Below, one piece after another: positions 1 through 64,000 of a stretch of 64,000 nucleotides of DNA; within the stretch, counting starts at the first letter, position 1; each line of letters starts with the position of its first letter. Both the position numbers and the translations under genes were made by a program. This stretch comes from Janthinobacterium sp. UMAB-56. GTDB lineage: Bacteria; Pseudomonadota; Gammaproteobacteria; Burkholderiales; Burkholderiaceae_D. The DNA is taken from positions 1 to 64,000 of the forward strand of contig NZ_LT607655.1 in NCBI RefSeq assembly GCF_900095265.1. Direction: 5' to 3'. A model generated the notes under the pieces. It was not told the origin of the DNA, ran no database searches, and saw only the letters and a list, made by a program, of their open reading frames with translations.

Positions 1-32
1 TCTTGCTAACTACTTGATTCTAAACAATTCGG

Positions 33-61
33 TGGTGGAGACGGCGGGAATCGAACCCGCG
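33..61 (-). other. tRNA/tmRNA 3'-end fragment (left att-like site)
   Basis: Read on the minus strand this is a T-arm plus acceptor 3' strand ending in CCA (T-loop GTTCGATTC, then CGTCTCC, A, CCA). No 5' part of an RNA gene follows, because integrase 1 starts straight after it. This is the layout of an attachment site left by integration into an RNA gene 3' end. It matches the 3' end of the tRNA-Ser at 35668-35760 at 25 of 29 positions. The discriminator base here is A, which fits tmRNA better than tRNA-Ser, whose discriminator is normally G. The parent gene is therefore uncertain. Confidence 0.6.
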
Positions 62-87
62 TTAGTATATGGCAAACCTTCTCGTGC

Positions 88-1095
88 CTACCCGAGCTTT
101 GCCGCCATATCCTCGGCGCTCTCGTTGTAATAGATCTGGAGCATACGCAAATCCCTATGGCCGACCATGCGCGCCAGGTCCAGCACGTTTAGTTTTTTTG
201 CCAGTCGTGTGATGGCCGCATGCCGGCTGTCGTGGAAGGTCAGTCCCTCGATGCAGGATCGTTCGCGCGCTTTACGGAAAAGGGCATCGAGCGAGGATGA
301 GGAAATACCGAACAATGGCTCCTCGCCGGAGTCCGGCAACAGCGCCAGGAGTTCCAGCGCGCGCTTTGAAAGCGGCACGTCTCGTCGCACGCCGTTTTTA
401 TTGATTGAGGCGGGGAGGCGGGCGACGGCGCCATTCACCCAGGCTGGCATCAGTCCGCAGATTTCCCCGGCCCGCATCGCTGTCTCGATGGCGAAGAGGT
501 AGGCGACCGCCACGGCCTGGCTCTTGGTCGCCACAGGCTCGTCGGCGAAGCCAAGTGCGTTGCACAGGCGTTCGATTTCATCCTCGGTAGGAATGCGTTC
601 GCGTGAGGCGGCAGGCTTGGGGCGGCGCACGTCGCTGGTCGGACTGTCCGCAAGCCATTTCCATTCCTTGCGCGCAGTCGTAAAAACGTGAGATAGCAAG
701 TTCAGCTCACGATTCACGGTCGCGCCGGTGACCTTGCTTTCACCGGTCATGCGCTGATCGCGCCAGGCGCCGAGCAGTTCAGGTGTCACGTTGGCCAGTT
801 TGATATCTTTGATTTTCTGGCCGCCAATGAGCACTTCGCCGATGGCGTTGAGGCGCAGCCTTTCCCAGCGCTCGCCGCGCTTGTGGATGGATACTTCTTC
901 CAGATACCTGTCGAATGCGTCGCCGCAGCTTTTCCCGATGACGATGCCACTGTCGGCGCCGCGCCGGATTTCGGTTTCGCGTTCCGACGCCCAGGCCGCA
1001 GCCTCGGCCTTGGTGCTGAATGTTTTAGATTCCCGTGTGCCGAGGATGGCGATTTCTGCCCGCCAACCGCCAACCCGTTTCCTGAATGAAGCCAT
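88..1095 (-). CDS. int: Tyrosine recombinase, prophage integrase 1
   Basis: Site-specific recombinase, presumably catalysing integration and excision of this prophage. The N-terminal 60 residues resemble an arm-binding domain (FRKRVGGWRAEI, then TFSTKAEAAAWA). A SAM-like core-binding region follows, then the catalytic domain with Arg in TAMRAGEIC, His and Arg in HDSRHAAITRL, His in MVGHRD and the nucleophile Tyr in LQIYYNES near the C-terminus. About 335 residues is usual for the family. The start at 1095 was preferred over an upstream in-frame ATG at 1122 because GAGAGGG lies 6-10 bases before it. The gene faces away from the prophage interior and stops 27 bp from the RNA-gene fragment, the standard int-att arrangement. 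A second integrase lies at 21.6 kb. Confidence 0.93.
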   Translation of the reverse strand: MASFRKRVGGWRAEIAILGTRESKTFSTKAEAAAWASERETEIRRGADSGIVIGKSCGDAFDRYLEEVSIHKRGERWERLRLNAIGEVLIGGQKIKDIKLANVTPELLGAWRDQRMTGESKVTGATVNRELNLLSHVFTTARKEWKWLADSPTSDVRRPKPAASRERIPTEDEIERLCNALGFADEPVATKSQAVAVAYLFAIETAMRAGEICGLMPAWVNGAVARLPASINKNGVRRDVPLSKRALELLALLPDSGEEPLFGISSSSLDALFRKARERSCIEGLTFHDSRHAAITRLAKKLNVLDLARMVGHRDLRMLQIYYNESAEDMAAKLG

Positions 1096-1111
1096 GCATC
1101 CCTCTCGTTGA

Positions 1112-1140
1112 GGCGTAATCATGGCGTAAATTTGGCGTAA
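1112..1140. repeat. Three GGCGTAA repeats at 11-bp period upstream of int
   Basis: GGCGTAA occurs at 1112-1118, 1123-1129 and 1134-1140, so the three copies are exactly one helical turn apart and face the same side of the DNA. They sit directly upstream of the integrase start. Arm-type integrase sites or an autoregulatory operator are the likely roles. A related pair, ATGGGGGTAG twice with 12-bp spacing, lies at the opposite prophage end. Confidence 0.6.
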
Positions 1141-1193
1141 TCGCTACTGGTTTTTGTCGGGTTTAATCTGGATTAAGGGAAATGTCGGGACGT

Positions 1194-1240
1194 AAAAAAA
1201 GCCACTAACCCGTTGATTATATTGGGTTTAATGGCTTTTT
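1194..1240. terminator. Bidirectional terminator-like hairpin
   Basis: AAAAAGCCA at 1196-1204 pairs with TGGCTTTTT at 1232-1240, and the stem continues inwards through TAA/TTA and CCC/GGG with a mismatch and one bulge. A- and T-runs flank the stem on both strands, so it could end transcripts from either side. It separates int from the lysis genes. Confidence 0.6.
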
Positions 1241-1263
1241 CGATGTTTCCAAATTCTGTGCGC

Positions 1264-1285
1264 TGGTGCCCGGAGCCGGAATCGA
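1264..1285 (-). other. tRNA-Phe-like 3'-end fragment
   Basis: On the minus strand this 22-bp piece reads TTCGATT, CCGGC, TCCGGGC, A, CCA. That is the 3' half of a T-arm, the acceptor 3' strand, discriminator A and CCA expected of a tRNA beginning GCCCGGA, as tRNA-Phe does. No 5' part is present. It lies on the other side of int from the fragment at 33-61. It may be a relic of another attachment event. A chance match is unlikely but not excluded. Confidence 0.45.
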
Positions 1286-1313
1286 TTTTCTATTAAAATC
1301 ATGGAGTTAAAAG

Positions 1314-1341
1314 TTATTTTGGTAAATTTGCACCAAAATAA
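1314..1341. repeat. Perfect 10-bp inverted repeat with 8-bp spacer
   Basis: TTATTTTGGT at 1314-1323 and ACCAAAATAA at 1332-1341 are exact inverted copies around AAATTTGC. The geometry suits a tyrosine-recombinase core site, two binding arms around a 6-8 bp overlap. It could equally be an AT-rich regulatory dyad. There is no clean T-run for a terminator. Confidence 0.5.
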
Positions 1342-1391
1342 CACACGCCAAAAGAACTCGCCGGGTCGAAATGGGAATCGAACCGATTCCT

Positions 1392-1667
1392 CTATTCCTG
1401 CTGACAGCCCATTATAACTGCCTCCAACTGCTCCTCATACTTTCGGGCGCGCAGCCAGTCCCGCGCCAGCGCCAGGACGATCTCGCCGTCCGTTGCCGCC
1501 GGCGCCAGCTGGTCAAACTCGTAGGTAGGCCGCTGCGGCACCGCGCTGATGCACGGCGCCATCACTGGCACCTCGACGCGCTGCGACGCCGGTGGCGTGG
1601 CGGCGCAGCTGGCCAGCAGTGCAATCGACGTGAGTTGTAAAGCGATACTTGACAACTGAATTTTCAT
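1392..1667 (-). CDS. o-spanin Rz1-like outer-membrane lipoprotein
   Basis: Outer-membrane half of the spanin pair that fuses the two host membranes at the last step of lysis. The 91-residue product starts MKIQLSSIALQL and has a lipobox (LLASC) at residues 18-22, so it should be lipidated after signal peptidase II cleavage. The mature part is Pro-rich at first (PPASQRVEVPVMAP), as in many Rz1 proteins. Its ATG overlaps the Rz stop codon in an ATGA junction, so the two are probably translationally coupled. Small size, lipobox and position after Rz support the call; sequence similarity alone would be weak. Confidence 0.8.
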   Translation of the reverse strand: MKIQLSSIALQLTSIALLASCAATPPASQRVEVPVMAPCISAVPQRPTYEFDQLAPAATDGEIVLALARDWLRARKYEEQLEAVIMGCQQE

Positions 1668-2059
1668 CGCACACCCTCCAGCAGCAGCCTGACGGCCGGC
1701 ATAGCCTCGTCGCAAGTCGTGGCGCGCGCGCCCGCGACCTGCACCAGGGCCGCGTCATACTTCTTGCCCTTGGCAGCGGCTGCCGCCTGTGCTGCAGCAC
1801 CTCGTTCCTGTGCCGCCAGGGTTGCCTTGGCCATGCCATCGATGGCGCGGTTCTGCTCGCTGATCGAGGTACGCAATTGCGCGCTGATGCCCTGCTCTTG
1901 CGCCAGCGCCGCGCGCGCGGCATCCCGGTCGTCGGCGGCCAGCCACCAGCCAGTACCGCTTGAACTGGCCACAAGCAGCAGCACGGCGGCAAGGACGATG
2001 GCCGCAGCCTTCCAGATGCCGCTGACGGCGGCGCCCGCCAGCGCGCCCAGGGCGCTCAC
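1664..2059 (-). CDS. i-spanin Rz-like inner-membrane protein
   Basis: Inner-membrane spanin subunit, partner of the Rz1-like lipoprotein. One N-terminal transmembrane segment (about residues 17-33, AAAIVLAAVLLLVA) is followed by a periplasmic coiled-coil region rich in Ala, Gln and Glu (AALAQEQGISAQLRTSISEQ). Its 131 residues are close to the usual 140-150 for Rz. It overlaps the endolysin gene upstream and Rz1 downstream by ATGA junctions, giving a tightly coupled cassette in the order holin, endolysin, Rz, Rz1. Confidence 0.8.
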   Translation of the reverse strand: MSALGALAGAAVSGIWKAAAIVLAAVLLLVASSSGTGWWLAADDRDAARAALAQEQGISAQLRTSISEQNRAIDGMAKATLAAQERGAAAQAAAAAKGKKYDAALVQVAGARATTCDEAMPAVRLLLEGVR

Positions 2060-2580
2060 GCCAGCACCCGCTGCGCCACCGCGAACAGCGCCAGGCGCTC
2101 GGCCAGACCGTTCACGCCACCGTTGATGCGGCGCGTCACCCGCTCCTGGTCGCCAGCATCGGCCAAGGCGTTCAGCCCCTTCGTCTGCCAGAACCAGCCC
2201 GCCGAGCGGCAGGCGTTGACGGTCTGCTCGAGCAGCTCGGGCTTGGCCAGCAGGTCGAGGCCCAGCGCCTTTCCACAGGCGCCGTAGTTGGTGCGGCCGG
2301 TCACCTGCAGCAGGCCACGGCCACGGAAGCGCACGCCATCGCCGCGCTGCGTGTTGCCCAGGTCGACGCGGCCCTCGTAGGCCTGTCCGCTGGCCAGCTC
2401 ACGCACATAGCGCAGCTGGCCAGACTCGTGCCCCACTTGGGACAGGAACGACGCCCGGCGCGCCGGCGTCGTGATTCCGAATTCCGCCATGGCTGCATTC
2501 AGCGGCTCCAGGAAGGCAGGCGCGCGCGCACGTGCCAGCGGCATGATGGCCACCAGCTGCGCCAGCGTCACGGCGCTCAC
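2056..2580 (-). CDS. GH19 endolysin (chitinase-like muramidase)
   Basis: Phage lysin that cuts host peptidoglycan. The 174-residue protein shows glycoside hydrolase family 19 features: a likely catalytic Glu in SQVGHESGQL, and the conserved RFRGRGLLQVTGRTNYGACG block that shapes the substrate cleft, followed by ACRSAGWFW. There is no signal peptide, so release should depend on the holin encoded just upstream (4-bp overlap). GH19 lysins are common in phages of Gram-negative bacteria. The ATGA junctions on both sides indicate co-translation with holin and spanin genes. Confidence 0.92.
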   Translation of the reverse strand: MSAVTLAQLVAIMPLARARAPAFLEPLNAAMAEFGITTPARRASFLSQVGHESGQLRYVRELASGQAYEGRVDLGNTQRGDGVRFRGRGLLQVTGRTNYGACGKALGLDLLAKPELLEQTVNACRSAGWFWQTKGLNALADAGDQERVTRRINGGVNGLAERLALFAVAQRVLA

Positions 2581-3020
2581 AGGCCACCCCGAACGTCACG
2601 GACAACAGCGGCCGCGTCGCGCGCCAGCTCGCCGATGTCCTTGTCCTTGCGCTTGTCGAGCCAACGCACCGTGGCACCCAGTACCCACCAGGCGGGCAAA
2701 CCAGCGGCCACCATCAGCGGTGCGGCGATGAACAGGAAGCCCATCGTTGGGTCGCTGCCGTACAGCACTGCCACTTCTTTCGCATTGTCGAACAGACTGG
2801 GCCACCAAGAGCGCACAGCTACCACCAGCGCAGGCCCCAGCAGGAAGGAAGAAATGATCGTCACGAAGAAGCGCGCGAACGCCTCCTTTTTTGTTTTTGG
2901 CCACATAAACATGAACCCCAGTGAGGTTGCGGCAGCACCGGCCAGAACCGGGATGCCAAAAATCTTAATCAGTGCGCCGCCGGCGGCGGTCGTTTCAAGG
3001 GCCATGGAGATATCTTTCAT
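2577..3020 (-). CDS. Putative holin
   Basis: Small inner-membrane protein of 147 residues with three hydrophobic segments (about residues 14-39, 48-69 and 91-118) and a charged C-terminus (RWLDKRKDKDIGEL). No specific holin family signature was recognised. The call rests on membrane topology, size and position directly before the endolysin with an ATGA overlap. An alternative start at 3005 would remove five residues; neither start has a clear Shine-Dalgarno sequence. It would form the inner-membrane lesion that lets the endolysin out. Confidence 0.65.
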   Translation of the reverse strand: MKDISMALETTAAGGALIKIFGIPVLAGAAATSLGFMFMWPKTKKEAFARFFVTIISSFLLGPALVVAVRSWWPSLFDNAKEVAVLYGSDPTMGFLFIAAPLMVAAGLPAWWVLGATVRWLDKRKDKDIGELARDAAAVVRDVRGGL

Positions 3021-3059
3021 ATGTTTAAAATGGAAAGGCCGCTTCAGCTAGCCCAAAAA

Positions 3060-5450
3060 TCAGATGAAATTACCGTCTGAAATTCTGTTGTAGGATAGTG
3101 TGGCTACGAATGGCGTTAAATTGGCATAGGTATATGTGACCGACGTACCACCCACGCTGATAGCCCCCGACCCGGCATTATTTGTCGGCCCAGCCAGGGT
3201 CTGCAGGATCGATCCGCCGGATTGCCGCTGCGTGAAAATGAATGTCGCGGTGTTGAGCAGTGCCCCGTTACTAATTGCATACGAATTTGCATATACCAGA
3301 TACACGCCATCGGAAAGAATCACTGCGCCTAAATTGATGGTTTGCGTTGCGCCATACGTTGTGCCGGCGATGAGCTTTGTTCCCTGAACCGAAAGACCGC
3401 CAGAGCCACGAAGAATCTGTTTGGGAAAATTGCCGCCTCCCTCACTACCTGGACCGATCAGGTCGGCTGGCTGGATGTTGATGTACCGGTCATATCCATC
3501 ATGCCCAGAACCGTTATATGGGGCTGTTATGTTATGGCCCTGCACCAGATTATCGGAGCTGATACCGGCAATTGATACTGTCAGGACGCCGTGCCCATTG
3601 AAAGTGCCACCGATCGTGGAGGCCATCAGAGTCGGCGAACATGTCACTCCACGGCAGCCGTCCAGTTTTATGGCTGCGACATAGTCCGATGGGCCAGTGC
3701 CAGGAGGGGCATCTAATCCACTATTGTCGAAAACACCCGTCACACGCCCCCCGCGCGCTAATACCAGTCGGACGTCGTTGCTAGTTGTGGCGCCGCTAAA
3801 TGTGCAGTCGATATCCACCACATCAGTCCTGTCAATATCGATCGCCTCCGTAAATCCCTGGCGCTGAATATCAACACCTGACATTTTGAATAATTCCAGA
3901 TGCGAGGTGCGCACACGAATGCTGGAATAGATGCCACCGGGTGTACCGAACATGCGCCCGCCGTTTTGCACATAGCGACCGGTGCAGCCAGTGATGTAAC
4001 TCGGCGCGCCGAACATTTCCGCGTTAGCATTGTTAATATCGATATAACTCAGGCTTGCATCGATATGCGCACCGGCCGTGTCCAGTTCACAATCCACTAA
4101 AAACAAATTAACGCCGCGGTTACCAATGAAACCATCAGAACGTATTGCCGGCGTGGTACCGACACCTGCAATACGGATGTGAGCTGGGGCATTCTGGAAT
4201 ACGCACTGCACAATGCGGAAGTCAGTCGCATCGACGTCGAAATATAGCGATCCGCCGTTAGGGTAATCTCCATAGTTGATGCCGCTCCCCGATAACGGCA
4301 GATCAAACGTACTGCCCACAGTCACGTACCAGAACTCCACCCATTGCACAGCGCTAGTTACGGCTGCGTTACAAAGGGTGCTGCCGTCCAGGCTGGCGCG
4401 ACTCCATTTAATGATGGGTTTGTTCCGATTATCGCCAGCGACCACCGCAAAGCAGGTCCATGTAACAGTCCCGTCATTGACGGTTGCGCCCACAGTCGTG
4501 GGCCAGACGGGTTCGACAGCACCAGATACCCCTTTCATATTTGCGCGGTAATAAAACCCGTTGGATGTGGTAGGTAGGCGTGTGCTGAATTGCTGGAACT
4601 GATAGCTGGCCTGCCAGCGCCCCGAGGGCGTCACCCCCGTACTATCCATGATGATTCGCGTGTGACTACCTGTATTAGCGGGGTGCGCACGCGCAGTCAG
4701 CAAAATATTCGTTGGGAAGGTCGTTGTGCCCGTGACGCGCAGACGACCAGGCTCAACAATACCAACTGGCCGGCCCTGCCCAATTCCTGCCCACGGGGTG
4801 TTGGTGCTCACCGCGCGCCAAAGGCAGTTGGCAAATTTCTGGAATGCCACTGTGCTGTCAGTTTGACCTGTGTGGTCACAACCAAACCAAGCACTGGAGA
4901 CACCACCCTCAAAGTTGCGCTTCCAGCATCCACCGCCAGCAGCCCTAAAAACGGTACCATCATCTGTGACCGAGGTGTTGTCGGATGGGTCTAGCACGAA
5001 TGATCCCGCAATTGGGGCTGGTCGTGCAGTGACGAGGTAACCAGACACGTCAACGCGCTGACGTGGTCCGCTGTAGGCTTTTAGTGCTGCATAATCGGGA
5101 AGTTGTAGCGCTTGAAAAGATTGCGCGACAGTTTCGCCACCGTTGCCGATATTTTGCGATCCGGTAGCAGTTGACAGGTTAATAGACCCAATGTTATCGC
5201 GATCCCAGATCGTATTCCCCTGCGCATCCCTCAAGATGATCCGGTACAAATCATCACCGTACATCACGACCTCGCCGCGCGCGTTAGCCAGCGTAGGGTT
5301 GGTATTGGCAATGGTCAGCGCCGCATCCTGAAAGGTATTTTTCGGCGTCAGCGTACCAGCTGCGTACGTGAAGATCTGGCCGCCAATCAGCGGATTCCAG
5401 TTTGCATCCTGGAACAACTGCTTCGGTTGGGGTAATAGGCTGCCTGCCAT
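3060..5450 (-). CDS. Tailspike with P22-type head-binding domain
   Basis: Receptor-binding tailspike, probably with polysaccharide-degrading activity. The first 110 residues (PQPKQLFQDANWNPLIGGQI, then TPKNTFQDAALT and GDDLYRIILRDAQGN) match the P22 tailspike head-binding domain that docks to the tail machine. The next 500 or so residues hold repeated short beta-strand segments of a right-handed beta-helix (GVNLFLVDCELDTAGAHIDA, FRIVQCVFQNAPAHI). The C-terminus looks like a compact beta-rich trimerisation or receptor domain. With 796 residues it is longer than the P22 spike of 667. A terminator just upstream (5463-5487) separates it from the ejection genes. Unlike in Bordetella phage BPP-1, this receptor-binding gene carries no DGR variable repeat. 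Confidence 0.88.
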   Translation of the reverse strand: MAGSLLPQPKQLFQDANWNPLIGGQIFTYAAGTLTPKNTFQDAALTIANTNPTLANARGEVVMYGDDLYRIILRDAQGNTIWDRDNIGSINLSTATGSQNIGNGGETVAQSFQALQLPDYAALKAYSGPRQRVDVSGYLVTARPAPIAGSFVLDPSDNTSVTDDGTVFRAAGGGCWKRNFEGGVSSAWFGCDHTGQTDSTVAFQKFANCLWRAVSTNTPWAGIGQGRPVGIVEPGRLRVTGTTTFPTNILLTARAHPANTGSHTRIIMDSTGVTPSGRWQASYQFQQFSTRLPTTSNGFYYRANMKGVSGAVEPVWPTTVGATVNDGTVTWTCFAVVAGDNRNKPIIKWSRASLDGSTLCNAAVTSAVQWVEFWYVTVGSTFDLPLSGSGINYGDYPNGGSLYFDVDATDFRIVQCVFQNAPAHIRIAGVGTTPAIRSDGFIGNRGVNLFLVDCELDTAGAHIDASLSYIDINNANAEMFGAPSYITGCTGRYVQNGGRMFGTPGGIYSSIRVRTSHLELFKMSGVDIQRQGFTEAIDIDRTDVVDIDCTFSGATTSNDVRLVLARGGRVTGVFDNSGLDAPPGTGPSDYVAAIKLDGCRGVTCSPTLMASTIGGTFNGHGVLTVSIAGISSDNLVQGHNITAPYNGSGHDGYDRYINIQPADLIGPGSEGGGNFPKQILRGSGGLSVQGTKLIAGTTYGATQTINLGAVILSDGVYLVYANSYAISNGALLNTATFIFTQRQSGGSILQTLAGPTNNAGSGAISVGGTSVTYTYANLTPFVATLSYNRISDGNFI

Positions 5451-5462
5451 GGACGTTCCAAT

Positions 5463-5487
5463 AAAAAAAGCCCGCTAAGTAGCGGGC
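5463..5487 (-). terminator. Rho-independent terminator
   Basis: GCCCGCTA (5470-5477) and TAGCGGGC (5480-5487) form an 8-bp GC-rich stem. On the minus strand it is followed by seven T (A at 5463-5469). It would limit read-through from the ejection-protein genes into the tailspike. The roughly 200 bp between here and 5684 show no convincing gene. Confidence 0.8.
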
Positions 5488-5683
5488 GTTTGTCGATGTA
5501 CCGCACGGGGCGGGAGGTATTTTTGGTGCGGCGATGGCCGCCGGGGTTACTGGCGGTCACCTGGTGTCAGCGACGCCGCGCGATAAACTGTCGGTGCCGC
5601 TTTGTCGATCAGCCGATTGGTGTCCGTGCCGATACGCGTGGGCTGCTGCAGCTGCAGGTAGCGGCAGACAATGCTGTGTGTCA

Positions 5684-7879
5684 CTACGGTGTTAGCGGCA
5701 CCTGCACTGATGGGGCGAACAGCTTGTTGGCCGCCTGCGCGCCGCCAACACCGCCAAGGGCGCCGACGCGCGTCGAGAGCTGCAGGTTTTTGTCGTTGAT
5801 ACGTTGCACCAGGTTGACCAGGGAATTCATCTGCTGCTCGGCTTCAGGGCCGCGCATCAGCATGATCCGGCCCATCTGGTCACGTACGCGTTCGGGCGTG
5901 GCCACGCGGTTCCATGCATTTTTGGCTGAGCCAACGGCACTGAGCAAATTGCCGCCCTTGGCCGAGCCGAGCGCATGGGCGGCGTCGTTCATCGCCGACA
6001 GATCCAGGTCACCCATCCCCGACTGGCGTTCAGCAGTCTGCGAGCCTTGGTTGATGCGCTGAATATTCTTCATTTGCGCTTCCCGTGCTACATCGGCGGC
6101 GAACTCACGGTAGGCCCGGTCGCTGCCGAAAATGACGCGCAGCTTTTCCTGCATCGACGGGTTTTTCCACATGTTCATTATCTCGGTCTGCCCGGACTGC
6201 GATCCCAACTTGTCGCGCAGTCCCTCGAAGGCGCCAATACGGAAGGCCTGCTGCTCGCCTTCGCTCATATCGCGCACCACCGCCCTGATGGCGCCACCCT
6301 TTTGCTGAATCGCTTTCTCGCCGGCCTTGGCTGCATCCATCAAATCCGAGGGTTTTGAGTAAGCGTTACGAGCCGCCTGGTACAGCGATTGGCCAGTCTT
6401 CGTATCGGTTGTGACCTTGTCTAGTTCGTTCACCAGCTTGGTCCGCAGGTTGGTAACCTCTCGACCAAATGAGGTTACAGTGCCATCGCTTTTCAGGGCG
6501 GATGAAGATTTCAGCAGATCGTCCAGGCCCTGTTTAATATGGTCGAGATCTCCCATCTTCCACTTGCTGACCTGGTTGGTCAGGCCATTGACCGCTGGCG
6601 CCGTAACATCGAGGGAAAAAGGCTGCTGAGCAGCGGTGGCAATATCTCGAGCCATTTTTACGGCTTTTAGTTGGTCGGCCGCCTTGACGATCTCTTGCAG
6701 GTTACTCGAGGGGACCACTTCCACCTGACGTAGCTGCGAGTACAGCGGTGCTGCGTCCGCGCTGCGGCGCTTGGTCAAGGCAGCAATTGTCGACTCCATG
6801 CGTTGACCCTGCGTGTCGAGCGCGCTTTCAGCATCGGCCCGCAGGCGCGCGCCGGACGTGGCAGTGCGCTGATGCTGCAGGTTCGCCACGGCCTGCTTAG
6901 TACGCCCTGGTAAGGTAGCCAGCACGTCGAGCAAGGCGGACGAATTGCGGCCGCCCGCGTCGGCCAGCACGGCGGTATCATCGCCCAAGCGGTTGAAGCG
7001 CTTGGCGATCTGCAGCACGGGATTGATCGCCCCGCTGGTAAACAAGTCGCCAGTGGCATCGCGCGCGAAGGCCTGGGCAATTTTTTGGCGTGCATACTCG
7101 GCCGCAGCTGTTTCTGAAACGCGCTGCCTGACGTTGCCCGCGACGGCGCCCAGCACGCCAGTAACGGGCGAGGCGATGCCGCCGAAGGCCGCACTGGTAG
7201 CAGCTCCTTTGGCGCTGTCCGCGAGCGTGCCGCCAATGGTGTCCGCATTTGAATGCGTGGCGCCCAGCACGCCGCCGTACGCAGCGCCAACGCCGGCTGC
7301 CTGCGCCGCCCGTGGAGCCCAGCCGGTGAACTTTGTCCCGGTGCCAACGGCACCGGTTGCCTTTGCCAGTGAGTTGGCGCCCTTGAGCGCGGCGCCGCCC
7401 AGTGGCAGCGTCGCGAGGATTTCGCCGCCCACCTCGCCAGTGGCCGCCAACAGCGGGTTGCGTGCCTTGTACGGCGCAAGCTCCTCCGTCATCTTGGCGC
7501 GGCCGGCGTCGGCGTCGTTGACCAGCCAGGTACCGGCGCGGCTGAGTGCCGATTTTTTTGGCTTGTTCCCGGTCACCAGGTCGGACATTGATGGCGCGGT
7601 ACCGCCGACGGCGTCGCCGAGGAATTCATACCATTTCCCGAGACCGCGCTGCGCGCCCAAGACCAGGCCACCAACACCTTTGCCCAGGCCGCCAGCGAGT
7701 GTGATGGCACCATCGACAACGCCGCCATCACCATCACTGGCAGCGGGCGCAGCTGCGGGAACGGGCTTTTCTTCCGGCATAGTCTGGATATATGCCGCCA
7801 GCTTTCGGGCACCTTCGGTATCGCCTGCCTTGTCGGCATTGCGCAAGGCAGTGTGCAGCTCGTCGCGAGTAGCCATCAT
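5684..7879 (-). CDS. Large DNA ejection (internal virion) protein
   Basis: Probable internal virion protein ejected with the DNA in a podovirus. The 731-residue product has a charged N-terminus (MMATRDELHTALRNADKAGD), then a long Gly/Ala-rich hydrophobic region (about residues 55-240, VDGAITLAGGLGKGVGGLVL) of the kind seen in P22 gp16/gp20-like and other membrane-interacting ejection proteins. A long helical region with coiled-coil character follows. It starts in an ATGA overlap with the preceding gene, with GGAGG 4 bp ahead of the ATG. Three such genes in a row (this one, 7876-9276 and 9294-9983) parallel P22 gp7, gp20 and gp16. The exact equivalence is inferred from order, size and composition. 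Confidence 0.7.
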   Translation of the reverse strand: MMATRDELHTALRNADKAGDTEGARKLAAYIQTMPEEKPVPAAAPAASDGDGGVVDGAITLAGGLGKGVGGLVLGAQRGLGKWYEFLGDAVGGTAPSMSDLVTGNKPKKSALSRAGTWLVNDADAGRAKMTEELAPYKARNPLLAATGEVGGEILATLPLGGAALKGANSLAKATGAVGTGTKFTGWAPRAAQAAGVGAAYGGVLGATHSNADTIGGTLADSAKGAATSAAFGGIASPVTGVLGAVAGNVRQRVSETAAAEYARQKIAQAFARDATGDLFTSGAINPVLQIAKRFNRLGDDTAVLADAGGRNSSALLDVLATLPGRTKQAVANLQHQRTATSGARLRADAESALDTQGQRMESTIAALTKRRSADAAPLYSQLRQVEVVPSSNLQEIVKAADQLKAVKMARDIATAAQQPFSLDVTAPAVNGLTNQVSKWKMGDLDHIKQGLDDLLKSSSALKSDGTVTSFGREVTNLRTKLVNELDKVTTDTKTGQSLYQAARNAYSKPSDLMDAAKAGEKAIQQKGGAIRAVVRDMSEGEQQAFRIGAFEGLRDKLGSQSGQTEIMNMWKNPSMQEKLRVIFGSDRAYREFAADVAREAQMKNIQRINQGSQTAERQSGMGDLDLSAMNDAAHALGSAKGGNLLSAVGSAKNAWNRVATPERVRDQMGRIMLMRGPEAEQQMNSLVNLVQRINDKNLQLSTRVGALGGVGGAQAANKLFAPSVQVPLTP

Positions 7880-9276
7880 TTGCCTCCATATTTCTTGAGC
7901 AATGCATCGATATCAGATGGCGCGCTGTTGGAAGGCGGCGCCACCGGGTTGGTAACGGTAGCGGCTTCCTTCTTGTAATTGAAGCGGGAGCCTGCATCTT
8001 TTCTGCCGGTCGACAATTCGTATTGCCGCTCCAGATTGTCCTTTTGTGCGGACATCAGATGCAGATAGCCGCCGATCACACCCTTCAGCTGCTTGGTGGT
8101 TTTGGCGTTGTCAAGCAAGTGCGACAGCTCTTGCCGCTCTTCCACACCGCCACCGCCGGCCACAATCGATTTAAGGACCTCTTTCGCCACAATGCCTTTT
8201 ACAGCGTCAAAGTTCGTTGGCGCCGTACTGCCAGTGCTCTGCGCCACCGTGTTGGCAATCTTGTTGGCCAGCGGGACATTGCCGTTCCCCAGCGCGTCGA
8301 CCAATTGATCCAGTTGCGACAGGTGGTCAGTTGCGGTCGAAAAGGAACGAATCGAATTGCCGGGCGTGCCGGTGGAGAAATCACGCATCGCCTTTTGCTT
8401 TGCGTCGTACTCTGTCGCATCGAAATTGGGGTATTTCGCGTTCACCCGGTCCATCAGGTTGGCAATTTTCGGATTGCGAAGCGCATAGCCGGTCGGCGCC
8501 TTCATGCGGCCTTGGCCGATTGCATCAACGGACGACTCCGAAAGGTCGGACGGAGCGTTGCCTTCTTCCTTGCTCTTATCGAATGTCAGTCGTTCGCGCG
8601 CCGTGCGGGCGCTGCTGTCGGTGGAGTACCTCGATGTATTTGCCGAGAGCACTGCATTGGCGTCAGGTTTGATGTAGGACATCGCATCCTTCGCCTTCAT
8701 GACCTGCGCCATCACGCCATTGGCCCAGCCGTTCAGGCTCTTAGGGTCATCGCTAATGGCGCCGAGCTCGTCGAGCTTGGCCTGAGCCACCTGCGGCGAG
8801 ATCACTCCGCTGTGCGCAGCTGCATTCAGCCCTGATTGGATTTGCGCCTTGGTCACCGCGGGGTTGTTCACCCAGGCATTGGCGAGCTGGCCGGCGATTT
8901 CAAATTGATGCATTGCCGTCTCTTGCAGCGACTTGCTGGTGTCGGCCTTGGTTTTCCCGACGTCAGCGGTTTTTGCGTCAATCTCGGCGGCGGTCTTGCG
9001 CTGGTCTTGAAATTGCTTGCCGTATGCCAGCCCGCGTGCGCCATAGCCTTGGGATGCCAGGCCGCGCACCACGTCGTCGCCGCTCTTGCCATCGGCAAGC
9101 AGCTGCGACAGGGAGTTTTCGCCTGCGCGCTCACGCTGGCTGTCGGCGAACGTCATGTCGGCCAGCCGGTTCTGGTTGCGCGCCTGCTGTACTTGCGCGA
9201 CCTTGCCATAGGTGTCAAGAGGGTTGTCGAGCTGCACGCCGCGCGCTTGCAGAATAATGCTTGGGTCAAGTGTCAT
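7876..9276 (-). CDS. DNA ejection (internal virion) protein
   Basis: A 466-residue, mostly helical, soluble protein with no transmembrane segment and many Gln, Ala and Lys residues (QVQQARNQNRLADMTFADSQ). The C-terminal end, DIDALLKKYGGK, is a short motif often found at the end of podoviral ejection proteins. It sits between a gp7-like gene and the large ejection protein. No enzyme motif was seen. The role is inferred mainly from its place in the late operon. Confidence 0.65.
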   Translation of the reverse strand: MTLDPSIILQARGVQLDNPLDTYGKVAQVQQARNQNRLADMTFADSQRERAGENSLSQLLADGKSGDDVVRGLASQGYGARGLAYGKQFQDQRKTAAEIDAKTADVGKTKADTSKSLQETAMHQFEIAGQLANAWVNNPAVTKAQIQSGLNAAAHSGVISPQVAQAKLDELGAISDDPKSLNGWANGVMAQVMKAKDAMSYIKPDANAVLSANTSRYSTDSSARTARERLTFDKSKEEGNAPSDLSESSVDAIGQGRMKAPTGYALRNPKIANLMDRVNAKYPNFDATEYDAKQKAMRDFSTGTPGNSIRSFSTATDHLSQLDQLVDALGNGNVPLANKIANTVAQSTGSTAPTNFDAVKGIVAKEVLKSIVAGGGGVEERQELSHLLDNAKTTKQLKGVIGGYLHLMSAQKDNLERQYELSTGRKDAGSRFNYKKEAATVTNPVAPPSNSAPSDIDALLKKYGGK

Positions 9277-9293
9277 ATTTTTATTCTCCGAAT

Positions 9294-9983
9294 TTAAGGC
9301 GAGTAGCCGCTGCCGTAGTAGTCAAAATTCCCGGTCTGGTTGGTGGCCCCTTCCGTCACGCCGCTGCCCGTTCTACCATTGAGCAGTTGGTTTTGCGTGT
9401 ACCAGTTGGTTGCCTGCCCCAGGCTATTGGTCAAGGCATTGCCATTCGCCACGTAGCCCGAGGCGCGCGCATTGCCGGCGCCCAGCTGGTTCTGGGCCAC
9501 GCCAGATGCCGTGTTCAAGCCGGAGGACGTATTCACGTTGGACGCGGTCTGGCCGATGCCGGCAATGCTGGCCAGGCGATTTTTGTTGGTGGCGTCGCGA
9601 TTGAAGGCATCGTTGAACTTGGTACTGGCGTAATCGTTGTTGTACTGGCTGGCCGCTTTCAGCGCAGCGCCGGACAGCAGGCCGCCGCGCGCGGCGGCGC
9701 TATTCGTGACGCCCTTCATGCCTTCGGTCAGGCCAAACTGGTAGCCAGGCTCTCCCTGCAAGTCCGCTCCAGTAAAGTCCTTCATTCCAGCCAATTTATT
9801 CATGGCCGTTACGCCCGCATCATAGAAGGGCTTGTTATCCTCGCGCGACTGGTTGTACATCGCCAGCTGCGTATCGTTCGCCTGATTTGCGGCCGACGTT
9901 TGTGCCTTGGCGGCCTTATTTGCTGAGTTCGATGCTACTACGCCACCCACTACGGCACTGCCAATTACCGCTGCTGCAACCAT
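9294..9983 (-). CDS. gp7-like DNA ejection/transfer protein
   Basis: Small ejection protein of 229 residues. It starts with a hydrophobic Gly/Val segment (VAAAVIGSAVVGGVVASNSA) that may be a cleaved leader or membrane anchor. A region typical of P22 gp7-like proteins follows (NKPFYDAGVTAMNKLAGM, GEPGYQFGLTEGMKGV, AAARGGLLSGAALKA). The C-terminus is rich in Asn, Gly and Thr. The start at 9983 was chosen because GGGAGG lies 7 bp upstream; an in-frame ATG at 10001 has no such site. Confidence 0.75.
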   Translation of the reverse strand: MVAAAVIGSAVVGGVVASNSANKAAKAQTSAANQANDTQLAMYNQSREDNKPFYDAGVTAMNKLAGMKDFTGADLQGEPGYQFGLTEGMKGVTNSAAARGGLLSGAALKAASQYNNDYASTKFNDAFNRDATNKNRLASIAGIGQTASNVNTSSGLNTASGVAQNQLGAGNARASGYVANGNALTNSLGQATNWYTQNQLLNGRTGSGVTEGATNQTGNFDYYGSGYSP

Positions 9984-9985
9984 GA

Positions 9986-10441
9986 TCAGCCTCCCAGCCA
10001 TTTGCTGTAGTACGTCTCGACAGGCTCCGCGTCGATCAGCTTGAAAAGATAGCTTGCGTCCATGTGCACCTTCGAACCCATGAACCAGCGCTGTACGCCA
10101 CGGCGGCGCAGCTCGCTTTCGACGAACTGGAACATGCGCAGGCCGGCACCACCCTTACGCTTGTCGGGGCGCAGGTAAAAGATATCGGTGGTGCAGGTCA
10201 GGCATGTGCGGTAGTGCAGGCCCGGGGCGATGAAGCCGATGTAGTAGCCCACCAGCTCGCCGGCGTCGCGCAGGGTGACGAACAGCAGGCCGCCCTGGCG
10301 CTCGCGCTCGATGTAGACGGCATATTGCGGATCGAGCGGCACCTGATCCTGATTCAAAGCCAGTTCGCGGTAATGACCGGGCAGCAGCGCCTTCAGCTCG
10401 GGCAGGTGCTGCTCGAAGTTTTCGATATGGCAGGTGATCAT
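9986..10441 (-). CDS. GNAT-family N-acetyltransferase
   Basis: The 151-residue product has a GNAT fold: a strand GLLFVTLRDAGELVGYYIGF, then TTDIFYLRPDKRKGGAGLRM, where RKGGAG fits the acetyl-CoA pyrophosphate-binding signature (R/Q-x-x-G-x-G/A). It ends with a C-terminal helix and strand. The substrate is unknown. It overlaps the hydroxylase-like gene upstream by an ATGA junction and lies inside the late structural operon, so it is probably made late in infection. It may modify a virion or host protein. GNAT genes in this position occur in other podoviruses. Confidence 0.8.
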   Translation of the reverse strand: MITCHIENFEQHLPELKALLPGHYRELALNQDQVPLDPQYAVYIERERQGGLLFVTLRDAGELVGYYIGFIAPGLHYRTCLTCTTDIFYLRPDKRKGGAGLRMFQFVESELRRRGVQRWFMGSKVHMDASYLFKLIDAEPVETYYSKWLGG

Positions 10442-11007
10442 TTGGAGGTCCTCACGTCAATAATCATGTGGATGCGGTCGTCGGCGCTGTTGTTGATCAC
10501 CTCATGTTCCTGGCTGTTATCGAACCACCACAGCTCGCCGGTAGCCATGTAGGTAGATTCGTCGCCGGCGCGGAAGACCACGCCGGGCTGGCTTTGTAGC
10601 ACCAGGTGGAAGCGGCTGTAATAAGCAGTGTGGGCGGGCGTGTCGGAATGCGGGTAAATCAGGCCGCCTGGTGCGATCTTGTTGATCATCACTCGGCCCA
10701 GGCGCTCGCCGTCGACGCGCGCCATCACGCCCATCACCAGGCGCCGCGCCTCTGGCAGCACCGCATAGGCCGGATGGTCGATGCTTTCGTGCTGGTCGTA
10801 CTTGCTGAGGTGATCTTTCAGCTCGGCTTCGGTTTCCAGCACGGCTTTTTCCGGGAAACGCAGCATGATCGATTCGATCTGCGCAAAAGGGCCTTGCGGA
10901 TAGTCGCGCAGGTAGGTGTCGGCCTTCCACAGGCCGGGCCGGCGCTTGATCGCCAGCAGCAGCGGCATGATGTCGATTCCGGCGGTGATGAGTTGGAAGT
11001 TTTTCAT
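10438..11007 (-). CDS. Aspartyl/asparaginyl beta-hydroxylase-like protein
   Basis: Probable Fe(II)/2-oxoglutarate-dependent dioxygenase of 189 residues. The segment IAPGGLIYPHSDTPAHTAYY carries the H-x-D iron-binding pair. RFHLVLQSQPGVVF, ELWWFDNSQEHEVIN and DDRIHMIIDV supply the distal His and likely 2-oxoglutarate-binding region expected of the family. The substrate is unknown. The gene is coupled by 4-bp overlaps to the GNAT downstream and to the small structural gene upstream. A hydroxylase and an acetyltransferase side by side in a late operon suggest post-translational modification, but this is inference. Confidence 0.78.
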   Translation of the reverse strand: MKNFQLITAGIDIMPLLLAIKRRPGLWKADTYLRDYPQGPFAQIESIMLRFPEKAVLETEAELKDHLSKYDQHESIDHPAYAVLPEARRLVMGVMARVDGERLGRVMINKIAPGGLIYPHSDTPAHTAYYSRFHLVLQSQPGVVFRAGDESTYMATGELWWFDNSQEHEVINNSADDRIHMIIDVRTSK

Positions 11008-11345
11008 GAGTAATAGGCCCCGGAAATAGCTTGAATGTTGACCACGCCAGCCGTGCTGGCGAAGCCCTGCAGGAAGTCCCCCGCCTTCATCTGCGGCACT
11101 TGCACGTCGACGTAGTCGTTGGCTGGGACGGACTTGGCGGGGAAGAAGTTGTTGGTGGCGCCGTTCGCGCCCGCCAGCGGCACGCTGTACAGCGTCACTG
11201 CCACGGCGGCGGCGCTGGTGTTAGTCAGGCGCAGGATGCCGTTGCGCAGCAGCATCGATGCCACTGCCGCTGGTACCGTCAGGATGGTGGCCGCGGTCGC
11301 CGTCAGCAGCACAGGCTCGAACAGCTTGTTGTATTGCATTGCCAT
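11004..11345 (-). CDS. Small putative virion protein
   Basis: A 113-residue protein with predicted beta-strand character (LFEPVLLTATAATILTVP, GILRLTNTSAAAVAVTLYSV) and no Cys or charged clusters. Its composition resembles head-decoration or tail-tube-like small structural proteins. No family was recognised. It lies in the unbroken chain of overlapping late genes between the tail-completion and ejection genes, so a virion component is the most likely role. Confidence 0.55.
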   Translation of the reverse strand: MAMQYNKLFEPVLLTATAATILTVPAAVASMLLRNGILRLTNTSAAAVAVTLYSVPLAGANGATNNFFPAKSVPANDYVDVQVPQMKAGDFLQGFASTAGVVNIQAISGAYYS

Positions 11346-11764
11346 CAGGTGACTCCATTTTCAAGGGTTGCGACGCGACGCGCCAATTCATTGCCGCTGA
11401 TGCGGCTTGCTTGCAGTTCCGCCTGCAGGTCGTCGATAGTGCGCAGCAGACCGGTCAGCGCGATATCGCTACGCTCGAGCGCGGCCTGCTGATCGTCCAA
11501 GCGGCGCAGCAGGTCGTTGTTGGATGGGGGCAGGTTGTCTTGCTCCACCTCCAAGATGGACAGCATCACTTGCGCGGCCGCCACCAGAATGACGAGGTTG
11601 TCGACGATGGGTACCAGGGCGCTCGTTTGCTCGGTCAGCTGGGGCAGCGTGGTGCCGCCGGTCTCTGGCCCCACCTGGCGGACCAGATGGCGCACTGCGT
11701 CGACAAACACACGGTCAAATCCAGCAGCCAGCAATGCCGACTCGCTGATCTTGACGATGCTCAT
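11345..11764 (-). CDS. Coiled-coil phage protein of unknown function
   Basis: A 139-residue protein. The N-terminal half is hydrophobic and helical (VDNLVILVAAAQVMLSILEV). The C-terminal half is a clear heptad region (DLLRRLDDQQAALERSDIAL, LRTIDDLQAELQ), so it probably oligomerises. No enzymatic motif. It overlaps its neighbours by 1-4 bp. A structural or assembly role fits its place between the tail-completion protein and the small virion protein. Confidence 0.55.
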   Translation of the reverse strand: MSIVKISESALLAAGFDRVFVDAVRHLVRQVGPETGGTTLPQLTEQTSALVPIVDNLVILVAAAQVMLSILEVEQDNLPPSNNDLLRRLDDQQAALERSDIALTGLLRTIDDLQAELQASRISGNELARRVATLENGVT

Positions 11765-12201
11765 GCGTTATCGCTCCAGTTGGCCTTGATCAGTCGCTTG
11801 GACATGCCGTATTCGAACAGCTGGTTGGTGCCATAGTCGTGGCACACCAACTGCTTTCCGGCCATGCCATAGTTTCTCCGTTTGAAGTCGCACAAGAAGA
11901 TGGGCATCTTTTCAGGGTAGTCTTTGTCGCTGGCAGGTCGCGTTCGGCGCATTACAAGAACCGAACCATTTGGGCTGATCGCCAAGCATTCGGCGAACCA
12001 GCGGCGCAGAGGCGTATCTTTCACCCTCTGCCACGTCTCCCACTCAACGACGTTTTGAAAGATGCCAGCGCGCTCTTCGACCTTTAAAACGCAATCGGGC
12101 ATGAGGTTGCTGGTCCACACGGCGCGCGACATGCCCGTATAGAGCAGTTCATCGCACATCAAATTGAAAACCTCTTTATGCATCGGAGGGTGCTGGCTCA
12201 T
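11761..12201 (-). CDS. Conserved phage protein of unknown function
   Basis: A 146-residue, mixed alpha/beta protein with many aromatic residues (VVEWETWQRVKDTPLRRWFA) and four Cys. It was not assigned to a family. It is linked by ATGA junctions to the P22 gp10-like gene upstream and the coiled-coil gene downstream. It may contribute to tail assembly, but nothing in the sequence proves it. Confidence 0.5.
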   Translation of the reverse strand: MSQHPPMHKEVFNLMCDELLYTGMSRAVWTSNLMPDCVLKVEERAGIFQNVVEWETWQRVKDTPLRRWFAECLAISPNGSVLVMRRTRPASDKDYPEKMPIFLCDFKRRNYGMAGKQLVCHDYGTNQLFEYGMSKRLIKANWSDNA

Positions 12202-13613
12202 GACGTACCTGCCTTCAGGTCAAGATACGCGCCTTGCAGCACGATCTTGGCGTTGGCCGTGGTGGAGACTTCGAACACCCGGTCGCGGCCACTTCCAAGC
12301 CGGTTGAAATCGGGCTTGTTCAGGTATTCGCCCACCTTGCCGAGCGACTTGGTCAGCGTCGACGACCAGGTCTTGCCACCGTCGTCCGACCAGCGCATCC
12401 ATACTTGCGGATCTGGCTCGTTGTCGTTGCCGACACCGGCCTCCATGTCCAGCGTTAGTTTGCTGAAAAACTGGCGCACGCCGCTGGTGGTCAGGTGCTG
12501 GAAGCTCTTGGTGCGGCGGATCGGGGCGCCGTTGTCGGTGTAGGTGTCGAGGTCGAGCTCGTAGATGTTGCCATTTTCCCAGTCGCCGACCAGATGCTTG
12601 CGCTTGTAGGCCACGTGGCAGTTGTCGCGCACGCGGCCGAGCTGGTTGCGCTCATCACGGTAGGCGCGCTCGTGCCACAGTCCTGTGGCCGAATCAAAGG
12701 CCCACGTCTTGCCAACCGTTGGGAAGCTGAGGACGTAGAAGCTGTGGCCACCTTGCTGGTAGCTGTAGGCCTGCGCATCATCGATGCGGCTGTACAGGCG
12801 CATTTCCTCTTCCAGCGCGTGCGTGCTGATGCGGCCTGGCTGGTAGCCGTTGGCGCGCCAGACCATGCCGTCACCACGCTCATCGCTCCCCAGCCAGAAC
12901 AGGGAGTTGTCCATCTTGCAGACCGAGTTGGCTGCGGCGCAGCCGGTTTCCATCGTGGCGCCGCTGATGCGCTCAAACGGGAAGGTGGCGGTAGAGGCGC
13001 CGAAGACCTCAATTGACTCGGTGCCGAAGAACCAGATTTCGTTGTGGTCCTTGATCTGGCGCAGCAGCACGTCCGGTACGGACTCGGCGCTGGCGAAGTC
13101 GAGCGGGTCAAGTGTCAGGTCGAGCGCGCCGGTGATATAGAACTGCTGCGTGCCCGGCTTGTTGAAAATCAAGAAACTGTTGAGGATTTCCACAAAATCA
13201 GCGCCATACCAGCCCGCGCCGGCCATTGCCCCCACCGCCAGGGTGGTCAGGTTGACCGTGGGCGCCGTGGTCGTGCCATCCACGAACACGGCGGCCACGC
13301 CGTTGTCGGCCGCGCTGACCTGTCCGGATGCCGAGCCAAGCGCCGCCATGCGGGTCCAGATGCTGCCCGTGTAGCGGTACAGTTCACCACCGCGCGCAGC
13401 ATACAGATCGCCATTGCTGGCCAGGTACAGGCAGCGCACGCCGCCGCTGCCGGGCACGGTCGACCACAGTTTGCGGCCGGGCGTGCCATAAAACGTGGTC
13501 GGCGCCGTGGCGTCCGGCGGATTTTCTTCCGGATACAGGTTCACGCAGCGCTGAGCATTGGCCAGCAGCGAGCGCGCCGTATAAGACGCGGAACTGAGCA
13601 GCACGCGGGCCAT
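12198..13613 (-). CDS. P22 gp10-like packaged-DNA stabilisation (tail hub) protein
   Basis: Tail-completion protein that, in P22, binds the gp4 ring and plugs the portal after packaging. The 471-residue product opens with a segment typical of this family (LANAQRCVNLYPEENPPDA, then FYGTPGRKLWSTVPG). It continues with repeated beta segments (LYLASNGDLYAARGGELYRY) of a beta-propeller-like body. The start at 13613 is the ATG that overlaps the stop codon of the gp4-like gene; the frame is open further upstream but nothing supports an earlier start. With the tailspike and gp4-like gene it indicates a P22-type short tail. Confidence 0.8.
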   Translation of the reverse strand: MARVLLSSASYTARSLLANAQRCVNLYPEENPPDATAPTTFYGTPGRKLWSTVPGSGGVRCLYLASNGDLYAARGGELYRYTGSIWTRMAALGSASGQVSAADNGVAAVFVDGTTTAPTVNLTTLAVGAMAGAGWYGADFVEILNSFLIFNKPGTQQFYITGALDLTLDPLDFASAESVPDVLLRQIKDHNEIWFFGTESIEVFGASTATFPFERISGATMETGCAAANSVCKMDNSLFWLGSDERGDGMVWRANGYQPGRISTHALEEEMRLYSRIDDAQAYSYQQGGHSFYVLSFPTVGKTWAFDSATGLWHERAYRDERNQLGRVRDNCHVAYKRKHLVGDWENGNIYELDLDTYTDNGAPIRRTKSFQHLTTSGVRQFFSKLTLDMEAGVGNDNEPDPQVWMRWSDDGGKTWSSTLTKSLGKVGEYLNKPDFNRLGSGRDRVFEVSTTANAKIVLQGAYLDLKAGTS

Positions 13614-14269
13614 CAGCCACACACCCCAAAGCTGATGGGGGCACTTTCGGTCGCATAGGCCAGGGCCAGGCCGCGCCGCGCAAGGAAGCGCCGCTCGATA
13701 TCCTGCCGGTCGCCAAGATTCACGCCGAACTTGATCGACACGTCGTTCGCGATCCACAGGCCAAGCAGGCCCAGCCACGTTTGCGCCACGTCGGGCATGG
13801 CGCCAAGCGCCGCATCAATGCCGATAGCCTGGTAGGTTATCGACAGACCCGGATTGGTGGCTGGCACCGGCCACAGATAGCCCGCACCATTGGCCGCGAT
13901 GTAGATCTTTTGCGGCCTGGCGGCGACGTAGTCGGGTTGCTGGATCGCGTCGTAGTCCACTTTAGGGATCACCAGCAGATCGATGTTGGCGTTGTCGACC
14001 GTGTAGGATACGACCGGCACGCCGAAATAGTCGGCGGGCATGGCCACTTGCGCAGGCGTACCCGCCGACCAGGCCAGCGCCACTGGTGCAGCCGTGATCT
14101 TCGGCCACGACAGGTCGTGGATCGGCAGTTCCTTGATGATGTTCTGCAGCGCGTTCATGCACACGGTGTAGTCATCGGCCGCTGCTGTCTGGCCGGCGCC
14201 GATCACGCCGACGATCTGCAAGGCGTCGGTAATGGCATCCTGCGCCGTCAAGGTCCAGGTGGTGGACAT
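13613..14269 (-). CDS. P22 gp4-like head-tail connector protein
   Basis: A 218-residue protein starting MSTTWTLTAQDAITDALQIV, then ALQNIIKELPIHDLSWPK and beta-rich segments. This matches the pattern of P22 gp4-type head-completion/adaptor proteins that extend the portal ring. It follows a 90-residue protein directly and overlaps the gp10-like gene by one base, the same order as in P22-like tail modules. The P22 gp4 muramidase-type active site was not identified, so an enzymatic role is not claimed. Confidence 0.7.
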   Translation of the reverse strand: MSTTWTLTAQDAITDALQIVGVIGAGQTAAADDYTVCMNALQNIIKELPIHDLSWPKITAAPVALAWSAGTPAQVAMPADYFGVPVVSYTVDNANIDLLVIPKVDYDAIQQPDYVAARPQKIYIAANGAGYLWPVPATNPGLSITYQAIGIDAALGAMPDVAQTWLGLLGLWIANDVSIKFGVNLGDRQDIERRFLARRGLALAYATESAPISFGVCG

Positions 14270-14541
14270 TAGGCGGGCATGGCGCTGTAGGCGAAGCGTG
14301 GGATGCGCACGGGGCGCTCGGTGCCGTCTTCGGCCTTTACGGTCGTTTCGACCACGGCATGCTTCAGGCATTCCAGGAAGGCTTCCGAAATCGTCACTTC
14401 CTTGTCGCGCTGGATCAGGATCTGTTTGAAGTTGTGCACCAGCGGCACGTCGCCCTTGTCGGTGGCATCTTCGCCGCTGTGGATGGTGACTTTGAACATT
14501 TTTGGCGCCGGGGCGGCCTTTTCTTTTTCGAGGGTGGACAT
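14269..14541 (-). CDS. Small head/tail-region phage protein
   Basis: A 90-residue protein with a charged, Ala/Pro-containing start (MSTLEKEKAAPAPKMFKVTI) and a compact domain (GDVPLVHNFKQILIQRDKEV). It is conserved in position between capsid and gp4-like genes in related podoviruses as far as I recall, but its function is not known. Its TAA stop overlaps the next gene's ATG by one base. A terminator lies immediately upstream, so it may begin a separate transcript. Confidence 0.55.
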   Translation of the reverse strand: MSTLEKEKAAPAPKMFKVTIHSGEDATDKGDVPLVHNFKQILIQRDKEVTISEAFLECLKHAVVETTVKAEDGTERPVRIPRFAYSAMPA

Positions 14542-14554
14542 TGCATTGCTCCAT

Positions 14555-14586
14555 AAAAAATGCCCGCCGGTTCAAGGGCGGGCATT
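14555..14586 (-). terminator. Rho-independent terminator after capsid gene
   Basis: ATGCCCGCC (14560-14568) pairs with GGCGGGCAT (14577-14585), and on the minus strand six T follow. It lies 40 bp after the capsid stop codon. It would reduce downstream expression relative to the capsid gene, a common late-operon feature. Confidence 0.8.
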
Positions 14587-14625
14587 CTGGGGTGGGAAAC
14601 GCTGCAGCAGCGCTGCAGCCGGGTA

Positions 14626-15615
14626 TTACAGCGACGCGGCAGATTCCAGGCGGATCATCCAGCTGTCGTTCAGGATCTTGGTCGTGGTGGTGGCTTTCCA
14701 GCCCACGGTGGAGCGCTGCTCCAGCGGGTCGGCGGTACCAGCCGAGCCCAGCGCCTTGACGTAGGTATTCATGGCATTGCCGGACAGCGGGCAGACGCCG
14801 TAGGAGTTATCGGCCAGGATCAACGTGACGTACACGTCGAAATTGGCGCCGTTGTTTTTGTACAGCGCCGTGCCAGCCGCGCCGCCGCCCGCGAAAATCT
14901 TGCAGTTGGTCGACGAGATGAAGCGGATATTCTTATAGGCGCCGATTTCATCTTCCAGCACGCCTTCCTGGCTGCCGTAGTCGGAAACCGAACGGTAACC
15001 GGCAATTTGCTCCAAGTCGAATTCCACGTCAGGATGCACCAGGGCGATGAAGGCCTTGCGCACCGAGCCCGTGCCCACCTTGTCGGTCGGCATGATACCT
15101 TCCTTGATGAACTTGGCGTTTTGCACCTTCAGGAAGCGAATCGCCTTGTCCAGGTCGGCCGCCGAGATCTTCACCGCGACGGTAGCGCGCGATGCCACGC
15201 CATTGGCGTAGGCGACGTTGGTGCCAGCCACCATGACGTCACGGCGCGCTTGGTCAATGGTGGTGCCCGCCTGGTCGCCCAGTACGTCGGTAGCTTCGGT
15301 AACAACCGCATCCTGGTTGGTCATCGAGACCAGGTCGGACAGGGTGATGAAGTCGCCGTACTGCGCCAGCGTGGCCAGCAGGTCGGTCACTGCCAGGCTG
15401 GAACCGGCTGGGGTGACGCCTTCGGTCAGCGGCACCGAGGCCACTGCCAGCTGCGAATAGCGGCGGAACTTGATCTGATTGCCATTGCGGGTGGCAATCG
15501 GGCGCTTTTGGCCGAAGCGGCCATGCACTTCGGCAGGCTGCGCGCGCGCCAGCAGGTTGCGGTCGTAAAACGCCTGGACGCCTGGTGGCACCTGGGTGAT
15601 GGTGGTGGTTGCCAT
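14626..15615 (-). CDS. Major capsid protein, N4-gp56 family
   Basis: Main shell protein. The 329-residue sequence matches the N4-gp56 family pattern: ITQVPPGVQAFYDRNLLARA at the N-terminus, then FGQKRPIATRNGNQIKFRRY, VPLTEGVTPAGSSLAV, ALVHPDVEFDLEQ and the C-terminal VGWKATTTTKILNDSWMIRL. It lacks an obvious cleaved prohead leader. The scaffold gene lies just upstream and a terminator just downstream. The family is found in podoviruses and some jumbo phages. Confidence 0.9.
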   Translation of the reverse strand: MATTTITQVPPGVQAFYDRNLLARAQPAEVHGRFGQKRPIATRNGNQIKFRRYSQLAVASVPLTEGVTPAGSSLAVTDLLATLAQYGDFITLSDLVSMTNQDAVVTEATDVLGDQAGTTIDQARRDVMVAGTNVAYANGVASRATVAVKISAADLDKAIRFLKVQNAKFIKEGIMPTDKVGTGSVRKAFIALVHPDVEFDLEQIAGYRSVSDYGSQEGVLEDEIGAYKNIRFISSTNCKIFAGGGAAGTALYKNNGANFDVYVTLILADNSYGVCPLSGNAMNTYVKALGSAGTADPLEQRSTVGWKATTTTKILNDSWMIRLESAASL

Positions 15616-15648
15616 ATCGTGAAGCTCCTATTGGTTGGTGGCTATCGA

Positions 15649-16431
15649 TTAATAGCCTTTGACGCGCCTTACCTCTTTGGCAAAATCCGCGTCGCTCATG
15701 TTTTGAATGCGCTGAACGGCCTCCAGGTCCGGGCTGGCCGTAGCGCGTGTTGCGCCGCTGCTTGCCCCTGGAACGCTCATCGCCGACTTTTCCGCCTGCT
15801 TGGCCGCCTCGATGGCAAACCGCTTGCCCACCTGGCGTTCGGCGAACGCTACTTTTTCTGCTGTGATCTCACGAATGACCGCCAGCGGGTCGGCCCAGGC
15901 TTCACCCATGGCGTCACGCTTGGCCACCAGGGCCGCTTCCAGTTCCGGATCGATGGTGGTGTCGAAGATGCCCGGGTGGGCCGCTGCGACGATCGACTGC
16001 CAGTCCTGCTGCTGGCGTTGCGCTTGTTGCGCCGGGGCTGGGTCGCTGGTCACGTACTTGATGGCCTCGACCAATTCCGGGTTTTCTTCCAGAATCGCCG
16101 GCCGGGTAGCCTCGCGCTGCGCCTGCTGGCGTTCGCGCTCGATCTCGGCCAGAAGCTGGCGGCTCTTGGTGCCCCATGCCTGGGTATCCTTCAGCGCCTT
16201 TTCCGTCTTTGCCAGCCGGGTGCGCAGCTCTTCCAGGGTTTCTACAGCGGGCGCCTCGGTGCTGGCCGGGGCCGAGGTAGCCGCTGCTGGCGTTTGGGCC
16301 GTCTCGGCAGCTGCCGGGCTGGGCGTGACTTCGGTAGTGGTGCCGGTCGTGCCGGCGGCCGCCGCGTCAAGTTGGGCTGCTGCTGCATCGTAGTCCCTCT
16401 GGTATTGCTGCTGGGGTGTGAGATCAGGCAT
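15649..16431 (-). CDS. Capsid scaffolding protein
   Basis: Internal scaffold for procapsid assembly, inferred from position directly before the major capsid gene and from composition. It is 260 residues, acidic and helical, with an Ala/Thr/Pro-rich N-terminal third and a long central coiled coil (LEELRTRLAKTEKALKDTQA, LLAEIERERQQAQREA). A short basic C-terminal helix (DADFAKEVRRVKGY) may be the capsid-binding part, as in P22 scaffold. The start at 16431 has AAGGAG 8 bp upstream; the frame is open to 16602 without support. Confidence 0.78.
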   Translation of the reverse strand: MPDLTPQQQYQRDYDAAAAQLDAAAAGTTGTTTEVTPSPAAAETAQTPAAATSAPASTEAPAVETLEELRTRLAKTEKALKDTQAWGTKSRQLLAEIERERQQAQREATRPAILEENPELVEAIKYVTSDPAPAQQAQRQQQDWQSIVAAAHPGIFDTTIDPELEAALVAKRDAMGEAWADPLAVIREITAEKVAFAERQVGKRFAIEAAKQAEKSAMSVPGASSGATRATASPDLEAVQRIQNMSDADFAKEVRRVKGY

Positions 16432-16477
16432 TGCTATTGCTCCTTGCTGGGTCCGCCGGGCGGCGGATAGTCCGTTG

Positions 16478-16735
16478 TTAAGCCGCGTCCGGATCGGATA
16501 GTGCGGCGCTGATATGGTCGCGCTCATGCAGCAGCGCGGCCGGTAATTCCAGCAGATCACGCAGCGCCTTGATGGCGCCACGCGTTTGTTCGTTGTTCTC
16601 ACCGATCAACTGCACGGTCTTATCATCAATGCGCTGCTGAATCTCCAGGGCCACGCGCGGCCAGCAGCCGTTCAGTGCGGCCAGCGTGGTGTTCAGGCAG
16701 TCCAGCCGTGCGTCCAGCGTCGGATCGGTCGTCAT
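16478..16735 (-). CDS. Small phage protein between portal and scaffold
   Basis: An 85-residue helical protein (MTTDPTLDARLDCLNTTLAA, then LIGENNEQTRGAIKALRDLL) with no recognised domain. It starts inside the last codons of the portal gene (ATGA overlap), so it is translated from the same message. An assembly helper or unknown early-late protein are both possible. Confidence 0.6.
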   Translation of the reverse strand: MTTDPTLDARLDCLNTTLAALNGCWPRVALEIQQRIDDKTVQLIGENNEQTRGAIKALRDLLELPAALLHERDHISAALSDPDAA

Positions 16736-18969
16736 TGGCCGCTCTCAGGCGTAAAAAAACCGCCATCGGGCGGTGCGTTGAGGTCGGGTGGTTGTGGCGG
16801 CATGCCTTGCGGATCGCCATCTATGGCGGCGGGGCCGGGATCGAGCGCCGCATCGGGCGCTTCAGGTATGGCTGGCTGGCCTGGCTGTTCCTGTACTTCG
16901 CCGGGCGGCATGCCTGCCATGCCTGGCGCTTCTGGTACGGCGGGCGTGGGCGCTGGTGCGGCGCCAGGTTGCGCCGCGGCCGCGGCCTGCTGCTGCTCGA
17001 CAATCAACTCAATGCCGAATTCCTGCGCCAGTACCTGCGCCAGCTGGGCCGGCATGGTCGGGTAGATCAGTTTCAGGCGGTCGGTCTCTGCGCGGTAGCG
17101 GTCCAGCAGCAGCTTCTGGTTGTCGACTTCCTTGCTGTCACTCAGATCGTTGTATTTCTCGCCGATTTCCTTGAGTGAGGCCTCCAGCATCTGCACGTGC
17201 TGGTTAGTCTGCTCCATCTTCTGCTTAACCTGCGGCGGCACCTTGTCGCCGTCCTCTTCCTTCAGGATCGGGCTTTCCTTGCCGATTTCCATGCAGTGCC
17301 ACGTTTGCTCGAGCAACTCGCGCGCGTCGATCAGCGCGGCCGTGGCTGGATTACTCATTGCCCAGTCGGCGAACGCGCGCAGCTTGTTGATTAGGATTTC
17401 TTTTTGCATGAAACTGCTCGTGCCGGTGGCCTGCCAGTCCATGAACGACGTCTTGCCGAAGCGCTTGATCTCGGCCCAGGCCTGCGCCGCCTCGTCACCG
17501 TGGATCTTCTGGACCGTCTCGACCTCTAGATACTTCAGGTTCCAGTTGATGATGCTTTCGATGATGGGCTCGATCCAGTTGGCGTCGATGTTCTGGATCA
17601 CCTCCTTGATCGGCAGCGACGAGGCCGACATGATCATGCTGATGCCGGCCGCCGTCTTGTTCAGGTTGCGCGAGTCGTCGCCCTGGGTGTACTTGGTGAT
17701 GCCGGTGTCGTCATCGCTGAACTGCTCGGACATGCGGATCACGTCGAGCCAGCCGCCGGTGATGTCCTCTTCCTTGTGGTCGATGATCGCGTTGGCGCGC
17801 TCTTCTGCCGACAAGCCCGCCTTCATCTGGAACACCTTGCCGGGATATTTCTTGAAGTCCTCGGTAGGCAAGAACTTGCTACGGTCAACGCTCTTGGTGC
17901 CCAGCAGAGCCATGCCTTTGCCTTCCATGAACAGGCGGAATGCCGCATTCACGGTCTTCTGGTGCGCGGCGTTGTTGTCGGCCACGCCCACGCCCCAAAT
18001 CTCGTGGTCGACTTCCTCGTAGCAGCACGACAGCGCGGGCGTCTTGTCGCCATATGGGCTTTCGCTGACCTTCACCACCACGCCGCCAGCCATGATGGCG
18101 ATCACGCTGATCATCGTGCCGGCATCGATACCGCTGGCATTCGGGTCGATAGGGCCGCCCAGCGCGCTGCGCGGCACCTTACCGAAAAAGCGCGCCACCT
18201 TGATGCGGCCGTTCTTGTTCCAGAATTCCATGTTGCCGCGCATCTGGCCGGCGATCTCCGAACCCGTCTCGCTGCCGTTGTTGGCGGCGCCCTGCAACGC
18301 CTCGCTGATGTTGCGGTACGACTTGTCGGCACGCCAGGCAGCGACGGTGTGCGGGCTCTCCATCGTTACCCAGAAGATGCCAAGGCCATCAGGGATGGTG
18401 CGTGCCTCTGGGTCGGGGTAGGCGTCCAGCGTGCTGCCCAGCTCGAAGTATGGGAAATCGAACTCGTATTTCTGTTCCTTGATCTGGGTGTGACCCAGGG
18501 AGTTGTCCGCCACGGTTTCGGTCAACGTTTCCTTGCGCACAAACGGCCCGTACACGAAGCCGGTACCGTAGGTGGCCAGCGTGTTGACGCCGGTCTTGAT
18601 CATCTGCCGGAACTTCATGCGCTCCAGCTGCTCGGTGACGATATCCTCGACGACGTCGGCGAACTTGGCCAGCGACTCATTGGTCGGGTTGGTGTCGAAA
18701 GGCAGCTCACCATTGCCGAACAGCGCGTCGTTGATCTTGGCGCGGCTGGCGCGCACCTTGTTGCGGGTCGAGCCGATGAACAGGCCCGCGGCCTTCTTGG
18801 CGCGCGCGGCGCCCGTGCCGCTGGTGTCGTCGGCGCGCGGGATGCGCATCACGTCCTGGTAGCACTCCAGCAACTTGAGCTCTTGCGGCTTGCGCGCGCG
18901 CTCCCACTCCATCAGGCGCTCTTCCAGCAGGTTGCCGAGGGCACTGGTGGATTGGACTGCTTCGGTCAT
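16732..18969 (-). CDS. Portal protein (head-tail connector)
   Basis: Forms the dodecameric ring through which DNA is packaged and ejected. The 745-residue product shows portal features: an N-terminal helical region (LLEERLMEWERARKPQELKL), a central stem/wing region (FVYGPFVRKETLTETV, PYFELGSTLDAYPDPEARTI) and a helical crown. The last 100 residues or so are a low-complexity Pro/Ala/Gln tail (AAAQPGAAPAPTPAVPEAPG) that is probably flexible. Its place between the large terminase and scaffold genes and its size fit podoviral portals of the P22/N4 type (700-760 residues). Confidence 0.85.
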   Translation of the reverse strand: MTEAVQSTSALGNLLEERLMEWERARKPQELKLLECYQDVMRIPRADDTSGTGAARAKKAAGLFIGSTRNKVRASRAKINDALFGNGELPFDTNPTNESLAKFADVVEDIVTEQLERMKFRQMIKTGVNTLATYGTGFVYGPFVRKETLTETVADNSLGHTQIKEQKYEFDFPYFELGSTLDAYPDPEARTIPDGLGIFWVTMESPHTVAAWRADKSYRNISEALQGAANNGSETGSEIAGQMRGNMEFWNKNGRIKVARFFGKVPRSALGGPIDPNASGIDAGTMISVIAIMAGGVVVKVSESPYGDKTPALSCCYEEVDHEIWGVGVADNNAAHQKTVNAAFRLFMEGKGMALLGTKSVDRSKFLPTEDFKKYPGKVFQMKAGLSAEERANAIIDHKEEDITGGWLDVIRMSEQFSDDDTGITKYTQGDDSRNLNKTAAGISMIMSASSLPIKEVIQNIDANWIEPIIESIINWNLKYLEVETVQKIHGDEAAQAWAEIKRFGKTSFMDWQATGTSSFMQKEILINKLRAFADWAMSNPATAALIDARELLEQTWHCMEIGKESPILKEEDGDKVPPQVKQKMEQTNQHVQMLEASLKEIGEKYNDLSDSKEVDNQKLLLDRYRAETDRLKLIYPTMPAQLAQVLAQEFGIELIVEQQQAAAAAQPGAAPAPTPAVPEAPGMAGMPPGEVQEQPGQPAIPEAPDAALDPGPAAIDGDPQGMPPQPPDLNAPPDGGFFTPESGQ

Positions 18970-18980
18970 GGGTAGGCGCC

Positions 18981-20417
18981 TTAAAAGTAAAAGCCGTTGG
19001 AATCCGGCATCTGTTGTTCGATTTCGACGGAGAATTCCGCCTCTTTCCTACTGATGCCGTAGCGGCGCATCATCCAGGCGTAGCGCGTGGCCGCCATCAG
19101 GTCATCGGCCAGCTTGACGACCTTGCCGTCCTTGCGGTGGTACATCCGGAATTCTTCGAACCATTCCGTCAGGTGGCTGAACACCTTGAACTTCTTCAGC
19201 TGCATCCGCTGCAGCATGTCCTGCAAGCCTGCCTCGACGCCATTGGTGCCATCGGGGAAGGTGGCGCGCTCGGGCATCATCTGCAGGCCGGTCTTCTTGT
19301 ACTGCGCGGCCAGCTGCTCGCCGCTGCCTTTGTCGTGTTGCAAGCCGTCATGCGGCCAGGCGATCGGCAGCCACCTCGGCCATTCCTTCAGCGACAGCGC
19401 GAACATTTGCGGTGTCTGCTCTTTCTGGCGGTGGCAATCAGTGACGTAGAACGTGTCGGTGTCGCGGTCCCATGCCACCTTGACGCCGGCGCTTGGGTGA
19501 TCCCAGCCGAAGTCCATGCCGCCGCTCTGCGCCCAGTGCGCCGGGATCGGGAACGCTTCAACCTTCAGCGACTCTTCGTCGACCGGGAAGATGCGGCCCG
19601 AACCCAGCGACGGGATGCCTTTGGTGCGCGCCTCACGCTCGTGCGCGGGATAACTGGCGATAATTGCTTCACGCTGCTCGGGCGTGTAATGCCCTGCATC
19701 GTTGATCGTCATGTTCGTGACGTGGGTACCTGCTGGCTTGTCCAAGATGAAACGCTTCACCGTTGTCGTCATGCCCTTGAGGGGGGTGAAGGTCATGTAC
19801 ACCAGGCCATTCGTGGCGTTGGTACGGGTCAGACCTTCCATGTAGACGTCGTCATCGGGCTCTTCATCGAACCAGACCAGCTGCAGCGTCTCGGCCTGGA
19901 ACTTCTCTCGGCCCTGGTCATAACTTTTAAAGCCCAGCAGACTCTCACCAGCCTGCACGTCGCCACCACCGCCGTGCAGGATCACCAGCGTATCGAGCGC
20001 ATCGGCCACGCCGCGCTTGAGCGATTTATCCTTGATCGCGTCTTTCGGGATGGCGCCGGTACCGAGCGCGTTGATACGGCCACACAGCACTCGCTGTACT
20101 GAATCGCGCGTTACCTCGGTCGTCACACCGGCGGCCCAGCCCGCAATCGGCTTGTTGAAGACGCGGCCTTTCCAGTCATCGGGGTAGCGGCCGGTCATGT
20201 GCATGGCTGTTTCGAAGCCAGCGGACCAAGTCTTGCCAAGCTGGTTGCCCGCCATCAGTAGGCGCTCGCGGAACGTCAGGCCGGCAGCATGAAATTCCTG
20301 CTGCTTGGCGTACGCGCTGTAGAAGTTCAGGGCATTCTCGCGCTTGAATAGCTCACGGCCCTCCATCAGCTCCAGCAGCTCCATGCGCTCATCAAGCGAC
20401 AGCAACGATAAATCCAC
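18981..20417 (-). CDS. Terminase large subunit
   Basis: Packaging motor ATPase and nuclease, 478 residues. Walker A is GNQLGKT at residues 57-63. Walker B is LQLVWFDEEP near residue 190, with the catalytic Glu. The RNase H-like nuclease begins at GMDFGWDHPS, where the first acidic residue of the metal site lies. The start is a GTG 3 bp downstream of the small subunit stop codon. The downstream portal gene begins 11 bp after its stop. Together with the portal and tail genes it suggests headful packaging as in P22, an inference from family only. Confidence 0.93.
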   Translation of the reverse strand: MDLSLLSLDERMELLELMEGRELFKRENALNFYSAYAKQQEFHAAGLTFRERLLMAGNQLGKTWSAGFETAMHMTGRYPDDWKGRVFNKPIAGWAAGVTTEVTRDSVQRVLCGRINALGTGAIPKDAIKDKSLKRGVADALDTLVILHGGGGDVQAGESLLGFKSYDQGREKFQAETLQLVWFDEEPDDDVYMEGLTRTNATNGLVYMTFTPLKGMTTTVKRFILDKPAGTHVTNMTINDAGHYTPEQREAIIASYPAHEREARTKGIPSLGSGRIFPVDEESLKVEAFPIPAHWAQSGGMDFGWDHPSAGVKVAWDRDTDTFYVTDCHRQKEQTPQMFALSLKEWPRWLPIAWPHDGLQHDKGSGEQLAAQYKKTGLQMMPERATFPDGTNGVEAGLQDMLQRMQLKKFKVFSHLTEWFEEFRMYHRKDGKVVKLADDLMAATRYAWMMRRYGISRKEAEFSVEIEQQMPDSNGFYF

Positions 20418-20419
20418 CT

Positions 20420-21004
20420 TTACCCGCCAGCCTTCGCCAGAAGCTCGTTCAAGCGCCTATCGACCTGCTCCGGCGTTTTCTGCGGCGGTGGTGGCGGCTC
20501 GTTGTCCTTGTTCGCGTTCAGCAGCTTCAAGGGAATTTCCGCCGCACTGTTCGCCAGCTTGTGCAGCGCCGCCATGGCCGTCAGGTGCTGCGGCGTGCTC
20601 ATCGGGTCCACTTCATCGACACGTTCGAGCGCCTGGCTGGCCATCAGCGACAAGCGGTGCATCGACGATGCGTTCAGCTCGGCGGAGCAGGCGACGTTTT
20701 CGCTGATGTTCGACAGCTTGCGCGCCAGGTCGGAAACGATGCGCTGCTTGCCGAGCGGCAATGTGCCGAACAGTTCGGCAATTTGCTTATTTGCCGCATC
20801 GGCCTGGACCATCTTTTCCGCTATGACACGCAGGTCTTTTTGCGCATTCGGCGCTTCGGCTTTATTCGGCTTTATTCTTCGGCGAATCGACGATTCATTG
20901 ACGCCGAATTCTTGCGCCAGCGCGTTGATCGAAATGCCGTCGACCAGGTGGCGCCGCTCGACTTCAATCCACTGGGCATCGGTCAGCGACGATTTGCGAC
21001 CCAT
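20420..21004 (-). CDS. Terminase small subunit
   Basis: DNA-recognition subunit of the packaging machine, 194 residues. The N-terminal 50 residues form a helix-turn-helix (TDAQWIEVERRHLVDGIS, then ALAQEFGVNESSIRRRIK). A long helical oligomerisation region follows (KMVQADAANKQIAELFGTLP), then a Pro-rich patch (NEPPPPPQKTPEQ) and a C-terminal helix likely to touch the large subunit. It lies 2 bp before the large subunit gene, as is standard. Confidence 0.83.
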   Translation of the reverse strand: MGRKSSLTDAQWIEVERRHLVDGISINALAQEFGVNESSIRRRIKPNKAEAPNAQKDLRVIAEKMVQADAANKQIAELFGTLPLGKQRIVSDLARKLSNISENVACSAELNASSMHRLSLMASQALERVDEVDPMSTPQHLTAMAALHKLANSAAEIPLKLLNANKDNEPPPPPQKTPEQVDRRLNELLAKAGG

Positions 21005-21043
21005 GACCAGTTCTCCTATGAAAAAATACGCGCAGAATGCAAA

Positions 21044-21072
21044 AAGCCCGCGACCATTTCTGGTAGCAGGCT
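21044..21072 (-). terminator. Terminator-like imperfect hairpin
   Basis: AAGCC (from 21044) pairs with GGCTT (to 21072), and ACCA with TGGT closes a TTTC loop, with an internal mismatch between the two stems. On the minus strand it ends in a run of five T. It lies between the possible late regulator gene and the terminase genes. Confidence 0.5.
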
Positions 21073-21140
21073 TATTTCCGGGCGCACGAAGCCCCGACAG
21101 GTCGAAATATACGCGGCTTTTTTCTTGGTTGCAACCTCTT

Positions 21141-21479
21141 TCAGCAGGCGATGCGGCTTTTCAGCAGCGAAAACAGCGATTCAATGGCGAGATCGAACAC
21201 CACTTCAAAGTCCGCACGCCAGGCATTGAACGTGTTCAGCCCATAGTGCGAAAGTACGGCTGTGCGCTGCAAAACCGGCAGTTCCCACACGGCAGAATCG
21301 ACCGCGCGCACTATGAGCTTGTCCACTTCGACCTCGATATCCTCGATGGAGTGAATGCGGGCGTCGGGCGCGCCCAGGCACTCACGCCGCGCGCCTTCGC
21401 CGACGGCGCCGCCGACGCTCATGCATTCCGCCCAACGGTCGAGCATGCCTTTGATGCTGTCGTAGTGTTCTTGTCGCAT
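21141..21479 (-). CDS. Possible late-gene regulator (antiterminator-like)
   Basis: A 112-residue helical protein with no certain family. The segment LPVLQRTAVLSHYGLNTFNA resembles the sigma-region-like core of phage antitermination or RinA-type regulators, and the gene occupies the place of such regulators, just before the terminase genes. The start at 21479 has AGGAAA 7 bp upstream; an in-frame ATG at 21524 lacks support. If correct, it would switch on the late minus-strand operon. Confidence in this role is low. Confidence 0.5.
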   Translation of the reverse strand: MRQEHYDSIKGMLDRWAECMSVGGAVGEGARRECLGAPDARIHSIEDIEVEVDKLIVRAVDSAVWELPVLQRTAVLSHYGLNTFNAWRADFEVVFDLAIESLFSLLKSRIAC

Positions 21480-21577
21480 CGAATTTCCTATTTTTAATCT
21501 GTTTTTAATTGCACTTTTTGCCATTTTCCGAGGCGGTGCGCTGGATTTGTACCGATGACTACCGATAATCGTGCTAT

Positions 21578-22645
21578 TCAGGATTCATGCGGTTTGCCGG
21601 GCTGGTCTTCGCCAGTTTCTCGCCGTGGTGTGAATCCCATTTTTTCGGCCATGCGGCCCTGGGCTTGCACAGCGATGTCGAGGTTCTTCTCAAGGTAGGC
21701 CATGGTGGTGCTGGGGTTCTTGTGACGCATGACCTTCTGGATGGTCTGGATCGGCACGCCGGATTCCGACAGCAGCGTGGCAAAGCTGCCGCGCAGGCGA
21801 TGCGGCGTGATGCCTTTCGTCTTGCAGTGGGCGTTGGCAGTAGAGATCGGACGGCGCGCGAAGCCGGGCGGCTGCTGGCTGCCGTCCTTGCGCGCGGTAA
21901 TCAGGCCTTCGGGTTGGCGCCGGGGTTGCAGGTAGTCGACCAGCCAAGCAGGCATAGGCACCGGCTCGGCTTCTTTGCCCTTGGTGATGCCGGGCGTGTA
22001 GGTGCGGCGCTCCCAGTCGATCCATTCCCAGCGCGCGCTGGCGGCTTCGCTTTCGCGCAGGCCCAGGCCGAACATGAAGCGGATGGCGGTGGAGACGGCG
22101 GGGGAGCGGCGGCCGGCGCCGTCGATGGCATCGAGCCACTGCATGGCCACGTCGAGCGGCAAGATCTTGCGCGGGCGCTTCTGTGTGCTGAGCATGGCCA
22201 CGTTCCATGGCCGGCATGCCAGCATTCCCTGCGAAACAGCCCAATTCGTCACCAGCCGCATCACGCGCAGCCAGTGGTTGGCCGTGGCCGGCTCGCGCGT
22301 GGTCAGGTGTTCGTTACGGGCCAGCTCGATGTGGCGCGCAGTGATCTCGCTGACGAGTAGATCGCCCAGGTCGTACAGGTGCAGGCGGTAGCAGGTGCTG
22401 ACGCTGCGCACGTGGGCGGCGCTCGACACCGGGCCGCGCACCAGTAGCCACTCGGCGAAGAGCGCGCGCAGCGTCGGTACCGGTTTACCGCCGTTCGTGC
22501 GCACCACCTCTTCATCGTAGGCGCGGCTGGCCACCGCTTCAGCGCGGGCCTTGGCGCGTTCGCGCGTGCTGCGCTGAACGCGGCTGCCGGCCACCTGGAA
22601 GCGGTAGTGCCAGATTTTTTTGACCTTGAACAGGGCGAATGTCAT
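21578..22645 (-). CDS. Second tyrosine recombinase/integrase
   Basis: A full-length tyrosine recombinase of about 355 residues: catalytic Arg in GLGLRESEAASARW, His and Arg in PHRLRGSFATLL, His in VMRHKNPSTTMA and nucleophile Tyr in AYLEKNL. It is unrelated in detail to integrase 1. It sits in the prophage interior between the P-like replication gene and the late-regulator gene, far from both prophage ends. It may be a resolvase, a remnant of an older element or an alternative integrase. The ATG at 22645 is taken as start; a GTG at 22654 is also possible. Confidence 0.88.
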   Translation of the reverse strand: MTFALFKVKKIWHYRFQVAGSRVQRSTRERAKARAEAVASRAYDEEVVRTNGGKPVPTLRALFAEWLLVRGPVSSAAHVRSVSTCYRLHLYDLGDLLVSEITARHIELARNEHLTTREPATANHWLRVMRLVTNWAVSQGMLACRPWNVAMLSTQKRPRKILPLDVAMQWLDAIDGAGRRSPAVSTAIRFMFGLGLRESEAASARWEWIDWERRTYTPGITKGKEAEPVPMPAWLVDYLQPRRQPEGLITARKDGSQQPPGFARRPISTANAHCKTKGITPHRLRGSFATLLSESGVPIQTIQKVMRHKNPSTTMAYLEKNLDIAVQAQGRMAEKMGFTPRRETGEDQPGKPHES

Positions 22646-22725
22646 GGGCGCCACCAGGCGGATTGGTTGGGTGATTTCATCGTGCTACTTCCTCTTGTGG
22701 CTGAAAAAACTTGTTTATGGCATCG

Positions 22726-23487
22726 CTACGTCAGGCCGAGTACTTCCTTGGCATTCGCGATCTGCACCGCATAGAGCGTTTTGTCGCCAGCGTCCACGCG
22801 CTGCATGATCCGCCGCGCCCAGCGCAAATGGTCGAAGTCGCGCGGCTTGGCGGCCTTGTTCACGCCCATGGCGTCGAGCTCACGCAGCATGCGCGCGGCA
22901 TCCTCTTTCGACAGGTTGGCCAGGCCGGGCGCGGGTAAGGCAACGGCGGGCGGGGGAATTGGCGCCCACTCGCTGCGCGCCATCTGGGCCTTCAGGGCGG
23001 CGGCCCAGCGGTCTTTCACCTGTCCATAGGATTGCGTCATCAAATCGCGTGAGAGCAGCATGGCTGCCCAGTAGACGGCTGGGTGCGACCACACCCCTAC
23101 CTCACCCTTGCGACGAGCTTGTATACCATCCACAGCCTCGTGGTAAGCCTGCACAGGGTCTGCGAAAGGTTTGCATGCCTGGATAAACTCGGCGCAGGAG
23201 GGTGGTTTCTGGTAGCGGGTACGGCAAGCCTTGAGGCCGACCGCTACGTCTTCGGGCGTGATCCCTTCGTCTTCGAATGCCTCGACCCATGATTCGGCCC
23301 AGTTGTCGATCGCCTGCTGGCTGGCGAAGTTGGCGCTCCACCAGTGCGGGTAGGCGCCATCGAGCCGGTTGTACAGGTGGTCGATCATCGAAATACCGAG
23401 GCGGGGGTGCGGGTCGAACCACTTCGAATACGGCCGCGTGGTCGGCTCGGCAAGCGCGCCACCGGCCATGCCGGTCAGCGCGCTCAT
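22726..23487 (-). CDS. Phage replication protein P-like (helicase loader)
   Basis: A 253-residue protein resembling lambda P-type helicase loaders: VDHLYNRLDGAYP-like segment (MIDHLYNRLDGAYPHWWSAN), WAESWVEAFEDEGITPED, then LKACRTRYQKPPSCAEFIQA, a pattern shared by P proteins of many prophages. It should bring the host DnaB helicase to the phage origin. Its start overlaps the O-like gene's stop by 4 bp, giving the classical O-P order. It is followed by the second integrase gene. Confidence 0.78.
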   Translation of the reverse strand: MSALTGMAGGALAEPTTRPYSKWFDPHPRLGISMIDHLYNRLDGAYPHWWSANFASQQAIDNWAESWVEAFEDEGITPEDVAVGLKACRTRYQKPPSCAEFIQACKPFADPVQAYHEAVDGIQARRKGEVGVWSHPAVYWAAMLLSRDLMTQSYGQVKDRWAAALKAQMARSEWAPIPPPAVALPAPGLANLSKEDAARMLRELDAMGVNKAAKPRDFDHLRWARRIMQRVDAGDKTLYAVQIANAKEVLGLT

Positions 23488-24236
23488 GTTGCAGGCCCTG
23501 GCGGCGGCCGGTGGCGGTTGACGTGCGCAGTGGGGTCGAACTTCGGTGGTCGGCCGCCGCCAAGGCCTGGCAGGGCACGCTCATTGCGCACCCAGTTGCG
23601 CCAGGTGGCCGCCCAATCGGCCTTTTTGCCCTTGGCGCCAGGCACCGCGATCCAGTAATCGCGGAAGCGCTGCACGGTTGCCTCGGCGGACAGGTCTGGC
23701 CGCTCGGTTTTGCAGAACGCGATGTCGGCTTCGGTCGGCGCCCAGTCCGCAGGCAACCGCGAAGCGGGTGCGGCTACCTCTGCTCTTGACCTTTCTTTTG
23801 TAGTTAACTTCTTCTCTTCTCTTTTCTTCTCTTCTCTAGCTAACGCTGGTGTAACGTTCTCAGCGTTACATGTAGCGTTACTCGGGGCGTCAGTGCGGAA
23901 ATTCGCCACACGTTTCGCTGTCTGTGCGCGACCTTTTGCGGTTGCACCGTTGTGTTTTTCGAAGTTCGGCAGCATCAAACCGGCGCCGGTTTCCACCAGC
24001 CATGCCACGTCGATCATCGCTTGAGCGAACCCAGCAGCCCCCGCGATACGATCAAGTAACGCACATGTAACGCCGTCAGCGTTACCATTTACCGTTTGCT
24101 GGTCGAACCAGCGCCAGATGCGGAAAAGCTTGCCGACTGTCAAATCCGGGTCATCCCAGCCCATGCGCGCAGTGATCGCGAAGACCTCGGGTTTATCCGG
24201 TGTGGAGCATTCCAGTTTGAGCCATTCGCCTGCCAT
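23484..24236 (-). CDS. Phage replication initiator (O/DnaT-like)
   Basis: A 250-residue protein with an N-terminal winged-helix-like region (WLKLECSTPDKPEVFAITAR, LTVGKLFRIWRWFDQQTV), then a charged linker (REEKKREEKKLTTKERSRAE). Its C-terminal domain (WAPTEADIAFCKTERPD, RFRDYWIAVPGAKGKKADW, WRNWVRNE) matches the primosomal DnaT/replication protein C-terminal pattern. It should bind the phage origin and recruit the P-like protein. It starts at ATG 24236, right at the stop of the preceding gene. The region 23840-24080 shows several near-copies of AACGCT/AGCGTTAC within the coding sequence, which may serve as origin iterons. Confidence 0.75.
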   Translation of the reverse strand: MAGEWLKLECSTPDKPEVFAITARMGWDDPDLTVGKLFRIWRWFDQQTVNGNADGVTCALLDRIAGAAGFAQAMIDVAWLVETGAGLMLPNFEKHNGATAKGRAQTAKRVANFRTDAPSNATCNAENVTPALAREEKKREEKKLTTKERSRAEVAAPASRLPADWAPTEADIAFCKTERPDLSAEATVQRFRDYWIAVPGAKGKKADWAATWRNWVRNERALPGLGGGRPPKFDPTAHVNRHRPPPGPAT

Positions 24237-24586
24237 CACGCCACCTCGCCAGTTTCAGCGCCGCCCTGGCGGCGCACAACCGTCACTGGCTGCGGCTCGC
24301 TCGGGCCACGATGATGCGCCGTGGCCACGCTACAGGCGCTGGCAGCGGTCTTGCCCTGCAATGCCTGGCGCGTCGATGCCTTGATGGTGTAGGTGATGTT
24401 GCTGAGCTCGATGTGGGCCAGCAGCAGGCTGGCGAAATGCTTGCGCATGTTGCATTCCATGCCGGACTCTTCCAGATCAAAGCCAGCGCGCTCGCAGATC
24501 TGGTAGAAGGTGCCGGGACCGACCAGCAGCGTTTGCAGCACCAGGTATGGACGGGAGCCGACATACGGCATCAAGCGCGCCGTCAT
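24236..24586 (-). CDS. Hypothetical early phage protein
   Basis: A 116-residue protein. The first 75 residues look like a compact helical domain (YVGSRPYLVLQTLLVGPGTF, then YQICERAGFDLEESGMECNM), possibly winged-helix. The rest is low-complexity. It overlaps the start of the replication initiator gene by one base and is presumably co-transcribed with it. No known family was recognised. Confidence 0.55.
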   Translation of the reverse strand: MTARLMPYVGSRPYLVLQTLLVGPGTFYQICERAGFDLEESGMECNMRKHFASLLLAHIELSNITYTIKASTRQALQGKTAASACSVATAHHRGPSEPQPVTVVRRQGGAETGEVA

Positions 24587-24672
24587 GGCTTCACCTGCGC
24601 TGCCTGGGGCTTCATCGAAAACGCGGAGTATGTTATTCTTGGCATGTTCGTTTTAAGTAAGAGTTTTAGGAA

Positions 24673-24698
24673 GCCCGCCTTGTACGCGGGCTTTTTTT
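24673..24698 (+). terminator. Rho-independent terminator (plus direction)
   Basis: GCCCGC (24673-24678) and GCGGGC (24686-24691) form a stem followed by seven T on the plus strand. There is no obvious plus-strand gene upstream of it. It may stop antisense transcripts from the plus strand or, less efficiently, act on the minus strand. Confidence 0.65.
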
Positions 24699-24707
24699 CG
24701 TCCGTGC

Positions 24708-25070
24708 TTATTGCGCCTGCTGGTGCAGCGTTTCTTTCAGGAGGTAGCCTTCGAGCGCCCAGATCTTCTGCTCGGCGTTCAGACGCGCCACTTCCTGGCC
24801 GATTTCGGCGTCAAAGTTTTCCGGACTGGCACAAGCGCTTTCGCCGGTGACGGTGAAACCATTGCGCAGCACCAGGACGCAGAACGTCAGCAGATGCAGC
24901 GGCGGGGTCGAGCCATCGTCGACACCGCCATCGATGGCCGCGCCGCGCACGCCGTCAGCGGCCGTGAAGTAGTGCGTCTGTGCGATGGCTGCTTGAATGT
25001 CTGCTGGCGTGATGCGCGGCGCAGTCTTGCCCTTGGCCTGGATTTGCTGCTCGATTTCTTGATCGTTCAT
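24708..25070 (-). CDS. N4 Gp49/Sf6 Gp66-family protein
   Basis: A 120-residue protein with the pattern of the phage Gp49/Gp66 family: RITPADIQAAIAQTHYFTAA near the start, then LTFCVLVLRNGFTVTGESAC and ENFDAEIGQEVARLNAEQKI before the C-terminal LEGYLLKE. Members are early phage proteins of unknown biochemical function found in many podoviruses and prophages. It stands in the early minus-strand region beyond the replication genes. Confidence 0.82.
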   Translation of the reverse strand: MNDQEIEQQIQAKGKTAPRITPADIQAAIAQTHYFTAADGVRGAAIDGGVDDGSTPPLHLLTFCVLVLRNGFTVTGESACASPENFDAEIGQEVARLNAEQKIWALEGYLLKETLHQQAQ

Positions 25071-25218
25071 ATTTCGCTTTCGATGTGTCGCCCGACCCGG
25101 TGAGCGACTGCCCGTCTTTCTCGTGCTTCCTTGCGCTGCATCTGCTGCACTTTTGATGAAGCGCAGACCTGATAGCTATCTGCGCTGCCATCCTGTAGCT
25201 GTCGGGGACTGCTTCCCG

Positions 25219-25425
25219 CTACGACGGCGGATCAGACGTGTTCATGTACTTGTCCGCCGCCTCGCGCAGCTTGTTGGTGTCGCGATACAACTGCGAACTC
25301 GCTTTAGCCCGCGCTTGCCCCTCTGGCTGGGCCTTGGCTGCCAGGTTGGCTCTGTCGCTCAGGCGCCATACGCACACTGCCTGCAGTGCGTAATCCGCTG
25401 CCGTCGCGCGCTGCTCTTTTTTCAT
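25219..25425 (-). CDS. Small hypothetical phage protein
   Basis: A 68-residue, helical, charged protein (MKKEQRATAADYALQAVCVW, then QLYRDTNKLREAADKYMNTS) with GAGG 8 bp before the ATG. No family recognised. It lies in the early region; the bases between 25071 and 25218 show no further gene. Confidence 0.5.
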   Translation of the reverse strand: MKKEQRATAADYALQAVCVWRLSDRANLAAKAQPEGQARAKASSQLYRDTNKLREAADKYMNTSDPPS

Positions 25426-25505
25426 CCTGTCCCTCGTCTTTCTGCGCCGGCGCTATCGGCCGGCCTATCGGTCTGATTTCGTACATTGGTTCCGCCTCTA
25501 TTCCG

Positions 25506-25772
25506 TTAAACCCGCATGTGCATCTTGGGGATGACGCCGAAGCTCGGGCGGCAAGGCAGCAACTGGGACCGGCGGCGCGGGCCACCGTTGGGCCCTTCGC
25601 GACGGCTGCCTGGTTGGCTACCATGACGTTGCTGGCGCGCCCAATGCAACAAGCTCTGGCGGGCCTGGTCGCTGCGCGTGACGCCAGCTGCGGCGCATGC
25701 CTGCAAGATGGTTTTCTCTTCCTCGGGGTCGAGGTAGGTTTTCAACAGCTTCGTGCGGGTGGTGATACTCAT
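25506..25772 (-). CDS. Small putative DNA-binding protein (RHH-like N-terminus)
   Basis: An 88-residue protein. The first 45 residues (TKLLKTYLDPEEEKTILQAC, then AGVTRSDQARQSLLHW) resemble a ribbon-helix-helix strand plus two helices. The rest is basic, Gly/Pro/Arg-rich and probably disordered. AAGGAAA lies 7 bp before the start. It is divergent from the zinc-ribbon gene at 25893. A role as an early transcription regulator is plausible but unproven. Confidence 0.5.
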   Translation of the reverse strand: MSITTRTKLLKTYLDPEEEKTILQACAAAGVTRSDQARQSLLHWARQQRHGSQPGSRREGPNGGPRRRSQLLPCRPSFGVIPKMHMRV

Positions 25773-25830
25773 GGGTTTCCTTTTAAAAGTGGATCTGGAC
25801 TACGGGTACTGCGGTACTAAAAAATAGGGC

Positions 25831-25892
25831 GGGATACACCAACGTGTTAAATTACTAATTCCACAAAGCAATTAACTTGAAAGGTGTATCCC
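25831..25892. promoter_or_regulatory. Inverted repeat that can mask the zinc-ribbon gene start
   Basis: GGGATACACC (25831-25840) and GGTGTATCCC (25883-25892) are exact inverted copies 42 bp apart. The second copy contains the likely Shine-Dalgarno AAGGTG and ends at the base before ATG 25893. In a transcript starting upstream of 25831 the two arms would pair and hide the ribosome binding site. As DNA it could be a protein-binding dyad. Confidence 0.5.
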
Positions 25893-26081
25893 ATGACTAT
25901 TTGCCCTCACTGCAATCAGCAAATCGGCTCACTAACCATCCAGGCCCATACTGGCTATGCGCAAGGAGGAAGCTGGAAATGCATCACACTGGATTGCCCG
26001 AAATGTCACAAAGTTCTATCGGCGCAGATCGATCCAATCGCAATTAAATCGGATACGATCAACGCAATTAAACAGCGGTAG
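25893..26081 (+). CDS. Small zinc-ribbon protein
   Basis: A 62-residue protein with two Cys pairs, CPHC at residues 4-7 and CITLDCPKC around residues 34-42, making a probable zinc ribbon (MTICPHCNQQIGSLTIQAHT). It is one of few plus-strand genes in the early region and overlaps the end of the convergent gene at 26068-26304. Translation may be controlled by the inverted repeat around its ribosome binding site. Confidence 0.6.
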   Translation: MTICPHCNQQIGSLTIQAHTGYAQGGSWKCITLDCPKCHKVLSAQIDPIAIKSDTINAIKQR

Positions 26082-26304
26082 CCGAGCGGCAGCTGCACTC
26101 TGCTGCATTGCCTTTGCCTGCGCAGGCAGGCGAATGACGTACTTCCTGGCATCCCACCATGCCTTCCGCGCGCGGCGGACTCGCCAGGTGGGTGCGGTTC
26201 GAACCGAAGGGCATGGCTTCCACCTTGATCAGCACGCCGAACAGCTTGGCGACCAAGTGGACGGGGAGGACGCGCCAGCGCGCGTGGGTGGTGGTGCGGT
26301 TCAT
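26068..26304 (-). CDS. Small gene in the cII position
   Basis: A 78-residue basic protein (MNRTTTHARWRVLPVHLVAK, then PFGSNRTHLASPPRAEGMVG) with AAGGAAAA upstream of its ATG, which overlaps the stop codon of the Cro-like gene (ATGA). The C-terminus has four Cys. No helix-turn-helix could be recognised, so it is not called CII. It follows cro directly on the same transcript. Confidence 0.45.
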   Translation of the reverse strand: MNRTTTHARWRVLPVHLVAKLFGVLIKVEAMPFGSNRTHLASPPRAEGMVGCQEVRHSPACAGKGNAAECSCRSATAV

Positions 26305-26663
26305 GGCTTTTCCTTTGGTTCGAGCGACGGCGGGGTGGCGGGCAGCACGACGCTGCGCGCTGGGACGGTGTCGAGGATGTTGGTGGGGGATGGGGGCTGG
26401 CGGCCGGCGTGGCCATGAGGGCGGGCGACAAGTCCGGGTGACTGGTTTAGGCGCAAATATTCCCAATCAACCTTCGCATTGAGTGCCTCGCACCGTGAGG
26501 CGCCATTTGAAAATTTTTCAATTTCAGGACATTTGTCCGCCGGAGCGTACCCGCGTTTGATCCACTCATAAACCGACACTGGACTGATCCCAAAATGGGC
26601 GGCCACTGCCGCAACACCCCCAGCACGAGCAATGGCTTCTTTGACTTGGGCTTGTGTATTCAT
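26301..26663 (-). CDS. Cro-like repressor (YdaS-type HTH)
   Basis: A 120-residue DNA-binding protein. Residues 1-60 hold a YdaS/Cro-type helix-turn-helix (VKEAIARAGGVAAVAAHFGI, then SPVSVYEWIKRGYAPADK). The C-terminal half is low-complexity and Pro-rich. It is divergent from cI with 72 bp between them, which hold two palindromic operators. The predicted -10 (GATAAT on the minus strand, 26670-26675) is only 6 bp from the ATG and no Shine-Dalgarno fits, so the message may be leaderless. Confidence 0.82.
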   Translation of the reverse strand: MNTQAQVKEAIARAGGVAAVAAHFGISPVSVYEWIKRGYAPADKCPEIEKFSNGASRCEALNAKVDWEYLRLNQSPGLVARPHGHAGRQPPSPTNILDTVPARSVVLPATPPSLEPKEKP

Positions 26664-26669
26664 AGGCTA

Positions 26670-26710
26670 ATTATCAGGTTAAACCTAATAATTAGTCAAG
26701 GTTAAACCTT
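26670..26710. promoter_or_regulatory. cI/cro operator region with PR-like promoter
   Basis: Two copies of the perfect 11-bp palindrome AGGTTAAACCT lie at 26676-26686 and 26699-26709, 23 bp apart. On the minus strand a promoter with -35 TTGACT (26694-26699) and -10 GATAAT (26670-26675), 18-bp spacer, drives cro. One operator fills the spacer and the other abuts the -35, so repressor binding would block RNA polymerase. The same arrangement recurs upstream of the DGR operon at 28300-28360. Confidence 0.8.
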
Positions 26711-26735
26711 CTTTATTTTTGATAGGCTATGCCTT

Positions 26736-27449
26736 ATGAAATTTCCTGAAATATTGCGGGCTCGCCGTAAAGAACTGGGGCTTACCCAGCAAGACATAGC
26801 CGATATCTGGGGCATAAAATCCGTCAACGTTTCCGACTGGGAGCGAGGAAAGGGTATGCCCGAAACAGCACGCCTCGGCGCACTAGCAAAACGCCTAGGG
26901 ATGACCATCTCGGAATTGATGGGGGAAGCTACGCCTCGCCTTGACGCAAAAGATCGCACTGACGGCTCACGTGGAGCATCAAAGGTTAATGCGATTCACC
27001 CTGACGACCCGATGGACGATGACGTGGTCTACGTCCCGGAGTCGCGGATTGAATTTGCTGCAGGCAATGGCCGTAATGCCATGTATGAGCTGATCGAGGA
27101 TCAGGAGCCGGCAAGCTACCGCCTGTCCTGGTTTCAAAAATACGGAATCAACCCCGAGCGCGTGCGTCGTTTCCGCGTTTCCGGCGAAAGCATGGAGCCG
27201 ATGCTATTTGATCGAGATACCATCCTTGTCAATACAGACGAAGTAAACATTATTGATGGAAAAATGTACGCCATTCGATACGGCGACGAACTGCGGGTAA
27301 AGTATCTTTTTCGAAAACTTGACGGCACACTGACGCTTCGTAGTGTCAATCCACTGTTTAAGGACGAGGAAGTGCCGTCGCAGCTTGCGAATGAACACAT
27401 ATCCATAATAGGTCGGGTACGCGACCGCAGCGGGACAGGCGGGCTTTGA
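26736..27449 (+). CDS. CI-type phage repressor with S24 peptidase domain
   Basis: Maintains lysogeny. The 237-residue protein has an XRE-type helix-turn-helix at residues 5-60 (LTQQDIADIWGIKSVNVSDW) and a LexA/CI-like self-cleavage domain. The likely cleavage bond is Ala109-Gly110 in FAAGNG. The nucleophile is Ser152 in SGESMEP and the general base Lys189 in ELRVKYL. All catalytic residues are present, so the repressor should be inactivated through RecA after DNA damage. It is divergent from cro, and its probable operators occur both here and in front of the DGR operon. Confidence 0.93.
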   Translation: MKFPEILRARRKELGLTQQDIADIWGIKSVNVSDWERGKGMPETARLGALAKRLGMTISELMGEATPRLDAKDRTDGSRGASKVNAIHPDDPMDDDVVYVPESRIEFAAGNGRNAMYELIEDQEPASYRLSWFQKYGINPERVRRFRVSGESMEPMLFDRDTILVNTDEVNIIDGKMYAIRYGDELRVKYLFRKLDGTLTLRSVNPLFKDEEVPSQLANEHISIIGRVRDRSGTGGL

Positions 27450-27544
27450 AATTTTCCGCGACAATTCGATAGATTTCCACATAGAAATATTTCATATAAT
27501 GCAGCGGTGTAGCGTTGCGCCGAATGCTGAGCATAGGGAATGAG

Positions 27545-27823
27545 ATGAGTAAATTATTCGTAGCAATCGCAGTGCTTTTTATCTCGGGATGTGCCACTCA
27601 GACGGGAGTCATATCCACCGGGCAGGATTCATATATGATCCTCAACCAAGGCACAGGGTTCTGGGCATCGTCGAGCACGTTAGTTGCAAATGCTACCCGC
27701 GAAGCTGGAAATCATTGTGCGAACCAGCGCAAACAGCTGGAGATTCTATCAACACAAGAGCGCCCAGTTGGGTTGCGACCTGGCGCCTACCCTGAGGGAG
27801 AAATTCGTTTCGCCTGCAAATAA
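27545..27823 (+). CDS. Prophage lipoprotein A (possible lysogenic conversion)
   Basis: A 92-residue protein with a signal peptide and lipobox (VLFISGC, Cys16), so probably a membrane-anchored lipoprotein. The mature part begins ATQTGVISTGQDSYMILNQG and has two further Cys. It resembles the next gene's product: both contain a V-x2-x-GQD-[ST]-Y motif just after the lipidated Cys and end with RFACK or MFRCVD. AGGGAATG precedes the ATG. Genes directly after cI are often expressed in lysogens and act in superinfection exclusion; this is inferred from position only. Confidence 0.65.
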   Translation: MSKLFVAIAVLFISGCATQTGVISTGQDSYMILNQGTGFWASSSTLVANATREAGNHCANQRKQLEILSTQERPVGLRPGAYPEGEIRFACK

Positions 27824-27895
27824 AAAACACTACGCCCATGCTAGTACGGACAAGGCGCAACAGTAAGTCACCCTGTCGATAACTAAAAAGTAAAA

Positions 27896-28192
27896 ATGAA
27901 AACAATAACCACGCTTGCGATTGTCGCTTTACTCGCAGCATGTCAGTCTGTAAGTGATGTTGTGCCAGCTGGGCAAGATACCTACCTGGTCGGTGCCACC
28001 GTCCGTGGCGGCATGAGCTCAGATGCCGAAGTAACTGCCATCAGCATCCGGCGTGGCAACGAGTTTTGTGCCGCTAAAGGGAGGCGCTTTGAGATCATGA
28101 ATGCCGCCAACTCCGGCACACAAGGATGGACGCCGCAGCAGTCGCAAGTGATGTTTCGTTGCGTGGATGCGCAGATAGGCAACCCCTTATGA
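27896..28192 (+). CDS. Prophage lipoprotein B, paralogue of A
   Basis: A 98-residue protein with signal peptide and lipobox (ALLAAC, Cys16). The mature part begins QSVSDVVPAGQDTYLVGATV, aligning with the start of lipoprotein A, and carries two later Cys that could form a disulfide (NEFCAAKGRRF, MFRCVD). It is probably a duplicate of the preceding gene. It is followed 32 bp later by a strong terminator, so cI, A and B may form one transcription unit ended before the DGR promoter. Confidence 0.68.
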   Translation: MKTITTLAIVALLAACQSVSDVVPAGQDTYLVGATVRGGMSSDAEVTAISIRRGNEFCAAKGRRFEIMNAANSGTQGWTPQQSQVMFRCVDAQIGNPL

Positions 28193-28223
28193 TCTCGGGC
28201 ACCTCTCAATAGCCCCCTCATAA

Positions 28224-28248
28224 ACCCACGAAATGTGGGTATTTTTTC
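28224..28248 (+). terminator. Rho-independent terminator before the DGR promoter
   Basis: ACCCAC and GTGGGT (28225-28240) form a hairpin around GAAAT, followed by ATTTTTT. It should insulate the DGR operon from read-through of the cI-lipoprotein unit. This makes the palindrome-flanked promoter at 28332-28360 the main control point for the DGR. Confidence 0.82.
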
Positions 28249-28299
28249 GCCCGTTGATTCGGACGCGGGATTGCTCTCAACAAAATTTCAAATAATTTA

Positions 28300-28360
28300 A
28301 GGTCAAACCTTGATTATTTATAGGTTAAGCCTTGCATTAAATTAAGGTTTAACCTAATAT
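28300..28360 (+). promoter_or_regulatory. Triple repressor operator and promoter of the DGR operon (PL-like)
   Basis: Three 11-bp near-palindromes match the cI/cro operators: AGGTCAAACCT (28300-28310), AGGTTAAGCCT (28322-28332) and AGGTTTAACCT (28345-28355), at 22- and 23-bp spacing. A promoter with -35 TTGCAT (28332-28337) and -10 TAATAT (28355-28360), 17-bp spacer, is overlapped by the second and third sites. The two right-hand sites are separated by 12 bp, as in the cro promoter. The first gene, a DGR target, starts at 28400 with GGAGAG ahead of it. This predicts repression by CI in the lysogen and expression on induction. Confidence 0.75.
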
Positions 28361-28399
28361 TCAATCCATCGACGCACCACATCAACCGATGGAGAGAAA

Positions 28400-28858
28400 A
28401 TGTCACACACCGCCAGCCTCACCGCCACACCGTTCATCACCAGCACCACGACCACCGATGTCGGCAGCCAGTCCTTCATCCCGCCAGCGTTCCAGCCTGG
28501 CTTCATTCCTGCCGCAATCGGCGCCGCTTTTGCCGGCGGCATCTATGCCGGCATCATCCGCGGCGTGGATGGCAGTCCTGATCAGCACCTGGTTCTGGTG
28601 GAAGGAGAGGGCGTTGATTTGTCCTGGTCTGCCGCCGGCGCTTGGGCAGAGTCCGTGGGCGGTTCGCTGCCGACGCGCGCCGAGCAGGCGCTGCTGTTCG
28701 CCAACCTGAAAGACCAGTTCAAGTCGGACTGGTACTGGTCGGGCACGCAGGCCGGCCCCTCTCACGCGTGGGGTCAGGATTTCGACTATGGCGGCCAGAA
28801 CGACGACCACCGCTCGTACGAGGGCCGCGCCCGCGCCGTCCGCAGATTGCCAATTTAA
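28400..28858 (+). CDS. DGR target protein 1 (DUF1566/C-type-lectin-like)
   Basis: A 152-residue protein whose last third is diversified. After a Thr/Ser-rich N-terminus, the body has the Gly-rich motif AAFAGGIYAGIIRGVDG and a ligand-domain framework (GEGVDLSWSAAGAWAESVGG, LPTRAEQALLFANLKDQF, DWYWSGTQAG). The variable repeat covers residues 116-149 and ends with the invariant GRARAVRRLPI. The fold resembles the DUF1566/formylglycine-enzyme-like C-type lectin domains used by many DGR targets, so it should display a variable binding surface. No signal peptide or membrane segment is seen, so its location (virion, cytosol or other) is unknown. It is the first gene of the operon. Confidence 0.85.
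   Translation: MSHTASLTATPFITSTTTTDVGSQSFIPPAFQPGFIPAAIGAAFAGGIYAGIIRGVDGSPDQHLVLVEGEGVDLSWSAAGAWAESVGGSLPTRAEQALLFANLKDQFKSDWYWSGTQAGPSHAWGQDFDYGGQNDDHRSYEGRARAVRRLPI
28745..28847 (+). repeat. DGR variable repeat VR1
   Basis: A 103-bp segment aligned base for base to the template repeat at 31734-31836. It differs at 11 positions, and every one is an A in the template. Changed codons are AAC to CAC, AAT to GGT, GAT or TAT, and AAC to GAC, GGC or CAC. The last 28 bp are identical to the template, the expected GC-rich homing-initiation zone. Confidence 0.93.
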
Positions 28859-28913
28859 TCCTTTATCCATTTCCTTTTCGTCCCGACCACGACATCCCAA
28901 CACGGAGCCACTC

Positions 28914-29549
28914 ATGATCAGCAATGCCGCCACGCCTTGTGCTACACCAGGCGCTGCCATCCCTCTCTCTACCTGTTCCCTTTGCCATCGCTCAGTCGAT
29001 GCCAACAGCAATGCACGTGCTGACGCCATTGTCAGCGGCTTGCTCGACGCCGAATTGTGGCCGGTCGATAGCGAGCTGGTCACCGAAATCCGCGCCATGT
29101 TCCTGGCCCATTGGGGCATGGATAAGGGGCAGGCTGATGCGCGGATGTCCCGCCTCTATTACAGCTCGGCTGCCGCTTTGGTCCCCGTGGCCGGGCCTGG
29201 TGCCATTGGCAGTGTTTACGCTGGCGGTATCTATGCCGGGATCATGCGCGGCGTCGATGGTGCGCCTGACGAGCACCTGGTGCTGATGTCAGGTCAAGCC
29301 GAGGGTGTGACCTGGGATGCGGCGTGCGCCTGGGCCAAGTCGATTGGTGGCGAGCTGCCAAGCCGTCGCGAACAGCGCTTGCTGTTCATCAACCTGAAAG
29401 ATGAATTCAAGGCTGAGTGGTACTGGTCCGGTGAGCAGGCCGGCCCCTCTCACGCGTGGTATCAGGTTTTCACCGATGGCAACCAGCTCAACCTCAGCCT
29501 CCGCTCGTACGAGGGCCGCGCCCGCGCCGTCCGCAGATTGCCAATTTAA
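28914..29549 (+). CDS. DGR target protein 2
   Basis: A 211-residue protein related to target 1 in its C-terminal 130 residues (GSVYAGGIYAGIMRGVDGAP, DEHLVLMSGQAEG, ELPSRREQRLLFINLKDEFK). An extra N-terminal helical domain of about 70 residues carries CSLCHRS and WPVDSELVTEIRAMFL. The variable repeat covers residues 174-208 and the protein ends in the same GRARAVRRLPI. The N-terminal domain may link the variable lectin-like head to a partner. GGAG lies 8 bp before the ATG. No export signal is seen. Confidence 0.83.
   Translation: MISNAATPCATPGAAIPLSTCSLCHRSVDANSNARADAIVSGLLDAELWPVDSELVTEIRAMFLAHWGMDKGQADARMSRLYYSSAAALVPVAGPGAIGSVYAGGIYAGIMRGVDGAPDEHLVLMSGQAEGVTWDAACAWAKSIGGELPSRREQRLLFINLKDEFKAEWYWSGEQAGPSHAWYQVFTDGNQLNLSLRSYEGRARAVRRLPI
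29433..29538 (+). repeat. DGR variable repeat VR2 (one codon longer)
   Basis: Aligned to the template repeat, this copy has 11 substitutions at template adenines plus one inserted codon. The template's four AAC codons after the second CAG correspond here to CTC AAC CTC AGC CTC, i.e. five. The first codon, at the edge of homology, also differs (GAG for ACG). The 28-bp 3' end is identical to the template. Confidence 0.9.
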
Positions 29550-29567
29550 TCTTTTATCCATTTCAGC

Positions 29568-29918
29568 ATGAGATCCGCCATGACTCTCGAAAACATTGCC
29601 TCAGCGTTGCCCGGAAATGCGCAAAGCTCTCCGCCGGACCGCGTGCGGCGCGTTTCCCTCGCCATGCCAAGCAAGGCGCTCTGCCTCGTTGGTGCCACCT
29701 ACAGCCTGGCCAATGGCCGTGGCGAACGGATTGCAATGGTGTCGGTTGTGCCTCAAGGGCTGGGCGCCACGCGTACCGCTGCAGCTCGCATGGCGTACTC
29801 ATCGGAAATGGCTGGAGTGATGCGTACCGCCAGCTTGGACTATGAATTATCCGGAGCGGTGGCACCGGAAACGGTCAGCTTGATGCGCCGCTTGCTCGAA
29901 GACATAGGTGCGGCATGA
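29568..29918 (+). CDS. Hypothetical protein within DGR operon (A)
   Basis: A 116-residue protein (MTLENIASALPGNAQSS, AMPSKALCLVGATYSLANGR, GERIAMVSVVPQG, APETVSLMRRLLEDIGA). No family recognised; it is probably a small alpha/beta protein. Neither start (29568 or 29580) has a clear Shine-Dalgarno. The 29568 start sits exactly as far from the conserved 26-bp element after VR2 as the Avd start does after VR3, so it is preferred. Its stop overlaps the next start (ATGA). Confidence 0.55.
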   Translation: MRSAMTLENIASALPGNAQSSPPDRVRRVSLAMPSKALCLVGATYSLANGRGERIAMVSVVPQGLGATRTAAARMAYSSEMAGVMRTASLDYELSGAVAPETVSLMRRLLEDIGAA

Positions 29919-30109
29919 GTGCCCCGGACTTGCTTTTGATGATTCGGCACTGCGCCGCTGATGCGCACGCAAAGGAAGCAAGTGATGTGGATGCGCGTGC
30001 GCACGCTTTCATCGCTGCCTTGTCGGGCGCGTTGGAGCAGCACGATGCCATCGGTGCAGAAATGGTGTTTTCAATTCTGAGCATTACCCCAAAAGGAGAT
30101 GCCAAATGA
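29915..30109 (+). CDS. Hypothetical protein within DGR operon (B)
   Basis: A 64-residue helical protein (MSAPDLLLMIRHCAADAHAK, then AHAFIAALSGALEQHDAIGA) coupled by ATGA overlaps to both neighbours. Small size and tight packing suggest a typical accessory phage early gene. No domain recognised. Confidence 0.5.
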   Translation: MSAPDLLLMIRHCAADAHAKEASDVDARAHAFIAALSGALEQHDAIGAEMVFSILSITPKGDAK

Positions 30110-30243
30110 TGGCCTTCACCGTCACCGTGCGCAGTGCAGGGCGCCTGCTGACGTATCCAGCCATCGGCAGCGACAGCTGCGCCGTGCACATGGCCGCCCT
30201 GGATCGATTCGGCGCCTGTTCCATCACCGTCAAACCAGCGTAA
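30106..30243 (+). CDS. Very small hypothetical protein (C)
   Basis: A 45-residue protein (MMAFTVTVRSAGRLLTYPAI, then SCAVHMAALDRFGACSITVK). AAAAGGAG lies 6 bp before the first ATG, and the start overlaps the previous stop. The sequence pattern is reminiscent of small phage proteins seen near early-operon genes in other prophages, but no function is known. Confidence 0.55.
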   Translation: MMAFTVTVRSAGRLLTYPAIGSDSCAVHMAALDRFGACSITVKPA

Positions 30244-30252
30244 GGAATTGCC

Positions 30253-30363
30253 ATGCGCAAGATGATCACCCTGCTGCACATGTATCGCCACTTCCGGCGC
30301 CTGGGCGCAGGCCAGTTTGGCTCTGCCCTCAAGGCTGTACGCGTCTACCAGACTGGATTCTGA
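30253..30363 (+). CDS. Very small basic hypothetical protein (D)
   Basis: A 36-residue basic peptide (MRKMITLLHMYRHFRRLGAG, then SALKAVRVYQTGF) with AAGGAATT ahead of the ATG. It lies 9 bp after gene C and one base before gene E. The tight packing supports translation. Function unknown. Confidence 0.45.
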   Translation: MRKMITLLHMYRHFRRLGAGQFGSALKAVRVYQTGF

Positions 30364-30364
30364 T

Positions 30365-30553
30365 ATGCCGCGCGCCGATCCGGACCGCGCCGCACTGGAA
30401 ATTGCGCACCACGCGCTGCAGACCACCATGTCGCTCGACGACATGCTGAAGCAGCGCCACTACGAACTGATTTTGAAATGCCTTGCCCGCCGGCACATGC
30501 AGCGCCGCGCGCGCATGGATGTGAAAAAGCTGCAAGCCAACGATCACGACTGA
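30365..30553 (+). CDS. Hypothetical protein within DGR operon (E)
   Basis: A 62-residue helical basic protein (MPRADPDRAALEIAHHALQT, MLKQRHYELILKCLARRHMQ). No domain recognised. It is the last of five small genes that separate target 2 from target 3. The cluster looks like an insertion of ordinary phage early genes between DGR targets. Confidence 0.5.
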   Translation: MPRADPDRAALEIAHHALQTTMSLDDMLKQRHYELILKCLARRHMQRRARMDVKKLQANDHD

Positions 30554-30572
30554 TTTTAACCACGAGGAAACC

Positions 30573-31187
30573 ATGGATATCAATACCCCAGCAGCACTTG
30601 TAAATACCCCGGGCGCCATTGGCGCTGCATTCGGTGGCGGCTTCTTCGCCGGCCTGATTAAAGTCGATGGCAAAGCATTCGCCCTGGTCGTGTCGCCAAA
30701 GCTGTTCGGTGAGTTCAAGGGCCGCTGGATCGCATCAGATGAAAGCGTGCCGGGCGCCGAGGATTATGCCGATGGCCTGGCCAACACGAACGCCATGGCC
30801 GCTGCTGGTAGCGAACTGGCCAAGACGGTGCGCGGTAGTGTCATCGAAGGCTTTGATGACTGGTATATCCCGGCTCGCGACGAGTTGGAGCTGATCTATC
30901 GCAACCTCAAGCCGACTGATTATGAAAACTCCGCCTCGTTCCGTGATGGTGAAAACCCGAGCAGCATGCCGATGGGGCGGCACTACACGGAAGATTGGCC
31001 GGCGCAGACCGGCGTGGCCGACTTCCGCGAAGGCGGCACGCAGGCGCTGGACGCGGTCTGGCACTGGTCCAGCACGCAGGCCGGCCCCTCTGGCGCGTGG
31101 GGTCAGGATTTCAGCCTTGGCTGCCAGTTCACCAACGGCCGCTCGTGCGAGGGCCGCGCCCGCGCCGTCCGCAGATTAGAAATTTAG
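30573..31187 (+). CDS. DGR target protein 3 (DUF1566-like)
   Basis: A 204-residue protein with the best DUF1566/C-type-lectin-like signature of the three: SVIEGFDDWYIPARDELELI, then YRNLKPTDYENSASFRDGEN and the VWHWSSTQAG framework before the variable repeat (residues 168-201). It ends GRARAVRRLEI. Its N-terminus also has the shared PGAIGAAFGGGFFAGLIKVDG-type Gly-rich motif (written here in part as AAFGGGFFAGLI). GAGGAAA precedes the ATG. It lies directly before Avd, the usual place for the primary DGR target. It lacks an export signal. Confidence 0.87.
   Translation: MDINTPAALVNTPGAIGAAFGGGFFAGLIKVDGKAFALVVSPKLFGEFKGRWIASDESVPGAEDYADGLANTNAMAAAGSELAKTVRGSVIEGFDDWYIPARDELELIYRNLKPTDYENSASFRDGENPSSMPMGRHYTEDWPAQTGVADFREGGTQALDAVWHWSSTQAGPSGAWGQDFSLGCQFTNGRSCEGRARAVRRLEI
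31074..31176 (+). repeat. DGR variable repeat VR3
   Basis: A 103-bp segment aligned to the template with 16 substitutions, all at template adenines, including the Tyr codon TAC changed to TGC. Six codons have both adenines changed (AAC to GGC twice, AAT to GGT, AAT to CTT, AAC to TGC, AAC to TTC). It is the most diverged of the three copies. The rest is identical to the template. Confidence 0.93.
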
Positions 31188-31205
31188 CCCTTTAACCATT
31201 TCAAC

Positions 31206-31580
31206 ATGGCCAACCATACCGACCTGCCGATTTCCAAAGTTGCTTACGACCTGCTGGTGGTGGCAACCGACCTGACAAAAAATATGCCCCGCGACTTCAA
31301 GGCATCGGTCGGCAAGGAAATCCGCGACGAGTGCGTGCGCTTGACGGTGCTGATCTTCCGCGCAAACGTCGCGGGCGACAAAACACCGTACCTCGACAAG
31401 CTGCTCGAGCGCGCGCAGGTGATCGAGCTGCTGTTCCGGCTTTCCAAGGATCTGCGCTTTATCTCCGTCGCGCAGTATGCGCGGGCCATCGCACTGACCA
31501 GCATGATCGGCAAGCAGGCCGGCGGCTGGAGGAAATACACCGCATCGTCGCCTGCATCTTCCCGGTCAAGGCCGAGTTGA
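31206..31580 (+). CDS. avd: DGR accessory variability determinant (Avd-like)
   Basis: A 124-residue, basic four-helix-bundle protein: LPISKVAYDLLVVATDLTKN, MPRDFKASVGKEIRDEC, LDKLLERAQVIELLFRLSKD, ISVAQYARAIALTSMIGKQA. The pattern matches the bAvd/four-helix-bundle family, in which a pentamer binds the reverse transcriptase and template RNA and is needed for cDNA synthesis. It lies between target 3 and the template repeat, as in Bordetella phage BPP-1. No Shine-Dalgarno is visible, so it may rely on coupling from the gene upstream. The roughly 150 bp after it, up to the template, have no gene and probably belong to the template RNA. Confidence 0.88.
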   Translation: MANHTDLPISKVAYDLLVVATDLTKNMPRDFKASVGKEIRDECVRLTVLIFRANVAGDKTPYLDKLLERAQVIELLFRLSKDLRFISVAQYARAIALTSMIGKQAGGWRKYTASSPASSRSRPS

Positions 31581-31733
31581 CTGTGCGAATTTTTAATCTG
31601 GTCGTGCCGCTGGCTCACAAGGCCACCGCTATGCGCACCACAGTAACCACCTGGCGGCGTCCAGGCAGGCCTGGCGCAGTTTCCCCACTGATCGGCATGG
31701 CTTTCGGTGGGGCGACGTAGATAGCACGAATTG

Positions 31734-31836
31734 ACGCAGGCCGGCCCCTCTAACGCGTGGAATCAGAATTTCAACAATGGCAACCAGAACAACAACAACC
31801 GCTCGTACGAGGGCCGCGCCCGCGCCGTCCGCAGAT
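31734..31836 (+). repeat. DGR template repeat (TR)
   Basis: Non-coding donor for the three variable repeats. In the VR frame it holds ten AAY codons (AAC or AAT), the hallmark that lets adenine mutagenesis reach many amino acids while avoiding stops. These include four consecutive AAC codons. The last 28 bp are GC-rich and identical in all VRs. It starts 154 bp after avd, and its second half overlaps the 5' end of the reverse transcriptase reading frame in another frame. Confidence 0.95.
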
Positions 31837-32940
31837 CATCCCGATGCGGACTTCACGCTCGAGCAGCTGGCCGTCGCATATTTCGACTGCCGCCGCAGCA
31901 AACGCAATACCCCCAGCGCCCTGGTGTTTGAGCAGCACCTGGAGCGTAACCTGATCAACCTGTTCGATGACTTGCAGGATGGCTCGTATGCGCCCGGCCA
32001 GTCGATTTGCTTCGTCGTCACGCGCCCGAAAGCGCGCGAGGTGTGGGCGGCCGACTTCCGTGATCGCGTCGTGCACCACCTGCTGTACAACAAAATCTCG
32101 CCTCGCTTTTACGCTTCGTTCATCAAGGACACCTGCGCCTGCATCCCCGGGCGCGGCACGATGTACGCGGCCAAACGCCTCGAGGCGAAGATCCGTAGCG
32201 TCACGCAGAACTGGGCCCGCCCGGCGTTCTACCTCAAGTGCGACCTGGCCAACTTCTTCGTCGCCATCGACAAGGACGTGCTGCGTGGGCAGATCGCCGC
32301 GCGCGTCAGCGAGCCCTGGTGGCTGCGCCTGGCCGAAACGATCCTGTTTCACGACCCGCGCGAGAACTACCAGCTGCGCGGCGAGACCGACATGCTGGCG
32401 CGCGTGCCAGCGCACAAGCGCCTGGTCAATCAGCCAGCGCACCTGGGCCTGCCGATTGGCAACTTGTCGTCGCAGTTCTTCGCCAACATCTACCTCGATG
32501 CACTGGACCAGCATGCCAAGCACAAGATCGGCGCCCGGCACTACATCCGCTACGTCGACGACTTCCTGCTGTTGCACGAATCGCCGCAATGGCTGGGTGC
32601 AGCGCTGGTCAACATCAACGAGTTCCTGCCCCGCGTGCTGCACGCCAACCTCAACCCCAGCAAGACGATCCTGCAGCCGATAGCGCGTGGCGTCGACTTC
32701 GTCGGCCAGGTCATCAAGCCTTGGCACAGCCGCACACGGCGCCGCACCGTGCGCGAGGCGGCCAGCCGTATTGCCGGCATCCCGGCGGCCGACGTGTTCG
32801 CGGCGGCCAACAGCTACTTCGGCCTGCTGCGCCAGGCGGACAGCAGCCACGCTGACCGTGCGGCGCTGGCGCGCGCGGTGATGCGGCGCGGGCATTGCGT
32901 CAACGGGGCGCTCACCAAAACCTATAGGAAATCCGCATGA
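31777..32940 (+). CDS. DGR reverse transcriptase
   Basis: Error-prone reverse transcriptase that copies the TR RNA with adenine misincorporation. The 387-residue frame has the RT motifs in order: YFDCRRSKRNTPSA (35-48), KAREVWAADFRDRVVHHLL (85-103), the first catalytic Asp in KCDLANFF (Asp156), GLPIGNLSSQ (224-233) with the DGR-type SQ instead of the SP of group II introns, and the YVDD box (259-262). The thumb follows (LNPSKTILQ, VDFVGQVIKPWHSR). The first in-frame ATG, 31777, lies inside the TR, so the first 20 residues are TR-encoded; no Shine-Dalgarno is visible and the true start is uncertain. Its stop overlaps the methyltransferase start. Confidence 0.96.
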   Translation: MATRTTTTARTRAAPAPSADHPDADFTLEQLAVAYFDCRRSKRNTPSALVFEQHLERNLINLFDDLQDGSYAPGQSICFVVTRPKAREVWAADFRDRVVHHLLYNKISPRFYASFIKDTCACIPGRGTMYAAKRLEAKIRSVTQNWARPAFYLKCDLANFFVAIDKDVLRGQIAARVSEPWWLRLAETILFHDPRENYQLRGETDMLARVPAHKRLVNQPAHLGLPIGNLSSQFFANIYLDALDQHAKHKIGARHYIRYVDDFLLLHESPQWLGAALVNINEFLPRVLHANLNPSKTILQPIARGVDFVGQVIKPWHSRTRRRTVREAASRIAGIPAADVFAAANSYFGLLRQADSSHADRAALARAVMRRGHCVNGALTKTYRKSA

Positions 32941-34940
32941 AGCGCGACCTCTTCACCATGGCCCTTGACCTGGGCAACGAATTGATCATCGACAACTTCG
33001 CCGGCGGCGGCGGCACCAGCACCGGACTGGAACAGGCATTCGGCCGCCCGGTAGATATCGCCATCAACCACGATCCCGAGGCGCTGGCCATGCACGCAGC
33101 GAACCACCCGCACACCACGCACCTGTGCGAGAGCGTGTGGGACGTCGATCCGATCAAGGTGACGGGAAATCGTCCGGTGGGCTTGGTCTGGCTCAGCCCC
33201 GATTGCAAGCATTTCAGCAAGGCCAAGGGCGGCAAGCCCGTAGAAAAACGCATCCGTGGTCTGGCATGGGTGACGTTGCGCTGGGCTGCCAAGTGCAAGC
33301 CCAGGGTCATCATGCTGGAAAACGTCGAGGAATTCAAAACGTGGGGCCCGCTGCTGGTCGAGGCCGACGGCAGTGCCAAGCCGGACCCGGCCAAGAAGGG
33401 TAAGACGTTCGACAGCTTCATCCGCCAGCTGCGCGCGCACGGCTATACCGTCGACTACCGCGAAATGCGCGGCTGCGACCACGACACGCCCACCATCCGA
33501 AAGCGCTTCTTCCTGGTGGCGCGCCGCGACGGCATCGCCATCAAGTGGCCAGAGCCTACCCATGGCGCGCCGGACAGCATCGGCGTGCGCGCCGGCAAGC
33601 TGCGGCCGTACAGAACTGCGGCCGAGTGCATCGATTTCAGCCTGCCATGCCCGTCGATCTTCGAGCGCGACCGGCCGCTGGCGCCGGCCACGCTGCGCCG
33701 CATCGCCAAGGGCATCATGCGCTACGTGGTCGACGCGGCCGATCCGTTCATCGTCGGTGCTGGCGGCCCAGCGCGCGCTGGCGAGCCGCGCCCGACGGCC
33801 CGGCCGTTCGGTACGCTGCTGGCGCGCAACGACAGCTACTTCTGCGCGCCGACCATCGTCCCGGTAACGCACCAGGGCGGCGACCGCACCGAATCCATCG
33901 GGGAACCGTTCCGCACCATCACCGGCGCGCACCGCGGCGAGAAGGCGCTGGGCGTGGCCACGTTGGTGCAGGTGGGATACGGAGAGCGTGAGGGCCAAGC
34001 GCCGCGAGCGCTGGACATTGAGAAGCCGCTGGGCACCGTCGTCGGCGAGAGCAAGCACGCGCTGGTATCTGCCGTGCTGGTCGATGCCGCCCATGGTGAG
34101 GTATCGCCTGGCGGTGTAAAGCGCTGGGGGACGGGTGCGCACGACGTCGAGGCACCGCTCGGTACCGTGACGGCCAGCGGCAACAAGGCCGTGGCCACCG
34201 CGTTCCTGGCCAAGCATTACACGGGCGTCGTGGGTTCCGACCTGGCCGATCCTATCGGTACGATCACCGCCTGCGACCACCACAGCCTTGTGACGGCTTT
34301 CTTGACCGAGCACGCCAACGCGAGCAATCAGCGCGTGATGCCGGCCGACGAGCCGCTGCGCACCATCTGCGCCCAGGTCAAGGGCGGACATTTCAGCATG
34401 GTGTCTGCGCATATCCAACGCGACATGGGCGCCAGCGTCGGCCACGCCGCCGATGCGCCGCTCGGCACGGTCACGGCTGGCGGCGGCAAGTCGGCTCTGG
34501 TCACCAGCAATATGATCAAGCTGCGCGGCACCAGCACGGCGGCCGGTACCGACGAGCCGCTTGGGACTGTCAGCGCCGGGGGCCAGCACCACGCCGAGGT
34601 GCGCTCGTTCCTGCTGGCCTATTACGGCACCGACCAGTCGCAAGGCCTGGCCGATCCGCTGGCCACCGTCACCAGCCGCGACCGGTTCGGCCTGGTAACA
34701 ATCCACGGCCAGGACTATCAGATCGTGGATATCGGCCTGCGCATGCTGCAGCCGCGTGAGCTGTTCCGGGCCCAGGGCTTCCCCGACGATTACATAATCG
34801 GCGATGACCCCGCCCAAGGACTGAAACTGACGAAGAGCGCCCAGGTGCGCATGTGCGGCAATTCTGTGTGTCCGCCCATGGCAAAGGCGCTGATTCTCGC
34901 CAACTTCGCGCATGAGCGCGAGATTGCGAGGGTCGCATGA
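32937..34940 (+). CDS. C5 DNA methyltransferase with internal repeat domain
   Basis: Phage DNA (cytosine-5) methyltransferase, 667 residues against 330-450 for typical members. Motif I is DNFAGGGGTSTGLEQAF (19-35). The catalytic Cys90 is in SPDCKHFS, replacing the usual PCQ-type loop. Motif VI is IMLENVEEF (126-132), and motifs IX-X are near the C-terminus (RELFRAQGFPDDYIIG, VRMCGNSVCPPMAKAL). Between residues 288 and 590 lie about nine imperfect repeats with the core P-L-G-T-V-T-A (for example EAPLGTVTASGN, ADPIGTITACDH, DEPLGTVSAGGQ), in place of a normal target-recognition domain. It may protect phage DNA from host restriction. It is coupled to the reverse transcriptase by an ATGA overlap. 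Confidence 0.92.
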   Translation: MKRDLFTMALDLGNELIIDNFAGGGGTSTGLEQAFGRPVDIAINHDPEALAMHAANHPHTTHLCESVWDVDPIKVTGNRPVGLVWLSPDCKHFSKAKGGKPVEKRIRGLAWVTLRWAAKCKPRVIMLENVEEFKTWGPLLVEADGSAKPDPAKKGKTFDSFIRQLRAHGYTVDYREMRGCDHDTPTIRKRFFLVARRDGIAIKWPEPTHGAPDSIGVRAGKLRPYRTAAECIDFSLPCPSIFERDRPLAPATLRRIAKGIMRYVVDAADPFIVGAGGPARAGEPRPTARPFGTLLARNDSYFCAPTIVPVTHQGGDRTESIGEPFRTITGAHRGEKALGVATLVQVGYGEREGQAPRALDIEKPLGTVVGESKHALVSAVLVDAAHGEVSPGGVKRWGTGAHDVEAPLGTVTASGNKAVATAFLAKHYTGVVGSDLADPIGTITACDHHSLVTAFLTEHANASNQRVMPADEPLRTICAQVKGGHFSMVSAHIQRDMGASVGHAADAPLGTVTAGGGKSALVTSNMIKLRGTSTAAGTDEPLGTVSAGGQHHAEVRSFLLAYYGTDQSQGLADPLATVTSRDRFGLVTIHGQDYQIVDIGLRMLQPRELFRAQGFPDDYIIGDDPAQGLKLTKSAQVRMCGNSVCPPMAKALILANFAHEREIARVA

Positions 34941-35098
34941 TGTACGACCTCGCCCGAGTCGAACGCCAGCACCAGGCAAACAACAAGGGACCGGTGTATT
35001 CGCTAATCCGCAAGCGCTGCGCCTGCGGCAAGGTCAGCACCGCGCGACAGCTGCGCCAATATGGTCGCTGTGTGACCTGTGTCCGGAGTACGCCATGA
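34937..35098 (+). CDS. Small Cys-containing phage protein
   Basis: A 53-residue basic protein (MMYDLARVERQHQANNKGPV) with CAC at residues 28-30 and CVTC at 45-48, a likely small zinc-binding module. It overlaps the methyltransferase stop (ATGA) and the next gene's start (ATGA). The tight coupling supports translation. Function unknown. Confidence 0.6.
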   Translation: MMYDLARVERQHQANNKGPVYSLIRKRCACGKVSTARQLRQYGRCVTCVRSTP

Positions 35099-35388
35099 CG
35101 AAATGCATCACCAGCGATAAATGGCGCGGCGAGCGTGACGAGCCTGTCAACCCGTCCACCGTGCGCTACAAGGCGCAGGAAGCGACCGCGCCCAGCTGCG
35201 AAGGCTGCCTGTTCGAGCGCTCCGTGGGCGTGTGCTCGACGGCCGCCGCGATGGCCGTGGCCAACGACCAGCCGGACTGCGACGACCGCTCACCGGCCGG
35301 CACGACCTACATCTACGTGCTGGATAAAAGCGATCCGCGCCAGCTCGACCTGATCAAACCCCTGAAACATCTGGAAAGCACATCATGA
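35095..35388 (+). CDS. Hypothetical phage protein with Cys cluster
   Basis: A 97-residue protein with a Cys motif (SCEGCLFERSVGVC) and a final conserved-looking strand (TYIYVLDKSDPRQLDLIKPL). Five Cys in total suggest metal binding. It overlaps both neighbours by 4 bp. It was not assigned to a family. It is the penultimate gene of the DGR-methyltransferase operon. Confidence 0.6.
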   Translation: MTKCITSDKWRGERDEPVNPSTVRYKAQEATAPSCEGCLFERSVGVCSTAAAMAVANDQPDCDDRSPAGTTYIYVLDKSDPRQLDLIKPLKHLESTS

Positions 35389-35603
35389 GCACTATGACCG
35401 AAGTACGAAAATTCCTGCGCCTGCCCTCGGTGATCGAGATCGTCGGTATCCAGCGCACGGCCATCTACGACCGCATCAAGAAGGGCACCTTCCCTGCGCC
35501 AATCAGCCTGGGCCCACGCGCTGTAGTGTGGGATTCGACAGCAATTGCCGCATGGCAGGAAAAAATTATCGAGGATGCGCGCGCGCCGTCGGCAAAAAAC
35601 TAA
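35385..35603 (+). CDS. AlpA-family regulator / excisionase-like protein
   Basis: A 72-residue helix-turn-helix protein: FLRLPSVIEIVGIQRTAIYD, then IKKGTFPAPISLGPRAVVWD and AAWQEKI, the AlpA pattern. AlpA-type proteins act as excisionases or activators of int in prophages and islands. It is the last gene before the right prophage end, next to repeats that could be recombination-protein sites. It lies downstream of the putative repressor-controlled promoter, so it could be made together with the DGR on induction. Confidence 0.82.
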   Translation: MSTMTEVRKFLRLPSVIEIVGIQRTAIYDRIKKGTFPAPISLGPRAVVWDSTAIAAWQEKIIEDARAPSAKN

Positions 35604-35624
35604 TGGGGGTAGAAATGGGGGTAG
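35603..35624. repeat. Direct repeat ATGGGGGTAG x2 at prophage right end
   Basis: ATGGGGGTAG occurs at 35603-35612 and 35615-35624, a 12-bp period, between the AlpA stop codon and the right att region. Similar pairs next to attachment sites are bound by integrase or excisionase in other phages. The left end has the analogous triple GGCGTAA. Confidence 0.5.
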
Positions 35625-35633
35625 GAGAAAAAG

Positions 35634-35659
35634 AAAAAGCCCCTCTAGAGGGGCTTTTT
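35634..35659. terminator. Bidirectional terminator (26-bp perfect palindrome)
   Basis: AAAAAGCCCCTCT and AGAGGGGCTTTTT form a perfect 26-bp palindrome, giving a GC-rich stem with T5 on either strand. It ends the rightward prophage operon and also stops transcription from tRNA-Ser into the prophage. Confidence 0.85.
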
Positions 35660-35667
35660 CAAAATAC

Positions 35668-35760
35668 TGGCGGAGACGGTGGGATTCGAACCCACGATAC
35701 AGGTATAAGCCGTATGCATCCTTAGCAGGGATGTGCCTTCGGCCACTCGGCCACGTCTCC
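35668..35760 (-). tRNA. serX: tRNA-Ser (anticodon GCT)
   Basis: On the minus strand the acceptor GGAGACG pairs with CGTCTCC, followed by discriminator G and encoded CCA (35668-35670). The anticodon stem CATCC/GGATG encloses the loop CTGCTAA with anticodon GCT. A long variable arm (ACGGCTTATACCTGT region) and T-loop TTCGAAT complete a class II serine tRNA. Its 3' end faces the prophage, the normal site of phage integration. Symbol is generic. Confidence 0.96.
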
Positions 35761-35824
35761 TAGCTGATTACTCAACTATGTCTCTGTAGCTAACTGCGCT
35801 GCAGCGACGAACGTCATAATATCG

Positions 35825-35863
35825 ATTGCCCCCCCTTTGGTCAAGGGCGTGGGGCAATATTTT
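35825..35863. terminator. Terminator between tRNA-Ser and lysC
   Basis: ATTGCCCC (35825-35832) pairs with GGGGCAAT (35851-35858), with further pairing of CCCTT and AAGGG inside. A T-run follows on the plus strand, and the stem lies 12 bp after the lysC stop codon on the minus strand. Confidence 0.65.
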
Positions 35864-35870
35864 TAGATAT

Positions 35871-37118
35871 TTAAGCTTTTTCCAGCTCGAACGCCTTATG
35901 CAGCGCGCGCACGGCCAGTTCCATGTACTTTTCATCGATCAGCACGGAAATCTTGATCTCGGAAGTGGAGATCATCATGATGTTGATGCCCTCTTCCGAC
36001 AGGGTACGGAACATTTGCGACGCCACGCCAACATGGCTGCGCATGCCCACGCCGACGACGGACAGTTTCGACACTTTAGCGTCGCCCGTGATGCTGGCCG
36101 CGCCCAGCGATTCGCGGTTCGTTTCCAGCACGGCCAGCGCGCGCGTGTATTCGCCGCGCGAGACAGTGAAGGTGAAGTCCGTTTTACCGTCGACCGACTG
36201 ATTCTGTATGATCATGTCGACTTCGATATTCGCGTCCGCCACCGGTCCCAGGATGTGGTAGGCCACTCCCGGGCGGTCGGGCACGCCGAGCACGGTGATT
36301 TTGGCTTCATCGCGGTTGAAGGCGATGCCGGAGATGACTGCTTGTTCCATGTTTGTATCTTCCTCAAACGAAATCAGGGTGCCTGAATTGGCTTCTATTT
36401 CCAGCGGCAACATCGGGTCGGTCAGCGACGACAGCACGCGCGTGGGAACGCGGTAGTTGCCGGCGAATTCCACCGAACGCGTTTGCAGCACTTTGGAGCC
36501 CAGCGAAGCCAGTTCCAGCATTTCTTCAAAGGTGATGGTCTTCAGGCGGCGCGCCTCGGAGACCACGCGCGGGTCGGTCGTGTAGACGCCATCAACGTCC
36601 GTGAAGATCAGGCATTCTGCCGCCTTCATGGCGGCGGCGATGGCCACGGCCGAGGTGTCGGAACCGCCGCGACCCAGGGTCGCGATGTTGTCGTGTTCGT
36701 CGACGCCCTGGAAACCGGTAATGATGACAATCTTGCCCGCATCGAGGTCGCGTTTGACTTTTTCGTCATCGATCGACTGGATGCGTGCCTTGGTAAAGGC
36801 GGAATCGGTCTTGATCGCGACTTGCCAGCCAGCATAGGATACGGCTTGTTTGCCGATCGCCAGCAGTGCCATCGACAATAGGCCGACGGACACTTGTTCG
36901 CCTGTCGAGGCGATCATGTCAAGTTCACGGGGATCGGGTTGATCCATGATTTCCTTGGCCAGTCCAATCAGGCGGTTGGTTTCGCCCGACATGGCCGATG
37001 GCACCACCACGATTTGATGCCCAGCGTCGTGCCACTTGGCAACGCGCTTGGCGACATTCTTGATACGGTCAGTCGAGCCCATCGACGTACCGCCATATTT
37101 GTGGACGATTAATGCCAT
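35871..37118 (-). CDS. lysC: Aspartate kinase
   Basis: Phosphorylates aspartate, the first step of the Lys, Thr, Met and diaminopimelate pathway. The 415-residue protein starts MALIVHKYGGTSMGS with the kinase signature KYGGTS. It continues with VVVPSAMSGETNRLIGLAKE, then GRGGSDTSAVAIAAAMKA. The C-terminal third has two ACT domains (KITVLGVPDRPGVAYHILGP, SKLSVVGVGMRSHVGVASQM) for feedback control by Lys and/or Thr. The ATG at 37118 was chosen; the frame is open to 37139 only through a TTG. In the beta subclass it normally adjoins tilS and a serine tRNA, as here. Confidence 0.97.
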   Translation of the reverse strand: MALIVHKYGGTSMGSTDRIKNVAKRVAKWHDAGHQIVVVPSAMSGETNRLIGLAKEIMDQPDPRELDMIASTGEQVSVGLLSMALLAIGKQAVSYAGWQVAIKTDSAFTKARIQSIDDEKVKRDLDAGKIVIITGFQGVDEHDNIATLGRGGSDTSAVAIAAAMKAAECLIFTDVDGVYTTDPRVVSEARRLKTITFEEMLELASLGSKVLQTRSVEFAGNYRVPTRVLSSLTDPMLPLEIEANSGTLISFEEDTNMEQAVISGIAFNRDEAKITVLGVPDRPGVAYHILGPVADANIEVDMIIQNQSVDGKTDFTFTVSRGEYTRALAVLETNRESLGAASITGDAKVSKLSVVGVGMRSHVGVASQMFRTLSEEGINIMMISTSEIKISVLIDEKYMELAVRALHKAFELEKA

Positions 37119-37314
37119 AAGAGTGAAGTTTCCGCTCAAGAAGAATAAAAAAGGAGGGCTTTACTCTACATGCCGCAATGCAAAATAACAAGCTAAAAAG
37201 CGCATTAGCTCATACCGATTGCGCATATGGAAATAACCAATCCATGCAGTCGGGAGCGCATGGGCAGCCACTTGGCGGCCACCCCGGGAGTGGCCGTGGC
37301 GGCTGCCCTTACGC

Positions 37315-38733
37315 TCAGCAGGAGACCCAGCGCAGGGCGACGCGAGGACGATCCAGCAGACTCAGGCAATGGCAGTCGAGGCCAATACCTGCCGCGAACA
37401 GCAATTGTTGCGCCGCACAGACAAGGGGCAGGCGTTCACGTTCCCAGGCGGGCACGTCAAACGCCTGGTAGTGGTATTTCAAGCTCTTGGTGGGACGGTT
37501 CAAGGCCAGTTTCAGGCGCTCGCCGCCCTGGCGGAAGTCGATGGTCAAGGTTTGAGCTTGCAACCAGGCAATATCGATGCCTTGCCCGCCCGCTTCCACC
37601 GCATCGAAATGCAGCACGCCTCCGTAGGCGGGGAAGGCCAGGCTGGCTTCGCCCTGCCAGGTAAATTGCTGGCCGGCTTTTTCCAGACCCGGGATGCCGA
37701 CATCGCTCTTGTCGCGCATGCCGGCCAGCTCATCGAGCTTGGGCGTCAGGTACAGCCGGTCGCGGTGGCGCCGCACGTGGCATTCGGGATGCGTCACCAG
37801 TAGTTGTGCATCGGGCCGCGCCTCTAACAGTTGCGCCAGCATTTCCGCCAACCATGCCGTCGACGGCATGCGCAAGCCGCGCGTGCCGAACCAGTGGCGC
37901 AGCAGGTTGTAGCAGCGGTCCGCACTCAGCTCGCGCAATTTCGCCAGCTCGATGCAATCGCCGTCCAGACAGTTTGCCAGGTCTTGCGTCGCCAGTTCCG
38001 TCAGCAGGCGCTGCGCCGATTGCGCGTGCTGGGCGCTGCGGGCGAAGCGTTCCTGGAATCCAGGAAAGGCCTGCGCCAGCACGGGCATCACCTGGTGTCG
38101 CAAGGCATTGCGGGCGAAACGGGGATCGTCGTTCGATTCATCATGGATGTGCACAATCGCATGCCGCGCCACATACGCTTCGAGCTGTTTGCGCGAGACG
38201 GGCAGCAGCGGGCGCGCCATCACCAGGTCCGGGTTGCCCAGCAGCTCGGGCGCGCTGTTGGCGCCATCCATGCCGGACAGTCCAGCCGTGCCGGAGCCGC
38301 GCAGCAATTGCAGCAGCACCGTCTCGGCCTGGTCATCCTGGTGGTGGGCCGTCAGCAGCAGGCGCACGCCATGCGCCGCGCACAGCTCGCCCAAGGCCGC
38401 GTAACGGCGCTTGCGGGCGGCCTCTTCCGTACCCGTCTTCGCATGCTTTTCCAGCGTGACCTTGCGTGCTTCAAAGGCGATGCCCATGCTGGCGCACAAT
38501 TGCTCGCAGTGCAGCAGCCACGCATCCGCATGCGGGCTCAGGCCGTGATGCACGTGAAACGCGTGCAAGGCCACGCCGTGCTCCTGCGCCCAGGCATGCG
38601 CCAGGTGCAGCAGGGCCGAGGAATCGAGGCCACCGCTGAGGGCGATGCCGACGGGACTGCCAGCGGGCGGCAGGCAGGCGTCCAGCGCACCGGCAAAGAT
38701 AGCGGCGACGGTGGCGGTTTGTTGCTTTTTCAA
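37315..38733 (-). CDS. tilS: tRNA(Ile)-lysidine synthase
   Basis: Converts C34 of the CAU-anticodon tRNA-Ile to lysidine, which changes its codon reading from AUG to AUA; essential. The 472-residue protein has the PP-loop ATPase signature SGGLDSS (33-39), HVHHGLSPHADAW, LLTAHHQDDQAET and RPLLPVSRKQLEAY, then the TilS substrate-binding and C-terminal domains (FRQGGERLKLALNRPTKSLK). It lies between accA and lysC on the same strand, with palindromic elements upstream. Confidence 0.96.
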   Translation of the reverse strand: MKKQQTATVAAIFAGALDACLPPAGSPVGIALSGGLDSSALLHLAHAWAQEHGVALHAFHVHHGLSPHADAWLLHCEQLCASMGIAFEARKVTLEKHAKTGTEEAARKRRYAALGELCAAHGVRLLLTAHHQDDQAETVLLQLLRGSGTAGLSGMDGANSAPELLGNPDLVMARPLLPVSRKQLEAYVARHAIVHIHDESNDDPRFARNALRHQVMPVLAQAFPGFQERFARSAQHAQSAQRLLTELATQDLANCLDGDCIELAKLRELSADRCYNLLRHWFGTRGLRMPSTAWLAEMLAQLLEARPDAQLLVTHPECHVRRHRDRLYLTPKLDELAGMRDKSDVGIPGLEKAGQQFTWQGEASLAFPAYGGVLHFDAVEAGGQGIDIAWLQAQTLTIDFRQGGERLKLALNRPTKSLKYHYQAFDVPAWERERLPLVCAAQQLLFAAGIGLDCHCLSLLDRPRVALRWVSC

Positions 38734-38756
38734 TGTGGACTCCGGGAATGCAAAGA

Positions 38757-38800
38757 GGGACAGGCGGCTAAACGGATGGTGTCGTTTAGCGGACTGTCCC
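38757..38800. repeat. REP-like hairpin 1 in accA-tilS spacer
   Basis: GGGACAG (38757-38763) and CTGTCCC (38794-38800) pair, and inside them GCTAAACG pairs with CGTTTAGC. It is a 44-bp dyad just upstream of tilS. Such GGGACAG...CTGTCCC palindromes look like dispersed intergenic elements rather than terminators (no T-run). Confidence 0.55.
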
Positions 38801-38832
38801 TGGAAATACTAATTCATTGCAGGCGAAAATCA

Positions 38833-38872
38833 GGGGTCAGACCCGACGGGACTCGGCGTCCCCGTCTAACCC
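38833..38872. repeat. REP-like hairpin 2 in accA-tilS spacer
   Basis: GGGGTCAGAC (from 38833) pairs with GTCTAACCCC (to 38872) with one mismatch, and a second short stem of CGGGAC with GTCCCC lies inside. It lies 28 bp after the accA stop codon. It resembles repetitive palindromes found in Oxalobacteraceae spacers; other copies in the genome would confirm this. Confidence 0.5.
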
Positions 38873-38900
38873 CAGCATTTTGCTGCGTAGCCAATAACGC

Positions 38901-39875
38901 TTACTCGCTCGGCGTGGTTTCCTTGAACTTGCCGTAACTCAGCAGTTTTTCATGGCGCGCAGCCAGCAAGTCCTTGGTTTTCATGCCGTGGAACTGGCGC
39001 AGGGTGTCGGCCAGTGCGCGTTTCAGCAAGGTGGCCATCTGTTTCGGATCGCGGTGGGCGCCGCCCAGCGGCTCGTTGATGATCTTGTCGATCAAGCCCA
39101 TGGCTTTCAGGCGGTGGGCGGTGAGGCCCAGCGCTTCGGCCGCGTCGGAAGCACGCTCGGCGCTCTTCCACAGGATAGAGGCGCAGCCTTCCGGCGAAAT
39201 CACGGCATAGGTCGAGTATTGCAGCATCAGCACGGCATCGCCCACGGCAATCGCCAGTGCGCCGCCGGAACCGCCTTCACCGATGATGGTGGCGATCAAA
39301 GGCACTTTCAGCTCGGCCATCACGTACAGATTGTGGCCGATGGCTTCCGACTGGCCGCGCTCTTCCGCGTCGATGCCGGGGAAGGCGCCTGGCGTATCGA
39401 CGAAGGTGAAGATGGGCAAGTTGAACTTTTCAGCCACTTTCATCAGGCGCATGGCCTTGCGATAGCCTTCGGGCTTCGGCATGCCGAAATTGCGCATGGC
39501 GCGTTCTTTCGTGTCACGGCCCTTCTGGTGGCCGATGACCATGCACGGCTGGCCGTTGAAGCGGGCCAGGCCGCCCACGACGGACAGATCGTCCGCGTAG
39601 CTGCGGTCGCCATGCAATTCGTGGAAATCAGTAAAGATTTCATTCACGTAATCCATGGTGTAAGGGCGCTGCGGGTGGCGCGCGATCTGCGCCACTTGCC
39701 ATGGCGTCAGCTTGGCGTAGATATCTTTGGTCAGCTGCTGGCTCTTCTTGGCCAGGCGGTCGATCTCTTCCGAGATATCGACGGCCGAATCGTCTTGCAC
39801 GAAGCGCAACTCTTCGATCTTGGAATCGAGTTCCGCGATCGGCTGTTCAAAATTGAGGAAAGTCGTTTTAGTCAT
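38901..39875 (-). CDS. accA: Acetyl-CoA carboxylase carboxyltransferase subunit alpha
   Basis: Alpha subunit of the carboxyltransferase that makes malonyl-CoA for fatty-acid synthesis; partner of AccD. The 324-residue protein has the expected [19 protein letters not shown] start, [40 protein letters not shown], then [20 protein letters not shown] and the oxyanion-forming [22 protein letters not shown] lies 5 bp before the ATG at 39875. It is upstream of tilS on the same strand. Confidence 0.97.
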
Positions 39876-39929
39876 TGTACCTCCAGGTTTTACCGGCCAC
39901 GGCGCCAGGGCGCGCGGCATCATCTATGT

Positions 39930-40643
39930 TTATTTTACCGTACCGGCTGCTGCGCCGGGGGCTGCATCGGGTGCGGCAGGGGCGGCTGCAGGGTCGAGAC
40001 TGCGCCACAAATACCACGTCGCCACGGTGCGCCACGGTTCCCAATTGGCGGAAACTTCGCGCGCATCGCTGCGAGAAACTGGTTCGCCGGAGAAATAATT
40101 GACGCTGATGCCCTGGATCAAACCGGGGTCGTCGAGCGGCAAGACGTTCGGCCGGAGCAAATTAAATATCAAAAACATCTCGGCTGTCCAGCGGCCGATA
40201 CCACGGATCTGCACCAGTTCGGCGATGACGGCTTCGTCATCCATCTGGTCCCACTGGCTCGCATGCACGCGCTTGGCCTTGAAATGGTCGGCCAGGTCGA
40301 GGATGTATTCGGTCTTGCGTTTGGACAAACCGCAGGCGGACAGTTGCTCGGCGCCTGCCTTCAACACTTGTGAAGGCGTGCATTTCGGGCAAGCCAGCAG
40401 CAGCTTTTTCCAGGCGGCATCGGCCGCCTTGGGCGTGATCTGCTGCCCCACCAGCGAACGGGCCAGGGTAGTAAACGGGTCGCTATGACCGACCAGGTGC
40501 AGGTCGCCAAATTGCGGGATGAGCTTTTTCATGATGCGGTCGCGCTTCATCAGCTCGATCTTCGCCTCTTCCCAGTAGTGCGGCACCTGGATCACCTGCG
40601 CCGCCACCGGGGCTTCCCCGTTTTCCCTGGACGTCGCCATCAT
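39930..40643 (-). CDS. DNA-3-methyladenine glycosylase II-like (HhH-GPD)
   Basis: Base-excision repair glycosylase that removes alkylated bases. The 237-residue protein has [20 protein letters not shown], the helix-hairpin-helix [20 protein letters not shown], and the catalytic-Asp segment [13 protein letters not shown] of the HhH-GPD superfamily (AlkA type). The C-terminal 25 residues are an Ala/Pro-rich tail. The start overlaps the cysS stop codon (ATGATG), so the two genes may be co-translated. Substrate range cannot be told from sequence. Confidence 0.9.
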
Positions 40644-42034
40644 GCGCGGCGCCAGTTGGTCGAGCCGTCAGGCTTGTCTTCGAGAATGATGCCCGCCGCC
40701 AACAGTTCAGCGCGGATCTTGTCGGACTGGGCAAAGTCGCGCGCCTTTTTCGCCGCGCTGCGCGCCGCGATGGCCGCTTCGATGCCGGCCGCCTCGTCCT
40801 GGCCGCCGGCGGCGCCAACGGTCGCTTGCAGGAATTGCTGCGGCGTGCGTTCCAGCAAGCCGAACACGCCCGCCAGGCCCTTCAATTGACGCGCCAGGGC
40901 GGGCGACTTGCTCTTGTTGACTTCCGTTGCCAGGTCGAACAGGGCGGCCACGGCCAGCGGCGTGTTGAAATCGTCGTCCATGGCCTCGGCCACGCGCACG
41001 GCATGCGCTTCGCTCCAGTCGATGCCACCCTCTTCCACCGCCACGTCGGCCAGCGCCGTGTACAGGCGGGTCAGGGACAGACGCGCATCATCGAGGTGCA
41101 CGTCCGAGTAATTCAGGGGGCTGCGGTAGTGCGCGCGCAGGATGAAGAAGCGGATCACTTCGGCATCGAACTTTTGCAGCACTTCGCGGATGGTGAAGAA
41201 GTTACCGAGCGACTTGGACATTTTTTCATTGTCGAGACGCACGAAACCGTTATGTATCCAGTAATTCACGCTGGTATGGCCGAACGCGCCTTCGGATTGC
41301 GCGATCTCGTTTTCGTGGTGTGGGAATTGCAAGTCCGCGCCGCCGCCATGGATGTCGAATTGTTCACCGAGCAAGGCGCAGGACATGGCCGAGCACTCGA
41401 TATGCCAGCCAGGGCGGCCCTTGCCCCATTTCGCATCCCACTTGACTTCTTCCGGCTCGGACTCTTTCGACGACTTCCACAGCACGAAGTCGAGCGGATC
41501 GCGCTTGCCCGTGTTCACGTCCACGCGCTCGCCGGCGCGCAGGTCGTCGAGCGACTTGCCCGACAGCTTGCCGTAGTTGGGGAAGTTGCGCACGGCGTAA
41601 TTGACGTCGCCATCGGCGCCCTGGTAAGCGAGGCCCTTCGCTTCCAGTTGCTCGATCAGGCGCAGCATCTGCGGCACATATTCGGTGGCGCGCGGCGTAT
41701 GGTCGGGCGTCAAAATACCCAGCGCGGCCGTGTCTTCATCCATGTAGCGGGTGAAACGCGTCGTCAGCTGGGAAATCGTCTCGCCGTTTTCCACGGCGCG
41801 ACGGATGATCTTGTCGTCGATGTCCGTAATGTTGCGCACATAGGTGACGTCGAAACCGGACGCCTTCAGCCAGCGGTAGATGACGTCAAAGGCCATCATC
41901 ATGCGCGCATGGCCGATATGGCAATAATCGTAGATGGTCATGCCGCACACGTACATGCGTACCTTGCCCGCTTCCATCGGGACGAATACCTGCTTCTCGC
42001 GCGCCAGGGTGTTGTAAATCTTTAGATTGCTCAT
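40640..42034 (-). CDS. cysS: Cysteinyl-tRNA synthetase
   Basis: Charges tRNA-Cys. The 464-residue class I synthetase has the zinc-binding Cys30 ([20 protein letters not shown]), the HIGH motif at 39-42, the second zinc region [35 protein letters not shown] and the KMSKS loop in [12 protein letters not shown]. It starts at ATG 42034. The product length is normal. It is followed by the glycosylase gene with overlapping codons. Confidence 0.97.
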
Positions 42035-42311
42035 CGTGCTTTGCAAGTGGAGCGGCCGCCAGCCTGGCAAAACGACAGACAGGCGCGGACACCGGGGGTG
42101 CCGCGCCACTGAACTGCCGTGTGCGCCAAGACTGGTCGACCCGCTATATTGTTGTTCTTGTTTGTTAGAATTAGGGCGTTAGCGGTCAAGTATAACATTG
42201 ATAAAAACCAGACTGGCCCGATATGAATTAGGTTTTTACGATGTTCAACCAAAACTCACTTCTTTAGCGCGACAGCGAGTTTAAAGAAAAATAACGATCA
42301 AGGACGCCTCC

Positions 42312-42941
42312 ATGCAAGAAACCAAATCGAAACGCCTGTCTTTCCTGGCCCGCTTCTGCACCCTGTTTGCCGGCCTGACCCTGGGCAGCGCCGTCGTGGC
42401 GGCCGCTCCGGCGACCGCCCTCGACCCCACGCCGCACGTGGCCCTGAAAACCAGCATGGGCGAGATCGTGCTGGAGCTGGATCAGGAAAAAGCCCCGAAA
42501 AGTGTGGCCAATTTCTTGCAGTATGTCAAAAGCGGTTACTACAAGGGCACCGTGTTTCACCGTGTCATCGACGGCTTCATGATACAGGGCGGCGGCTTCG
42601 ACAAGAACATGAAGCAGAAAGCCACCAGGGCGCCGATCAAGAATGAAGCGCAAAACGGCTTGCAAAACGTCAGCTACAGCATCGCCATGGCGCGCACGGG
42701 CGACCCGCATTCGGCCACCGCGCAATTTTTCATCAACGTCAACGACAATGGCGCGCTCGACTACCCTGGCCGCGACGGCTTCGGCTACACGGTGTTCGGC
42801 AAAGTCATCAAAGGCATGGATGTGGTCGACAAGATCAAGGCCGTGCCCGTCGCCGACAAGGGACCGCATCAGAACGTGCCGGTCACCCCCGTGGTGATCG
42901 AATCGGCGACTTTACTCAAGTCTGCGCCCGCAAAACTGTAA
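42312..42941 (+). CDS. ppiA: Periplasmic peptidyl-prolyl cis-trans isomerase (cyclophilin)
   Basis: Speeds proline isomerisation of exported proteins. The 209-residue precursor has a signal peptide (about residues 1-37, [20 protein letters not shown]) and a full cyclophilin domain: [54 protein letters not shown]. It is followed by a cytosolic paralogue 71 bp downstream. The divergent 277-bp spacer with cysS holds its promoter. Confidence 0.94.
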
Positions 42942-43012
42942 AATAGCGTTTTTACGGCCCGGAACCACGCGGGCCGTTGAATCATTTATCATCCAATTTA
43001 TTAAGGATCATC

Positions 43013-43504
43013 ATGACCTCCGTCATCATCACCACCAATCTGGGCAAGATCACCGCTGAACTGGACGCTGAAAAAGCGCCGAAAACGGTTGCCAACTTCC
43101 TGGCCTACATGCAGGCCGGTCACTACGACAACACGATTTTCCACCGCGTCATCGACGGCTTCATGATCCAAGGCGGCGGTTTCGAGCCAGGCATGAAACA
43201 GAAGCCTGCCGACACCACCGTGGAAAACGAAGCCAAGAACGGCCTGAAAAACGACACGTACACGCTGGCCATGGCCCGCACGTCGGACCCGCATTCGGCA
43301 TCGGCCCAGTTCTTCATCAACATCAAGAACAACAGCTTCCTCGACTATCCAGGCCAGGACGGCTGGGGCTACGCCGTGTTCGGTAAAGTTACCGAAGGCA
43401 AGGAAGTCGTCGACGCCATCCGCGCCGTGAAAACCTCGCGCGCCGGCATGTTTGCCGACGTGCCAGTGACGGACGTCATCATCGAAAAAGTTGAAGCAGC
43501 GTAA
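43013..43504 (+). CDS. ppiB: Cytosolic peptidyl-prolyl cis-trans isomerase (cyclophilin)
   Basis: The 163-residue cyclophilin lacks a signal peptide (MTSVIITTNLGKITAELDAE) and so is cytosolic. Active-site blocks are [35 protein letters not shown] and WGYAVFGKVTEGKEVVDAI. AAGGATC precedes the ATG at 43013. The pair of periplasmic and cytosolic cyclophilins ahead of lpxH is common in this group. Confidence 0.96.
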   Translation: MTSVIITTNLGKITAELDAEKAPKTVANFLAYMQAGHYDNTIFHRVIDGFMIQGGGFEPGMKQKPADTTVENEAKNGLKNDTYTLAMARTSDPHSASAQFFINIKNNSFLDYPGQDGWGYAVFGKVTEGKEVVDAIRAVKTSRAGMFADVPVTDVIIEKVEAA

Positions 43505-43584
43505 TCAAGCTACAGCATCATGAATAACAGGCATTGCAGCGTTTTCGCCTCTCCATGCACTGCATTTTTTGGGAGCGTTGAACG

Positions 43585-44346
43585 ATGACAATGCCTGCCG
43601 CACTCTTTATTTCCGACCTGCACCTGCAGAGCTCACACACGCGCACCAGCGCGGCGTTTCTTTCTTTCCTGGAACACCATGCGCAATACGCGCAAGCGCT
43701 GTATCTATTAGGCGACCTGTTCGAATACTGGGCCGGCGACGATGACCTGGAAGACCCTTACAATGCGCGCATGACGGCCGCCATCCGCGCCGTCAGCGAT
43801 GCGGGCGTGCATGTCTACTGGATCGCCGGCAACCGCGACTTTCTTGTCGGCTCCGGCTTTGCCGCCGCCGCCGGTGCTACCCTGCTCAGCGAACCGCATG
43901 TGGCCACGATTGCCGGCCAGCGCATCGTCTTGCTGCATGGCGATGCCGAATGCACGAAAGACGTGCAATACATGGAGTTTCGCGCTATGGTGCGCCAGCC
44001 TGCCTGGCAAAAACAGTTCCTGTCCATGCCGCTGGCGCAGCGCAAGGCCGTCATCGCCGGCTTGCGTCAGCGCAGTCGCGAGCACAATGGCGAAAAAGCC
44101 ATGGATATCATGGACGTCACGCCCGACGCAGTCGCCCGGGTCTTTGCCGAACATGCCAGCACCGTGATGATCCACGGCCACACGCACCGCCCTGCCCTGC
44201 ATAAAATCGGCGCAACCTTGCGCTATGTCTTACCCGACTGGGAATGCGACGTGACGGCGCAGGAAGCGCAGCGCGGTGGCTGGATCGCCATCGATGCGCG
44301 CGGCAACATCACGCGCCACGCTCTGAACGGCGACTGCATCGACTAG
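43585..44346 (+). CDS. lpxH: UDP-2,3-diacylglucosamine diphosphatase
   Basis: Makes lipid X from UDP-diacylglucosamine in lipid A synthesis, at the inner face of the membrane. The 253-residue calcineurin-like metallophosphatase has metal motifs FISDLHL, LLGDLFEYWAGDD, IAGNRDFLVG, LLHGDAECTKD and MIHGHTHRPA. These are the LpxH-type set, including the GNRDF block. It closes the ppiA-ppiB-lpxH plus-strand group. Confidence 0.95.
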   Translation: MTMPAALFISDLHLQSSHTRTSAAFLSFLEHHAQYAQALYLLGDLFEYWAGDDDLEDPYNARMTAAIRAVSDAGVHVYWIAGNRDFLVGSGFAAAAGATLLSEPHVATIAGQRIVLLHGDAECTKDVQYMEFRAMVRQPAWQKQFLSMPLAQRKAVIAGLRQRSREHNGEKAMDIMDVTPDAVARVFAEHASTVMIHGHTHRPALHKIGATLRYVLPDWECDVTAQEAQRGGWIAIDARGNITRHALNGDCID

Positions 44347-44382
44347 AGCTGCGCCCGCATAGAACGGCTTGACAGCCACGGC

Positions 44383-44406
44383 GCCGGCGCGGCGCCATGC
44401 GCCGGC
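44383..44406. terminator. GC-rich hairpin between convergent lpxH and chemoreceptor
   Basis: GCCGGCGC (44383-44390) and GCGCCGGC (44399-44406) are a perfect 8-bp stem. It lies between the stop codons of convergent genes, so a bidirectional stop is plausible although no T-run is present. Confidence 0.4.
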
Positions 44407-44423
44407 TGGCCGCTTCAGTCAGC

Positions 44424-45962
44424 TCACCGCTCGTACGCATCCAGCTTGAACAGGCCCACCATGGCGGAAAGTTGCTGTGCCTGCTCCTGCATGGCTTGCG
44501 CGGCCGCCGCCGCCTGCTCCACCAAGGCCGCATTCTGCTGCGTCGCATCATCCATGCTGATGATGGCCTGGTTGACTTGCGCGATGCCCTGGCTCTGCTC
44601 CTGGGTTGCCGTACTGATTTCCTGCATCAGCGTGGTCACCTTGCCGATGCTGTCAACCACGTGGCGCATGGCGTCGCCTGCTTCGCCTGCCAGCTCGCCG
44701 CCATGCTGTACCTGCGCTCCCGAGGCGCCGATCAGTTCCTTGATTTCCCTGGCCGCGCCGGCGGAACGCTGCGCCAGGCTGCGTACTTCGCTCGCTACCA
44801 CGGCAAAGCCGCGACCCTGCTCGCCAGCGCGCGCCGCTTCGACGGCCGCATTCAGGGCCAGGATGTTGGTCTGGAAAGCGATGCCGTCGATGACGCCCGT
44901 GATCTCGGCGATCTTTGCCGACGACAGCCGGATGGCACCCATGGTGTCCACCATGCGCGCGACCACCGTGCCGCCCTGCCGGGCCAGTGCGCAGGCTTCT
45001 TGCGCCAGCGTGCTCGCCTGCTGCGCATTGCCGGCGTTCTGGCTGACCGTGCCCGTCAATTGCTCCATCGAAGCGGCCGTCTGTTCGAGCGAGCTTGCCT
45101 GCGCTTCCGTGCGCGCCGACAAGTCCAGGTTGCCCGTGGCGATTTGCTGCGATGCCGTGGCGATCGCCGTCGCATTGCCGTGCAGCTGGTGCACCGTGCC
45201 GGCAAGATCCTGCTGCATGCGCGCGATGCTGTGCAACAAGCTGCTGCTGTCGCCCGCACGCAGCGCCACCGGCGTGGACAGGTCGCGTCCTGCGATGCGC
45301 CGCGTCACGTCGCCCGCATAGGCCGGCTCGCCACCGAGTGCGCCGAGCACGCTGCGGATCACCTGCCAGCCCAGCGCCGACATCACCGCCAGCGCGGCCA
45401 GGAAGAACCACAGCGACTGCAGCGCCGCCTGCCAGAATGCCTTGTCGATATCGTCGTTAAAAAAGCCCGTGCCTATCCACCAGCCCCAAGGCTTGAAGAC
45501 GATGATGCCGTTGAGCTTAGCCACCAGTCGGCCCTCGCGCTTGCTTTTCAAGGACACCAGGCCCACCTCAGCGCGGGCAAGCGCCTCGACATAGGCCTGG
45601 GAATCGGGGCGGCCATCCATCGTCTCGCCCTCGGCGATCACGCCGATATTCTTGGGATTCGGATGTACCAGGTTCAAGCCATTGGGCAGCCGTGCCCAGT
45701 AATAGCTCTTGCCGTCGTTATTGAGCTGGGTCAGCGCTTCTTTTGCCGCTGCCTGCGCTTGCTCGCGCGTCAGGCGGCCGGCCAGCTCCTGCGCATGGTA
45801 GTGCGCGGCCAGGTGTTGGCCCATCTTGAGCATGTTGATGATCTGCGCTTCACGGTCATGCAGCATGGCATTGTGCAGCGTACGCAGGCTGGCGGCACCC
45901 AGCATGGCCATGGCCAGCAGAGCGGTGCCAACGAGCAGCAGCAGGCGTTGAGAGACTTTCAT
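44424..45962 (-). CDS. Methyl-accepting chemotaxis protein
   Basis: Inner-membrane chemoreceptor that signals through CheA/CheW. The 512-residue protein has a first transmembrane helix (residues 6-26, [20 protein letters not shown]) and a periplasmic single-Cache-type sensor (about 30-190: [36 protein letters not shown]). A second transmembrane helix is followed by HAMP and the cytoplasmic signalling domain with the hairpin tip [20 protein letters not shown]. There is no C-terminal pentapeptide tether for CheR/CheB. AGGAAC lies before ATG 45962. The Cache fold suggests a small organic ligand. Confidence 0.94.
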
Positions 45963-46065
45963 GGGGCGTTCCTTGTAATGCGCGAAGGCATGCAATCGGC
46001 CACGACAGGCGTGCCTGTCCCCGCCCGGCTTGGTGATGGCGGGCGATGGGCGATGCGGCGGCGTT

Positions 46066-46788
46066 CTAGCGCTTGGGTTTGACGGCGAGATGCGGCATGA
46101 AATACTCAGGCCGCAGTTTGCGGGTAATTTCCAGTACCGGCAGCACATGATCGAGATGGCTGCGCATGGCGGCGACGGCGTGCTGCGGGTTGCCCGAGGC
46201 GACCGCCTCGACCACGCCCGCGTGTTCGGCCATGACGTCGCTCATGCGCCCTTCCAATGGCAAAGTCAGCTGGCGATAGCGGTCCATCTGCGTTTTCGCC
46301 TGCAATATCATGGGCCATACGCCGGGATAGCCGGACAGCTCGGCCAGGGCCGCGTGGAAATTCTCATCGGTACGGTGAAATCCCCGTATGTCGTTGCGTA
46401 CGATGCACTCGGCCTGGGCCGCCAGGATGGCGCGCAGGCTGGCGATGCCTTCCGGCGTCGCCCTTTCAGTGGCCTTTTCGATGATGGCCGTTTCCAGCGC
46501 ACAGCGCACCAGCATGGCTTCCTCCAGCGAGTCGAGCGGGATACGCGCGACAAACGTGCCCACGCGCGGCAGCACTTCGATCAGGCCCTCTTCGGCCAGG
46601 CGCTGTACTGCCTCATGCACGGGCGTGCGGCTGGTGCCCAGTTCATCGGCCAGGTCCTTCTCGACGATACGGGTGCCGGGCAGCATGCTCATGTCGACGA
46701 TACGCTGGCGCAGCAGCCCATAGATGCGGCGGGCGGCACTGACACCGGTTTCGCCATCGGCGAGCGTAAGAGGGGACGTCGAATTCAT
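46066..46788 (-). CDS. GntR/FadR-family regulator (FCD domain) of hexuronate use
   Basis: Probable repressor of the pectin/hexuronate cluster. The 240-residue protein has an N-terminal winged helix ([36 protein letters not shown]) and a C-terminal FCD ligand-binding domain ([49 protein letters not shown]) whose His/Asp residues bind metal and organic acids. It lies beside kdgK in the same orientation. Palindromes at 57509-57522 are candidate operators. The effector could be a hexuronate or KDG; this is inference from context. Confidence 0.88.
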
Positions 46789-46855
46789 AGACTGTGTATA
46801 GGTACGGCAAAGTTAGACAAAAAAAACAGTGTATTCGATGATACCGCGTCTGCGT

Positions 46856-47791
46856 TCATCCGGCAGGCATTTCCGCGCGGGCGATGATGGCGCCGCGCTG
46901 GCCTATGACGCAGGCGGCCAGGCGGTGCCCGGCGCGCGCCGCCGCTGCCGGCGGCTGGCCCGCCAGGCGCGCCGCCACATAGGCCGCGCCGAACGAGTCG
47001 CCGGCGGCCGTGGTGTCGACCACCTTGGCCACCGGCTGCGCCGGCACTTCCTCCAGGACGCCCTGATGCAGGATGATGCAGGGCTGCGCTCCCCGCTTGA
47101 GCACGATCTCGGGCACGCCCAGCGCGCTGCTGCGGGCCAGTACCTGCGCCACATCGGCCGGCCCGTACAGCGCATCCTCGTCGTCGAGCGTGAGCAGGGC
47201 CAGGGAGGCCAGGCTCAGCACGCGATGATAGATGGAAGCGGCGGCATCGGCGCTGTCCCACAGGCGCGGACGGTAGTTATTATCGAAGATGATGCGCCCA
47301 CCCAGCGCCTTGCATTGCGCCAGGGTGGCCAGCAACAGTTCTCGATCCGCCGGCGGCAGGATGGCAAGGCTGATGCCGGACAGATAAACGTGGCGCGCTT
47401 GCGCCAGCTGCTGCAGGATGGCCGGCGCCTGCGGCCCGCGCATCCAGTGGCGCGCGGCCGAATCGCTACGCCAGTAATGGAACTTTCGCTCGCCGTGGGC
47501 GTCCGTCTCGATCAGGTACATGCCGGGCAGCTTGTCGTCCAGGCGCTGCACGCAGTGCGTGTCGATGCCCTCCTCCTGCCAGCTGGCGTGCATGTCGTCG
47601 GACAGGCCATCGATGCCCAGCGCCGTGACATACGCGACCTTGTGCCGCTGCGGATCGGCCAGGCGTGCCAGGTATAGCGCCGCGTTCAGTGTGTCGCCGC
47701 CAAAACGGTAGGCCATGGCCTGTTCGCTGGTGGCGCGCTGCAATTCAATCATGCATTCGCCGATGACGAATACGGTGTGTGCTGCTGTCAC
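46856..47791 (-). CDS. kdgK: 2-keto-3-deoxygluconate kinase
   Basis: Phosphorylates KDG to KDPG, the last step of the hexuronate branch before aldolase cleavage. The 311-residue PfkB-family protein has FGGDTLNAALYLARL, DNNYRPRLWDSADAA and the ATP-site/catalytic signature DTTAAGDSFGAAY with the base Asp. The GTG at 47791 is chosen because GGAAGGAT lies 7-14 bp upstream and the length is then typical of KdgK. The frame is open further upstream, without support. Neighbouring uxa genes support KDG as substrate. Confidence 0.92.
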   Translation of the reverse strand: MTAAHTVFVIGECMIELQRATSEQAMAYRFGGDTLNAALYLARLADPQRHKVAYVTALGIDGLSDDMHASWQEEGIDTHCVQRLDDKLPGMYLIETDAHGERKFHYWRSDSAARHWMRGPQAPAILQQLAQARHVYLSGISLAILPPADRELLLATLAQCKALGGRIIFDNNYRPRLWDSADAAASIYHRVLSLASLALLTLDDEDALYGPADVAQVLARSSALGVPEIVLKRGAQPCIILHQGVLEEVPAQPVAKVVDTTAAGDSFGAAYVAARLAGQPPAAAARAGHRLAACVIGQRGAIIARAEMPAG

Positions 47792-47869
47792 GACAATATC
47801 CTTCCAAAAAAAAGCAAGCGCGGCGCCGCAGCGACATCCACGGGGATGGCCGGTGCCGCGCCGTTGGCG

Positions 47870-47896
47870 CTGAACCGCCTGGTTCTGGCGGTTCAG
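47870..47896. repeat. Hairpin after polygalacturonase gene
   Basis: CTGAACCGCC (47870-47879) and GGCGGTTCAG (47887-47896) form a perfect 10-bp stem 17 bp after the polygalacturonase stop codon. No immediate T-run follows on the minus strand, so it may stabilise mRNA or act as a weak terminator. Confidence 0.5.
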
Positions 47897-47912
47897 GCCG
47901 GACTTCGCCGTA

Positions 47913-50048
47913 TTACTTCTTGTCCCAGGTCGAGCCAAACAGGTTCGACTGGCCGATGGCCGGGAAATCGACGAAGGCCTTGCTGCAATCGACCACTTTA
48001 TCGACGTCGACTGCCTGCGTCGCCGTGCCGTTGACCGTCACGCGCTCGGCCGCGTTGGCGAAAATCGGCAGGTTAGTGCCCTTGATCGTCAGGTTCGCGT
48101 CCGATGACGTCATCGTCGTGCCGTTCGGCGTATCCGTCACTACGTTGTTCAAGGTCATCACCAGAGGATACTGCGGGTTGGTCAGTCCGCCTGTGTTTTC
48201 CTTGAAGCCCTGCAGCTTGATGGCCGTATTGCCCAGGATACGCACGTTATCGAGGGTAATGTCGTGGAAGTTCGGATATTGCGGACCAGCCGACGGCAGC
48301 GCCTTGGTGCTGTAGTAGGTGGTAAACAGCAGCGCATTCAAGGCATCGCGGATGCAGATATTGCGGTAGTGGATGTTGCTCACTTCGCCGCCACGCGCAT
48401 AGTCCGACTTGATGCGCAAGCCTTCTTCCGAGTGCGTGAACGAATTGTCGTACACCTCGACGTTGGTCACGCCCGCATTCGTTTCGCTGCCGACCGAAAT
48501 CCCATGGCCCCAGTAAATGTGGTTATGCGCGATGACGATGCCATGCTTGCGGTCCGAACGCACGTCGCGCTTGCCATCGATGGCGAACAGGCCGGAACCC
48601 GCAGGCGATGGATTGGCGCTGCCTTTCAGGGCCACGTCATCGTCGCCGGTGCTGACGAAGTTATACGCGAAGACAAAGTTCTTCAGGTAGCCGTCAAACG
48701 ACATGGCACCGGCCGAGGCGGTCTTGCTGCCCGTGGCCAGCTTGCCGGAAATGGCCTTGCCAGCTGCGCCCGGATCGAATGCGTCGGTGTTTTTGACGTT
48801 GTCCGCATTGTAGGTGTCACCGTTGTACAGCGGGTTGCCGTTGCCGGCCGGATTGGCGAATGCGGCCAGGGTCGGTGTCTGCACCTTCACGCCCCACACC
48901 GTCAAGCCATCGACGCCGCTAGGCACGACGTGGAAGTTGGCGCTGTTATTGAGCGAAATGCGGTACAGGGTGAGGTTTTTCGCATAGTTGAAGACCATCA
49001 TGCGGAAATTCGACTGCGAGCCCGTGCCCGTCACGCCGTTTTGCACCATATTGCCCAGGAAGGCCAGATCCCACCAGCTCATGTTGCGTGCCGACGATTT
49101 CGAGTCGACCGTGGTGCCGCCGTTGTCGCACGACACGCCGTCGGCCGCCTGCTTGCCCGTGGCGTACATGGCGTAGGTGTTCGAGCATGTCATGTCGACC
49201 TTCATCAGCGGATACAGCTTGTTGGTGGTGACGATTTCCGCATACGCGCGGCTGTCGATCGAGCCATCGCCCATGACGGCCGAGTTGACCAGGTTGGAGC
49301 CGTTGATCAGCGCCGAGCAATTGCCCGAGCTGCCAGCCTTGGTGGAGCTGACGGCCGTATTGCCGCAGTACGGACCGGCCGGATTCGGCGAATAGGTGGT
49401 CACGTCGCGCGAGGCGTACAGGGTCACGCCCTTGTCGATCCACAGGGTCACGCCCGATGGCAAGGTCAAGGGACCGCTGATGAAGCCATCACCCACGCCG
49501 GCGCTGTTGACCACCAGGCGCACGGCGAACTTGCTGCCGCGGTATTCCGGCTTGGCCAGCTCTTCGCCCGAAACCCCGGCGATATTGACGTTCTTGACGT
49601 TGGCGGCTTTTTGCGCGGCCGTGGCGGCGGCATCGGCGGCGGCAATCTTGGCGCCCACTTCGGCGTCGACGGCAGCGCCGCAGGCGTCAAGCGCGGCCTG
49701 GATGCGCGCCTGGTCCGGGTTTGCCGTGGCGGTGGTGACCGCCACGCCCACGCCAGGCTTGGATGGATCGGCTTCCGGCGGCAGCGAGCCATCGGGACGG
49801 CGCACCAGGTTAGCGGAGGCTTCGAGCGTGGCGCAGACCTGGGTGTCCTTCGGCAGCGTCGGCTCGGCCGGCAGGTCAGGATCGAAGGAGGTGGTTCCTA
49901 CCTGGTACACGCTGCCGGGATTGTAGGTCGTGGCGGTGGCACCGTCGGTGCTGCCGCCGCCTCCGCAGGCGGCCAGCATGGCGGCCAGTGGCAATGCGAC
50001 GCATGCCTGCGCCCAGCCTGAATTGATTTTTTTGCTATCTGACTTCAT
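47913..50048 (-). CDS. Polygalacturonase (GH28), lipoprotein
   Basis: Hydrolyses alpha-1,4-polygalacturonate of pectin outside the cytoplasm. The 711-residue precursor has a signal peptide and lipobox (AMLAACGGGG, Cys28), so it is probably anchored to the outer membrane. A flexible Ala-rich region of about 150 residues follows. The GH28 beta-helix carries the four signatures: KNTDAFDPGAAG, STGDDDVALKG, WGHGISVGSE and GLRIKSDYARGG, with catalytic Asp residues in the first two and the His/Arg/Lys binding set. The domain layout suggests an exo-acting enzyme. Gene order with porin and transporter supports uptake of galacturonate. Confidence 0.93.
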   Translation of the reverse strand: MKSDSKKINSGWAQACVALPLAAMLAACGGGGSTDGATATTYNPGSVYQVGTTSFDPDLPAEPTLPKDTQVCATLEASANLVRRPDGSLPPEADPSKPGVGVAVTTATANPDQARIQAALDACGAAVDAEVGAKIAAADAAATAAQKAANVKNVNIAGVSGEELAKPEYRGSKFAVRLVVNSAGVGDGFISGPLTLPSGVTLWIDKGVTLYASRDVTTYSPNPAGPYCGNTAVSSTKAGSSGNCSALINGSNLVNSAVMGDGSIDSRAYAEIVTTNKLYPLMKVDMTCSNTYAMYATGKQAADGVSCDNGGTTVDSKSSARNMSWWDLAFLGNMVQNGVTGTGSQSNFRMMVFNYAKNLTLYRISLNNSANFHVVPSGVDGLTVWGVKVQTPTLAAFANPAGNGNPLYNGDTYNADNVKNTDAFDPGAAGKAISGKLATGSKTASAGAMSFDGYLKNFVFAYNFVSTGDDDVALKGSANPSPAGSGLFAIDGKRDVRSDRKHGIVIAHNHIYWGHGISVGSETNAGVTNVEVYDNSFTHSEEGLRIKSDYARGGEVSNIHYRNICIRDALNALLFTTYYSTKALPSAGPQYPNFHDITLDNVRILGNTAIKLQGFKENTGGLTNPQYPLVMTLNNVVTDTPNGTTMTSSDANLTIKGTNLPIFANAAERVTVNGTATQAVDVDKVVDCSKAFVDFPAIGQSNLFGSTWDKK

Positions 50049-50059
50049 GAATGCATCTC

Positions 50060-50069
50060 CTGATATCAG
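50060..50069. promoter_or_regulatory. CTGATATCAG palindrome upstream of polygalacturonase
   Basis: A 10-bp palindrome 12 bp upstream of the start codon, related to TCTGATATATCAGA at 57509-57522 upstream of uxaC. It could bind the same GntR regulator, although here it overlaps the ribosome-binding region. Confidence 0.35.
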
Positions 50070-50102
50070 CGCCGCTCTGAGGTGGCAGCGCTATATAAAT
50101 GG

Positions 50103-50138
50103 GCCGGCCGCTCGGTTCTGCTGGAACCGCTGGCCGGC
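50103..50138. terminator. Strong hairpin after the porin gene
   Basis: GCCGGCC (50103-50109) pairs with GGCCGGC (50132-50138), and CGGTTC (50113-50118) with GAACCG (50124-50129). It lies 26 bp past the porin stop codon on the minus strand, with no long T-run. Confidence 0.5.
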
Positions 50139-50164
50139 GGTGTCCCGGCTTGCGCCGGGCTACT

Positions 50165-51436
50165 TCAGAAACGGGCGATAAAGCCGAAGCCGAACGCACG
50201 CGGCGAATTGCCTGGCGCAAGGAAGGCATCGTCCTTGCCCGCGTTGTTGCTATGCAGTGGCGACTGGCCCAGGTTGACGTTTTGCTGCGACTTGTTGTTG
50301 ATGCGCGTGAAGTACACATACGGCATGAACTGGTCGTCGATCTTGTAGGTCGCGCCCAGCGACACCTGCGTCGCGCCAAAATCGTCCGGCTTGGCGAAGG
50401 TGGTGTTGTCGAGCTTGCCCAGCTTGCCCGCTGCGAGCATCACGGTCACGTCGTAGCCGACTTCCTGGCTCAGCGAGGCCATCACGGAACGCTGCTTCAT
50501 GCTGCCCGTCTGCAGGGCGGTGTAGATGTTGCCGGGCGTCGGCAGCGATTGCACCGCGTAGCCATAGCTGCCGGACTCGAAGCCCAGGCCGACCGATGTC
50601 TTGGTGGGGAATTGATACGTCGCCAGCACTTTGTAGAACGAAGTGTTCACGCCGCTCACCGAGGTATTGCGCATGCCGAAGCCCTTCGACAGGTTTTCCA
50701 CGTCGACGCCCGTGTTTTGCTGGCGATCGTAGCCGGCGCCGATCGAGAATGCGCCTATGCTGTACTTGGCAGCCAGCGCATAGCGCGCGCGGTCGTCGCC
50801 GGTGTCGCGCACTTCGTCGAAGCCATAGGAAGCGCCAAGCTGGAAGCCGCGCCATGCGGGCGACAGGTAATGCGCCGAGTTCTTGTAGCGCGCCTCGCCG
50901 CGGCCGAACAGGCTGTCGGCGTTGCCACTCAGCTGGGCCGAGGTATTGTTCCAGACGTCGACGCCCTTGACGGTCAGGCCCAGGTTGCCGCCCAGGGCGC
51001 CGCCCGAACCCACCAGGCTGCGGTACACGGAATCGTTGTTGCCGATGACAAAGCGGCCGAAGCGCTTGCTCTCGATACCGACAAAGGTATTGCGCGATTC
51101 GATGGTGGAGGATTTGCCCTGGCCATTGATGCCGCCTTCGTCGAAGTTGTTCAAGCTGCCTTCGATCTGCCAGATGCCGCGGATGTCGTCGCGCAAGCCG
51201 ATCGAGCCGGCAAAGCCGATGCGCGAATTGCCGTCGGAAATGCGGCCGCGGCTGGCGTATGGCGTGGCGCCGCCGACGGCTTTGACCGACTCGATCTCGC
51301 CATTCAGGAAACCGTAGATGCGGGTTTCGACATGGCGGTTCTCCAGGATGCCTTCGGCCAGCGCGCTGCCGGACAGGGCCGCCAGGATGGCTGCCGCCAG
51401 GACACGGCGGGTGCAATGGTGGTTCAGTGGTGTCAT
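50165..51436 (-). CDS. Outer-membrane porin (betaproteobacterial type)
   Basis: Forms a trimeric general or oligosaccharide-selective outer-membrane channel. The 423-residue precursor has a signal peptide (cleavage after about SGSALA, residue 27) and alternating beta-strands with the typical porin start ETRIYGFLNGEIESVKA. A loop region (NTFVGIESKRFGRFVIGNND) and a C-terminal Phe (AFGFGFIARF) are needed for BamA-mediated assembly. Its place between the polygalacturonase and hexuronate transporter suggests uptake of galacturonate oligomers. Confidence 0.92.
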   Translation of the reverse strand: MTPLNHHCTRRVLAAAILAALSGSALAEGILENRHVETRIYGFLNGEIESVKAVGGATPYASRGRISDGNSRIGFAGSIGLRDDIRGIWQIEGSLNNFDEGGINGQGKSSTIESRNTFVGIESKRFGRFVIGNNDSVYRSLVGSGGALGGNLGLTVKGVDVWNNTSAQLSGNADSLFGRGEARYKNSAHYLSPAWRGFQLGASYGFDEVRDTGDDRARYALAAKYSIGAFSIGAGYDRQQNTGVDVENLSKGFGMRNTSVSGVNTSFYKVLATYQFPTKTSVGLGFESGSYGYAVQSLPTPGNIYTALQTGSMKQRSVMASLSQEVGYDVTVMLAAGKLGKLDNTTFAKPDDFGATQVSLGATYKIDDQFMPYVYFTRINNKSQQNVNLGQSPLHSNNAGKDDAFLAPGNSPRAFGFGFIARF

Positions 51437-51501
51437 GTGCTTCTCCTCTTCTCGCGCCTTGATTGGCGCCTATGTATAAACAGCAAAAAAACAGCTCCCC
51501 G

Positions 51502-51521
51502 CCTGCGCCGCGCGGCGCAGG
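51502..51521 (-). terminator. Terminator-like hairpin after transporter gene
   Basis: CCTGCGCC (51502-51509) and GGCGCAGG (51514-51521) form an 8-bp stem with a GCGC loop. On the minus strand a run of seven T follows about 10 bp later. It lies 33 bp after the transporter stop codon. Confidence 0.5.
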
Positions 51522-51553
51522 TCAGCAGGAAAAAACGGGAGGGTGTCAGGCCA

Positions 51554-52846
51554 TCAGGCGCTGAAGGCAGGCTTGCCCAGTGGCACGCCAGGGGCGGCGA
51601 TCTTTTCGCGTATCAGCAGGCATACCACGGCCGCCGCCACCAGGTCGAAGCCGGCCAGCAGCATGAACAGGGGGCTGTAGCCGACCAGCGTCACCAGCAC
51701 GCCGAACACCAGCGTAAAGATGGTGGCGCCCAGGTAGCCGGACATGCCGGCCAGGCCCGTGGCGGTAGCCACTTCGTTCTTGCCGAAGACGTCGGAAGTG
51801 ATCGAATACAGCGCACCGGACAGGGTCTGGTGCGCAAAGCCGCCTACGCACAGCAGGGCGATGGCCGCATACGGACTGGCCACCAGGCCGATACAGGCCG
51901 GGCCGATCATGCACACGGCGCCGACGATGACGACCAGCTTGCGCGAGGTGAACAGCGACACTTTCCAGTATTGATGGAACCATGGGCTCAGATAGCCGCC
52001 CAGCACGCAGCCGATGTCGGCCGCCAGGAACGGCAGCCAGGCAAACATGGCGATTTCCTTGATGTTCATGTGGCGTTCGGTCGCCATGTACAGGGGAATC
52101 CAGGCATTGAAGGTTTGCCAGGCCGGCTCGGACAGGAAGCGCGGGATGGCGATGGCCCAGAAATTGCGGCTGCGCACGATCTGGTGCCAGCGGGTCTTGG
52201 GTGCCTTGTCGCTGTGGTGGGTCGCTTCCTGACCTTCCAGGATGAACTCGCGCTCCTGGTCCGACAGGCGTTTCTGGTCGCGCGGGTGCTTGTAGAAAGC
52301 CAGCCACAGGCCCGTCCAGACGATGCCGATGGCGCCGACGATGACGAAGGACATTTGCCAGCTGCCGTGCAGGATGGTCCAGACCACCAGCGGCGGCGCG
52401 CACAGGGCGCCGATGGAAGAGCCGATATTGAACCAGCCGATGGCGACCGAGCGCTCCTTGGCGGGGAACCATTCGGTGGTCGCTTTCACGCCGGCGGGTA
52501 TGCCGGCCGCCTCCGTGAGGCCCAGCATGCCGCGGAACAGCGCCATGCTTTGCCATCCGGTGGCCATCGCCGCACAGGCGCAGGCGACAGACCAGGCCAG
52601 GGCAAAGATGGCAAAACCGAGCTTGGTGCCGATGGCGTCGATGACATAGCCGGCAATCGGCTGCATCAGTGCATAGCAGACCTGCCACGCCACCACGATA
52701 TAGGAATACTCCTGGGTGGTGATATTGAGTTCACTCATCATCGTTGGCGCTGCCACCGACAAGGTATTGCGTGCCAGGTAATTGACGATCAGTCCAGCCG
52801 TAACCAGGCCGACCATCCACCAGCGCATGCCGCGTATTTTAGTCAT
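51554..52846 (-). CDS. Hexuronate MFS transporter (ExuT-like)
   Basis: Proton symporter for galacturonate/glucuronate in the inner membrane. The 430-residue protein has 12 predicted transmembrane helices and an anion:cation symporter pattern: RWWMVGLVTAGLIVNYLARN, a loop FRGMLGLTEAAGIPAGVKAT between helices 4 and 5, and EWFPAKERSVAIGWFNIGSS. GAGGGAGA lies 7 bp before ATG 52846. It stands between the porin and uxaB genes, so it should feed the UxaC-UxaB-UxaA route. Confidence 0.9.
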   Translation of the reverse strand: MTKIRGMRWWMVGLVTAGLIVNYLARNTLSVAAPTMMSELNITTQEYSYIVVAWQVCYALMQPIAGYVIDAIGTKLGFAIFALAWSVACACAAMATGWQSMALFRGMLGLTEAAGIPAGVKATTEWFPAKERSVAIGWFNIGSSIGALCAPPLVVWTILHGSWQMSFVIVGAIGIVWTGLWLAFYKHPRDQKRLSDQEREFILEGQEATHHSDKAPKTRWHQIVRSRNFWAIAIPRFLSEPAWQTFNAWIPLYMATERHMNIKEIAMFAWLPFLAADIGCVLGGYLSPWFHQYWKVSLFTSRKLVVIVGAVCMIGPACIGLVASPYAAIALLCVGGFAHQTLSGALYSITSDVFGKNEVATATGLAGMSGYLGATIFTLVFGVLVTLVGYSPLFMLLAGFDLVAAAVVCLLIREKIAAPGVPLGKPAFSA

Positions 52847-52985
52847 GTTGTCTCCCTCTATCCATCCAAGGCGGCGCCGCTGCGCCGCCACTTTTTGGGC
52901 CGTTCAGCCTTCCTGGGGAAGTGCCTTCGACCTCGGTTTTTATGGGTGCTGCCGGTATTGCTGGTCTTGCCCTACTGCTCAATCT

Positions 52986-54428
52986 TTACGTCGCCTGCAG
53001 GGCGCCGCGCATGCCATCGGCCGTGATGCGCGCCAGCGCCGCCGTCACGGCTGGCGCCAGGCCTGGCACCGCATTCAAGTCGCGGCCCCATACCTTGCCG
53101 TTGGCCAGCCAGCCCTGCACCAGTTGCGCCAGGCTTTGCGTGCCGCTGTCGACGTCCAGCCAGGCCGCTTCAAACCAGGCCAGGCTGGCCGCGTCGTCCG
53201 ACAGTGCGATCACGTCGCCGCGATACAAACGCATGGTGGCGGCCAGGGCCAGCACCAGGCGTTGCGGCAACTTGCCCTGCACTTCCACGTAGCGCAGCAG
53301 TTGCGGCGCGATGCGCGCGGCAAACTTGCTCCAGCTATTCAAGGCGATCGCGGAGAGGCGGTGCTCGATGTAGGGATTGCGGAAGCGCAACAGCACGTCG
53401 CGGGCGAACTGCTGCAGCTCGTCCTGCGGCAGCGGCAGCGCAGGGATGATTTCCTGCGCCAGGGTGTCGGCCAGCCAGGCGCCGACTTGCCCGTCGCTGA
53501 CGGCAGCACCGACCGTGTCGAGCCCCGCCAGCAAGGCCACCGGCACCAGCGCCGTATGGCCGCCGTTCAGGATGCCGACCTTGCGTTTCTTATACGGCGA
53601 AATATCGTCGACCAGCCGGATATTCAGGTCCGCGCCAGCCAGCTTCAATTCATCGGCCAGCCAGGCCGGGCCTTCGATGACGAACAGATAGTAGTATTCG
53701 GCCGCCACCATGAACTGGTCGCAATAACCGAGTTCTGCCTCGATAGCAGCTGCGTCCTGCGGATAGCCGGTGACGATGCGGTCGACCAGGGTCGAACAAA
53801 ACACGCAGGCCGACTCGATCCAGGCGGCAAAGCCGGCATCGAGCTGCCACAGGCGGGCGAAGTGCAGCACGGCAGCCTTCAAGGCCGGGCCATTGTCTTC
53901 GATCAATTCGCAGGGCAGCAGTACCACGCCTTTTGCGCGCTCGCCCTCGAAGTACGCATACCGGTCGAACAGCAGGCGCGCCAGCTTGGCGGGGAAGCTC
54001 GAAGGCGGTGCATCGTCGAAGGCGTCGCTGTCATTGGTGGCGATGCCCGCTTCGGTGGTGTTGGAGACGATAAAGCGCAGCGCGGGCAGGCTGGCCAGCG
54101 CCAGGTAGTCGGCATACATCGTGGCCGGATTGATCTCGCGCTGCACGCAGTCGATGGTGCGGCAGGTGCTGACCGCCTGGCCCGTTGCATCGAGGCCGCG
54201 CACCACGGTGGTAAACAAGCCGTCCTGCACGTCGAGCAGGGGCGAGCCGCTGCCACCGCGCGGACGCACCACGACCACGCCGGCATCGAGGCCGCTGCGT
54301 TCGTTGAGCAGGTCGATCTGCCAGTCAAAAAAGCCGCGCATGAAATTGCCCTGGCCGAACTGCAGGAACTTGATCGGCAAGTTGAACGGTGCACTGCGGC
54401 GCAATGCTTGCAAGGGGATGTGGTTCAC
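52986..54428 (-). CDS. uxaB: Tagaturonate reductase (altronate oxidoreductase)
   Basis: Reduces tagaturonate to altronate with NADH. The 480-residue protein belongs to the mannitol dehydrogenase-like family: FLQFGQGNFMRGFFDWQIDL near the N-terminus is the nucleotide-binding region. CELIEDNG and the KKRKVGILNGGHTALVPVAL block are family signatures with the catalytic Lys. It starts with GTG 54428 overlapping the uxaA stop (GTGA), so the pair is co-translated. Length is close to the E. coli enzyme (483). Confidence 0.93.
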   Translation of the reverse strand: MNHIPLQALRRSAPFNLPIKFLQFGQGNFMRGFFDWQIDLLNERSGLDAGVVVVRPRGGSGSPLLDVQDGLFTTVVRGLDATGQAVSTCRTIDCVQREINPATMYADYLALASLPALRFIVSNTTEAGIATNDSDAFDDAPPSSFPAKLARLLFDRYAYFEGERAKGVVLLPCELIEDNGPALKAAVLHFARLWQLDAGFAAWIESACVFCSTLVDRIVTGYPQDAAAIEAELGYCDQFMVAAEYYYLFVIEGPAWLADELKLAGADLNIRLVDDISPYKKRKVGILNGGHTALVPVALLAGLDTVGAAVSDGQVGAWLADTLAQEIIPALPLPQDELQQFARDVLLRFRNPYIEHRLSAIALNSWSKFAARIAPQLLRYVEVQGKLPQRLVLALAATMRLYRGDVIALSDDAASLAWFEAAWLDVDSGTQSLAQLVQGWLANGKVWGRDLNAVPGLAPAVTAALARITADGMRGALQAT

Positions 54429-56023
54429 AATGAAATGTCGCGTTTCCAGAAAATGAAGTCGTATTGCTGCAGGCGGTCGGCCTTGGCCTGGTACTGGCCG
54501 CCGGCAGTCGCCACCACCAGGTCGAACAGGCCGTTGGCCACGTCCGGCAAGGGCTGGCCTTCGATCACGGGGCCGCAGTCGTAGTCGATCAGGTCGGCCA
54601 GCTTTTTGGCCACCCACGTGTTGCTGGATATTTTCAGCACCGGCACGATCGGGTTGCCCGTCGGCGTGCCGAGTCCGGTGGAAAACAGCACCACATTGGC
54701 GCCCGAGGCCACGATGCCCGTCACCGATTCGACATCGCCGCCCGGGGTGCACAGCAGGGACAGGCCCGGTTTCGGACTCTGTTCGCCGTAATCGAGCACG
54801 GAAACGATGGGCGAGGTGCCGCCCTTCTTCGCCGCGCCGGCCGATTTCATCGCGTCCGTGATCAAGCCATCGCGGATGTTACCGGGGCTGGGGTTGTCGG
54901 CAAAATGCGTGCCCACGGCTTCGGCGCGCGCTTCAAAGTCGCGCATCAGACCGAGGAAGCGGCGCTTGTCGTCGTCGTTTTCACAGCGCTCGATGAGGTT
55001 GGCCTCGACGCCGCACAGTTCAGGGAATTCGGCCAGGATGGACGAACCGCCCACGGCCACCACCATGTCCGACACCAGGCCCATGGCCGGGTTGGCGGAG
55101 ATGCCGGAAAAGCCGTCCGAGCCGCCGCACTTGACGCCGATTTTCAGGTGCGCCAGCGGCACCGGCTGGCGCCGCACCTTGTTCGCTTCCTTCAGTTGCG
55201 CCAGCGTGTCGGTCAGCACGGCCTTCATCATGGCGTCTTCGCTATCCCACTTCTGCTGCTCGTAGATCAGGCAAGGCTTGTCGAAATGCGGGTTCTGTTT
55301 CGCCAGCGCCTCCTGGAACATGGCGATCTGCGCGTTCTGGCAGCCCAGGCTGAAGACCGTAATGCCCGCCACGTTAGGATGGTCGGCGTAGGCCGATAAT
55401 ATTTTGCACAGCGAGCGCGCATCGGCACGCGTACCGCCGCAACCGCCGTTGTGCGTGATGATGCGCACGCCGTCCAGGTTCGGGAAGGGGCGCACGACGG
55501 GCTTGGGCGCCTCCATATCCTCGCCCAGCAAGGACAAGGTGAACGACGCCAGGTCGTTGCGCGTGTAGCCGAGCGGTGCTTCGAGCGCATTGCGCAGATG
55601 TTCGACGTTGCGGTTTTCACAGAAGACCAGGGGGAAGATCAGCCAGTAATTGGCCGTGCCCACCCTGCCGTCGGCGCGTACCACGCCGGGAAAGGTGGCG
55701 CCTTCGAGACGCGCCACGTCGGGCGGCGTCCAGGTGTACGGCGCCTGCGGTTCCAGCTCAACTTCGGCCGCGTAATGGTGCAGATTTTCCGTGGTGACGG
55801 CTTCGCCGCGGCGGATATCCACCGTGGCCTTGCCAACCGGTACGCCGTACAGGCGCAGGATGTCGCCGGCCGCGAACGCGCGGCGGGCCAGCTTGTGCTT
55901 GGTTTTGACGGCACTGCTGATAAGGATGGACTCGCCCTCCCAGTTCACCACTTCACCGGCGGCCAGGTCGGACAAGGCGACCAGCATGTCGTCGTCGGGA
56001 TGGATGCACAACACTTTTTGCAT
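54425..56023 (-). CDS. uxaA: Altronate dehydratase
   Basis: Dehydrates altronate to KDG, using Fe or Mn. The 532-residue protein has the SAF-type N-terminal domain (GVPVGKATVDIRRGEAVTTE) and the UxaA core: GTANYWLIFPLVFCENRNVE, ITHNGGCGGTRADARSLCK, FSLGCQNAQIAMFQEALAKQ and VKCGGSDGFSGISANPAMG. Length is usual. It lies between uxaC (19 bp upstream) and uxaB (4-bp overlap). Confidence 0.96.
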   Translation of the reverse strand: MQKVLCIHPDDDMLVALSDLAAGEVVNWEGESILISSAVKTKHKLARRAFAAGDILRLYGVPVGKATVDIRRGEAVTTENLHHYAAEVELEPQAPYTWTPPDVARLEGATFPGVVRADGRVGTANYWLIFPLVFCENRNVEHLRNALEAPLGYTRNDLASFTLSLLGEDMEAPKPVVRPFPNLDGVRIITHNGGCGGTRADARSLCKILSAYADHPNVAGITVFSLGCQNAQIAMFQEALAKQNPHFDKPCLIYEQQKWDSEDAMMKAVLTDTLAQLKEANKVRRQPVPLAHLKIGVKCGGSDGFSGISANPAMGLVSDMVVAVGGSSILAEFPELCGVEANLIERCENDDDKRRFLGLMRDFEARAEAVGTHFADNPSPGNIRDGLITDAMKSAGAAKKGGTSPIVSVLDYGEQSPKPGLSLLCTPGGDVESVTGIVASGANVVLFSTGLGTPTGNPIVPVLKISSNTWVAKKLADLIDYDCGPVIEGQPLPDVANGLFDLVVATAGGQYQAKADRLQQYDFIFWKRDISL

Positions 56024-56042
56024 GACAGTTCCTGGCGACGGC

Positions 56043-57437
56043 TTAGAGTTGGAAATACTTCTGGGCGTTTTCGTAGCAGATGCCGCGCACGATGGTGGCC
56101 AGTGCCTCGAAATCGTTCGGATACTCGCCGCCGTGCACCCACTCGCCGATCTGGCGGCATACCAGGCGGCGGAAATAGTCGTGGCGCGGATAGGAAGCAA
56201 AGCTGCGCGAATCGGTCACCATGCCGACGAACACGCCCAGCACACTGTGATTGCCGAAGCCGACCAATTGCTGCAGATTGCCTTCCTTGTGGTCGTTGAA
56301 CCACCACGCCGGGCCGAACTGCAGCTTGCCGGCCACGCTGCCATCCTGGAAATTTCCAACCATGGTCGACAGCACTTCATTCATGTTCGGGTTCAGGCAG
56401 AACAGCATGGTCTTGGGCAGGCGGTCATCCAGGTCCAGCGCGTTGAGCAGCGAGGCCAGGCCAGCACTGCAACCCATGTCGGAGATCGAGTCGTAGCCTG
56501 TGTCCGGCCCCAGCAAGTCGCGCATGCGGTCATTGTTGTTGCGCTGCGCGCCGATGTGCAGGCACATGGTCCAGCCGTAGTTTGCATATACGCGGCCGAT
56601 CGCCTCGAGCAGACCGCGCAGGTACAGGCCGTTTTCCGCTTCGTTGAGCAAAGTGCCTTGCAGGCGCTTGGCAAACAGGGCTTCGAGCTCATCGGCGCTG
56701 GCCGCCTGCGCGGGCAAGGTCACATCGACGGCATGATCCGAAATGCGCGCACCACGGGCATGGAAGAATTCCACGCGCACGGCCAGCGCGGCGATCAGCG
56801 AAGCAAATGAAGTGACGGGCACGGACGACACGTCACCCAGGCGTTTGAGGTAGTCAGGGAAACGCGGCTGGTTGATGCGCATGGCCTTGTCGGGACGGTA
56901 GGCTGGCAGTACGCGCGTTTTCAGGCCGGAGGCGGCGATTTCTGCGTGCTGCAGCAGGTCATCGGCAGGATCATCGGTGGTGCAGGCAATCTCAACGCCC
57001 GCCTGTTCCAGCAGGGACCAGGTGTCCATCGTCGCCAGCATGGCATTGGCCTGTTCCCAGATCGCATCGGCATTCGCCTCGTTGATGATGAGATCGATAT
57101 TGAAGATGCGGCGCAGTTCCAAATGGCTCCAGTGGTGGATCGGATTGCCGATCGCCAATGGCAGCACCTTGCAGAAGGCGCGGAATTTTTCCTGGTCCGA
57201 GCGCTCGCCCGTAATGAATTCCTCGGCCACGCCTGCCGTACGCATCAGACGCCATTTGTAATGGTCGCCCGCCAGCCACAGCTCGGCGATATTACGGAAA
57301 GTCTTGCGGCTGGCGATCTCGCCCTGCTGCAAGTGCGAGTGGTAATCAATGATGGGCAGGTCGGCGGCGACCTCGTGATACAGCTTGCGCGCCGTATCGG
57401 TAGTGAGAAGAAAATCCTGATTCATGAACTCGGTCAT
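56043..57437 (-). CDS. uxaC: Glucuronate/galacturonate isomerase
   Basis: Isomerises galacturonate to tagaturonate or glucuronate to fructuronate. The 464-residue amidohydrolase-fold protein has ADLPIIDYHSHLQQGEIAS (metal-binding HxH), NPIHHWSHLELRRIFNIDL, ACTTDDPADDLLQH and WTMCLHIGAQRNNNDRM. ATG 57437 is preferred to 57446 because AGGAG would have no spacing to the latter. It is the first gene of the uxaCAB run. A perfect palindrome lies 72 bp upstream. Confidence 0.96.
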   Translation of the reverse strand: MTEFMNQDFLLTTDTARKLYHEVAADLPIIDYHSHLQQGEIASRKTFRNIAELWLAGDHYKWRLMRTAGVAEEFITGERSDQEKFRAFCKVLPLAIGNPIHHWSHLELRRIFNIDLIINEANADAIWEQANAMLATMDTWSLLEQAGVEIACTTDDPADDLLQHAEIAASGLKTRVLPAYRPDKAMRINQPRFPDYLKRLGDVSSVPVTSFASLIAALAVRVEFFHARGARISDHAVDVTLPAQAASADELEALFAKRLQGTLLNEAENGLYLRGLLEAIGRVYANYGWTMCLHIGAQRNNNDRMRDLLGPDTGYDSISDMGCSAGLASLLNALDLDDRLPKTMLFCLNPNMNEVLSTMVGNFQDGSVAGKLQFGPAWWFNDHKEGNLQQLVGFGNHSVLGVFVGMVTDSRSFASYPRHDYFRRLVCRQIGEWVHGGEYPNDFEALATIVRGICYENAQKYFQL

Positions 57438-57508
57438 CGTAACCATCTCCTAGCTGTGCGCGACTTGGCCGTCGCACTGTGTTTTGTGGTGGCACCAAAT
57501 TGGCGCAC

Positions 57509-57545
57509 TCTGATATATCAGAATATTAAATGTAATATATCAGAA
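57509..57545. promoter_or_regulatory. Putative operator of the uxa operon
   Basis: TCTGATATATCAGA (57509-57522) is a perfect 14-bp palindrome. A second, half-matching copy (AATATATCAGA) ends at 57544. TGATATATCA-type sites suit FadR-like GntR regulators with a small dyad. It lies in an AT-rich stretch upstream of uxaC, where the promoter is expected. Confidence 0.6.
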
Positions 57546-57890
57546 GGCGCAAGCAAAAAATCGACTAGCGGTGAAATGAGCAATAGGGAAACAACAGGCG
57601 GATGTCTCGTGGCGTGCCGGTGATGGCCTGGCATCGGGCGAAGTTCAGCCTTCAGTGCTGCTCAGGAAAACCTCAGCGTGGGCCCTGCCGTGCTTTCGCC
57701 CCGGCCATTCAGCGCGCCGAAAGAGCGTGGATGGGATGGGTGCGATTTCGCTGCCCGCGATCAAGGTGGTTTCCCGCAATCAGGCACTGGCCTGGAACTT
57801 GGGTAACGCTGCGCATCCGGGACGCCGATTCCGTCATGGAGGCGGTCTCCACTATTTTTGATCGGAATACGTATGGATAGAAAACCAGCA
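57546..57890. other. Intergenic stretch without a supported gene
   Basis: Between the uxaC operator and the next promoter no reading frame has a convincing ribosome site or recognisable protein. A 92-codon plus-strand frame exists (57602-57880), but its Cys-, Arg- and Trp-heavy composition looks non-coding. Confidence 0.5.
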
Positions 57891-57895
57891 CAAGG

Positions 57896-57929
57896 TTGAC
57901 ATCTATTTTTTCACTGTTATAGTTAACTA
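57896..57929 (+). promoter_or_regulatory. Promoter with operator of the ytrA-ABC operon
   Basis: -35 TTGACA (57896-57901) and -10 TATAGT (57918-57923) with 16-bp spacing make a near-consensus promoter. The palindrome TAGTTAACTA (57920-57929) overlaps the -10, a likely autoregulatory site for the YtrA-type repressor. Confidence 0.7.
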
Positions 57930-57960
57930 CAACACCAACTCAATACATCACGGAGCTTCC

Positions 57961-58020
57961 ATGCCTACAGCATTTTTCACGCGCTGCACCGCCCCGCCCT
58001 TTTCGGAGCGCATCCCATGA
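57961..58020 (+). CDS. Possible 19-residue leader peptide
   Basis: ATG 57961 has CGGAG 6-10 bp upstream and a 19-codon frame (MPTAFFTRCTAPPFSERIP) whose TGA overlaps the ATG of the regulator gene. Translation of it could couple to the regulator gene. It may instead be the normal N-terminal context of a misassigned start; no other evidence. Confidence 0.4.
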   Translation: MPTAFFTRCTAPPFSERIP

Positions 58021-58397
58021 GCGCGGAGTGGAACGACAATAGCCCCATCTACCGCCAGCTCAAGGCCAGGGTGGTGGGCATGATGCTCGATGGCGTGCTG
58101 CAATCGGGCGACGCCTTGCCTTCGGTGCGCCAGGTGGCGGCCGATTATCAATTGAATCCCATCACGGTCTCGCGCGCCTATCAGGAACTGGTCGACGATG
58201 CCCTGGTGGAAAAACGCAGAGGACTCGGTATGTATGTCTTGGAAGGCGCCCGCGACAAATTGCTGGCCAGTGAACGCGAGCGCTTCCTGCGCGAAGAGTG
58301 GCCGGCCTTGCTGGAACATATCACCCGCCTGGGCCTCGACCTCGATCAACTGTTGCAAGCGAGCCGCGACAATGGCGCGCACGGAGAGAACGCATGA
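58017..58397 (+). CDS. GntR-family regulator, YtrA subfamily
   Basis: Repressor of an ABC exporter operon. The 126-residue protein has the YtrA pattern: DNSPIYRQLKARVVGMMLDG, then LPSVRQVAADYQLNPITVSR and AYQELVDDALVEKRRGLGMY, with a short C-terminal helical dimerisation part rather than a large effector domain. It overlaps the ATPase gene by 4 bp. Such regulators respond to envelope stress or antimicrobials in other bacteria. Confidence 0.92.
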   Translation: MSAEWNDNSPIYRQLKARVVGMMLDGVLQSGDALPSVRQVAADYQLNPITVSRAYQELVDDALVEKRRGLGMYVLEGARDKLLASERERFLREEWPALLEHITRLGLDLDQLLQASRDNGAHGENA

Positions 58398-59266
58398 ATG
58401 CATTGAACAAGGACAGCGTCATCAGCGCACGCGGCCTGCGCAAACAGTATGGCAAGCAGGTGGCCATCGACAGCATCAGCTTCGATATCGCGCCAGGGCG
58501 CATCGTCGGCTTGATCGGGCCTAACGGTTCCGGCAAGACCACCACCCTGAAAGCCATCCTGGGCCTGACGGGCTTCGATGGCGACTTGTCGGTGCTGGGG
58601 CGTGATCCGCGCGTGCAACGCGACGCGTTGATGGAAGACGTGTGTTTCATCGCCGACGTGGCCATCCTGCCGGGCTGGCTGCGCGTGGCCGACGCCATCG
58701 ATTTCGTTGCCGGTGTGCATCCGCGTTTCGACCGCAGCAAGGCCGAACGCTACCTGGCCCACACCAAGCTGTCGCCGAAAATGAAGGTCAAAGCCATGTC
58801 GAAGGGCATGGTGGTGCAGCTGCACCTGGCGCTGGTGATGGCCATCGACGCCAAACTGCTGGTGCTCGACGAACCGACGCTTGGCCTGGATATCCTGTAC
58901 CGCAAGCAGTTCTACCAGAATCTGCTGGAAGACTATTTCGATGAAAACAAAACCATCGTCATCACCACGCACCAGATCGAGGAAGTGGAACACATCCTCA
59001 GCGACCTGATGTTCATTCGCGACGGCCAGATCGTGCTGGCGTCGAGCATGGAAGAGGTGGGCGAGCGCTACATCGAAGTGATGGTGGGCCCGCAGCACGT
59101 CAATCCGGCGCGCGCCCTGCAGCCGATCAGCGAACGCAGCGTGTTCGGCAAGTCGGTGATGCTGTTCGATGGCGTCGCCCGCACTCAACTGGCCGCCTTG
59201 GGAGAAGTCCGCACGCCCAGCCTGGCTGACCTGTTTGTCGCGACCATGAAAGGATCGTACCAATGA
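58394..59266 (+). CDS. ABC transporter ATP-binding protein
   Basis: ATPase of an export-type ABC transporter, 290 residues. Walker A is GPNGSGKTT (42-50) and Walker B is LLVLDEP (155-161). The signature is degenerate, MSKGMVVQL in place of LSGGQ-Q-R, a form seen in YtrB-like ATPases. The H-loop is in VITTHQIEE. A C-terminal extension of about 70 residues follows. It is coupled to the YtrA-type gene upstream and to the permease downstream. Confidence 0.92.
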   Translation: MNALNKDSVISARGLRKQYGKQVAIDSISFDIAPGRIVGLIGPNGSGKTTTLKAILGLTGFDGDLSVLGRDPRVQRDALMEDVCFIADVAILPGWLRVADAIDFVAGVHPRFDRSKAERYLAHTKLSPKMKVKAMSKGMVVQLHLALVMAIDAKLLVLDEPTLGLDILYRKQFYQNLLEDYFDENKTIVITTHQIEEVEHILSDLMFIRDGQIVLASSMEEVGERYIEVMVGPQHVNPARALQPISERSVFGKSVMLFDGVARTQLAALGEVRTPSLADLFVATMKGSYQ

Positions 59267-60264
59267 GTATTTCCCCTGCAAACAAGATGCAATGGCTAAT
59301 ACGGCGTGAATTGTGGGAACACAAGGGCATGCTGGTGTGGACACCGGCCCTGATCGGCGTCGTCATGACGGTGCTGGGCGCCCTGATGGCGGCCGCGACC
59401 GTCGCCAAGACCAAGATGCACACGGCACTCATCGTCAATGGCGAGGAAATTTCCTGGAGCGCCATTTTCAATACCCGCACCTTCGGCCCGCGCCGCACGG
59501 AAATCATCGACGCCGTGGCCAACAACTATACCTACACGGCTGCGCCGCTGTTCCTGGCACTGGGCTTCCTGGTGTTTTTCTACTGCCTGAGCGCCCTGCA
59601 TGACGACCGCCGCGACCGCAGCGTACTATTCTGGAAATCGCTGCCCATCTCGGATGCGCAGACGGTGCTGTCGAAAGCGGCCATCGCCCTGCTGGTCGCG
59701 CCGCTGCTCGTCGCCGCCGCCGCCAGCCTGACGTCGCTGGCCCTGATCCTGATCCTGAGCGGCGTGCTGGCGGCCAATGGCATCCACGTGTTTACCGAAC
59801 TGCTCGCTTCTCCGGGTCTGTACCTGGGACCGCTGCGCGTGTTCGGCTTGCTGCCCGTGTATTGCCTGTGGGCCTTGCCGACGGTCGGCTGGCTGTTGAT
59901 GGTATCGAGCTGGGCCAAGTCGAAAGTCTTCCTGTGGGCCGTCGGCGTGCCACTGCTGCTGCTCATCCTGACGGTCTGGGCAGGCAAGCTGACGCAGACG
60001 GAAAACGATGTCAGCTGGATACAGATGAATGTCATCGGACGCGCACTGCTGGGCACCCTCCCCGGCAGCTGGTATCTGTTCGAACCGGGACTGCTGCCGC
60101 AAATGCACGCGCTGGCAGAGGGAGGATCGCACATGGCACGCATCGATGTGTTCAGCAATTCCTGGTCCAGCCTGGCCTTGCCAGCCGTCTGGCTGGGTGC
60201 GGCGGCAGGCGCGGCGCTGATTTACGCCGCCATCCGCCTGCGCCGCTGGCGCGAGGAAGGCTGA
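59263..60264 (+). CDS. ABC transporter permease
   Basis: Membrane partner of the ATPase, 333 residues with about six transmembrane segments (for example AALIGVVMTVLGALMAAATV-like helix 1 region, LFLALGFLVFFYCLSAL, VAPLLVAAAASLTSLALILI). A large extracytoplasmic loop lies between helices 1 and 2. The start overlaps the ATPase stop (ATGA). With YtrA and the ATPase it makes a three-gene export operon; the cargo is unknown. Confidence 0.85.
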   Translation: MSISPANKMQWLIRRELWEHKGMLVWTPALIGVVMTVLGALMAAATVAKTKMHTALIVNGEEISWSAIFNTRTFGPRRTEIIDAVANNYTYTAAPLFLALGFLVFFYCLSALHDDRRDRSVLFWKSLPISDAQTVLSKAAIALLVAPLLVAAAASLTSLALILILSGVLAANGIHVFTELLASPGLYLGPLRVFGLLPVYCLWALPTVGWLLMVSSWAKSKVFLWAVGVPLLLLILTVWAGKLTQTENDVSWIQMNVIGRALLGTLPGSWYLFEPGLLPQMHALAEGGSHMARIDVFSNSWSSLALPAVWLGAAAGAALIYAAIRLRRWREEG

Positions 60265-60286
60265 CAGCGCCATATCACTGCCCCAT

Positions 60287-60317
60287 GAAAATCGCCCCGC
60301 CCGTCGGGGCGATTTTC
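60287..60317 (+). terminator. Rho-independent terminator of ABC operon
   Basis: A perfect 13-bp inverted repeat, GAAAATCGCCCCG (60287-60299) and CGGGGCGATTTTC (60305-60317), with a 5-base loop, 23 bp after the permease stop codon. The T-rich outer part serves as the release tract. Confidence 0.85.
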
Positions 60318-61019
60318 ATTTCTACCCCGCTCACTACCTCCTCAAATAATAACTACTTTACAGATAGTTATTAACTAAAAAATTTTCACCACATAAAGAC
60401 TATGCAATTGATAGCATTCATTCGATATGAAAATTGTAAATAGTTATTTTTATCGTATTTTATTTTCAATCAATTTTGATAATCATCATGCAAAAAGCAA
60501 CAACTAGCAATTCGATAGCAAGATGGTTTTTTGGATAAAAGGCGCAGGAATACTGAGGCGCGAAAGAAGATTCAAGAAAAAATACCGATTTCGTGACAAT
60601 TCGTGATTATTCCCTTGAGCAAAGCTTGACAGAATAAATGCATGAAAAATGATCAAAAAGAAATTGATAGTTTCAAAATAGAAACTATCATCAGAGTGCA
60701 AGGCAGTACATGCGACGTGCAAATACCGCTTCCTGCCAGCGCGTGTCGCCTGACAAGGCAGTGCTCGACGCAAGGAAAAACAGGAGGACGACGGCAAGTA
60801 AAATAAATACAAAAATAATATTTTTAATATTACTGAAGGAGCATTTTTTTACATCAGCGCTTTTCCTCCAATTATGTTTTACTTGCCAGCATCAACATCG
60901 GAAACACTCAGATTCGACCACGGCCCAAGCCACGCCGGAGCATGCAAGGAAACGAATTATATTATTAATTTTTTAAGCTCTTAGAAAATAGACACCTAAC
61001 CACTTCCGGAGACTTTCAA
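60318..61019. other. AT-rich intergenic region before the giant repeat gene
   Basis: About 700 bp with much lower GC than its surroundings, many A- and T-tracts, and no supported gene. A 102-codon minus-strand frame (60504-60812) is Ser/Phe/Leu-rich and lacks support. The stretch probably holds the promoter of the following gene and could be bound by H-NS-type silencers. CGGAG lies 9 bp before the ATG at 61020. Confidence 0.6.
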
Positions 61020-64000
61020 ATGGCCACCACCCAGAATCCAGCACAAGTTCCCGTCAATGCCGAAGGCGCTGGCACCAGGCTCGCGACGCCCGCAAAAAAA
61101 GCCGTCAATCCAAGAACCGGCGAGCGCAAGCAGTATGACGACGATGAACTGATAAAAGGGACCGATGCCAGTGCGACCATGCCGCCTGAAAATGTCGTCG
61201 AAGTCACGGGAAGCGCCGAGAGCGGCGATGCCGGCGCCCTGGGCGCGGCGGCTGCTGCCGCCGCTGCCGCCGCCGCCTTGGCAGCGGGTGGCGGTGGCGC
61301 CGCTGCAGGCCAGTCCGGCGGCACCGACCTCGGCACGCCGCAAAGCGATAACAACGGTGGCGCCGCAGGTGCGGCGGGCACTGGCGCGGGCGCAGCAGGC
61401 ATCCCCAGCGGCAGTGTCGTGGATGTTGCCGGGGCGTCGGCTGGTGCCGGTGCTGGCGTTGGCGCTACGGGTGGTTTGGGTGGACTGGGCGTGCTGGGCG
61501 CACTCGGCGGCCTTGGCCTGGTTGCCGCCGCAGCGGGAGGTGGCGGCGGAGGCGGTGCAGCGGCCGGTGGTGCCGGCACGGGTGGCACTGGTGGCACGGG
61601 GACGGGCGGCACGGGCACTGGCGGCACGGGAACGGGAGGAACGGGCACGGGCGGTACGGGCACGGGCGGCACAGGTGGCACGGGGACGGGAGGGACGGGG
61701 GGCACAGGAGGTACGGGGGGCTCGACTGGCGGACAGGGTGGCACGGGGAATCAGTCCACCACCACCATCGTGACCGACGCAGCGGTGCTGGCCGCCGCCG
61801 CCGCCGTCGCCGCCGCCAACAATGCCCTGGCCGATGATGCAGCGGCAGCAACAGCAGCGGCCACGGCAGCAGCTTCGCTGGCAGCGGCGAATGCGGCCAT
61901 CCTCGCCGACCAGCTGGCAGCGCAAGCCGCCGCCGCTGCTGCAGCAGCCTTGCTCGCCGCCAATAGCGCCAGCAGCGATGATGCGCTGGCGGCCAGCACG
62001 GCCGCCGCCGTGCCGGGCGCGCAGGCCGCTGCTGGCGCCGCCACGAACGACGACAACGCGGCAGCCACTGCGGCGGCAGCCGCCGCAGCGTCGCAAGCGG
62101 CCAGCACGTCGGCACAAAATGACGATGCGGCTGCCGTCACGGCCGCTGCCAACGCCGCCGCCGCGCACGCCGCCGCCGATGCGGCACAAACGCAAGCGGA
62201 CCAGACCAACGCCCCCGCACTGCAAGCCATCGCCGATGCAGCCGACGTCGTCGCCACTGCAGCCAACACCCAGGCAGGGCTGACCGATGCGGCGGCGCTG
62301 GCTGTCGTCTCGGCCAATGATGCCGCCGCTGCCGCTGCCGCCACCGCGCTGGCCGATGCCACGGACGCCACCGCGCTGGACCTGGCGGCAACTGCCGCCG
62401 CCAATGCCGCCGTTACGGCAGGCATACAGGCCAGCCTGACCGACGCCGCCGCACTGGCCCTCATTTCAGACGCCGATGCCGCCAACGCCGCTGCAGTCGC
62501 CAGCGTGGCCGCCGCCACCGATGCTGCCGCCCTGGCCGCCGCCTCGAACGCCGCCGCCACTGCGGCAGCAAATGCGGCGACAGCGGCCAATGCCACCGAT
62601 GCCACAGCACTCGGCATCGCCGCCACCGCTGCCGCGAATGCCGCCACCGCCGCCAGCACGCAAGCAGGACTGACCGACGCCGTGACGCTGACCATGGCTG
62701 CGGATGCCGCTGCCGGCGTCGCCGCCTGGGATGCCTCGATCGCCAACGCCACCGATGCTGTCGCCCTGCAGGCAGCTGCCAACGCCGCCGCCACGGCCGC
62801 GGCAAACGCGCAGACCCAGGCCAACATGACGGATGCGCCTACCCTGGGCCTGATCGCCGACGCCGCCACAGCGGCAGCGGACGCCGCGCAATTCCAGGCC
62901 GGCTTGACCGACGCGGCTGCGCTGGCCCTGATTTCCAACGCAGACGCTGCCGCTGCGGCGGCCGCCGCATTGGCCGCCAGTAGCGATGCCGCCGCGCTCG
63001 ACGCCGCTGCAGCCCTTGCCGCCACGATGGCCGCCAATGCCGTCGTCACCGCCAGCCTGAGCGATGCGGCCGCCCTGCAAATTAGCGCCGATGCGGCCGC
63101 CAGCACGGCCGCCGCTGCCGCCACGCAAGCTGCATTGACGGACGCCGCCGCCCTGCAAGTGATTTCCGACAGCGACGCGGCCGCCGCGCTGGCGGCGCAA
63201 AACACCGCCAACCTGACGGACGCGGCGGCCCTTGCCGCAGCCGACGCGGCCGCCGCCAGCGATGCGGCCCATGCGCAAACAGTGGCCGACCAGACAGATG
63301 TCGTCGCCTTGCAGCAAGCGGCCGACCAGGCCGATGCCGATGCGGCCGCCGCCAATGCGCAAGCGAGCCTGCTGGACGTCAATGTCGCCCTGAATGCCTT
63401 CAATCTTGCCAACCTCGCCGCCCTGGCCGCCAACGTCACAGCCGGCCAGACCAGCGTCATCGACCTGACGGCCACCGTCAATGCCCTGCAGCTCGATGCC
63501 GACAATGCCGATATCACTGCCGGCCTGACGGATGCCACCCTCCTTGCCGGCATCTCCACCGCCGATGCGCTGACGGCGGCCGGCTTGCAAGCCACCGCCG
63601 AGCTGACCGATGCCGGAGCGCTCATCGCCGCCGCCGCGGCTGCTGTCTCGACGGCGGAAACGGCCGCCCTGCTGGGCGGAATCGATATCTCGGCCGTCAG
63701 CGCAGCTGCCGCCGCACAGGCCGCCGCCACGACTGCGGCCGCTCAGGCCGCGCTGACCGATGCCGGTGCGCTGGGCGTGATTTCCACAGCGGACGCCGCC
63801 GCTGAAGTTGCCGCGCAGACTGCTGTGACCTCGTTGACGGCCGCCAATACGCTGGCACAAAACGCGCTGGCCACGGCACAATTTATTGCCAACCAAACCG
63901 ACGCCGTGGCCCTCGGCCTGGTGTCATCCGCCGCCGATGCGGCCGCAGCAGCCGCCGTGACGACGGCCGGCCAGACCGACGCCATCGCGCTGAGCCTCAT
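61020..64000 (+). CDS. Giant Ala-rich repeat protein, probable surface adhesin (partial)
   Basis: Open for at least 993 codons to the window edge; the stop codon lies beyond. Residues 1-65 are polar (MATTQNPAQVPVNAEGAGTR, then VNPRTGERKQYDDDELIKGT) with no classical signal peptide. Next come an Ala/Gly-rich region, a hydrophobic stretch (LGVLGALGGLGLVAAAAGG), a Gly-Thr tract (about residues 185-240) and an Ala/Asp helical region. From residue 421 a regular 26-residue repeat begins (core T-D-A-A-A-L-x-L-I-S), about 22 copies before the edge. It resembles long type I-secreted adhesins, but no secretion or calcium-binding end is visible here, so this is inferred. Confidence 0.7.
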   Translation, partial: MATTQNPAQVPVNAEGAGTRLATPAKKAVNPRTGERKQYDDDELIKGTDASATMPPENVVEVTGSAESGDAGALGAAAAAAAAAAALAAGGGGAAAGQSGGTDLGTPQSDNNGGAAGAAGTGAGAAGIPSGSVVDVAGASAGAGAGVGATGGLGGLGVLGALGGLGLVAAAAGGGGGGGAAAGGAGTGGTGGTGTGGTGTGGTGTGGTGTGGTGTGGTGGTGTGGTGGTGGTGGSTGGQGGTGNQSTTTIVTDAAVLAAAAAVAAANNALADDAAAATAAATAAASLAAANAAILADQLAAQAAAAAAAALLAANSASSDDALAASTAAAVPGAQAAAGAATNDDNAAATAAAAAAASQAASTSAQNDDAAAVTAAANAAAAHAAADAAQTQADQTNAPALQAIADAADVVATAANTQAGLTDAAALAVVSANDAAAAAAATALADATDATALDLAATAAANAAVTAGIQASLTDAAALALISDADAANAAAVASVAAATDAAALAAASNAAATAAANAATAANATDATALGIAATAAANAATAASTQAGLTDAVTLTMAADAAAGVAAWDASIANATDAVALQAAANAAATAAANAQTQANMTDAPTLGLIADAATAAADAAQFQAGLTDAAALALISNADAAAAAAAALAASSDAAALDAAAALAATMAANAVVTASLSDAAALQISADAAASTAAAAATQAALTDAAALQVISDSDAAAALAAQNTANLTDAAALAAADAAAASDAAHAQTVADQTDVVALQQAADQADADAAAANAQASLLDVNVALNAFNLANLAALAANVTAGQTSVIDLTATVNALQLDADNADITAGLTDATLLAGISTADALTAAGLQATAELTDAGALIAAAAAAVSTAETAALLGGIDISAVSAAAAAQAAATTAAAQAALTDAGALGVISTADAAAEVAAQTAVTSLTAANTLAQNALATAQFIANQTDAVALGLVSSAADAAAAAAVTTAGQTDAIALSL

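Follow-up and report, generated by a model that had tools for sequence, protein, structure and literature searches.

A diversity-generating retroelement with an upstream RT-15 RNA and a putative reverse transcriptase start inside the template repeat in a Janthinobacterium prophage

Genes and repeats of the locus

The 64,000-nucleotide stretch of Janthinobacterium sp. UMAB-56 DNA analyzed here (the window) carries three target genes with variable repeats (VRs) at their 3′ ends, an Avd gene, one template repeat (TR) and a reverse transcriptase (RT) gene (Table 1). A sequence-only reading had proposed a complete diversity-generating retroelement (DGR) with adenine-specific homing, and the repeats, the Avd and the DGR-type RT were all found. 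Avd scored 45.6 bits with the bAvd profile (cut-off 40) and the RT 45.1 with RVT_1 (cut-off 29.6). The IGNLSSQ and YVDD motifs, also named in that reading, are intact and invariant across a 13-sequence alignment. YxDD is a hallmark of DGR RTs. The (I/V/L)GxxxSQ motif has been defined for them in PMC3521204. The methyltransferase gene behind the RT is probably in the same operon. The RT-15 RNA, the putative RT start within the TR and the operator-like sites described below go beyond that first reading.

Table 1. Coordinates of the features in the window
Feature	Position	Strand	Basis or remark
Operator-like palindrome CAGGTTAAACCTA, upstream of cI	26675..26687	.	sequence pattern
Operator-like palindrome AAGGTTAAACCTT, upstream of cI	26698..26710	.	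sequence pattern
CI-like repressor (HTH_3 + Peptidase_S24)	26736..27449	+	profile matches
Terminator-like stem-loop before DGR operon	28224..28240	+	pattern match alone
Operator-like palindrome AAGGTCAAACCTT, before target 1	28299..28311	.	sequence pattern
Operator-like palindrome TAGGTTAAGCCTT, before target 1	28321..28333	.	sequence pattern
Operator-like palindrome AAGGTTTAACCTA, before target 1	28344..28356	.	sequence pattern
Target gene 1, 152 aa, lectin-like	28400..28858	+	weak Lcl_C, phrog_4245
VR1	28745..28847	+	11/28 template A changed; other sites 75/75 identical
Target gene 2, 211 aa, paralogue of target 1	28914..29549	+	sequence comparison
VR2	29433..29538	+	A-specific; one AAC-type codon more than TR
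Target gene 3, 204 aa, lectin-like	30573..31187	+	weak Lcl_C
VR3	31074..31176	+	16/28 template A changed; other sites 75/75 identical
Avd (accessory variability determinant), bAvd family	31206..31580	+	bAvd profile, phrog_3206
RT-15 RNA (RF03018), structured RNA	31546..31736	+	Rfam model; spans 3′ end of avd to TR
TR	31734..31836	+	repeat alignment
DGR reverse transcriptase	31777..32940	+	start inferred
C5 cytosine methyltransferase	32937..34940	+	overlaps RT stop by 4 nt

The targets had been read as DUF1566/C-type-lectin-like genes. Their VRs are 3′-terminal. The Lcl_C (DUF1566-like) profile scored below its cut-off of 34.9 for targets 3 (31.8) and 1 (19.4) and did not match target 2, which aligns with target 1 at 66% over 124 aa. 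A PDB search by sequence with target 3 gave no match. Compared by tblastn with the structural genes in the window, the targets showed no similar stretch; one 32-aa match (E 0.5) fell on the terminase strand.

The portal shares 23-26% identity with a set of phage portals that includes those of Pelagibacter HTVC phages, taken here to be podophages, and PHROG matches include connector, head and DNA ejection. Among the ORFs scanned (part of those in the window) none matched a tape measure or sheath. The portal likeness and PHROG matches are in line with the temperate podovirus first proposed, and they hint at a podovirus more than they establish one. On the right, the prophage probably ends at tRNA-Ser (35668-35760); close to the start of the contig, an imperfect repeat of 24 nt occupies 34-57. 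The terminator-like pattern is matched less often in the region than in shuffled sequence.

Adenine-specific variation in the window and in related prophages

The TR has 28 A and 75 non-A sites out of 103. Both VR1 and VR3 align with it without gaps over 103 nt, and all 11 and 16 differences are at TR adenines, just as first described; if differences fell randomly over the 103 sites, the chance of this would be 1e-7 (VR1) and 1e-11 (VR3). VR2, previously given without an alignment, also proved to be an A-specific match, with a 3-nt gap that can be placed equally well at 14 positions in an AAC run. Its base changes are solely at A from TR position 3 onward, and the one change at a non-A site, a C-to-A change at TR position 2, is at its left edge. 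In the whole genome (6.1 Mb, 82 contigs), the next-best repeat match beyond the TR and the three VRs had an E-value of 0.08. Changes limited to template adenines in a TR/VR pair characterize DGRs; they were found here, and the TR/VR comparison shows the A-specific outcome of homing.

The same DGR family was present at 132 of 138 RT loci. Across the family, 40% of the A sites were changed versus 0.2-0.6% of the other sites, with a detection score that itself favours A. It is true that three targets are more than in the classical one-target case, as the sequence-only reading pointed out, but this was already known: about one in seven DGRs had several VRs in 2012 (PMC3521204) and 271 of 948 in 2019 (PMC6642488). 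With at least three targets in 36 of the 132 relatives, three is not unusual for such DGRs.

For orthologous targets, we paired VRs of 103 nt with >85% identity over the 150 nt upstream and listed 23 pairs. VRs with indels (VR2 of the window, one of L022 and one of L023) were left out because the pairing required 103 nt. Where the TRs are identical (15 pairs), 11-17 of 28 A sites and 0-3 of 75 others vary between the two targets; A sites differ in every pair, and the 150 nt upstream of the VR differ by 3-14%. Three pairs involving L024 (one TR change) differ at 14-17 A sites and 1-2 others, and five involving L025 (17 TR differences) at 8-16 A sites and 4-6 others. A lack of VR adenine variation between prophages would have spoken against the original reading; instead, the A sites vary and the rest hardly do. 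Because these differences are specific to A sites among prophages with identical TRs, the DGR has been active.

The RT-15 RNA and the start of the RT

The RT-15 covariance model scored 176 bits (gathering cut-off 82). Rfam detected this RNA in the window and in 10 of 10 close relatives scanned, and its sequence blocks occur in 127 of the 132 loci. Over 30 loci, double changes were seen in 28 of 44 pairs, versus at most 5 in shuffles; a 200-nt stretch at the RT start had none among its 5 pairs. Phage_DGR RNA (RF03022) had no match in 31400-32700 up to E 10, and no covariation was detected after the TR. A control scan of BPP-1 found Phage_DGR RNA after the TR, and not RT-15. The idea that the RT gene conceals a spacer-like RNA found no support: third-base variability is near average (1.40 and 1.38 over codons 21-60; mean 1.38), if mildly lower in codons 1-20 (1.14) and at 1.20 in codons 161-180, and there is no covarying fold. 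The layout of this DGR is a mirror of BPP-1, with a structured RNA before the TR and none seen after it.

To our knowledge, detailed understanding of how DGRs work comes mainly from a single element, BPP-1. There, the spacer RNA after the TR both brings in the enzyme and provides the primer (PMC12875486), and homing requires a target-site hairpin downstream of the VR (PMC3240598). Just behind all three window VRs, a search for a hairpin or cruciform gave a best perfect stem of 4 bp; some VRs of relatives have a hairpin about 30 nt behind them.

The ATG at 31777, inside the TR, is the sole in-frame ATG/GTG/TTG ahead of the conserved RT domain, and no Shine-Dalgarno sequence is evident before it by eye. 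At 32 other loci, as in the window, in-frame ATG/GTG/TTG codons up to +30 occur solely within the TR, while 88 of the 132 loci have such codons upstream of the TR that are open into the RT. The phase of the RT relative to the TR is identical (phase 1) in 126 of 132 loci; the other six are in phase 2, each with an ATG at +3 behind the TR. These counts supersede an earlier assignment (101 in phase 1, 22 in phase 0 and 9 in phase 2) that had picked among several open frames. The TR-RT spacer has ten lengths over 109 loci, all in one frame. This count leaves out 13 of the 132 loci that could not be anchored, the six phase-2 loci, and L013, L049, L068 and L121, whose lengths belong to another phase and which we read as wrong-frame anchors because the phase assignment puts them in phase 1.

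Two further ideas fared poorly. AAT in place of AAC would create ATGs in the TR, and it was chosen in 39 of 249 cases before G versus 79 of 784 elsewhere (p 0.02), a slight enrichment and a weak sign of selection for ATG. A generally long RT, with a frame open far upstream through RT-15, was rejected for the window lineage, which has an in-frame stop at -102; an exact motif used for this comparison, found in 49 of 132 loci, shares the RT frame in 33 (32 open to the RT) and lies in another frame in 16. The reading frames suggest that RT translation starts within the TR in the window, and within or through the TR in most relatives.

Putative repressor sites, known systems and interpretation

In a lambda pL-like model, a CI-controlled early operon has operators of the repressor in front of it as well as at cI. 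At the sequence level, this is what we found: the operator-like palindromes of the cI promoter recur directly before target 1, and other prophages have the same arrangement with other sequences. In a control test, 40 of the 132 loci passed the filters (a CI-like gene, found with four queries, on the strand of the DGR and far enough from the ends and the VR). Eight of them (seven distinct prophages, the window not included) beat every control stretch, whereas in the window 2 of 47 controls scored as well. L023 and L029 failed because their first detected VR belongs to a later gene than the first, and in the remaining 29 at least one control did as well. In a scan of whole loci (37, after dropping 3 duplicates), 33 had a match scoring at least 11. 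The best site was between cI and the first VR in 27 of these (7.2 expected by length), three of which (the window, L023 and L014) tie with a site elsewhere. At scores of at least 12 this held for 24 of 27 (2 ties), and at scores of at least 14 for 15 of 15 with no tie. The operator-like sites before target 1 make it likely that the targets, Avd, TR and RT form one early operon, most likely silent in the lysogen and turned on by induction or infection. The targets adjoin these sites, apart from the late genes, and thus appear to belong to a CI-controlled early operon away from the tail genes; most likely they encode small binding proteins that are diversified and produced early in the lytic cycle, and that may end up on virions or work inside or on the host cell.

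Adenine-specific mutagenesis is known for BPP-1 (NC_005357), which shares with the window an RT, Avd, one TR and a VR at the target 3′ end, all phage-borne and on one strand. In BPP-1, however, avd abuts the TR, whereas here 153 nt filled by RT-15 separate them; a 144-nt spacer with RF03022 lies between TR and brt, whereas here no spacer follows the TR and the RT probably starts within it; and the one target is a tail protein beside tail genes, whereas here three targets lie beside cI operator-like sites. Closer relatives (RT 62-68% identical) are the phages Magia (MT701587), Shewanella phage QDWS and Pseudomonas phages Cruim01, Haboob, LPPA56 and SC_8_H2H8. In all six the TR abuts or overlaps the RT, the repeats are A-only and RT-15 is present (four by Rfam, Cruim01 by annotation, Haboob by sequence blocks). 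Avd is annotated in Magia, and as a four helix bundle in Haboob, the two phages checked. The six differ from the window prophage in their backbones, and the part examined shows two VRs in each. The DGR of Magia, a myophage, has already been noted (PMC7883833). The cassette also occurs in two phages whose annotated stretches, as far as viewed, show tape measure genes but no sheath. As in the window, the TR overlaps the annotated RT ORF in DiGReF structural group 3, for which several VRs per DGR are known; the excerpted text of PMC3521204 describes neither frame locking nor an upstream RNA. In Hankyphage, DGR activity rises when a CI-like repressor is silenced; its target is a tail fibre, and the excerpted text of PMC12135933 describes no operator at the target gene.

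We consider it highly probable that the locus is a working or recently working DGR in a temperate Janthinobacterium-type phage, with an upstream RT-15, an RT start in the TR and a CI-controlled early operon. By analogy with BPP-1, an RNA spanning RT-15 and the TR would be copied by the RT with Avd, template adenines would be misread, and the cDNA would replace the 3′ ends of the three lectin-like genes. The early operon of targets, Avd, template and RT would be kept off in the lysogen and become active once the phage is induced or infects a cell.

A decayed DGR, with repeats as relics of ended diversification, would fit the missing target-site hairpin and the proximal VR of L023, where one extra base frameshifts the target. 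This is quite improbable given the intact RT motifs, the A-site differences in 15 of 15 identical-TR pairs, and non-A VR sites that differ at 0-3 of 75 against 3-14% just upstream. It is also improbable, if less so, that translation of the RT begins upstream or at an unusual codon, with its overlap with the TR an artefact of annotation. Upstream starts are open into the RT at the 88 loci, G+C-rich sequence holds frames open and the ribosome site at the TR ATG is not clear, but the window and 32 loci have starts solely inside the TR, and even upstream read-through would cross the TR in the same frame.

A somewhat stronger rival, though still doubtful, is an ordinary BPP-1-type DGR in which RT-15 and the overlap of RT and TR would be incidental features and the targets would be Mtd-like receptor-binding proteins of the tail tip. 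The RT class, Avd and A-specific repeats are the same, Mtd is a tested precedent, and virion proteins are compatible with early placement. Against it are the lack of Phage_DGR RNA (31400-32700, up to E 10) and of covariation after the TR, the absent TR-to-RT gap (144 nt in BPP-1), and targets that are unlike the structural genes of the window by tblastn and lie beside the cI operator-like sites, off the late genes. The cassette is also found in the myophage Magia (PMC7883833) and in the two phages with tape measure genes.

Beyond the working DGR that we favour, the locus may, tentatively, exemplify a second DGR architecture marked by RT-15. The protein-recruiting RNA would be 5′ of the template, the RT gene would begin in the template, a BPP-1-type 3′ spacer primer would be unusable for cDNA synthesis, and a repressor-controlled early operon would encode free-standing small lectins that work inside the host cell or on it (e.g., against defences or competing phages) and are not tail tips. 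A large clade without a detected spacer and with a structured RNA before the template makes general and special parts of the mechanism testable, and the Rfam family RT-15 thereby gains a likely job. The operator-like repressor sites at the targets would link diversification with the lytic switch, and they call into question the assumption that the targets of phage DGRs are always tail tips.

Adenine-specific change in the repeats

We scanned the window on both strands, without gaps, using only the 75 non-A positions of the template repeat (TR). The TR and the variable repeats VR1 and VR3 scored 75/75 at 31734, 28745 and 31074. VR2 scored 54/75, due to a 3-nt length difference, and 74/75 once one gap was allowed. 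The positions that the sequence-only reading had given for the repeats were correct. That reading had also placed every difference of VR1 and VR3 at a template adenine, and tabulation by template base bore this out (27 of 27 differences). The extra codon of VR2 lies within an AAC run; slippage by multiples of three in AAC repeats is proposed for reverse transcriptases (RTs) of diversity-generating retroelements (DGRs) in PMC12875486. The host's own genome holds no additional repeat copy (next match E 0.08).

Features of the window and their positions
Feature	Position (strand)	Remark
Imperfect repeat	34-57	24 nt, 3 mismatches; resembles tRNA or tmRNA 3' end; near contig start
Tyrosine integrase	91-1122 (-)	contig start
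Acetyltransferase-like	9989-10441	adjoins next gene
Aspartyl/asparaginyl beta-hydroxylase-like gene	10441-11007 (-)	PF05118, 1e-18; within structural gene block
Tyrosine integrase	21581-22654 (-)	between terminase and replication genes
Operator-like palindromes before cI	26675 and 26698	like AAGGTTNNACCTT; from sequence
cI (CI-like repressor)	26736..27449 (+)	
Two small ORFs between cI and DGR operon	27515-27823 (+), 27896-28192 (+)	lipoprotein-like by eye; no PHROG match; possible lysogenic conversion genes
Operator-like palindromes before target 1	28299, 28321, 28344	like AAGGTTNNACCTT; spaced 22-23 nt, last ends 43 nt before ATG
Target 1 (T1)	28400..28858 (+)	152 aa
VR1	28745-28847	
Target 2 (T2)	28914..29549 (+)	211 aa
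VR2	29433-29538	
Target 3 (T3)	30573..31187 (+)	204 aa
VR3	31074-31176	
Avd	31206..31580 (+)	
RT-15 RNA	31546..31736 (+)	Rfam RF03018
TR	31734-31836	
RT	31777..32940 (+), start putative	
tRNA-Ser(GCT)	35668-35760	right end

An RT search yielded 173 loci, namely 6 from phages, 6 from same-genus genomes, 80 each from genome_contigs and viral_contigs (the best 80 of at least 566 and of at least 582 relatives, respectively) and the window. These loci are not independent, as some prophages entered from two collections (L023 = L029, L024 = L111). RT identity was 58% or more in 138 of the 173, and 132 of the 138 have a TR and at least one VR; no TR/VR pair was detected within the examined stretch of L034, L053, L065, L145, L165 and L168, which for L145 covers only 123 nt before the RT. 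The 132 close loci contain 116 distinct TRs and carry one VR (9 loci), two (87), three (31), four (4) or five (1). Within the host's genus, this RT occurs at E 1e-40 or better in 7 of 40 genomes, the host's own included. Across 272 distinct TR-VR segments, 3414/8431 A sites and 67/19472 other sites are changed, figures biased by a detection score that penalises non-A changes; the window's own alignment is free of that bias.

An identical TR is common to the window and related prophages L022, L109, L110, L112 and L023. For 15 ortholog pairs with identical TRs (150 nt upstream of the VR 86-97% identical; VRs with indels left unpaired), 11-17 of the 28 A sites differ, against 0-3 of the 75 remaining sites. 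Where TRs differ, the ranges are 14-17 A sites and 1-2 others in pairs with L024 (n = 3), and 8-16 and 4-6 in pairs with L025 (n = 5). The L024/L111 TR has gained one A, at a site where all three VRs have C and encode Ala; relatives retain Gly. This added adenine is a natural experiment on template adenine mutagenesis. In L023, the proximal VR (about 8261-8362) has one base more than the TR and the end of the target is frameshifted; the extra base suggests that homing can leave indels.

The hairpin required at the target site of the Bordetella phage BPP-1, which has the best-studied DGR, was not found behind the window's three VRs, although these have been diversified: the best stem in their flanks is 4 bp. 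None of 26 VRs of eight same-genus prophages folds better than z -0.7. A perfect stem of at least 7 bp was present in 50 of 264 distinct VR 3' flanks, and in 39 of these 50 it began 30-39 nt past the VR. The mean best stem was 5.0 versus 4.0 when shuffled, and folding z was below -1.5 in 71/256 VR flanks versus 34/268 control stretches. The hairpins 30-39 nt behind VRs in Pseudomonas and other relatives are G+C-rich and at a fixed distance; none was seen in the eight same-genus prophages.

The RNA before the template and the probable RT start within it

In BPP-1, avd ends at the TR, and the 144 nt between the TR and the RT gene brt hold the Phage_DGR RNA (Rfam RF03022). In the window, by contrast, RT-15 spans the avd end to the first TR bases (Rfam, 176 bits), and after the TR Rfam gave nothing plausible up to E 10. 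Rfam scans of ten close relatives found RT-15 in all ten and Phage_DGR in none; among more distant DGR loci (8 + 6), RT-15 occurs only in L076 and L078. RT-15 sequence blocks are present in 127 of the 132 close loci, ending 1-8 nt before the TR, and the other five retain one block; both blocks together occurred in 0/132 control stretches. For the 200 nt before the TR in 30 loci, the consensus structure reached -41.8 kcal/mol, whereas column shuffles averaged -10.9 and went no lower than -23.3; double changes were seen at 28 of 44 pairs, against at most 5 in shuffles. A second 200-nt stretch, starting 20 nt past the reference codon, which is 31837 in the window, gave -0.9, 5 pairs and 0 double changes. 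By analogy with the BPP-1 spacer (PMC12875486), we infer that RT-15 may recruit the RT and Avd. Among the open-licence papers listed, none ties RT-15 to DGRs, which is no proof of novelty. The database record of Cruim01, a phage with a related RT, already annotates RT-15 next to the RT. Weinberg 2017 reportedly described the RT motifs.

In the window, a stop codon interrupts the RT frame 102 nt ahead of codon 31837; between this stop and +87, ATG 31777, inside the TR, is the only ATG, GTG or TTG in frame; the first conserved RT residues lie at about codon 11. Starts lie exclusively within the TR in 33 of the 132 close loci, the window among them, and 88 have an additional open start upstream of the TR. 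Relative to the target frame within the TR, the RT frame is +1 in 126 loci and +2 in six (L035, L057, L070, L071, L149 and L163), and all six have an ATG at +3. In 109 loci, the spacing between the final Arg codon of the VR frame and the AYxDC motif of the RT takes ten values, all 1 modulo 3; these ten lengths are a more independent measure than the locus count, which shared ancestry weakens. Because the comparison across loci shows a kept frame, it indicates, at the level of sequence, that the TR-RT overlap is probably used and no annotation accident. The arrangement is already known (group 3 in PMC3521204).

Probable early-operon placement and the possible role of the targets

At two or fewer mismatches the window has 19 matches to the palindrome, a number reached by 3 of 100 shuffles, and clusters among them stand only before cI and before target 1. 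L023, whose cI is 97% identical, repeats this arrangement with changes at some bases. L111 and L025, with other repressors, carry their own motifs at both places, CTTGCACTTAAATTTAAG and ATATTAGGAGTAG respectively; in L025 the first target is preceded by three sites, of which two have 2 mismatches. A repressor-specific motif likewise occurs at both places in L115, L123, L058, L121 and L047. Of 37 loci examined, 33 had a match, and in 27 of these (3 ties) the top-scoring repeat of the sequence upstream of cI lay between cI and the first VR (7.2 expected); at scores of 14 or more this held for 15/15 (2.7 expected). With operator-like sites at both places, the target genes and DGR look like part of a left-early operon. 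In the hankyphage, silencing of a CI-like repressor raises DGR activity (PMC12135933); the matches listed in a literature search showed no further DGR paper.

The targets are followed by Avd, the RT and a C5 methyltransferase gene overlapping the RT stop. T1 and T2 are paralogues (66%); T3 matches T1 at 71% across the final 42 residues and T2 at about 30% across 205. By eye, the targets have no evident N-terminal signal, and hydropathy peaks lie further inside. Cassettes of this clade adjoin cI, recombination or methylase genes in the window and in the phages Magia, Haboob and Cruim01. Magia is a myophage (PMC7883833); Haboob and Cruim01 carry genes for a tape measure and for a tail tube or tail terminator, with no sheath in the viewed stretches. 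Because the cassettes occur in differing phage types, no target-like stretch was found in the window's structural genes and the smallest targets among related prophages have 120 aa, barely above one lectin domain, the evidence speaks against a fibre tied to one tail type; a decoration or tip protein would still fit. Some other role is improbable, receptor binding on the virion is quite possible, and an early intracellular or host-surface role of the targets comes close to an even chance.
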